Source: a virus. From it: DNA of 21,829 nt. This document shows, piece after piece, positions 1 through 21,829 of the stretch. Each line of letters begins with the position of its first letter. The stretch's first letter is position 1. The translations under genes were made by a program, and so were the position numbers. The DNA lies in IMG/VR virus record IMGVR_UViG_3300032516_000995, positions 1-21,829 of that record, one strand, 5' to 3'. Under the pieces are notes generated by a model. That model worked only from the letters and a program-made list of their open reading frames with translations, was not told where the DNA came from and did not search any database.

Positions 1-219
1 CCCCGGGTCCTAACGATAGGCGATATCCTCGACCTGAAAGACCACGATGAGTATGAGCCTGATCCTGCTGATGCTCTTGAGCTGACTGAGGTAGATCATT
101 CTGGTCGAGACCAGAATACGAACCTGAAGCCTGATCTCGATTTCTACTCCAGCCGGGCCAAGTCTGAGGATCTTCGATACTCCAAGGGGTTTCAGTCAGA
201 CCCCGAATCATTTCTATAG
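1..219 (+). CDS. C-terminal part of an unknown acidic protein
   Basis: Reading frame 1 is open from the first base to a TAG at 217-219, giving the last 72 residues of a protein whose start lies outside the window. The visible part is rich in Asp and Glu, ends in SDPESFL, and shows no motif I recognise. The next gene follows with its own ribosome binding site (AAAGGAG) starting right at this stop codon, which supports this as a true gene end. Function unknown. Confidence 0.6.
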   Translation, partial: PRVLTIGDILDLKDHDEYEPDPADALELTEVDHSGRDQNTNLKPDLDFYSSRAKSEDLRYSKGFQSDPESFL

Positions 220-233
220 AAAGGAGACCTGAG

Positions 234-335
234 ATGAGAGAACCCGATCAATGCGGTCCTAATTCGTGTTGCCTGGGGATCATCGGAATCCTGATGATCA
301 TCGCTTGCCTGGGGATCTACTTCGGGATCTTCTAG
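234..335 (+). CDS. tiny single-pass membrane protein, 33 aa
   Basis: The ATG at 234 is preceded by AAGGAG about 8 bases upstream, and the frame closes with TAG at 333-335. The protein begins MREPDQCGPNSCC and then has one hydrophobic stretch of about 18 residues (roughly 14-33) that reaches the C-terminus. The three N-terminal cysteines next to the membrane segment are notable. No family is recognised. Such small membrane proteins are common in phage early regions, but no role can be assigned. A strong hairpin follows the stop, so this may be the last gene of its transcript. Confidence 0.6.
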   Translation: MREPDQCGPNSCCLGIIGILMIIACLGIYFGIF

Positions 336-348
336 GAGGCAAATTGTA

Positions 349-383
349 GATGTACCGGTTCGGTAAGGTTGAGCCGGTACATC
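349..383 (+). terminator. hairpin between genes, possible terminator
   Basis: A perfect 10-bp inverted repeat (GATGTACCGG at 349-358, CCGGTACATC at 374-383) encloses a 15-base loop. It sits after a stop codon and immediately before the promoter-like element at 388. No run of T follows, so it is not a canonical intrinsic terminator. It may end or protect the upstream transcript. Confidence 0.4.
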
Positions 384-387
384 GAGG

Positions 388-447
388 GGACCAATATTTT
401 GTGCCCCCTTTTATTGCCCCCATTGAATCCCTTATAATATAACCACC
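388..447 (+). promoter_or_regulatory. promoter-like element, copy 1
   Basis: Bases 388-416 are identical to 9432-9460 (29 of 29). After a 13- or 14-base variable spacer, bases 430-447 are identical to 9473-9490 and contain TATAAT (433-438), a consensus -10 box. The -35 position falls at the end of the 29-base block (TTTATTG region), so an ordinary sigma-70 promoter is plausible. The long conserved block upstream suggests an extra factor binds it. A G-poor, CCACC-rich leader follows, then the RBS of the gene at 496. Confidence 0.75.
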
Positions 448-495
448 ACCACCTATCCCCCCACCACCACTCAATCCTTGTCAAGGAGCCCAATC

Positions 496-630
496 ATGGT
501 CAAGAAACAGTACGGATGCATGCCCTATCTCGCAGGCCTCTTCTTCCTTCTACTCTACATCTTCGTAGGTGTAGTTCAGAATTGGGAGGTCGTCAAAGCT
601 GCTGCTCAGGGTACCGGCCCGATTTGGTAG
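496..630 (+). CDS. small membrane protein, 44 aa
   Basis: The ATG at 496 has AAGGAG at 483-488 with a 7-base spacer; the frame ends with TAG at 628-630. After a basic start (MVKKQYG) there is one hydrophobic segment of about 17 residues (roughly 10-28), then a polar tail. It is the first gene downstream of promoter-like element copy 1. It is not similar by eye to the 33-aa protein upstream. No function is recognised. Confidence 0.65.
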   Translation: MVKKQYGCMPYLAGLFFLLLYIFVGVVQNWEVVKAAAQGTGPIW

Positions 631-641
631 AATCCCAGTTG

Positions 642-668
642 GTCGAGCCTTCTCGATGAGGGCTCGAC
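642..668 (+). terminator. hairpin after the 44-aa gene
   Basis: GTCGAGCC (642-649) pairs with GGCTCGAC (661-668) around an 11-base loop. It lies between the stop at 630 and the RBS of the next gene. There is no T-run after it, so it could be a weak terminator or an RNA-processing or stability element. Confidence 0.35.
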
Positions 669-702
669 TGAGTGCGATCCTGCACTAATAAAGGAGATCA
701 GT

Positions 703-1038
703 ATGAGCAATCTTGCCGATACCAAGCCCTTCAGGGACCAGAGAGCCGAGTTAGCTAAAACATACTCGGCTCTGACGTCAGGCCGTGCTACCCCTGATTA
801 TCTTCTCAGGGTGAAGCTCTCTATGCTTCTGATTGATACGGCCGAGATGATCCTCGACACCTCAGTTCCACTGGTTCATGTCTATCATCACGTGATGGCC
901 GCTAAGGATTACCTGAACCAGATCGTCGAGGTCATCGGTGCTCGCCTTCGGAAGCCTCAGTTCACGACACAGATCAAGAACGAGTTCAGCGAGGTCGATA
1001 AGCTGGGATACTACGAATGGGCTAACCGAAATGGCTGA
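703..1038 (+). CDS. unknown protein, 111 aa
   Basis: AAGGAG at 691-696 gives a good RBS for the ATG at 703. The sequence is predicted mostly helical (long stretches of Leu, Ala, Glu and Lys) with no cysteine, no membrane segment and no motif I can name. It overlaps the next gene by 8 bases, so the two are probably translationally coupled. It could be a small structural or regulatory phage protein; no function is assigned. Confidence 0.7.
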   Translation: MSNLADTKPFRDQRAELAKTYSALTSGRATPDYLLRVKLSMLLIDTAEMILDTSVPLVHVYHHVMAAKDYLNQIVEVIGARLRKPQFTTQIKNEFSEVDKLGYYEWANRNG

Positions 1039-1618
1039 GATCGTCGATCAAATCCCATTCAATATTCGATCTGATGTAATCGAGTGCTTGAATGCCTATC
1101 CGGGGTATTCGGTCGTCTCGATTCAAGTGATCCCCGACGAGTATCTCGGGAAGGGACGAATCAGGGACGGAGGAGTCACTCTCGTCTTCTCCTGGAAGGG
1201 GTCTGAGTATAAGATCGAAATAGAACCGGAGACTCGTCGAATCCCAAAGGGTCCCCCAACATCAGACGATGCTTTCGATGACGATGAGCCAGAATTCGAA
1301 GCTGAACTGTCGAAGAGTCTTCTTCGTAGAAGGCCTAAGAAATCGACCAAGAGGCCTGATCCTCCGAAGAATCTTCACTGGGATGGATCTGGTGCTCCCT
1401 TGTGGGAAGCACAAGAATTCTCGTTCGGAATTTCGAATGGATCGACCTGTAAGTCCCAATGCTACGAATGCCATGAGGTCTTGTTCGAATCAGAGATGGT
1501 CTTCGGAGCAAAGTCGATCATCAAGTCATCTGAGTACTACTGCAAAGATTGTGCTAAAGCCCTAGGGATCATCGATTTCGACGATCTCACAGGGCCTCAA
1601 TTCTCATTCGGGTACTAG
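1031..1618 (+). CDS. unknown protein with C-terminal zinc-finger-like motif, 195 aa
   Basis: I choose the ATG at 1031, which overlaps the upstream stop by 8 bases, rather than earlier starts inside the previous gene. The first ~75 residues look like a compact mixed fold. A charged, basic stretch follows (SLLRRRPKKSTKRPDPPK). The C-terminal third carries C144-x2-C147 and C171-x2-C174, with His148 and Cys140 close by, the spacing of a treble-clef or PARP-like zinc finger. A DNA- or RNA-binding role is possible but inferred. The stop TAG overlaps the AGGAGG of the next gene. Confidence 0.7.
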   Translation: MAEIVDQIPFNIRSDVIECLNAYPGYSVVSIQVIPDEYLGKGRIRDGGVTLVFSWKGSEYKIEIEPETRRIPKGPPTSDDAFDDDEPEFEAELSKSLLRRRPKKSTKRPDPPKNLHWDGSGAPLWEAQEFSFGISNGSTCKSQCYECHEVLFESEMVFGAKSIIKSSEYYCKDCAKALGIIDFDDLTGPQFSFGY

Positions 1619-1628
1619 GAGGTGCCAA

Positions 1629-2501
1629 ATGTCAGTTCATTGTCGAATAGCCCAGGTCTGGAAGGAGGATGCTTACTTCCCCCAGAGACGTTCACTGGAG
1701 GGGGCCGTAGGCGAGTTGTATCCTTCTGAAACGATGCCCCGTGAAGATGGGACCTACGGAGGGTCGTTTGTGCCGGATTCTCCCATCACCGTATTTGGAG
1801 ATTCTGCCAGTTGGCTCTACTTTCACAAAGTATCGGTTCGTCTTCTCGAGTTCGAGACTGGGAGAAAAGGTACTGAGGTGATCGAAGCCTATCGAAGCTT
1901 CGAAGATCTCCGTCTGGTCGTATCCTTCGATCTATCTGATACCCATCACATCCTCCCTGTGATCCTCCGAGTTCTGAAGGGACGTCCTGATACGAGGGTC
2001 TCCAATATCGAGATGTATACACGGGGTCCTCGACGATGGCTACGTCTGAAATTCGATATCGAGCTCCCTCGGGGAGTTGTTGAACGTCGTCGGTACTATC
2101 GGGTAAGTGAACGATCTTGGCGTCTGGCGTCTAGAACGATTCTAGGGAATCAAGATCGGATTGGGCGGTGGAAACGATATAGCTTACTCGCTTGGGTTGA
2201 TGATCAGGAAGTGTTCCACACGGGGTTCCCTCTGTATTGGTCAGATGTAAACAATGGGATCGAGATGATCGATTCTTTGACCGGGTTGAAGATCTTCGTA
2301 GAACCTTCTCGGTTGATGACGTTCCGGACGGCATATCGGAAAGTTCAACAGGGTGCCTACTTCCCAGGCTTCGAGGAGTACGAGAAGAGATCGGCTCCAA
2401 CAACACGGGACCCTCTACTGCTAGCTTCGAAGATCAAGTCTACTGGAGATCTGATGCCTTTCATCGAAGATCCTAACTTCATTCTCAAATTCCCGTACTA
2501 G
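1629..2501 (+). CDS. unknown protein, 290 aa
   Basis: The RBS AGGAGG (1617-1622) lies 6 bases before the ATG, and TAG closes the frame at 2499-2501. The protein is rich in Arg, Tyr, Trp and Phe, with alternating hydrophobic residues that suggest a mostly beta fold, and has no cysteine cluster or transmembrane segment. I recognise no family. It is the longest gene of the 703-2825 block and shares that block's arrangement, with the stop codon merging into the AGGAGG of the next gene. Confidence 0.75.
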   Translation: MSVHCRIAQVWKEDAYFPQRRSLEGAVGELYPSETMPREDGTYGGSFVPDSPITVFGDSASWLYFHKVSVRLLEFETGRKGTEVIEAYRSFEDLRLVVSFDLSDTHHILPVILRVLKGRPDTRVSNIEMYTRGPRRWLRLKFDIELPRGVVERRRYYRVSERSWRLASRTILGNQDRIGRWKRYSLLAWVDDQEVFHTGFPLYWSDVNNGIEMIDSLTGLKIFVEPSRLMTFRTAYRKVQQGAYFPGFEEYEKRSAPTTRDPLLLASKIKSTGDLMPFIEDPNFILKFPY

Positions 2502-2510
2502 GAGGATCGA

Positions 2511-2825
2511 ATGACCAGTATCGAAGAAATCGATAACCGTCTCTCCGAATTGATTCTGGATACGAGCCACTCTCTCGAGAGGGTTCTCAAAGATCATTTC
2601 GCGATCGAGACAGATACGGCACTGAGGGAGTATATCGAGAACTTTGTTATACTCTCGGCTCCCCAATCCCAGGTCGATGCGATCTTGGCCTACTACGAGA
2701 ATCACTCTGATCTTCAAAGCTACCCACCGTCGGGGATCGATCAATACTATTTCCGAATCCTGAAGTTGGGAGTATCTACCTTTTGGTTTCGACTGTTCGA
2801 TCAGATGATGGAACGCCGTTGGTGA
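2511..2825 (+). CDS. unknown helical protein, 104 aa
   Basis: AGGAGG at 2500-2505 overlaps the upstream stop and places the ATG at 2511 five bases downstream. The protein starts MTSIEEIDNRLSELIL, is acidic and looks mostly alpha-helical, with an aromatic C-terminus (FWFRLFDQMMERRW). No motif or family is recognised. It is the last gene before a region of RNA structure and the tRNA-like gene. Confidence 0.7.
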   Translation: MTSIEEIDNRLSELILDTSHSLERVLKDHFAIETDTALREYIENFVILSAPQSQVDAILAYYENHSDLQSYPPSGIDQYYFRILKLGVSTFWFRLFDQMMERRW

Positions 2826-2830
2826 TTGAT

Positions 2831-2899
2831 ACTTGGATGAAGTGATATCCTGCGGGTGGTGCTGCAATATGGTAGGGAGTGTAAGCCCTACATCCAAGT
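2831..2899 (+). ncRNA. predicted three-way-junction RNA just upstream of the tRNA-like gene
   Basis: Outer stem: ACTTGGAT (2831-2838) pairs with ATCCAAGT (2892-2899). Inside are two hairpins: ATAT plus TGC (2845-2853, 2-base bulge) with GCA plus ATAT (2864-2870), and GTAGGG (2872-2877) with CCCTAC (2886-2891). The second hairpin abuts the outer stem exactly as a T-arm abuts an acceptor stem, and the element ends 3 bases before the tRNA-like gene. It could be a degenerate or D-armless tRNA, a processing signal or a chance fold. The pairings are visible; the function is unknown. Confidence 0.35.
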
Positions 2900-2902
2900 C
2901 CT

Positions 2903-2972
2903 GGGCCTGTAGTTCAATTGGTAGAACTCCACTGTCTAGACAGTAGTAGAGGTTCGAGTCCTCTCAGGTCCA
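2903..2972 (+). tRNA. tRNA-like gene with abnormal anticodon arm
   Basis: The acceptor stem has 7 pairs (GGGCCTG 2903-2909 with CAGGTCC 2965-2971, one G-U). The D arm is GTTC / AATTGGTA / GAAC (2912-2927). The T arm is AGAGG / TTCGAGT / CCTCT (2948-2964). All three look canonical. The part between (2928-2947) has only 20 bases where 22-23 are normal. It folds best as ACTG/CAGT around the 6-base loop TCTAGA, leaving almost no variable loop. If T2935 is U33 the anticodon reads CTA, but this is uncertain. CCA is not encoded. It may be a decayed tRNA, an unusual functional one, or a tRNA mimic. Confidence 0.6.
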
Positions 2973-3022
2973 CTAGGGGTAATTCTGCCCCAATCATTTC
3001 TACTTGCCGAAGGAGGCAAATC

Positions 3023-3775
3023 ATGTTAGAAGGCTTTTCTGTTCACGATTGTTTGTCGGTCCTGGACATTGGAGGTGCACTGTGTGTGCATCTTCAGGAT
3101 CACCCGGAGACCCAGTCCGAGCTTTCTCGGATGTACGAAGAGACCCGTCGGTCAAACGTCGAGATCTCACGTCTCGACCCCATCGGTACACTCGGAGAGA
3201 CGGTCTGTCGCGAGGTGTCAGCTCTCTACCCAGAGCATGATATCTTGATGATCTCGATCTCCCAGGTCTTCGAAGTCGAGCCGATTCCGTACTCGATGCC
3301 GATCTTGCTCGGTCACTTCCTGGAGACCCAGGGAGATCATGGGAGGGTTCGAGAAGACCAATATCGCATGATCGTAGTCGATATTCTGGAAGCCCCAATC
3401 GACAAGGTGATCGATCAAATGATGAAGTTCGTCGACTTCGCCTTCGAGATGGACCTCCTCGATAAGTCCTTCCTGCCAACCTGCAGAGAAGCTCTCGTTG
3501 CATTCGACGATCTCGATGGGATCGACGCGAGGATTCCCGAGATGGCCTCTGATTCGACCAGAGCCTCGATCTACTTCGGGACTATCGCCTTTCGATCGTT
3601 CTTCAGGGGGACAGGGCCAGGGATCTTCGACATTCAGACGAAGTTATTCGGGTTCCTCCAGAAGGTACTCGATGACGAGGACTTCATCGAGATGTTCCGG
3701 GTCAAGCTGATGTTTGACGAACTTCTTCGGTCGTCAGATCTCTCGATCGACGACCTTCTACCCTCGGGAGACTAA
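3023..3775 (+). CDS. unknown protein, 250 aa
   Basis: I start at ATG 3023 because AAGGAGG (3010-3016) lies 6 bases upstream; an earlier in-frame start would run into the tRNA-like gene. The protein is acidic and seems mostly helical, with repeated patterns such as DKVIDQMMKFVDFAFEMDLL. I see no catalytic motif or membrane segment. It is the first gene after the tRNA-like region, and the next gene starts 2 bases after its stop. Its general make-up (acidic, helical, about 245 residues) resembles the gene at 4103, but I cannot align them convincingly by eye. Confidence 0.75.
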   Translation: MLEGFSVHDCLSVLDIGGALCVHLQDHPETQSELSRMYEETRRSNVEISRLDPIGTLGETVCREVSALYPEHDILMISISQVFEVEPIPYSMPILLGHFLETQGDHGRVREDQYRMIVVDILEAPIDKVIDQMMKFVDFAFEMDLLDKSFLPTCREALVAFDDLDGIDARIPEMASDSTRASIYFGTIAFRSFFRGTGPGIFDIQTKLFGFLQKVLDDEDFIEMFRVKLMFDELLRSSDLSIDDLLPSGD

Positions 3776-3777
3776 GC

Positions 3778-4101
3778 ATGAGAGAATTCTTCAGACGGAA
3801 GGTAGCACAGAAGATCATATTCTCGGTGAAGACCGGGAATAGGGTCTACACGCACAATCCCCCATACGAAAGGGTTTACACTGCGGAGATTATTTCAGAG
3901 GACGATATGTGCGTTACGTCCTTCGTTCAATCCTACGATAAGACCCCTTCCGGGGCAATCGATGGGGATTCATACAAGACCTGGGGGACTGAATCAGCAC
4001 GGTGGGTCGACTTCGATACTCTCGAGGAGTTCTGGAAGTTGATCATATCTCAGATAAACCCCTCAATGGTCTCGTACATTCGACTCGAAAGTGAGGAATA
4101 A
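3778..4101 (+). CDS. unknown protein, 107 aa
   Basis: The ATG at 3778 follows the previous stop by two bases; CGGGAG upstream can act as RBS. The N-terminus is basic (MREFFRRKVAQK), followed by what looks like a small alpha/beta domain and an acidic end (RLESEE). No family is recognised. It abuts the next gene closely, so these genes are probably co-translated. Confidence 0.65.
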   Translation: MREFFRRKVAQKIIFSVKTGNRVYTHNPPYERVYTAEIISEDDMCVTSFVQSYDKTPSGAIDGDSYKTWGTESARWVDFDTLEEFWKLIISQINPSMVSYIRLESEE

Positions 4102-4102
4102 C

Positions 4103-4834
4103 ATGTCAATTCGCAGCCGTATCCTTGAGCTTGATCTCCCTGGTGCGGTAATTGAGGCAGCAACCCAGGAAGAGATTGCAACAGAGATCGATATCGAGAA
4201 TTTGACCCCTAAGTCGATTCTTATAACGATCAATCAGCTCGACCGATTGTATGACATCCTTCGTCAATCCGTCGAAGATGTCGAAGACGTTGGAATCTAC
4301 AAGATCTCGAAACTGATTGGCTCCTCCTACATGGGGTATATCGTTTCATCGATTCTCTCGGGGAACTCCCACTTTACGGAAGACGAAGATTCGTTAAGGA
4401 ACCGTGCTTTCGCATCGGACCCCGAGTATGCGATCGAGTCAATGGAGAGGTTCAACGTCCCATCTCTCTCGGCTGACCTCTACGGACGCCTGGGGTCTAT
4501 GTTTGGTCTCCTACTGAGTCATCGACTAATGGGGATCGACGACGTCCAGTATGTTCTGATCGACGTTCTCGGGATCCTCAAGGACCTTGCTCCACCCGAC
4601 TTTGCTTCGTCCCTACAAGATCTCATAACTTTCTCGACCGAGGAGAATTGTACCGAGTGCCCGGCACTCTCGATCTGTGAAGGACCTGCCGGTCAGATGT
4701 CGAGGATCTTCGCGGGACTCCTTGCCTGCATCTGTCGATATGGAGTTCCCCCCGAGCGATCATCGGAAGTTCAACTCGTTTGGAAATGGCTATCAGATCT
4801 CGCTGATGTCGTCAACGACGAGAACCTAGACTGA
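4103..4834 (+). CDS. unknown protein with Cas4-like cysteine signature, 243 aa
   Basis: I choose ATG 4103 over an in-frame GTG at 4091 because GAGG (4093-4096) is 6 bases upstream of the ATG. The protein is acidic and helical. Near residues 183-192 it carries CTECPALSIC (C183-x2-C186-x5-C192), closely matching the CGGCPFLMVC iron-sulfur signature of the nuclease encoded at 12894. Two more cysteines follow in LLACICRYG. No PD-(D/E)XK nuclease motif is visible, so a metal or Fe-S site is suggested but not an enzyme activity. A hairpin follows directly. Confidence 0.7.
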   Translation: MSIRSRILELDLPGAVIEAATQEEIATEIDIENLTPKSILITINQLDRLYDILRQSVEDVEDVGIYKISKLIGSSYMGYIVSSILSGNSHFTEDEDSLRNRAFASDPEYAIESMERFNVPSLSADLYGRLGSMFGLLLSHRLMGIDDVQYVLIDVLGILKDLAPPDFASSLQDLITFSTEENCTECPALSICEGPAGQMSRIFAGLLACICRYGVPPERSSEVQLVWKWLSDLADVVNDENLD

Positions 4835-4843
4835 CAACTACTA

Positions 4844-4891
4844 GACAAGTCCCTAGGTTGCAGTCTGCAAGGCTACACCTAGGGACTTGTC
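4844..4891 (+). terminator. strong hairpin, possible terminator or processing site
   Basis: A perfect 15-bp stem is formed by GACAAGTCCCTAGGT (4844-4858) and ACCTAGGGACTTGTC (4877-4891) around an 18-base loop, which itself contains TGCAGTCTGCA. It lies 10 bases after a stop codon. There is no T-run, so intrinsic termination is uncertain. It may mark a transcript end or a cleavage point. Confidence 0.5.
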
Positions 4892-4910
4892 GCCAATCAG
4901 AGAGGATCCA

Positions 4911-5147
4911 ATGGTATTCGTTGAAAAACTGAAACGCTTAGTCCTCAGCGAACTTGCAGAACCTGAGCCCTCAGGGCGAATTGAACAGCTCTGCAAAATA
5001 ATTATAGAGATCGACCCTACTTGTGTATGGGCACATGATCTCGTCAGCACTCCACCCGGTCTCTTCAAAGAGGCAATTCGGAGTGTTCGATTCAAGCTTC
5101 TCGATCGAGGAGCCTCACTCTACTCTCCCGAAGGAGAAACACAATGA
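4911..5147 (+). CDS. unknown protein, 78 aa
   Basis: I start at ATG 4911, with GAGAGGA just upstream; an in-frame TTG at 4887 would sit inside the hairpin. The protein is a small, probably helical domain (MVFVEKLKRLVLSELAEPE...) with two cysteines. No family is recognised. Its stop overlaps the next ATG in ATGA (5144-5147), so translation of the lipoprotein gene downstream is likely coupled to it. Confidence 0.65.
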   Translation: MVFVEKLKRLVLSELAEPEPSGRIEQLCKIIIEIDPTCVWAHDLVSTPPGLFKEAIRSVRFKLLDRGASLYSPEGETQ

Positions 5148-5692
5148 AAACCGTATCTATCTGGGCCAAGGCCCCAATCGTTCTACTTCTCGTCCTCTCG
5201 TTTGGACTTCAGTCGTGTGCGGCTGTCTCACTCCCTTCGAACTTTGCTCCCCCAATGGTCGACAGGGTGGTCCCCCTTGCCTCAGGTTCTGTGGTCAATG
5301 GGATCACTCGGGCACTTCAGGGGAAACCTGGGACTGAGATTCTCATCCAAGATTCAAAAATCATGTTCGTCTGGTTTTACGAATCTGTTGGAGCCGGCTT
5401 CTTCGGTCTGGATCTCAAGAATAGTTCTATCGTCGATATTCGGAAACTTGTTGAACAAGGAGGTCAACTCTCGAGCTGGAAGACTGCTGCCGATTTGGTG
5501 AACTGGATGAAAACGAATGGCTGGAAAGCAGTCCCTGCAGCGGAACTCTCACTAGGTCTCAAGTCTGCACTCCTCGGCGCTATCAATGCGAGGATCTCGA
5601 CACTCTTGGGACTCTATATTCTGCTCCCATCTGGAACACAATTCCAATGGGAATTCCTTCCTGGGTTTGAAGAAGTAACCGATCCGATCTAA
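5144..5692 (+). CDS. predicted lipoprotein, 182 aa
   Basis: AAGGAG precedes the ATG at 5144. The N-terminus is a typical export signal: basic start, hydrophobic core LLLVLSFGL, and a lipobox-like LQSC with the lipidated cysteine at residue 25. The mature part (about 158 residues) has small hydrophobic patches and ends in an acidic tail. If processed, it would be anchored on the outer side of the cytoplasmic membrane (or in the outer membrane). Phage lipoproteins are known as superinfection-exclusion or spanin proteins, but I see no motif deciding between these. It ends a gene group, before a large hairpin. Confidence 0.7.
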   Translation: MKTVSIWAKAPIVLLLVLSFGLQSCAAVSLPSNFAPPMVDRVVPLASGSVVNGITRALQGKPGTEILIQDSKIMFVWFYESVGAGFFGLDLKNSSIVDIRKLVEQGGQLSSWKTAADLVNWMKTNGWKAVPAAELSLGLKSALLGAINARISTLLGLYILLPSGTQFQWEFLPGFEEVTDPI

Positions 5693-5710
5693 CCAAAACC
5701 CAGGGTAAAA

Positions 5711-5776
5711 CCGAGCCAAGTTAGTTAGGTTATTTTGTCTCTAAGAGAGACAAAATAACCTAACTAACTAACTCGG
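5711..5776 (+). terminator. very long perfect hairpin between gene groups
   Basis: Bases 5720-5742 and 5746-5768 form a perfect 23-bp stem with a 3-base loop (AAG). Beyond a small internal loop, CCGAG (5711-5715) pairs with CTCGG (5772-5776). The stem contains TTATTTTGTC / GACAAAATAA, so it can give a T-rich 3' end on the opposite strand but not a trailing T-run on this one. A terminator, a double-strand-RNA processing site or a protein-bound palindrome are all possible. Confidence 0.55.
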
Positions 5777-5801
5777 ACATTAGACCCAAAACGAGGAAAC
5801 A

Positions 5802-6182
5802 ATGCCAAAAACTATCTGGACCCACGTAGGAGATTGTTCCGTAGATTCGGGACAACTGATCATTATCGATCCCTGCTATCTCGATGAGTGGAGAGATGGG
5901 GAATTCAATCTCACCAAGTACGAGGAACTCTCTGAGAAGGGAGAGAAGTTTGATAATTGGCCTCCAGCCGATAATAGCTACGACGAGGCCTGCCGGGTTA
6001 CCTTGGAGAATCGTGCTGGGCCAGTCCATAATGGCCTCGCGGTAGTTACATCTACTGGCTTCGGGGATGGGACGTACCCCGTGATGGCACGGATCGAAGG
6101 AGGCCGTGTAATGGAGATCTCGATCAAGTTTGACGAAAAAGATGAGGAAGTCGAGGATGAAGATGAGTGGATCGATGCCTGA
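5802..6182 (+). CDS. DUF4241-like phage protein, 126 aa
   Basis: GAGGAA just upstream serves ATG 5802. The N-terminal segment VDSGQLIIIDPCYLDEW and the later GLAVVTSTGFGDGTYPVMAR are the signature pieces of a small protein family common in phages and bacteria, annotated as DUF4241 or left hypothetical. The middle holds an NWPPADNSYDEACR stretch and the C-terminus is very acidic (about 20 residues). Family function is unknown. It opens the group running to 9432 and overlaps the next gene by 8 bases. Confidence 0.7.
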   Translation: MPKTIWTHVGDCSVDSGQLIIIDPCYLDEWRDGEFNLTKYEELSEKGEKFDNWPPADNSYDEACRVTLENRAGPVHNGLAVVTSTGFGDGTYPVMARIEGGRVMEISIKFDEKDEEVEDEDEWIDA

Positions 6183-6354
6183 TGATCGAGTAGTGAATGA
6201 GGCTATTCGATTAGCCTTAGAGAAAGCTAAACTCAACCAGCATATCAAGGATCGTGAATCCGAGAAAGCAGTAGCAGCTGCAATGGAGAGAGCCGAAGCC
6301 GAAAAAGCTAAGAAAGCAAAGGAATCAAATGACAACAGCAACAATGACGACTAA
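6175..6354 (+). CDS. small coiled-coil protein, 59 aa
   Basis: I choose ATG 6175, overlapping the previous stop by 8 bases; an ATG at 6163 is a possible alternative. Residues 7-48 are almost pure Ala, Glu, Lys and Arg with a heptad-like pattern (LALEKAKLNQHIK...), predicting a single charged coiled-coil helix, followed by an Asn/Asp tail. The RBS is weak, so translation would depend on coupling. The function is unknown. Simple composition makes it the least secure coding call in this group. Confidence 0.5.
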   Translation: MPDDRVVNEAIRLALEKAKLNQHIKDRESEKAVAAAMERAEAEKAKKAKESNDNSNNDD

Positions 6355-6694
6355 GTCTGGACGGAAGTGTCCGTCGTGTGATCGGGTATTCGATTCGAAC
6401 GAATACGACGAGTTGGTCAAACTCTACGAGTGTGGGAATTGTGGAGTGGTCTTCACCCGGGAGAATTCGTACAGGGGTGACAACCATCAATGTCCCGAGT
6501 GCATGAAGTTCTCGACTGTTCTGACTCCTGACAGTGGATGTCCCGACTGTGGGGACACTGAAGTTGACGAGGAGACGAAGTTCTACGAATGTGACGACTG
6601 TGGAGAGATCTCTGATGACTCTGACTCCATCACTTCGCATATGGAGGAAGCTCATCCCGACGACGAGGCTGAGAGCGAGGAAGACGATGACTAG
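6329..6694 (+). CDS. multi-zinc-finger protein, 121 aa
   Basis: AAAGGAA upstream supports ATG 6329, which lies inside the end of the previous gene (26-base overlap). Five CxxC pairs are visible: C14/C17, C35/C38, C55/C58, C71/C74 and C88/C91. The last pair is followed by H104 and H109, giving C-x2-C-x12-H-x4-H, the spacing of a classical C2H2 zinc finger; the others suggest zinc ribbons. The C-terminus is a run of Asp and Glu. Nucleic-acid or protein binding is the likely role, perhaps as a transcription accessory factor, but this is inference. Confidence 0.75.
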   Translation: MTTATMTTKSGRKCPSCDRVFDSNEYDELVKLYECGNCGVVFTRENSYRGDNHQCPECMKFSTVLTPDSGCPDCGDTEVDEETKFYECDDCGEISDDSDSITSHMEEAHPDDEAESEEDDD

Positions 6695-7175
6695 CTTGAT
6701 GTCTCAGGCCCATATTGCAATCCCTCTTCATCTCTATCGTCTTCAACCAGGGGATGGGACCGTATATCAGTTTGGAGTCGGTTGGTTTACGAAGACTCTT
6801 TCGCATCAAGGTCTTCACTACAATCCCGATACTCGTCAATCAGTAGCGTCGAAGCATACTAACTCTTTTCGAGGGAATATCCAGGACGTAATCTCGGGTG
6901 TAAACACAATCGACTACGTGATGGTTCAGATTCTTGGACCGTATAGTCAGTCTTCGTATGATCTCCGGAAGGATTCCCTGGGGAAGACCGATGAGGAGAT
7001 CGAAACGACTGCACTGTACTACAAGGAGCATACCCGCTACCCGTATCTCTGGTCAGTCATCGCTGTGATCCTAGGAGTTGCTGTCCTCGCATACGAACCC
7101 CGAAATCTTACTGGAGCAATTGAGAATATGAAGAGAGCATCCGGGATTGCATCAAGGAGCCAAGATCTCCGATGA
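6687..7175 (+). CDS. unknown protein with one transmembrane segment, 162 aa
   Basis: ATG 6687 overlaps the upstream stop by 8 bases and has GAGGAA a few bases before it; ATG 6699 is an alternative without an RBS. The first ~110 residues look soluble and beta-rich with many aromatic residues (HLYRLQPGDGTVYQFGVGWF). One hydrophobic segment, about residues 117-133 (LWSVIAVILGVAVLAYE), precedes a basic C-terminal tail. No family is recognised. Its stop overlaps the next start in ATGA. Confidence 0.65.
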   Translation: MTSLMSQAHIAIPLHLYRLQPGDGTVYQFGVGWFTKTLSHQGLHYNPDTRQSVASKHTNSFRGNIQDVISGVNTIDYVMVQILGPYSQSSYDLRKDSLGKTDEEIETTALYYKEHTRYPYLWSVIAVILGVAVLAYEPRNLTGAIENMKRASGIASRSQDLR

Positions 7176-7699
7176 CAGTCGAACCTTTCACACTCGATCG
7201 TGAAAGGTACCCCTTCATTCTTCGGCAGGGGAAGAAGCCGATCTGTGCAGTCTACTCAAATGAGTGGCTACCGATCTTGGCGAAACTTCCCCTGCTGTTG
7301 GAGGAGTACCGATCGTTGGGAGGCCAGGGGTTCCGCTTGGATACCCCTCCAAAACCTCTCCAAAACTCACCAGAGACAAGGAATTCTCGGGGTGTCTCTG
7401 GTCCGTCTCCCAGTAACCCCAGGAATGGACCTCCGGTACCTGTTGCCACTGGCGATCACGTCACAGCGAAGAGATCAGGAGCTGAGTACGAGGTGATTTC
7501 TGAGGAGGCAGGCATAATAACAATCTCTTGGCTCGGAGGTCGAGAGATCCGTAAGATTAGCCACGAGGCTCTTGAAAGGCACTATGATCGAAAATCCCCT
7601 AGCACTCGAGTCGATCCTGAAAGCGATGGACTTGGACGAACCGATAATCCCAGTGATCGAGAAACTTCTCTCTGGGGGCGCCTACAAGGTGGATCTTGA
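7172..7699 (+). CDS. unknown protein, 175 aa
   Basis: The ATG at 7172 overlaps the upstream stop; AAGGAG at 7154-7159 is rather far (12 bases). Residues 1-50 form a small domain, followed by a Pro/Ser/Asn-rich linker (about 58-90), then a possible SH3-like beta domain (GDHVTAKRSGAEYEVI...ITISWLGGREIRKI). The last 39 residues lie within the 5' part of the next gene in another frame (116-base overlap), which is unusual here. Either this C-terminus is non-essential or one boundary is wrong. Confidence 0.6.
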   Translation: MTVEPFTLDRERYPFILRQGKKPICAVYSNEWLPILAKLPLLLEEYRSLGGQGFRLDTPPKPLQNSPETRNSRGVSGPSPSNPRNGPPVPVATGDHVTAKRSGAEYEVISEEAGIITISWLGGREIRKISHEALERHYDRKSPSTRVDPESDGLGRTDNPSDRETSLWGRLQGGS

Positions 7700-8873
7700 T
7701 CAGTTGGTTGCTGACTGTCTAGGTCTCGAAAGTTCACATCCCCGAGTAGAAATTGTTCGAATGAACCTGATCGCACAACTCCGAGGTCTGGGGTACAACG
7801 TCACCGGAGGGATGAGAGGGCGATCTCTCCCCTACGAAATCACAGGGTGGTCCGAACCCTATCGGGATCCCCCGGTGAGTCAGTGGAGTCCTGAAGCGAG
7901 GACTATTCTCGAGAAGTATACGTCTCTTCCCGAACTCTCTAAGCATGATTGGGGGAACGTTCGAGAGAAGCTTTCGAAGAGGGACAGTACCTCGGTAGTT
8001 CACGAGAATACGTGGATGTACTACTGGGCCTACGAGGCCTCGGGTCATCAAGGGAATAGAGAGAGGCTCTTCATCTTAGATGGTCAGTCTGGGTCGGTCA
8101 TCATTGGGAGAAAGTTTGCGAATGTGCCTCGTCTAAGGGTTCTTCAGCTCGATATGAATCCAGACGAGCTCTACGAGATTGCTCTGGAGTTGGCACAGAT
8201 CTCTTTGAGACCAGTCTTGATCAAGAATCTCGTCTTCGACGATTTTGAGAGGATCAGGGAACTCGATCCTGATGGAGCGACTCTTGTCTCTCGACAGCAA
8301 TGGTATGACGTAGAGAAGATTGCTAACTCCCCAAGGGAGTTCCTCTCCCATGGCTCTTGGCACTCAGCACGGAAAGCTGGTCGAGATCTCGAGATTGCTG
8401 ATATCGAGTGGGATAACTTTGCTGCAACCGAGTACGGGAAGACCGTAACACAGAGGTGGAAAGACGAGAGAGAATCCACCCAGAGACAGCTCGCTGTAGG
8501 TCGAGACTTCGTTTGTGCGGAGACACTGATCCCCCCGAAGATCTCGTTCCTTGGGATCCGAAATGGCTATCCCGTAGGGTATTACGTCTACGAGACCCTC
8601 GCTAATCGACCCGATGTCGCTGGACATCTCGTCGAGAAGGTTCTGAACTGGAAAGACGATAACGGGGGAATGCCAGGGACCTCAGATTGGATGCTTCACG
8701 AGATTTGTAAGAAGATGACCGAGAAAGGAGTCAAGTGGATCAATGCTGGTGAGTCGTCTGAGGTGTCTACGACACTTCATAAATACAAACTCAAGTTCTC
8801 GGTTCGAGAGATGGAACCACGTCAACGAACCCGGGTCTTGGGAACTCTGATTCAAGGAAGGAGAGCAAGATGA
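7584..8873 (+). CDS. GNAT-fold acyl/aminoacyltransferase candidate (DUF2156-like), 429 aa
   Basis: I take ATG 7584 (AAAGG just upstream); ATG 7626 is a weaker alternative. Residues ~1-75 resemble a small helical or winged-helix domain. The rest resembles the paired GNAT folds of the DUF2156 / LPG-synthase C-terminal group: TWMYYWAYEASGHQG, then RPVLIKNLVFDD, GIRNGYPVGYYVYET, and a C-terminal DWMLHEICKKMTEKGVKWIN followed by HKYKLKF. In related families these folds move acyl or aminoacyl groups from CoA or aminoacyl-tRNA to an amine or hydroxyl. The substrate here is unknown. Family assignment is by pattern only. Confidence 0.6.
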   Translation: MIENPLALESILKAMDLDEPIIPVIEKLLSGGAYKVDLDQLVADCLGLESSHPRVEIVRMNLIAQLRGLGYNVTGGMRGRSLPYEITGWSEPYRDPPVSQWSPEARTILEKYTSLPELSKHDWGNVREKLSKRDSTSVVHENTWMYYWAYEASGHQGNRERLFILDGQSGSVIIGRKFANVPRLRVLQLDMNPDELYEIALELAQISLRPVLIKNLVFDDFERIRELDPDGATLVSRQQWYDVEKIANSPREFLSHGSWHSARKAGRDLEIADIEWDNFAATEYGKTVTQRWKDERESTQRQLAVGRDFVCAETLIPPKISFLGIRNGYPVGYYVYETLANRPDVAGHLVEKVLNWKDDNGGMPGTSDWMLHEICKKMTEKGVKWINAGESSEVSTTLHKYKLKFSVREMEPRQRTRVLGTLIQGRRAR

Positions 8874-9235
8874 GCGAAATTCAAATATCGACGTTTGGTA
8901 AGATGCAGGAGTTCGTAAGAGAAGGTCGTGAGGCCTTAGTGCTCCTCGGAGCTGGTGAACCTCTGACTGAGTGGGACGCAGGGATCAACTTGGTTCTTCA
9001 TGAGGGTGAAATCTTAGCACCCGACAGTTTCCTTACTGAGATCTATCGTCTCGAATCTACTGGAGGTCGGACTGACCTGGTCTTCATGATCGATAAAGTT
9101 CAGATCGAGATCGGGAAGCTCGCAATATGGAGGCTTGGGTGGGGTTCGATCTCTTGGCTGTCGGATTTCGTTGTGAATTACGCAGATCACTACGGTGTTG
9201 TAATCCCCGAAGAGGAAGAGGAGTACATCGAATGA
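8870..9235 (+). CDS. unknown protein, 121 aa
   Basis: The start overlaps the upstream stop in ATGA, and GGAAGGAGAG before it is a strong RBS. The protein appears to be a mixed alpha/beta domain (EALVLLGAGEPLTEW..., TDLVFMIDKVQIEIGKLAIW) ending in an acidic run (EEEEEYIE). No cysteine cluster, membrane segment or known motif is seen. It is tightly coupled to both neighbours (4-base overlaps), so it probably belongs to the same translation unit as the GNAT-like gene. Confidence 0.7.
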   Translation: MSEIQISTFGKMQEFVREGREALVLLGAGEPLTEWDAGINLVLHEGEILAPDSFLTEIYRLESTGGRTDLVFMIDKVQIEIGKLAIWRLGWGSISWLSDFVVNYADHYGVVIPEEEEEYIE

Positions 9236-9432
9236 AGAAGATCCGGAAATGGTTCCGAAAGTATGACCGAGAAATCGGTCTGTGCATAATTTGGGTATTG
9301 ATGATTCTCGTCCTTGGTCGGTATGTGGACCCGACTCATCGATGGGACCTCTGGGCAATTCTCGGGGTTGTTGGGCTCTACGTAATCCGAAGAGTATCGA
9401 CAGTATTTCGGAATCAATATCCGAAATCGTAG
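9232..9432 (+). CDS. small two-pass membrane protein, 66 aa
   Basis: ATG 9232 overlaps the previous stop by 4 bases; GAGGAG lies about 9 bases upstream. A basic N-terminus (MKKIRKWFRKYDR) precedes two hydrophobic segments, about residues 17-29 and 41-52, with a basic tail. A holin-like or other small membrane role is possible, but nothing in context proves it. Its last codons include an 8-bp hairpin and its stop codon touches the second promoter-like element, so it ends its transcript group. Confidence 0.65.
   Translation: MKKIRKWFRKYDREIGLCIIWVLMILVLGRYVDPTHRWDLWAILGVVGLYVIRRVSTVFRNQYPKS
9405..9427 (+). terminator. hairpin at gene end just before promoter copy 2
   Basis: ATTTCGGA (9405-9412) and TCCGAAAT (9420-9427) form a perfect 8-bp stem with a 7-base loop, inside the last codons of the 66-aa gene. 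It occupies the same place relative to promoter copy 2 as the hairpin at 349-383 does to copy 1. No T-run follows. Confidence 0.4.
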
Positions 9433-9490
9433 GACCAATATTTTGTGCCCCCTTTTATTGACCTCCGAAATACCTTATAATATAACCACC
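9432..9490 (+). promoter_or_regulatory. promoter-like element, copy 2
   Basis: The 29-base block at 9432-9460 is identical to 388-416, and 9473-9490 is identical to 430-447. TATAAT is at 9476-9481, with 15 bases between it and the block (16 in copy 1). TTGACC at 9458-9463 resembles a -35 box, with 12 bases to TATAAT or 17 to the overlapping TATAAC. It would drive the DUF932 gene and the replication and modification genes behind it. Confidence 0.75.
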
Positions 9491-9519
9491 CCAAAATTTG
9501 TTTCAAGGAGACTCAACCT

Positions 9520-10536
9520 ATGACTTCAGCCGAAGAAGGCGCCGGACTATTCAATGCACGATTCTATGGGAGGAAGCCAGCATGGCATCTTCTCGGATTG
9601 GTCTCGGACCGACCCATGAGTGCACAAGACGCATTTACAGCCATTGGGCCTTACGATGTATCTCTTGAGCCCTTATTCCTAAAGTCGGGAGCCGGGATCC
9701 CTCTAGCTTCGATTGTCCGTCATCCTACCCCAGACGACCCCCAGTATCATTCACTCGGGGTCGTCAAGCCAGGGTATGTTGTTCTATCCCCCCAGGATAT
9801 CTGCGAGATCTGGGACGATTTCGTTACTCAACCAGTCGAGGCAATGGGGTCCCTCGGCAAAGGTGAGTACCTGTTCATCACTACACCTCTCCCAACATTC
9901 GATCTTCAGGGGGACGAGATCCAGAACTACTTGTTGATGATCTCGCCTTACTCAGGGTGGGAAGCACTCGAAGTGAGGGTAACCTCGGTGAGAACTGTCT
10001 GTGTGAACACGATGAGGCTTGCACGTCGACACTCTTCCGAAGTGTATCGAGTCATTCATAGAGGAAACGTCAGAGAGAACCTTGGAATGTGGCTCGAAGA
10101 CGTTTGGGGTCGATCGACTCAACGCGTTCAGACCTTGAAAGAGATCTATCAGACTTTCCAGAAGAGGTTACTCTCCCGAGTAGAGATCGATCGGATTCTC
10201 GATCATGTATACCCCGATACTCCTCCACCAAACGATGTCTACCGGCCTACGGAGCTTATGGAGAACCCTCCGACCTGGAAGGTGGAGCAGAACCTTGCCA
10301 AACGATCTAAAGAGGCAGTTCGACGTCTCTTCGAGGGTGAGGGAATGGGATCTGATCTTCCAGGGTACCAAGGGACCGCATGGGGGCTTCTTCAAGCCGA
10401 TGTCGAGTGGGAAGACTACCGACCTACTTCGAAATACGAAGGGGCTGCTCGTGCGATTCTCTTTGGAGATCGAGGACTGAATCAGTCTCGAATGTTCGAC
10501 TCTCTGTACAGTCTGATCCAGAGGAAGCCCAAATGA
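9520..10536 (+). CDS. DUF932 phage/plasmid-like protein, 338 aa
   Basis: AAGGAG at 9505-9510 serves ATG 9520. The sequence has the pattern of the DUF932 / phage-plasmid-like family (TIGR03299): an early FYGRKPAWHLLGL, YDVSLEPLFLKSG, YHSLGVVKPGYVVLSPQD, and ALEVRVTSVRTVCVNTMR. Length (338) fits the family's usual 300-350. Family members are common in phages and plasmids, often near recombination genes, but the biochemical role is not established. It is the first gene behind promoter copy 2 and overlaps the next gene by 4 bases. Confidence 0.85.
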   Translation: MTSAEEGAGLFNARFYGRKPAWHLLGLVSDRPMSAQDAFTAIGPYDVSLEPLFLKSGAGIPLASIVRHPTPDDPQYHSLGVVKPGYVVLSPQDICEIWDDFVTQPVEAMGSLGKGEYLFITTPLPTFDLQGDEIQNYLLMISPYSGWEALEVRVTSVRTVCVNTMRLARRHSSEVYRVIHRGNVRENLGMWLEDVWGRSTQRVQTLKEIYQTFQKRLLSRVEIDRILDHVYPDTPPPNDVYRPTELMENPPTWKVEQNLAKRSKEAVRRLFEGEGMGSDLPGYQGTAWGLLQADVEWEDYRPTSKYEGAARAILFGDRGLNQSRMFDSLYSLIQRKPK

Positions 10537-10868
10537 CACTTCACTTCTACGATTGTCCTGTCTGCGGGAAGAGCCATTCCCTCGATACTCTCCCCCGAAA
10601 ATGCCTCGATCATGCTCTTCATGATCACCAACTCGCATGTGGGACTCTGTCGTCATTCATTCATACGAAACCTGACTGTCAGTTGAAGGTTCTTCAGGAG
10701 GTGAAAGGATCGATTCCCATGGTAGTTCTCCCAACATTCATCTGGAAGAGGATCCTAGTGAGGCTCGGCCAGAAAGAAGCCATCCATGTTCTTCAAGAAG
10801 TAGGTCTCAGTGAAGATTCCGCTAAAATGGAGTTCGAAGGAATCCTCGTCTCCATCATCTCTGACTGA
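10533..10868 (+). CDS. small zinc-finger-like protein, 111 aa
   Basis: ATG 10533 overlaps the DUF932 stop (AATGA). The N-terminus has CPVCGKSH (C8, C11, H15), and a Cys/His-rich stretch follows (RKCLDHALHDHQLACG), suggesting one zinc site within the first 40 residues. The rest is predicted helical, with LGQKEAIHVLQEVGLSEDSAK. No family is recognised. Its place before the helicase gene suggests an accessory role in DNA metabolism; this is inferred from context only. Confidence 0.65.
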   Translation: MTLHFYDCPVCGKSHSLDTLPRKCLDHALHDHQLACGTLSSFIHTKPDCQLKVLQEVKGSIPMVVLPTFIWKRILVRLGQKEAIHVLQEVGLSEDSAKMEFEGILVSIISD

Positions 10869-10875
10869 TCAGTCG

Positions 10876-12480
10876 ATGGGACTTCGGATAACTCCAACAG
10901 TTCTAGTTCTCGATGTCCCCGAGATCGATGATGGGCTGAGAGAACTCCTGAAGGAGACCCTCGGTGGGAAGGAACTCGACTCTTGTCGATGGTCTTTCCC
11001 AAGATATAGATGCTACGCGTTCTCAATTTTGAGGGCACTCCCTGGAGTTACCCCTACCCCTGAGGTAGATCTGTTCCTTCATGGGAATCCTCTAGATCTC
11101 GAACCAGCTGACCCGCCTCGGTCGTTAGAGATTCATCGATCGTATAGCAAGATGTACCCGTATCAACAGAGGGCCTCTTGGGCACTGATGACTCGTCCCA
11201 AGGGTCTGCTCCTGTCGTTATCTCCAGGGCTAGGGAAGTCACTCGTATCTATCGTGGCTGCCGAAGCTCTCTCGTATAAGAATGTACTGATCGTAGCCCC
11301 TCTGACTCTCTTGAGAACGTGGGAGTCGGAGATCGTCAAATGGGGTGGGTATCTGAGAGAGATTACATCGATCAAAAGAGGGTCCGCAAGGCCCGAGACT
11401 GGAGGGGTAACACTCACTAACTACGATACAGTCTCTCGCCATTCTGGACTTTACTCGAAGCATAAGTGGGATCTCGTAATCCTCGACGAATCGATTCTCG
11501 TGAAGACGAGAGACTCGAAAAGAGTAAAAGAGTTGTCAAAGGTCACACGGGTCGCTAAGAAAGTCTGGTGTCTCTCGGGATCACCAATCTCACGTCATGC
11601 CGACGATCTCTGGAGCCAGTTCCATCTGATCGACCCTCAAGGATTCAAGTCCTACTGGAGGTTTGCAGAACAATATTGTGTAATTGAAGAGTCTATCTGG
11701 GGGAAGATTGTTCGAGGGACTAAGTCTGATATCGATCTTCGAATAGAGTTTTCGGATATCATGCTTGTAGTTCATCAAGACGAAGTGCTAAACCTCCCCC
11801 TCGAGAAGATCGAAGTAATCGACCTCGATTTGAGACCTGATCAATCTCAGGCTTATGATACTCTCTTAGAGGAATTCTACATAATGCTCGAAGGGGGTAC
11901 AGAGCTCTCTGTTAGCTCGAAGATGGCTCAACTTACATTCCTTCAGGAGATAGCTTCTGATCTTGTCAATGTAGATCGTCAAATCGTAAGCTCGTCGAAG
12001 ACAGATACGATTCTAGAACTTCTCGACACAGGATACTTCGAACTTCCTACGATCATCTGGACACATTGGCGTCAGGGAGCTCAATGTCTATACGAAGAAC
12101 TCGAATCACGCAACTACGTCTGTAGATACGTCAATGGGGATACATCTGAGGAGGACCGAGCAACAATTCTCGAAGCCTACAAGTCGGGAGATATACCGAT
12201 CCTCATTCTCTCGATGGGAGTAGGGAAGTTTGGTCTGACTCTAACGAATACTCGAACGATGATCTACAAAGATCGAACATTCGATATGGATGCATATGTC
12301 CAGAGTTTTGCACGTGTTCGTCGGATCGGACTTGACCACGAACCAACAGTGATAATTCTCAGATGTCCTGGGACTACTGATGATCTGATCGAAGAGAATT
12401 TGATCGGAAAGTCTAAGTCTCTTGCACAAGTTACAAATGCTGAGCTTCTCAGCATTCTCAAATCTTTACGAGGAGGTTAG
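10876..12480 (+). CDS. SNF2-type superfamily 2 helicase/ATPase, 534 aa
   Basis: ATG 10876 begins shortly after the previous stop; the RBS is poor and a GTG at 10810 is a possible earlier start. Helicase motifs are clear: YPYQQRASWAL (Q-like region), Walker A SPGLGKS (116-122), motif II DES (204-206), motif III LSGSPIS, motif V MGVGKFGLTLTN and motif VI QSFARVRRIG (from 476) with arginine fingers. This order and length match phage SNF2-like DEXX-box ATPases. It probably translocates on double-stranded DNA or remodels protein-DNA complexes during replication or recombination. The AGGAGG in its last codons is the RBS of the resolvase gene. Confidence 0.88.
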   Translation: MGLRITPTVLVLDVPEIDDGLRELLKETLGGKELDSCRWSFPRYRCYAFSILRALPGVTPTPEVDLFLHGNPLDLEPADPPRSLEIHRSYSKMYPYQQRASWALMTRPKGLLLSLSPGLGKSLVSIVAAEALSYKNVLIVAPLTLLRTWESEIVKWGGYLREITSIKRGSARPETGGVTLTNYDTVSRHSGLYSKHKWDLVILDESILVKTRDSKRVKELSKVTRVAKKVWCLSGSPISRHADDLWSQFHLIDPQGFKSYWRFAEQYCVIEESIWGKIVRGTKSDIDLRIEFSDIMLVVHQDEVLNLPLEKIEVIDLDLRPDQSQAYDTLLEEFYIMLEGGTELSVSSKMAQLTFLQEIASDLVNVDRQIVSSSKTDTILELLDTGYFELPTIIWTHWRQGAQCLYEELESRNYVCRYVNGDTSEEDRATILEAYKSGDIPILILSMGVGKFGLTLTNTRTMIYKDRTFDMDAYVQSFARVRRIGLDHEPTVIILRCPGTTDDLIEENLIGKSKSLAQVTNAELLSILKSLRGG

Positions 12481-12481
12481 A

Positions 12482-12922
12482 TTGTTTCCGAATGCTCCAC
12501 CGATTCTCTCCCTCGATCCAGGTCTTACAACAGGGTATGCTCTGGTTACAGCCGAGGGACTTCTCTCACAATCCGGGAATATTGGGATCGAAGATCTGAA
12601 AGATTCTTCAATTCTAGAATCGATCAAGAAGATCCCGGGACTCTCGATCGTGATCGAAGAAGTACCGATCTATGGGAACTCTAAGTTGGGTCGACAGCTT
12701 CAACAAGTAAATGCAACTCTCAGGGAAATGTTCCCTGAAGCAGTAAAGCTTCCACCCTCAGCCTGGAAGACGATCCCAAGTATCTCTAACTTCCCTGTCC
12801 CGAGTGAATGGGACGGGAAGAAACTCACCCAGCATCAAAAGGACTCCTATCGAATGGGAATGTTCTTCATCATCTTCAGGAAAGGAGTCCTCAGTGTCCT
12901 TCGAGAACCCCAAGCCTCTTAG
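12482..12922 (+). CDS. RuvC-like Holliday junction resolvase, 146 aa
   Basis: The start is TTG 12482: AGGAGG (12471-12476) lies exactly 5 bases before it, and no ATG fits. The RNase H-like fold is shown by LSLDPGLTTGYALV (Asp12), IVIEEVPIYG (Glu59/60) and HQKDSYRMGMF (His118, Asp121), the acidic residues expected to hold two metal ions. Length is near that of RuvC (about 170) or phage resolvases. It would cut branched DNA before packaging. The nuclease gene downstream starts inside it (29-base overlap). Confidence 0.82.
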   Translation: MFPNAPPILSLDPGLTTGYALVTAEGLLSQSGNIGIEDLKDSSILESIKKIPGLSIVIEEVPIYGNSKLGRQLQQVNATLREMFPEAVKLPPSAWKTIPSISNFPVPSEWDGKKLTQHQKDSYRMGMFFIIFRKGVLSVLREPQAS

Positions 12923-13928
12923 GATCTCAGTATCAGATCTGACGTACTTCTCGGACTGTCGACGTCAGTGGTATTGGAATCGAACGTACTCATCAAAGAG
13001 ACCAGATCCTCGGTTCTGGCTCGGGACCATAACACATTCGGGGCTTGAAGGGTACTTCAAGAACAATCGGGATATGTCCCACGGGATGGACTATTTCGAG
13101 ACCCAAGTCCAGAAGAGTATCCGAGATATCCGTGAGGAGTTCTCCCCAATCTGGTCGTCGATTGTACCCGAATTCGATACTCTCTACGTGACTGCCGCGG
13201 GGATGCTTCAGAACTATAGCATTATGGATCACGAAGATCCTTTCCAAGGGGAGATCTACTTCGTCGAGAAATATGCACGAATTCCTCTACCAGGATTAGT
13301 TGGGAACCAGAGTCAGACGATCGAGATCTCAGGTCGAATGGATCTCGTACTGAAGCATAAGAAGGAACTCCATCTCGTCGACCATAAGACCTCAGCATCT
13401 CTATTCTCTCCAAATGGTCTCGAAGTCGACGAACAGATGACGGCTTACTCGTGGATGCTCTGGAAACTGGAGAACCAGATTCCCGAGATGGTCACCTATG
13501 ATGTTCTGATCAAGTCACTTCCAGAAGAACCTCGAGTTCTGAAGGAAAAGGGAAGTCCTCTATCTCTCGATAAGGGACAACCTACAGTCTACAGCCTATA
13601 CCTTGGCGCACTTCAAGACCGAGGATGGGAGAAGGAGGAACGATACGCACCAATGTTGAATTACTTGAAGGCAGCTGGATGGTCGAAGTATTTCCAGAGA
13701 CTTTCCTCGACCCGAAATCAACATGAGCTCGAATCTTTTGAGGATCGTGCTCGTGCTAAGGCCTTGGATATTCTTCGGATTCTCGACAATCCCGAAACCT
13801 TCGCCTACCCCAGCCCATCGACCTATCGATGTGGAGGGTGCCCCTTCCTGATGGTCTGCAAATCGAAAGACGACGGCGGGGACTTCCAGTACATGCTCGA
13901 CTCGAGTTTCAAGAAAGGATCATGGTAA
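12894..13928 (+). CDS. Cas4/RecB-like PD-(D/E)XK nuclease with Fe-S site, 344 aa
   Basis: The start is GTG 12894, with AAAGGAG (12881-12887) six bases upstream. LRISVSDLTYFSDCRRQWYW is the typical N-terminal helix with Cys22. Catalytic residues follow as SGRMDLV (Asp150), LVDHKT (Asp163, Lys165) and QMTAY (Gln181, Tyr185). Cys313, Cys316 and Cys322 (CGGCPFLMVC) complete a four-cysteine iron-sulfur site like that of Cas4 and AddB. It is probably an exonuclease acting with the Sak4-like ATPase and SSB in phage recombination. There is no CRISPR array here, so a CRISPR role is unlikely. Confidence 0.88.
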   Translation: MSFENPKPLRISVSDLTYFSDCRRQWYWNRTYSSKRPDPRFWLGTITHSGLEGYFKNNRDMSHGMDYFETQVQKSIRDIREEFSPIWSSIVPEFDTLYVTAAGMLQNYSIMDHEDPFQGEIYFVEKYARIPLPGLVGNQSQTIEISGRMDLVLKHKKELHLVDHKTSASLFSPNGLEVDEQMTAYSWMLWKLENQIPEMVTYDVLIKSLPEEPRVLKEKGSPLSLDKGQPTVYSLYLGALQDRGWEKEERYAPMLNYLKAAGWSKYFQRLSSTRNQHELESFEDRARAKALDILRILDNPETFAYPSPSTYRCGGCPFLMVCKSKDDGGDFQYMLDSSFKKGSW

Positions 13929-14689
13929 TGCGGATCATTCAGCCAGAGACAAACCGCAAAGCAAAAGTAATGATATACGGCCCCACAGGGGGTGGGAAGA
14001 CCACTCTTCTGGGAACAGCCAATGACGACGTTCGTACGTACCCGATGCTGTTTCTGTCGTACGAAGGAGGGACATCCTCTCTCGTAGGTCGTCAGATCGA
14101 TATCGTAGAGATTCGAACCTGGAAAGACTTCGACGAGGCCTACGATCTCTTGAAGTCTGATTCGGCAGAGAATATCTATCAATCGGTTGGAGTTGATTCT
14201 GTCTCGGAGACCCACGTTTGGGCTCTCCTGACGATCCTCGAAGCAGCTACAGAGTCCCGAAGGCGAGCTCTCCCAGACCTCCTTGAACAAGGGGATTATG
14301 GAATTGCTTTGACACAGATGAGGAAACTCCTTCGGAAATTTCGGGACCTGCCGATCCACGTCTTCGTGACTGCTCTCGATCGTGTTGACTCCGATCCCCG
14401 AGAAGGTCAAGTGAAGAAGCCGGCGTTGACTGGCGCACTTGCCGATGAGGCACCAGGGATCTTCGAGGCAGTCAACTATCTATCGACAACTGTCGACGAA
14501 GCGAACGAAGTTCGGAGAGTCCTCCTGATGCAGAACTACCCGAAGTTCAAAGTGAAGACTCGTCTTCCAATTGGTGTGACGATCCCGAACGAAATGTGGG
14601 ATCCTACTGTTACCGCTCTCTTGGATCTTCTTCAGATCGAGTATCCTGAAGAAGTTCAAGGGAAGACTCAAGACAAAGGAGCTGAATAA
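13928..14689 (+). CDS. Sak4-like RecA-family ATPase, 253 aa
   Basis: I choose ATG 13928 because AAAGGA (13914-13919) gives an 8-base spacing; ATG 13922 is only 2 bases away. It shares one base with the upstream stop (TAATG). The Walker A motif GPTGGGKTT is at 18-26 and a Walker B-like VGVDS ends at about residue 91. Overall length and pattern match the phage AAA / Sak4 single-strand annealing proteins. It should load on ssDNA together with the SSB encoded just downstream (again TAATG). Confidence 0.82.
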   Translation: MRIIQPETNRKAKVMIYGPTGGGKTTLLGTANDDVRTYPMLFLSYEGGTSSLVGRQIDIVEIRTWKDFDEAYDLLKSDSAENIYQSVGVDSVSETHVWALLTILEAATESRRRALPDLLEQGDYGIALTQMRKLLRKFRDLPIHVFVTALDRVDSDPREGQVKKPALTGALADEAPGIFEAVNYLSTTVDEANEVRRVLLMQNYPKFKVKTRLPIGVTIPNEMWDPTVTALLDLLQIEYPEEVQGKTQDKGAE

Positions 14690-15225
14690 TGCCGACGTTA
14701 GATCTCGATTTTTCGAGCGTTCAAGACTACGATGTCCTCGACTCGGGCGAATACCCAGTTGTGGTCAAGAAAGTAGTCCTTCGGGACTCTAAGAGCCAGC
14801 CTGGCGAGAAGTACCTGAATTGGGACCTTGAGATTACCGACGGAGATGCCGAGGGTCGTCATCTGTTCTTTATGACGAGCCTGAAGGCTAACGCACTCTG
14901 GCGTCTCAAGGCGGTCTTCGAGAACCTGGGGATCTTCCAGGAGCATATGGCTCTCGAGGTTGATGAAGAGACCGGTGAAATCTATGGTCCTGAATTGTCC
15001 GGGCTGGTTGGTCTGGCGAGTGTCTCTCAAGAAGTCTACGAGAAGAAGCTCCAGAACAAGGTCGACGATCTTCTCCCCCTCGGTGAAGAGATCGAGACTC
15101 CTCCTCCTCCTCCTGCACCAAAAGCCCCTCCCTCGGTTGTTCGGTCAGGCACTCCTGCTACTCCCCCGAAGCCTCCCACACGCCCTGCTACTCCTGGGAC
15201 GGCACGGAAGCTGAACGTTCAGTAG
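14689..15225 (+). CDS. DUF669-like ssDNA-binding protein, 178 aa
   Basis: ATG 14689 shares its A with the upstream TAA. Residues 1-110 have the pattern of phage DUF669 / OB-fold proteins: LDSGEYPVVVKKVVLRDSK, GEKYLNWDLEITDGDAEG, HLFFMTSLKANALWRLKAVFENLG. The C-terminus (from about 138) is a Pro/Ala/Thr-rich low-complexity tail with a CCT triplet run, rather than an acidic tip. It likely coats ssDNA and partners the Sak4-like ATPase, as in other phages where the two are adjacent. Confidence 0.8.
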   Translation: MPTLDLDFSSVQDYDVLDSGEYPVVVKKVVLRDSKSQPGEKYLNWDLEITDGDAEGRHLFFMTSLKANALWRLKAVFENLGIFQEHMALEVDEETGEIYGPELSGLVGLASVSQEVYEKKLQNKVDDLLPLGEEIETPPPPPAPKAPPSVVRSGTPATPPKPPTRPATPGTARKLNVQ

Positions 15226-15240
15226 TCTGACCTGGGTGCT

Positions 15241-15385
15241 CCTCGACTAATCTAACCATCGGCTTCGAGGCGAAATGAACCGACACCCTTCTTGAGGTAT
15301 CGTGATGTCGAGGTCTCACAAACCTCACCAAAGGTCGCAGTCGACCCTTCCAAAACTGCTAGTCGCAGACCCTACAAAACAAGGA
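15241..15385 (+). promoter_or_regulatory. structured, repetitive leader before the transporter gene
   Basis: This gene-free stretch (15226-15390) holds hairpins CCTCGA/TCGAGG (15241-15270) and GAGGT/ACCTC (15310-15326). It also holds an imperfect repeat: TCGCAG then ACCCT, C and AAAAC at about 15335-15357, again at 15363-15380. The RBS AAGGA (15381-15385) follows directly. Placement before a preQ-type transporter hints at ligand-controlled regulation, but it does not match the preQ1-I consensus I know. Confidence 0.35.
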
Positions 15386-15390
15386 CTGAA

Positions 15391-16056
15391 ATGAAACGTG
15401 ATAGTACAATCCTGCCCCTGCTGACTGTTCTCTATGCAGTGGCACTCGTCGTCTCGAATATCGTAGCTGGGAAGCTCTGGGATCCCCAGATCGGTTTGAT
15501 CTTTACTGCAGGTGAACTTCTCTTCCCCCTGGTATATATTATCGGAGATGTAGTTCCCGAAGTATATGGGTTGAAGGTTGCACGAAAGATCATCTGGATA
15601 GGGTTTCTCTCGAACCTCTTCGCTGTAGGGTATTTCTTCATTGCACTTGCTCTCCCGTACCCTCCCTTCTGGCAGAATCAGGAAGCCTTCCAGATAGTTC
15701 TGGGATTTACCCCTCGCCTTCTTCTCGCCTCCTTCGTTGCTTATCTCGCCGGTTCCAATGTAAATGCCTGGGTCCTTGTGATCATCAAGAAGAAGACTGG
15801 GCCTAAACTCCTCTGGGTTCGAACTATCACAAGTACCATCTTCGGGGAGGGTGTTGACTCTATCCTCTTCACAACGATCGCCTTCTGGGGAGTTGTTCCG
15901 ACTGACGTCCTGTACGTCATGATTGGATCTCAATGGGCATTCAAGACCCTGTACGAGATCCTAGTTACCCCATTCACATACCTGGCGGTCAACTACGTGA
16001 AGAAAGTCGAGGGGATCGACCAATACGCAAAACTAGCAGAAGGTGCTAATGAGTAA
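15391..16056 (+). CDS. yhhQ: queuosine precursor transporter, YhhQ/COG1738 family, 221 aa
   Basis: I start at ATG 15391, with AAGGA five bases upstream; this gives 221 aa, the length I recall for E. coli YhhQ. About six hydrophobic segments are visible. Family signatures include GELLFPLVYIIGDVVPEVYG near the N-terminus, WVRTITSTIFGEGVDSILF in the middle and LVTPFTYLAVNYVKK at the end. The family imports preQ0/preQ1 across the inner membrane. It overlaps queC by 8 bases, so it belongs to the modified-base operon and probably feeds it with salvaged precursor. Confidence 0.85.
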   Translation: MKRDSTILPLLTVLYAVALVVSNIVAGKLWDPQIGLIFTAGELLFPLVYIIGDVVPEVYGLKVARKIIWIGFLSNLFAVGYFFIALALPYPPFWQNQEAFQIVLGFTPRLLLASFVAYLAGSNVNAWVLVIIKKKTGPKLLWVRTITSTIFGEGVDSILFTTIAFWGVVPTDVLYVMIGSQWAFKTLYEILVTPFTYLAVNYVKKVEGIDQYAKLAEGANE

Positions 16057-16753
16057 AATAGTCGTTCTTCACTCAGGAGGTCTAGATTCGTCTACACTCC
16101 TGGGAACATTTCTTCAGACCACTCCCCCTTCGGAGATCTTGACGCTGTCGATCTTATACGGTCAGAAACATGATCGTGAAGTCTATGCTGCCGAGAGAAT
16201 TTCGGAGTTCTATCATGTGGAGCATGAAGTTTTTCGTATCCCCTCTCCAGTCTTTCAAGTTCGATCCGAGGAAGGTACTCCTTCGTCTTTGACAGACGAC
16301 GCAGAGATGCCTCATCAAACCTACGACGAACTCTCGACTTCTGTAGGGGTCTCTCCAACCTATGTTCCTTTTCGAAATGGTAACCTAATTTCGATTGCAA
16401 CTTCGATCTGTCTGGCGTATGGTGGAGGGATCGTAGCCACAGGTGTTCATGCGGAAGATTCCCGAAATTGGGCCTACCCTGACTGTACCCCTGAGTTTAT
16501 CGGGGGTATGCAGAATGCGATCTACGTAGGGACTTATCACAGAGTCCGACTCGTCGCTCCCTTCCAGTACATGATGAAATCGGATATCGTCCGATTGGGA
16601 CTTATCCTCAAGGTTCCATACGAGAAGACTTGGTCATGCTACGAAGGGGGTGATTCTCCCTGTGGAGAATGCCCTACGTGCATCGAACGACTGGAAGCTT
16701 TTAGAGTAAATGGGGCCACAGACCCCGTATCATATCGGAGGACCAATGTCTGA
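16049..16753 (+). CDS. queC: 7-cyano-7-deazaguanine (preQ0) synthase QueC, 234 aa
   Basis: I start at ATG 16049 with AGAAGG five bases upstream. The PP-loop ATP-binding motif HSGGLDSS is at 8-15. VPFRNGNLISIA and YPDCTPEFIGGMQ are QueC family blocks. The zinc site is complete: C197, C205, C208, C211 (C-x7-C-x2-C-x2-C). The enzyme turns 7-carboxy-7-deazaguanine plus ammonia and ATP into preQ0. No glutamine-amidotransferase fusion is present. Length matches free-standing QueC (about 230). It overlaps the genes on both sides by 8 bases. Confidence 0.93.
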   Translation: MSKIVVLHSGGLDSSTLLGTFLQTTPPSEILTLSILYGQKHDREVYAAERISEFYHVEHEVFRIPSPVFQVRSEEGTPSSLTDDAEMPHQTYDELSTSVGVSPTYVPFRNGNLISIATSICLAYGGGIVATGVHAEDSRNWAYPDCTPEFIGGMQNAIYVGTYHRVRLVAPFQYMMKSDIVRLGLILKVPYEKTWSCYEGGDSPCGECPTCIERLEAFRVNGATDPVSYRRTNV

Positions 16754-17147
16754 TAATTCATATGGTTTGACGATCCTAGGTTCGAAGACCCTCGAGCCTA
16801 GAGATCAAGTCGAGTGCTTCCCGAACGATCATTTTCTCCCGTATCAGATCTCACTGACTTCGAACGAGTTTACATGCAAGTGCCCTGTTACGGGACAGCC
16901 CGATTTTGCTTCGATCGGCATCGAATATTTTCCCAATAAGTCTGTTGTCGAGTCGAAGTCTCTGAAGCTGTTCTTGTGGTCCTATCGGGATGTTGGGATA
17001 TTCCACGAGAATGTTGTCAATCAGATCGCTGATATTCTCTACGATCAGATCGAGCCTCACTGGATTCGAGTTATAGGAGTATTCAACCCTCGAGGAGGGA
17101 TTGGAATCACCGTAACTGCCGAAAGAGGCGAGATCCCAGTCAACTAG
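16746..17147 (+). CDS. queF: NADPH-dependent preQ0 reductase QueF (type I), 133 aa
   Basis: ATG 16746 overlaps the queC stop by 8 bases, with GGAGG upstream. FTCKCPVTGQPDF carries the catalytic Cys46 and Asp53. ESKSLKLFLW (69-78) is the QueF NADPH-binding signature, and FHE (86-88) the substrate-binding His/Glu. WIRVIGVFNPRGGI also matches. QueF reduces the nitrile of preQ0 to the aminomethyl of preQ1. The intact NADPH motif argues against the archaeal QueF-like amidinotransferases, which lack it. Length is close to unimodular YkvM-type QueF (about 165), with a shorter C-terminus. Confidence 0.92.
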   Translation: MSDNSYGLTILGSKTLEPRDQVECFPNDHFLPYQISLTSNEFTCKCPVTGQPDFASIGIEYFPNKSVVESKSLKLFLWSYRDVGIFHENVVNQIADILYDQIEPHWIRVIGVFNPRGGIGITVTAERGEIPVN

Positions 17148-17153
17148 GCAAAT

Positions 17154-17211
17154 TCCCAGGGGTTCCAATAGTGGGGCCCCTGGGACAAATCCAGAGAGAA
17201 GCCGTCTCTCT
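17154..17211 (+). terminator. two hairpins in the queF downstream gap
   Basis: TCCCAGGGG (17154-17162) pairs with CCCCTGGGA (17177-17185), and AGAGAGA (17193-17199) with TCTCTCT (17205-17211). Only TTTT occurs, 9 bases after the second stem. Partial termination or RNA processing between queF and the YkgJ-like genes is possible. Confidence 0.4.
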
Positions 17212-17222
17212 AGGGAGGTTTT

Positions 17223-17285
17223 ATGCAAGTTTTCAGGATAAACCGAGAGAATCAGGAGGATCCCTATGGGTGTGCGTCTACCTGA
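17223..17285 (+). CDS. possible 20-aa leader peptide
   Basis: ATG 17223 follows GGGAGG (17213-17218) by 4 bases, and the frame (MQVFRINRENQEDPYGCAST) ends with TGA at 17283-17285, inside the start of the next gene in another frame. It contains that gene's RBS. It could be a leader peptide coupling translation to the YkgJ-like gene, or simply chance. Only the RBS and position support it. Confidence 0.3.
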   Translation: MQVFRINRENQEDPYGCAST

Positions 17286-17982
17286 TTCCGTCGAGAAGAT
17301 CTGCAAGCAACTCGGGGCTGTAGCACAGAGTCCCTTTACTGCATACAATACATCGTACCCTGCTCCTCTTGAGGTCGTACTCTCGAGGGCATTCTTCCGG
17401 AAGTATTCGTGCTACCCAATGTGTGGTGGGTGTTGTCTAAACTTCAGCCTCGATTGGACACCTGCAGAATACCCAACTCTAGAAGAGAAGTACCCCGAAG
17501 TAGCCAATCGTTGCAAACCCCGATCTATCTGGGTCAATGGGAAGGAAGTGATAGTCTTCACGATTGACCAAGGCAAGGGCCTAGAACTCTTCGGGAAAAA
17601 TTGGTGTTCTTATCTCGAGATGACAAATCAAACTTGTAACATTCACGAATGGAATCCCTTCTCGTGCCAGGTTGAATTGATCAAATTCAGAACGATCTGG
17701 CGGGAAGGGGTACCTCGAGGGTATCTCCTGAAGGGGCCGTTTGGTCGTGGATGGGAGATGAGCCGAGCATCAGATGGGCAGAGAGGTGTCATCTGCGATT
17801 TCGAACAAGAATTCTCTCCAAGACAATTCGAGGAGAACGATCTCCCAGTCCTGAAGAGAGCACTCCATTGGGCAAATCATCTAGGGATCGAGACTCATCT
17901 TCCTAGGATCCTTGATTGGGTCCTGAAGCAAGTCGAAGATCGAACTTTTCAGGAACTCCGAATTGAGAGGAAATATGGTTGA
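17266..17982 (+). CDS. YkgJ-like cysteine-rich metal/Fe-S protein, first paralogue, 238 aa
   Basis: AGGAGG seven bases upstream supports ATG 17266. The cysteine pattern is C49-x3-C53-x2-C56-C57, then C114-x9-C124-x9-C134, plus C177. This is the signature of the YkgJ / zinc- or iron-chelating family (PF03692), including the 'C-x-I-x(n)-P-x-x-C' block as CNIHEWNPFSC. Eight conserved cysteines could bind two metal sites or Fe-S clusters. Family function is unknown. It lies between queF and the dpdA-like gene and has a same-length paralogue directly downstream (8-base overlap), suggesting both act in modified-base synthesis or tailoring. Confidence 0.8.
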   Translation: MGVRLPDSVEKICKQLGAVAQSPFTAYNTSYPAPLEVVLSRAFFRKYSCYPMCGGCCLNFSLDWTPAEYPTLEEKYPEVANRCKPRSIWVNGKEVIVFTIDQGKGLELFGKNWCSYLEMTNQTCNIHEWNPFSCQVELIKFRTIWREGVPRGYLLKGPFGRGWEMSRASDGQRGVICDFEQEFSPRQFEENDLPVLKRALHWANHLGIETHLPRILDWVLKQVEDRTFQELRIERKYG

Positions 17983-18691
17983 GCCAATCCAGAATTTGAC
18001 GGCGTATCGAACCCTGGAACGTCTAGCACGTCTCTCATGGAACTCTACGTACATTGGAGATAAGGTATACGAGCCTCAGAGTATCGTTCGTCTCTCTCCA
18101 ACAATCCTTCGAAAATTTGTCTGTACCGAGGGATGTGTATCTTGCTGTCTTCAGGGACCTCTTACGCTTGATTTCATCCCTGAAGAACGGGCCTGGCATT
18201 TACTCCCCCTGAGGTATCGAATTCACTTCGAGTCCCGTGTACTCCTAGTGAATGGGAGGGCTCGTCAATTCTTCTCGTATATGAAACCGAAGGGACATTG
18301 CCCCCTAATGTCCGAGGTTCGTAATGGCTCTCAAGGATGTTCTGTCTGGCCTATGAACCCAATCGAATGTGCAGCCTCGGCAAGGATCACAATTCAGTCG
18401 GGAGGGCTCGAAGGAGGAGTCAGAGTTCAGAAGAGACTCTTCGGGAGGGCATGGAGATACAATCCCCCTGTTCAATGCGAGTACCCTCCAATCGAGAATC
18501 TCCAAGATCTTGCTGAGGAGCTCGACAAAGATATTGCTGTCTTCCATCGATATCTCGATTGGGGGCAATACTTCGGAATTCACGATACTGCGATCCCTTG
18601 GATCATCGATCAACTCGAATATGCGAAAGTCTTTGGAGAATTTCGCGATACAACACAGTTTCCGAAAGGGATACTTCCCAATGCATGCTAG
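17975..18691 (+). CDS. YkgJ-like cysteine-rich metal/Fe-S protein, second paralogue, 238 aa
   Basis: ATG 17975 has GAGAGG just upstream and overlaps the first paralogue by 8 bases. The same pattern recurs: C50-x3-C54-x2-C57-C58, C109-x12-C122-x9-C132 and C168. Shared landmarks with its neighbour include a VNG turn, CSVWPMNPIEC against CNIHEWNPFSC, LFGRAWRY against PFGRGWEM, and a C-terminal helix pair around LDWGQYFGI / LHWANHLGI. Sequence is otherwise strongly diverged, so the pair may form a heterodimer or do successive steps. The dpdA-like gene starts within its last codons. Confidence 0.8.
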   Translation: MVEPIQNLTAYRTLERLARLSWNSTYIGDKVYEPQSIVRLSPTILRKFVCTEGCVSCCLQGPLTLDFIPEERAWHLLPLRYRIHFESRVLLVNGRARQFFSYMKPKGHCPLMSEVRNGSQGCSVWPMNPIECAASARITIQSGGLEGGVRVQKRLFGRAWRYNPPVQCEYPPIENLQDLAEELDKDIAVFHRYLDWGQYFGIHDTAIPWIIDQLEYAKVFGEFRDTTQFPKGILPNAC

Positions 18692-19493
18692 CGTCATTCC
18701 ACCTATTGCACATCTCGAAGAGTTTTGTAAGGGCCGTCCTTTCCATCTGGTTCTTGCACACCTCCTTGGGAACCCCGACTACTTCAAGTTCTGGGCAAGT
18801 GAATCGTCTCGATCCTATGTCATGCTCGATAACTCGGCACATGAGTTTCAAGAGGGACAAGCTACTCTGAAGTTGCTTGAGAATGCCTTCAACCTAGGTG
18901 CTTCCGAGGTCGTCCTTCCCGATAAGCTCTTTGACTCCGAAGCAACTATCGACAATACTGTCTCAGCTATCGAGTCAATCTCGACTCTCGAGTTCTTGAG
19001 GGAGTCAATCCCATTCCCTCGATTCGCAATGGTCCCCCAAGGCCTCTCGATCCCTGATTTGAGGGACTGTGCACTGGGAATGGGAGATGCCTATCTTCGA
19101 GGGCAAGACAAGTTCCCCAAAAAGTTCGGTCAGCCGACTGTAGGGGTCTCGAAGGACTACGAGAGATTTCCTGGGGGATTGATCGAGACCCTCGAGAAAG
19201 TTATTTTTCCGATGCAGGATCGTCTGAAGGCTGAGGTTCATCTATTTGGCTGGGGTCGTAATCTCTGGGCCTACCGGGATATCGTTCGACAGTACGGCCC
19301 CCGAATTCGATCGATTGACTCTGCAAAGCCTTTTGTCTATGGAGCCGAGGGAATCTTGATCAGGATGGATGAACCTGCTCCCAAGTATCCTCGACGTCGT
19401 TCCGATTATTTCGAGATGGGACTGGAACCTCTTCAGTTGGCTATCTCGCAAATGAATGTCAACGTCTTCGACGATATGGTACGAGGTGTCTAA
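18681..19493 (+). CDS. dpdA: DpdA-like DNA guanine transglycosylase (TGT superfamily), 270 aa
   Basis: ATG 18681 overlaps the upstream stop by 11 bases; the RBS is weak (AAAGGG, 10 bases away). The sequence resembles phage TGT-superfamily proteins: YVMLDNSAHEFQEG (Asp50), ASEVVLPDKLFDS, FPRFAMVPQGLS, VHLFGWGRN and RIRSIDSAKPFVYG (Asp213), with the two Asp positions expected for base exchange. DpdA enzymes swap guanine in DNA for a 7-deazaguanine. At 270 aa it is short beside tRNA TGT (about 370). The queC-queF-transporter context strongly favours DpdA over a tRNA enzyme; the subfamily is undecided. Confidence 0.8.
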   Translation: MHASVIPPIAHLEEFCKGRPFHLVLAHLLGNPDYFKFWASESSRSYVMLDNSAHEFQEGQATLKLLENAFNLGASEVVLPDKLFDSEATIDNTVSAIESISTLEFLRESIPFPRFAMVPQGLSIPDLRDCALGMGDAYLRGQDKFPKKFGQPTVGVSKDYERFPGGLIETLEKVIFPMQDRLKAEVHLFGWGRNLWAYRDIVRQYGPRIRSIDSAKPFVYGAEGILIRMDEPAPKYPRRRSDYFEMGLEPLQLAISQMNVNVFDDMVRGV

Positions 19494-21829
19494 ATGATTG
19501 TTGATTACCCAGGGTGTGAAAAATGTCCACTGAAGGACTGCCCACCTGTTCGAGGCAAAGGCCCAGCAGGTGGGATAATGGTTCTGGGAGAAGCCCCTGG
19601 TGCAACTGAAGTACAGAGAAAAGAACCTTTTGTAGGTCAGTCTGGTCAGCTTCTTCGTTCGACTCTGAAAGCCGCAGGGGTAGATCCCTCGTCGGTCTAT
19701 TACACGAATTCGTGCCTCTGCCGGCCCCCTCAGAACAAAACACCATCGACAACTGCCGTGAAGTGTTGTTCCCAAAGGCTTCGAGACGAGATTCTCGGAG
19801 TCGACCCTCAGAAGATCCTCTGTGTAGGTGGGACAGGTCTCTCGGCCCTTCGAGGAGAACCTACCCCAATTACGAAGTGGCGAGGGATCGGAATCATGAC
19901 TCCCTCCGAAAAACCAATCTACGTAATCTCGACGTACCATCCTGCAGCTGTTCTTAGGACCACTGATCTATTTCGGGACTTCGCAAAAGATATCGTGAAA
20001 CTTGTCTCTAACGAGACCCCTCTACCTCAACCCAGTCTAACTACGATCGTCCCTACGACCCCCGAAGAAGCAATTGAATATCTAAGGGAACTCCGAGAAG
20101 CTTCGATTCTATCAACTGACCTCGAGACCACAGGGTTCTCACCCCTCAAGGATACAATTGAGTCATTTGGCTTTGGGGCTTGGTCGGGAGAGACCTCTGG
20201 AGTCTCAGTCATCATCCCATACGAGGTCGGGTGTCAACCATCTGTTCGAGAAGAGATGAGAGATCTGATCTCAACCTTCGAGGGACCTCTCGTCTTTCAC
20301 AACCTGAAGTTCGATCTTCAGTTCTATCAGATCTTCTTCGGGACGGATGTTCGACCTCAGTCTCCTCGAGATACGATGTTGATGCAATATGCTGTTGACG
20401 AAAGAGGGTCCGGGGGAGATACATCGGGTGGATCGTCTGGGAACTCCCGAGGGTATCGAGTTCATGGTTTGAAGGACCAAGCTCGAATCAGATACGATGT
20501 TCCCGATTATCATTTCGACTTCAAGGAGTTCTACTCCAAACCTCGAGAGGAGAGAAACTATCAACTACTGTACGAATACCAAGGGATCGATTGTTTTATC
20601 ACTCTAAGGCTCTATAGGGATCTCTGTAATGATATCGAAGAGGAGTCACCTGCACTTTGGGAACTCCTCGACGAGATTCTAATCCCAGGGGCTCTAGCCT
20701 TCACAGAAATTGAACTCGGGGGAGTGCCAGTCGATCTTCCGTACTTCCGAGCTCTCGAGATAGAGATGACTCTTCAGATCGACGATCTCCGAAGAAAATT
20801 GGTCGAGAGTGCGAAATCTTTAGAGCTTCCCGAAGATCTGAACTTTGGTTCTCCTACCCAGGCACTGAAGTGGGTAAAGGCACTCGGGTTCAAGGTTGAG
20901 TCAACCGAGAAGGAAGAGCTCCAATTTGCGATTCAGAGGCAAGGGAAGGTCCCCCAGGATCGAGTAGATCTTCTGAAGGACTTTCTTCTATATCGACAAC
21001 TCGACCGAACAAAAGGGACCTATGTTACAGGTCTCCTCGAGAGAGTCGATGTCGACGAATGTATTCGACCTGACTTTCTTCTTCATGGGGCAGATACTGG
21101 ACGTCTCGCTTGTAGGGATCCCAATCTTCAGAACATCCCTATCTTGATGGGTCCAAAGATCCGAAATGGGTATATCGCTCCCGAAGGATATACTCTACTC
21201 GAAGCCGACGGGAGTCAGCTCGAACTTCGTGTTGTCTGTTGGTATAGTCAAGACGAAGTAATGATGGCAGCCTATCAGAATAACGAGGATCTCCACAAAC
21301 TTGTTGCGAGTAAGATGTTCAAAGTTCCCATCTCCCAAGTTACCAAGCTCGAAAGGTACATGGCGAAGTACGTAGACTTCGGGATTATCTACGGCCGAGG
21401 TGCGTATAGTCTCGCCAATGGGTGGGAAATGGAATATATCGTACAGCAGGGAGGAAAAGCTTGGACCGTCAAAGAAGCTGAGTACTTCTTGAGAGAATTC
21501 TTAGACTCGTTCCCAGGATTGAAAGCCTGGATCGAGACTCAACATCGACTAGTTAGAGCACGGAAATTCGTAGAGACTCCTACAGGCAGACGTCGACGCT
21601 TCCCTCTCATGATGGAAGAGAACGTCTACTCTGTCGAACGTCAAGCTGTGAATACTCCCGTCCAGTCGCTGGCCTCCGATCTAGTTCTTACTGCGTTGAT
21701 TCGACTTCATCGGATCTTCAAAGACAAATACCCTACGACTGACCCTTGGAGACCTGCAGTCCGAATTCTATTTACAGTTCATGACTCGATTATGTTCCTA
21801 GTTCGAGACGACCTTCTTGACGAAGTTCG
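19494..21829 (+). CDS. polA: uracil-DNA glycosylase / 3'-5' exonuclease / DNA polymerase A fusion (3' end beyond window)
   Basis: ATG 19494 follows the dpdA stop directly; 778 residues are visible. Residues 1-170 are a family 4 type uracil-DNA glycosylase: GEAPGATEVQ (32-41), PFVGQSG, CRPPQNKTP, YHPAA, with C8, C11, C76 and C91/C92 placed like the 4Fe-4S ligands. Then a proofreading exonuclease: DLETTGF (Asp209, Glu211), HNLKFD (Asp274), YQGID (Tyr362, Asp366). Then family A polymerase: motif A DGSQLELR (Asp572), motif B R621, K625, F629, Y633, motif C VHDS (Asp764, Ser765 where Glu is usual). UDG-Pol fusions are known in phages such as SPO1. Confidence 0.9.
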   Translation, partial: MIVDYPGCEKCPLKDCPPVRGKGPAGGIMVLGEAPGATEVQRKEPFVGQSGQLLRSTLKAAGVDPSSVYYTNSCLCRPPQNKTPSTTAVKCCSQRLRDEILGVDPQKILCVGGTGLSALRGEPTPITKWRGIGIMTPSEKPIYVISTYHPAAVLRTTDLFRDFAKDIVKLVSNETPLPQPSLTTIVPTTPEEAIEYLRELREASILSTDLETTGFSPLKDTIESFGFGAWSGETSGVSVIIPYEVGCQPSVREEMRDLISTFEGPLVFHNLKFDLQFYQIFFGTDVRPQSPRDTMLMQYAVDERGSGGDTSGGSSGNSRGYRVHGLKDQARIRYDVPDYHFDFKEFYSKPREERNYQLLYEYQGIDCFITLRLYRDLCNDIEEESPALWELLDEILIPGALAFTEIELGGVPVDLPYFRALEIEMTLQIDDLRRKLVESAKSLELPEDLNFGSPTQALKWVKALGFKVESTEKEELQFAIQRQGKVPQDRVDLLKDFLLYRQLDRTKGTYVTGLLERVDVDECIRPDFLLHGADTGRLACRDPNLQNIPILMGPKIRNGYIAPEGYTLLEADGSQLELRVVCWYSQDEVMMAAYQNNEDLHKLVASKMFKVPISQVTKLERYMAKYVDFGIIYGRGAYSLANGWEMEYIVQQGGKAWTVKEAEYFLREFLDSFPGLKAWIETQHRLVRARKFVETPTGRRRRFPLMMEENVYSVERQAVNTPVQSLASDLVLTALIRLHRIFKDKYPTTDPWRPAVRILFTVHDSIMFLVRDDLLDEV

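Follow-up and report, generated by a model that had tools for sequence, protein, structure and literature searches.

The window analysed here is a stretch of viral DNA of 21,829 nucleotides (IMG/VR record IMGVR_UViG_3300032516_000995). The six genes that a sequence-only reading had claimed at 15391–19493 were all found there, on the + strand. The first encodes a queuosine-precursor transporter of the Vut_1 family (QPTR/YhhQ; 15391..16056) and is followed by the genes for the 7-cyano-7-deazaguanine (preQ0) synthase QueC (16049..16753) and the short-type preQ1 synthase QueF (16746..17147). After a hairpin-bearing gap of 118 bp (17148..17265) come two genes for CxxCxxCC proteins, namely M1 (17266..17982), which is YkgJ-like and a probable preQ1 methylase (DpdM-like), and M2 (17975..18691), a strongly diverged tandem paralogue of M1. 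The sixth gene (18681..19493) encodes a small DpdA-like DNA-guanine transglycosylase with a predicted TGT fold. The base right after its end is the start of a gene for a uracil-DNA-glycosylase-like domain (PF03167) fused to a family A DNA polymerase (PF00476), which lies on the same strand and is cut by the window end (19494..21829). This gene is a neighbour in the same run and itself no modification enzyme.

The six genes had also been described as one coupled run. This description fits all joins at which neighbouring genes overlap by 8–11 bp (8 bp for both transporter/QueC and QueC/QueF), but not that between QueF and M1, which are separated by the 118-bp gap. In the region 13500–20000, neither promoter-like sites (4 versus 4.8 in shuffles) nor terminator-like sites (6 versus 6.0) occurred in excess, and megablast of 12000–21829 against phage records returned no matches. 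Repeats in 15000–19600 were chance-like, with the exception of one inverted repeat (I7) at 17154–17185.

This repeat is the site of a hairpin of 14 pairs in the gap, which holds a further hairpin of 7 pairs. The predicted RNA fold of the gap has an energy of −47.6 kcal/mol compared with −34.2 kcal/mol (SD 3.5) for shuffles, none of 200 shuffles being as low; if transcribed, the gap is strongly structured. A simple intrinsic terminator at 17154–17185 is unlikely, because no T run follows the hairpin. The gap had no match in Rfam, and no preQ1 riboswitch was detected at gathering score across the whole window. Below that score, only two chance-level riboswitch matches appeared at 15000–17400, neither of them plausible.

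Precursor synthesis and supply

The transporter, QueC and QueF each score above the cut-offs of their curated families. The transporter reaches 127.9 bits for TIGR00697 (cut-off 50.95) and matches PF02592 at E 1e-50. QueC matches PF06508 at E 3e-50 and carries the P-loop and zinc-cysteine motifs SGGLDS and CGECPTC, while it clears the TIGR00364 cut-off only marginally (150.7 versus 150.3). QueF scores 139 bits for TIGR03139 (cut-off 86.9) and contains ESKSLKLF, which we take to be the NADPH-related motif of QueF, as well as CPVTGQPD. The latter supplies the Cys and Asp that are described as common to QueF and QueF-L (PMC5485725). The protein shares 48% identity, with 86% of the query covered, with the QueF of phage Dp-1, whose DNA holds dPreQ1 according to section 11 of PMC6884629. 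The same paper states that QueF and archaeosine-type amidotransferases are inseparable by sequence alone. As the E. coli QPTR has been described to carry both preQ0 and preQ1 (PMC11130926), the family of the window transporter suggests preQ0/preQ1-type bases as its cargo.

FolE, QueD (PTPS) and a radical-SAM gene (QueE) had no match in the 21.8-kb fragment, so that the QueC substrate would have to be supplied by the host or by enzymes encoded in a part of the genome beyond this fragment. For a phage, a set of transporter, QueC and QueF suggests a reliance on outside or host precursors. A transporter and QueC in the same set are partly redundant.

The gene order had been considered new by the sequence-only reading, but 7 of 80 bacterial loci, each titled Bacteroidota, Bacteroidetes, Sunxiuqinia or Bacteroides, share the order transporter–QueC–QueF. 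The three genes may have been captured from Bacteroidota; the order agrees with this, while the sequences of 18 compared loci do not single Bacteroidota out. In that comparison, the window QueC is nearest to that of a phage contig from IMG/VR (L012, IMGVR_UViG_3300032516_001061; 48%), the transporter has its nearest counterparts in Clostridiales and Magasanikbacteria loci, and the highest QueF scores are those with Bacteroidota loci, though the margin is small. The ‘phage’ record MT836020, which has transporter–QueC–QueF as well, looks bacterial and was set aside.

The DpdA-like transglycosylase

The DpdA-like protein had no match in Pfam or NCBIfam, and its only profile match is an unnamed PHROG (E 1e-4). 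A PDB profile search gave three matches at E ≤10: the DNA-guanine transglycosylase 7ui4 (0.085), a heme-binding protein (0.11), which is unrelated, and the archaeosine TGT 1iq8 (0.73). The structural model has a pLDDT of 95.2. Its seven best chains in Foldseek are TGTs (best E 2.7e-7), with other barrels close behind (HisA, rank 8, E 2e-4). With VIA-align, where a Z of 8 was reached by 931 of 999 preselected chains, the top match is a preQ1-bound TGT (Z 17.1, rmsd 3.3, 233 residues), and the best 50 matches listed are all TGTs. The structure check proposed with the sequence-only reading, whether this protein falls outside the TGT fold, returned a predicted TGT fold. We assign it as a putative DpdA-type enzyme on the basis of this predicted fold, the sequence kinship being weak.

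Relatives in viral contigs were found with an alignment (A3); patterns each derived from one protein (DpdA, M1 or that of Youna2) recovered none there. For the DpdA alignment, 67 relatives passed the score and length thresholds, and the 56 under 90% identity together with the window protein gave 57 sequences. The residues D50, N51, S52, E55, D81, H187, G190 and D213 are invariant in all 57 and Q120 in 56, and they are candidate active-site residues. Matched by order only, D50, D81, Q120 and D213 presumably correspond to D102, D156, Q203 and D280 of TGT. Of the 80 IMG/VR DpdA relatives, 75 have at least one of QueC, QueD, QueE, FolE and QueF in the stretch fetched around them.

The TGT-fold enzyme could instead put preQ1 into host or phage tRNA and thereby aid translation during infection. 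Its fold is that of tRNA-guanine transglycosylases, the transporter, QueC and QueF also sit together on bacterial chromosomes, and a tRNA role has been proposed for phages with pathway genes but no DpdA (PMC6884629 section 8). However, the best PDB profile match, though weak, is a DNA-guanine transglycosylase, Flavobacterium phage immuto has a relative with the annotation DpdA, and a DNA polymerase gene directly follows the gene both in the window and in 14 of the 80 relatives. An RNA target thus seems very improbable, and the insertion of a preQ1-derived base into the phage DNA is regarded as highly likely.

The CxxCxxCC proteins and the proposed DNA base

M1 matches PF03692 with a score of 25.4 (cut-off 23), and 27 phage records match M1. 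The alignment of CxxCxxCC proteins (A7) kept 32 of 37 matches, and all residue counts use these 32 rows. M1 has all eight cysteines of the other relatives and retains Q104, H125 and E135; it deviates at positions invariant in 32/32 other relatives (Y16→Q, D102→I, G120→Q and L193→A). M2 had no match in Pfam, and a single BLASTP comparison with M1 gave 27% identity (E 1e-10). It is 39% identical to its counterpart in L012, with which it forms a joint clade (100/99) on a long branch. Seven cysteines of M2 are in register, and the eighth is probably displaced, at C109 past a 3-residue insertion. D102, Q104 and E135, present in 32/32 other relatives, H125 (31/32) and the DGxRG motif are all missing. 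We refer to M1 as DpdM-like and to M2 as DpdM-related.

For the model of M2, Foldseek returned nothing at E ≤0.001, and the best VIA Z was 3.8. The absence of a clear solved relative does not show a new fold for this predicted structure, but it agrees with the unusual fold of DpdM. Within the same family, the CxxCxxCC profile matched BurB in the PDB (E 0.0096) over profile positions 116–175 only, with the N-terminal motif outside, and this match was dismissed.

Having lost more residues than M1, M2 may be inactive. It could be a decayed or purely structural duplicate, which would leave M1 as the one that counts and the previously reported methyl-preQ1 as the product. The missing family residues and DGxRG motif speak for such decay. 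In contrast, the intact frame of M2, the overlaps of its gene with both neighbours, the seven cysteines in register and the counterpart in L012, a record that yielded no other CxxCxxCC gene, argue for a maintained function, and we judge decay or a purely structural role to be rather unlikely.

As for the function of M1, the flagellin methylase FliB contains a [4Fe-4S] cluster and uses SAM to methylate lysine amino groups; its CX4CX3CC motif was likened by its authors to PF03692 (PMC8598068). The resemblance to M1 and M2 lies in this motif; FliB differs in having a protein substrate and in its cysteine spacing (CX4CX3CC instead of CX3CX2CC).

A combination with QueF is common among carriers of CxxCxxCC genes. 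QueF is present in 7/7 carrier records (window included) and passes the score threshold in 30 of 36 IMG/VR records; the other six are 4–18 kb long, and one of them (16 kb) has a diverged QueF. The 36 derive from 38 listed loci, as L102 and L012, which represent one contig, were both omitted; VH7D occurs twice, as a named phage and as an IMG/VR locus (L136). Within 300 bp of the CxxCxxCC gene, QueF was found in 22 of the 36 loci and a DpdA-type gene in only 5. DpdM was reportedly defined by Cui et al. in 2023, with the suggestion of methylated preQ1 in DNA, and given the likeness to FliB and the gene neighbourhood the CxxCxxCC protein is probably DpdM.

The sequence-only reading had proposed preQ1 or a derivative in the phage's own DNA. 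A TGT-fold DpdA in a preQ1 cassette supports this, but with the CxxCxxCC proteins present a methylated derivative is a better candidate than plain dPreQ1. Plain dPreQ1 would be expected if the CxxCxxCC proteins were not methylases and instead assisted QueF, DpdA or replication as metal or iron-sulfur helpers, for example by donating electrons or metal. The description of PF03692 goes no further than a putative zinc- or iron-chelating domain, and several family residues are gone from M2. The DNA of Vibrio phage 6E351A contains a 295-Da base, plain dPreQ1, for which QueF and DpdA suffice (PMC12028318). The same phage, however, argues that no helper is needed: phage 6E35.1a (MW824377), which we take to be 6E351A, has QueF but does not belong to the 27 records with a match to a CxxCxxCC protein, as judged for this one phage by tblastn alone. 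Furthermore, FliB with its similar cysteine motif methylates amino groups (PMC8598068), and the presence of QueF in 30/36 and 7/7 carrier records fits a step after preQ1. A helper function is therefore considered unlikely.

What the computation establishes is the genes with their order, family matches and neighbourhoods among relatives, and a TGT fold as predicted. In the preferred reading, the functions of transport, preQ1 synthesis, base exchange and protection are deduced from the protein families. The transporter would bring preQ0/preQ1-type bases into the cell, QueC would convert host 7-carboxy-7-deazaguanine into preQ0, and QueF would reduce preQ0 to preQ1. The TGT-fold DpdA would then replace DNA guanine with the deazaguanine base; that it does so shortly after replication is a conjecture based on the joining of its gene to the polymerase gene. 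M1, as an iron-sulfur type, DpdM-like enzyme, may methylate the aminomethyl group, which is put forward more weakly than the other steps, and the resulting methylated preQ1 in DNA would confer resistance to restriction. M2 would most likely act on the same base, conjecturally to attach a further methyl group or to serve M1 as an altered partner.

Combined, the run probably marks the phage's own DNA with methylated preQ1, M1 being the probable source of the methyl group. That M2 is a second methylase is a tentative proposal. It is also rather doubtful that M2 is a new enzyme acting after M1 and yielding an unreported 7-deazaguanine (with a dimethylaminomethyl or another group on methyl-preQ1) in a phage that lives on salvaged precursors without FolE, QueD and QueE. 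As phages evade restriction by modified guanines, each new enzyme means a possible new base, and M1 and M2 form a natural pair for finding which residues bind the substrate and whether a second product exists.

Comparison with known systems

The layout had been called previously unseen, a description that suits the tandem CxxCxxCC pair and the transporter next to CxxCxxCC genes but nothing else in it. In Cellulophaga, Pseudanabaena and Mycobacterium phages, genes for QueF, a CxxCxxCC protein and a TGT are neighbours, and QueF, CxxCxxCC and DpdA-type genes share one fetched stretch in 22 of the 36 IMG/VR loci (a weak opposite-strand DpdA-type match in L117 is not counted; 24/36 with L117 left out). 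In Cellulophaga phage phi38:2/phiSM (KC821629, L002), these three lie side by side with QueC close, as in the window; unlike in the window, FolE, QueD and QueE are present, the CxxCxxCC gene is single, a Vut_1 transporter is absent, and the TGT belongs to PHROG 887 instead of PHROG 20335. Similarly, Pseudanabaena phage Pan1 (L003) and Mycobacterium phage Knocker (L004) carry QueC, QueF, CxxCxxCC and TGT genes in one run, but with FolE and QueD within it, one CxxCxxCC gene, no Vut_1 transporter and a PHROG 887 TGT. For Pan1 and related phages, the queuosine genes have been interpreted in the literature as serving DNA modification (PMC11806900).

The same small DpdA family is found near preQ0 genes in Weizmannia phage Youna2, Bacillus phages BSP7 and BSTP5, Brevundimonas phage StAshley and Flavobacterium phage immuto. 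The DpdA gene directly precedes the polymerase gene in all of these except immuto, which has six genes between them as well as QueF and a formyltransferase-like gene. In contrast to the window, the CxxCxxCC gene and the transporter had no match in these stretches.

L012 shares with the window, on one strand, genes for an AAA_24 (Sak4-type) protein, DUF669, QueF, the transporter, QueC, an M2-type CxxCxxCC protein, DpdA (44% identical) and the UDG/polymerase, with PTPS and radical-SAM genes unmatched as in the window. A FolE match in L012 was below the cut-off, overlaps its QueF and was rejected. L012 differs from the window in having the M2-type gene only, QueF ahead of the transporter, and two HNH endonuclease genes and an exonuclease-like gene inserted.

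Several features of the window are thus unusual: the transporter next to CxxCxxCC genes, of which L012 gave the one other example; the lack of FolE, QueD and QueE in both the window and the L012 fragment; the strong hairpin between QueF and M1; and an M2 whose partner by sequence is found in one other phage (L012) and from which residues invariant in the family are missing. CxxCxxCC genes occur in two copies in the window and in one copy in each of 11 other records; a seemingly tandem pair in L138 consists of overlapping pieces in two frames and was taken as one broken gene. Judged from these sequences, the kind of cassette is already known, with the tandem CxxCxxCC genes and the position of the transporter among its uncommon traits.

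Gene layout and surroundings of the cassette

The six genes that the sequence-only reading had assigned to a 7-deazaguanine DNA modification cassette are all intact and lie on the + strand at positions 15391-19493. They had also been described as one coupled run, which is correct within each of two gene groups, where 8-bp overlaps join the transporter to QueC and QueC to QueF, and overlaps of 8 and 11 bp join the first CxxCxxCC gene (M1, 17266-17982) to the second (M2, 17975-18691) and M2 to the DpdA-like gene (18681-19493), but not between QueF and M1, which are 118 bp apart. The RNA fold of this gap (17148-17265) reaches -47.6 kcal/mol vs -34.2 kcal/mol in shuffles, none of 200 being as low (z -3.8), owing chiefly to a 14-pair hairpin on the + strand directly after QueF (17154-17185). 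Nothing in the gap matches Rfam, and no T run follows the hairpin.

On the 5' side, the cassette is preceded by genes of the Sak4-like and DUF669 types. On the 3' side, the first base of a polymerase gene directly follows the DpdA end, and this gene is still open at the window end. Since the 21,829 bases are the whole virus record and its end truncates the polymerase gene, the window is a genome fragment. The window (19494-21829) and another IMG/VR fragment, L012 (IMGVR_UViG_3300032516_001061; 8794-11259), both encode a family A polymerase with a fused uracil-DNA-glycosylase-like domain, and by eye the polymerase genes of two further loci, L013 and L014, start similarly.

Rfam places a tRNA on the + strand at 2903-2972 (48.1 bits, gathering 29), for which ARAGORN made no call. 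Its anticodon arm is irregular and contains the palindromic ACUGUCUAGACAGU, which may put CUA in the anticodon. Under table 11, QueF, M2 and other genes of the window end in TAG stops.

Predicted fold and relatives of the DpdA-like protein

The DpdA-like protein has no match to curated families, and its sequence profile gave weak hits to a DNA-guanine transglycosylase (E 0.085) and an archaeosine TGT (E 0.73), with an unrelated heme-binding protein (E 0.11) between them. The AlphaFold model reached a pLDDT of 95.2 and a pTM of 0.91. The seven best chains in Foldseek are TGTs, followed at rank 8 by another barrel, HisA, while VIA-align gave a Z of 17.1 to preQ1-bound TGT, with TGTs making up 50/50 among the matches listed. 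The structure prediction thus bears out the claimed TGT fold; like the genes of the cassette, this fold is a computational result.

The best match in phage records is a Youna2 hypothetical protein (24%), which leads on to proteins of Bacillus, Brevundimonas and Flavobacterium phage immuto, the last annotated as DpdA. The protein may belong to the 'DpdA3' subfamily of Cui et al. 2023. A motif scan of IMG/VR matched at least 599 stretches, at least 291 of them encoding relatives, and the best 80 were used. Local HMMs detect one or more of QueC, QueD, QueE, FolE and QueF in the fetched stretch of 75 of these 80 (QueD 63, QueC 53, QueE 52, FolE 45, QueF 5). A polymerase gene lies directly 3' of DpdA in 14 of the 80, three of which (L074, L078 and L080) have identical context. 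Eight listed residues are invariant across 57 aligned proteins. A preQ1 formyltransferase has been described under the name DpdN, and a formyltransferase-like gene was seen close 3' of DpdA in the immuto stretch (L008, 5894-6421) and in an IMG/VR relative where QueF is also present (L051, 755-1336).

Proposed precursor supply and methylation, and the diverged paralogue

Scores for the transporter, QueC and QueF lie above the curated cut-offs, QueC exceeding its NCBIfam cut-off only narrowly. No PTPS, radical-SAM or above-cut-off FolE gene was matched in the window and L012 fragments. In L012, a short ORF flanked by an HNH gene and the transporter gene (2155-2490) resembles by eye a second, diverged QueF, and has no Pfam match. 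The E. coli transporter is reported to carry preQ0 and preQ1 (PMC11130926), and YhhQ homologues have already been noted in some phages (PMC6884629). We found transporters near TGT genes in Streptococcus phage MS1 and Fusobacterium phage phiFN37. The GenBank 'Bacteriophage sp.' entry MT836020.1 has MurB, CorA, DnaX and methionine synthase genes and resembles a bacterial chromosome.

M1 scores 2.4 bits above the PF03692 cut-off. For M2 there is no match in Pfam, and it aligns with M1 at 27% and with the Pan1 protein at a tblastn E of 2e-7. DpdM is reportedly a preQ1 methylase of unusual fold (Cui et al. 2023). The aminomethyl group of preQ1 could be the target. Record MW824377 (6E35.1a), which we take to be Vibrio phage 6E351A, contains QueF and no match to a CxxCxxCC protein. 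In phage 6E351A, 15% of dG is described as modified, and the mass of the base, 295 Da, fits dPreQ1 (PMC12028318). In FliB, a [4Fe-4S] cluster is described as essential to SAM-dependent methylation of lysine amino groups, and its authors liken the cysteine motif to PF03692 (PMC8598068). Together, the FliB chemistry, the preQ1 aminomethyl group and the dPreQ1 of a phage lacking a CxxCxxCC match lead to the methylation reading.

From import to methylation, the cassette chemistry is one that we infer. The transporter would import a preQ0/preQ1-type precursor, QueC would convert host-supplied 7-carboxy-7-deazaguanine to preQ0, and QueF would reduce preQ0. DpdA would then exchange the base into DNA and M1 would methylate it, with M2 possibly adding a further step or having a supporting role.

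Searched with the CxxCxxCC family profile, the window yields two copies and each of 11 other records one. M2 keeps seven cysteines in register, the eighth probably being present three residues away, and has lost D102, Q104 and E135 (32/32 in the others), H125 (31/32) and the DGxRG motif. M1 also deviates, at Y16, D102, G120 and L193. In the tree, M2 groups with the L012 protein (100/99; branch length 4.1), apart from M1 and 36 others, with a program warning that long branches meet at this grouping. M2 is the part of the cassette most deserving of experiment. The literature matches listed, from a limited search, include no account of phages with tandem CxxCxxCC genes.

Comparison with other phage clusters

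M1 matches 27 of 50,697 phage records (Vibrio 18, Cellulophaga 7, Pan1 and Knocker), none of which is among the 16 matching the transporter. The CxxCxxCC gene sits between QueF and the TGT gene in Cellulophaga phi38:2 and in Pan1, where one small ORF comes after QueF, whereas in Knocker it follows both. Within 6 kb of the gene in Vibrio VH7D, neither the annotation nor the searches show another cassette gene, and QueF lies elsewhere in the record.

A profile scan of IMG/VR gave 36 CxxCxxCC loci, with QueF in 28 of the fetched stretches, a same-strand DpdA-type gene in 24, and QueF above cut-off in 30 of the whole records. Genes no more than 300 bp away from the CxxCxxCC gene include QueF (22/36), FolE (16/36) and a DpdA-type gene (5/36). 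The Vut_1 transporter is in none of these 36 records and in two of 15 others, namely the window and L012, which has only an M2-type CxxCxxCC gene, in one block with transporter, QueC, QueF, DpdA and polymerase.

The layout had been thought previously unseen, which is mostly not borne out: QueF, CxxCxxCC and DpdA-type genes occur together in 22 of the 36 stretches, and the transporter-QueC-QueF order recurs in 7 of 80 bacterial loci. The cassette belongs to an ordinary class of phage DNA modification clusters, of which it is an unusual variant.

Follow-up and report, generated by a model that had tools for sequence, protein, structure and literature searches.

Two adjacent eight-cysteine genes, here named A and B, lie in the 7-deazaguanine operon of this virus. 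Judging from its sequence, the product of A is probably a DpdM-type preQ1 N-methyltransferase, dependent on an Fe-S cluster and on SAM, a reading to which we give a probability of roughly 0.7. The new part is the paired second copy, B, which is present in none of the other phages examined. The family, cysteine pattern and fold of A, its operon, its linkage to QueF and its single-copy status elsewhere were all computed, as described below.

Two coupled genes in a 7-deazaguanine operon

The window, i.e., the whole stretch of DNA analysed, is a 21.8-kb IMG/VR virus record (21,829 nt). The operon is carried on its + strand, in the order Vut_1-type precursor transporter, queC, queF, A, B, a dpdA-type gene and a UDG-exonuclease-polymerase A fusion, and all coordinates given here for the window refer to that strand. 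The queC gene (16049..16753) encodes a 7-cyano-7-deazaguanine (preQ0) synthase (PF06508, 3.2e-50; TIGR00364, 150.7 bits for a cut-off of 150.3), and queF (16746..17147) the preQ1-forming nitrile reductase, identified by its motifs and by TIGR03139 (139 bits for a cut-off of 86.9). The window QueF contains ESKSLKLF as its NADPH motif and CPVTGQPD as its catalytic motif, in agreement with the motif E(S/L)K(S/A)xK and the Cys/Asp residues looked for, and should thus be the reductase form and not the amidotransferase form. As these reductase motifs are kept, preQ1 with a free amine should be present. No folE, queD or queE was detected on the contig, which is itself a fragment.

The gene heading the operon (15292..16056, with a TTG start as given in the ORF list) encodes a Vut_1/COG1738 (YhhQ-type) queuosine-precursor transporter (PF02592, 1.2e-50; TIGR00697 over the cut-off), phage-encoded in this case; YhhQ homologues in phages have already been mentioned (PMC6884629). 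At the other end, the gene for the fusion of UDG, 3'-5' exonuclease and family A DNA polymerase (19494..21827; PF03167, PF01612 and PF00476) is open at the contig end, and gives the operon a replication context. At the left of the window (938-8873), PHROG gave no match for the majority of the larger ORFs tested.

Gene A (17266..17982) starts at ATG 17266, behind the Shine-Dalgarno sequence AGGAGG (17254..17259), and its stop ends at 17982. For gene B (17975..18691), the mechanical ORF runs from TTG 17963, and a preferable start is found at ATG 17975, which is preceded by the Shine-Dalgarno sequence AGAGGA (17966..17971) within the 3' end of A; the stop ends at 18691. Both products are of 238 aa, a shared length that hinges on taking ATG 17975 as the start of B. 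The two genes overlap by 8 nt, each with its own Shine-Dalgarno sequence, and B overlaps by 11 nt with the dpdA-type gene, as in a translationally coupled operon. The codon usage of A and of B is in favour of the stated frame and supports both as genes. Their products are 23-27% identical (BLASTP, 27% over 206 aa, E = 1e-10 for the pair), so that ORFs, codon usage and BLASTP agree with the preliminary description, which had seen here twin adjacent 238-residue paralogues between queF and a dpdA-type gene.

The cysteines are C49, C53, C56, C57, C114, C124, C134 and C177 in A, and C50, C54, C57, C58, C109, C122, C132 and C168 in B. The same eight cysteines had been claimed for both proteins. There are indeed eight in each, but only seven of those of B align column by column, its fifth being shifted by 3 residues, outside the shared alignment column.

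The dpdA-type gene itself (18681..19493, start ATG 18681) encodes a divergent, putative DNA guanine transglycosylase of 270 aa. Its product has no match in a Pfam scan including the TGT profile, and aligns weakly with the Pan1 TGT (E = 0.0065 for a single comparison). The assignment rests on the motifs VMLDNS, LPDK and RSID and on gene context, its relatives being found in Youna2 and in 40 IMG/VR loci, most of which adjoin queC/D/E and folE. One locus, L103, carries tandem paralogues of this dpdA type (5128-5976 and 5980-6963), beside queF, queC and a Vut_1 transporter gene.

Family, fold and linkage to QueF

A scores over the Pfam cut-off for PF03692 (CxxCxxCC; 25.4 bits vs 23). It also matches phrog_16018 (4.3e-24) and, by tblastn, phiSM gp53, Pan1_55 and Knocker gp4 (1e-19 to 1e-22). 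For B, the Pfam scan, PF03692 included, gives no match, the hit to PHROG 21666 is at 3.1e-5, and the tblastn hits are marginal (2e-7 to Pan1). The YkgJ-like nature first proposed for both proteins is therefore confirmed by the PF03692 profile for A and not for B, the latter being placed in a PF03692-type family through A, PHROG 21666 and its predicted fold. The profile itself matches 49 of the 53 family members at E <= 1. NCBIfam models, including the FliB model NF038110, matched neither A nor B up to E = 10, and by sequence both appear to be superfamily relatives of FliB, not FliB itself. A DpdN-like formyltransferase was considered and dropped, as the Pfam and NCBIfam scans gave no similarity to a formyltransferase family.

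Structure prediction gave a confident model for A (pLDDT 92.6) and one with a pLDDT of 85.2 for B. With Foldseek, the A model clearly matches three phage proteins in BFVD, and the B model likewise matches phage proteins, with a TM of 0.66-0.73 (by query) to phage members of the family; as modelled, B has the fold of A. Among solved structures, Foldseek found no credible relative of the A model in the PDB (best E 0.6), and neither did sequence searches; in VIA-align, Z did not exceed 2.1.

In the alignment of the 53 members, seven of the cysteine columns show no variation and the eighth hardly any, a conservation indicating that the pattern seen in A and B is not due to chance. Conserved non-cysteine residues run along the whole protein. 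A keeps 25 of these 36 positions, B keeps 12, and the lowest single-copy relative 21; in B, the H that follows the sixth cysteine is replaced by W, and the DGxRG motif is absent.

Among named phages, A has relatives in Pan1_55, Knocker gp4 and phiSM gp53, along with several Vibrio phage proteins. The genes for gp53 of Cellulophaga phage phiSM and for Pan1_55 of Pseudanabaena phage Pan1 are placed between queF and the transglycosylase gene, like A in the window, with one small ORF separating Pan1_55 from queF. In Mycobacterium phage Knocker, gp4 is encoded between the transglycosylase gene and queC, and gene 2 (L003:1310-1702) is QueF, though annotated as GTP cyclohydrolase I; this mislabel of QueF recurs in several RefSeq phage records. 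These three proteins (phrog_16018) are 33-35% identical to A and, like it, adjoin a transglycosylase gene in an operon containing QueF. They nevertheless differ from the situation in the window, as each is a single copy (214-217 aa) without a B-type partner. UniProt M1PXL2 is perhaps phiSM gp53, the agreement being one of length only (217 aa).

Scanned with A or B as single sequences, IMG/VR returned no relatives; these were found by alignment-based scans, and a collection of 51 loci was assembled with protein patterns. In 44 of the 51 loci, one or more 7-deazaguanine genes lie within 6 kb, a hand count with some ascertainment bias since the search seeds came from 7-deazaguanine operons. Co-occurrence with dpdA in other phages, on which the preliminary description had staked its proposal, is thus strong. 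The link to QueF is however at least as strong. Of the 50 whole records with the gene, 39 have QueF above the Pfam cut-off; the rest are mainly short fragments, and several gene-bearing records, including the 47-kb G044, are without QueF. When loci are anchored on QueF, a YkgJ-like gene is present in 11 out of 80, counting an internally deleted remnant, whereas it is present in 0 out of 40 loci anchored on the dpdA type of the window, 38 of which are without QueF. This difference, together with the comparison of QueF-plus and QueF-minus loci over all 120 (Fisher p = 0.015), shows that the YkgJ-like gene goes with QueF, by which the primary amine of preQ1 is formed. The remnant (L149:5190-5423) lies between queC and queF and apparently retains N- and C-terminal parts only, its cysteines being gone. 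In Vibrio phages L005, L006 and L040, YkgJ-family genes of ~300 aa lie away from the deazaguanine genes, and a QueF match is found elsewhere in the genome.

Closely comparable operons can also be without the gene. Funsized and Rinkes have the operon order of Knocker without a YkgJ-like gene, and R5C that of Pan1. This plug-in presence or absence is expected of an optional tailoring enzyme acting on an otherwise complete pathway, and the pairs Knocker vs Funsized/Rinkes and Pan1 vs R5C provide natural comparisons for function. In phiSM, gp55 is the sole other sizeable unassigned protein encoded between folE and the transglycosylase gene. Being a Lys/Ala-rich repeat protein, it was dropped as an alternative tailoring enzyme, which leaves gp53 as the only enzyme candidate for tailoring in this phage. 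The DNA of Dp-1 and HVTV-1 contains unmethylated dPreQ1 (PMC6884629); both phages have QueF-type genes, and our searches found no match to A in either.

The reaction proposed for A

In the pathway that we propose, QueC would produce preQ0, using precursors or enzymes from the host or from the unsequenced part of the phage, as well as the Vut_1 transporter. QueF would convert preQ0 to preQ1, and the dpdA product would swap preQ1 for guanine in DNA. The cysteines of A would hold an Fe-S cluster, and A would transfer the methyl group of SAM to the primary amine of 7-aminomethyl-7-deazaguanine (preQ1), either on DNA or on the free base. The product would be 7-(methylamino)methyl-7-deazaguanine in phage DNA. 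The cluster, the use of SAM, the methylation and the step order, like the role of B (see below), are what we infer from the computed features.

The choice of this chemistry comes from FliB. This flagellin lysine-amine N-methyltransferase is SAM-dependent, forms an oligomer, and has eight conserved cysteines, with CX4CX3CC binding a [4Fe-4S] cluster that is sensitive to oxygen (PMC8598068). As FliB has PF03692 and is a characterised amine N-methyltransferase, the earlier statement that the function of the YkgJ family is unknown was too pessimistic. In 11 FliB sequences, eight invariant cysteines occur in the order found in A, and the sixth is followed in most of them by x-[IL]-[HQ], A having C-N-I-H at this place. 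FliB and the family of A are both over the PF03692 cut-off. Direct profile comparison between them gives a weak similarity (score 26.9, reached by 1 of 60 column shuffles), and the link to FliB therefore rests on shared PF03692 membership and on cysteine order. FliB (NF038110) also shares an amine substrate with the reaction proposed for A, but it is a protein of about 400 aa acting on a protein substrate, and its CX4CX3CC contrasts with CX3CX2CC in the family of A. PF03692 is moreover broad, which counts against our functional reading of A: E. coli YkgJ (b0288) belongs to it and has, like A, a CxxCxxCC cluster followed by further cysteines, but, unlike A, it is a protein of 109 aa with no assigned function, encoded outside any base-modification operon.

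The preliminary description had suggested a metal- or Fe-S-dependent step in the tailoring of preQ1. Linkage to QueF and likeness to FliB support this well for A. It had also considered the delivery of metal to a pathway enzyme, in which case A and B would be metal or Fe-S chaperones for an enzyme such as QueE. PF03692 is indeed named a putative zinc- or iron-chelating domain. The single-copy homologues are nonetheless specific to 7-deazaguanine operons and not general, which makes such a delivery less likely. The gene is linked to QueF, which needs no Fe-S cluster, it is absent from all 40 loci that share the dpdA type of the window, most of which have queE, and the conserved non-cysteine residues span the whole protein. 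We consider a chaperone role unlikely, and retain a preQ1 N-methyltransferase for A.

In 2023, Cui et al. reportedly described a phage dPreQ1 methyltransferase, DpdM, whose fold is said to be unlike that of known nucleic-acid methylases. DpdM is probably the QueF-linked phage YkgJ family (phrog_16018). By its sequence, A is then probably DpdM, and in that respect already known. The predicted reaction would be the same, in a 7-deazaguanine phage operon with QueF and DpdA as for A, and the unusual fold reported for DpdM fits the lack of solved-structure matches for A. The difference lies in the copy number, the window having two divergent copies and the other phages of the DpdM-type family one. 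Among the papers covered by our literature searches, none gave an account of DpdM, mdPreQ1, fdPreQ1, or YkgJ in phages.

This assignment would tie YkgJ/PF03692, a large and mostly unassigned family, to one chemistry, Fe-S-dependent amine N-methylation, in a system with a known substrate and a product accessible to mass spectrometry.

The second copy

The gene is present in single copy in 49 virus contigs and in one Vibrio phage record, with no second copy like B; in this count, G035 is taken as a single copy that is divided between two frames, and G020 has an extra 57-aa C-terminal match. To judge by sequence, B appears to be a fast-diverging, coupled paralogue of A, which has kept the fold and the cysteines and lost the presumed substrate/SAM residues. 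It joins A in two free trees, on a very long branch, both branches being long. There are also divergent YkgJ-type genes in QueF operons, at L166:5327-5968, L187:3-398, L209:8913-9764 and L211:5331-5897, in which DGxRG is absent and most have FGRNWALxC. The divergent gene is the sole copy in L166, L209 and L211, and that of L187 is cut by the contig end. These four genes possibly form a second subfamily. Their similarity to B is only 18-29%, and a scan for close relatives of B returned the L211 contig alone, but a tree placing B with them is as good as the free one (AU p = 0.525). Because of these genes and of the AU test, the initial view of B as simply a decayed copy of A was reduced to one of two equal readings.

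What B does can be read in several ways. It could form an obligate heterodimer with A, in which A would be catalytic and B structural or cluster-supplying. This possibility, which we hold tentatively and at somewhat below even chances, is consistent with the overlapping genes of similar length and same fold in one operon, with the loss in B of DGxRG and of the H after the sixth cysteine while the cysteines are kept, and with the oligomeric state of FliB, although every sampled single-copy record manages with one gene. B could alternatively be a second tailoring enzyme whose substrate or step has changed, e.g., a second N-methylation or the addition of another group to the amine. The DGxRG-less genes standing as sole copies in the QueF operons of L166, L209 and L211 point in this direction, as does the AU test, but B groups with A in both free trees in spite of the long branches, and its resemblance to the divergent genes is low; we regard this as possible, but doubtful. 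That B is a decaying duplicate without function would account for its very long branch and for the loss of most conserved residues. It seems improbable for a gene with an intact frame of 238 codons, normal codon usage, its own ribosome-binding site, eight cysteines and the fold. On balance, a partner subunit arising from duplication is slightly favoured over a member of the second subfamily with a step of its own.

A broader proposal is that A and B act on preQ1 as a two-subunit or two-step Fe-S pair, in which A would methylate and B would confer selectivity or add a further group, with the second subfamily acting elsewhere. The modified base would then be undescribed, and the group added by B may give, e.g., a dimethylamino form. 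Taken as a whole, this proposal is speculative and rather unlikely. The pair does allow one to ask whether two such proteins act as a heterodimer or sequentially, and the divergent relatives in other operons suggest that there are more undescribed guanine modifications. Finally, a YkgJ gene split into two overlapping frames was observed both in an IMG/VR locus (L042:5998-6631) and in a Smithella MAG (L089:1830-2463), the split being apparently identical.
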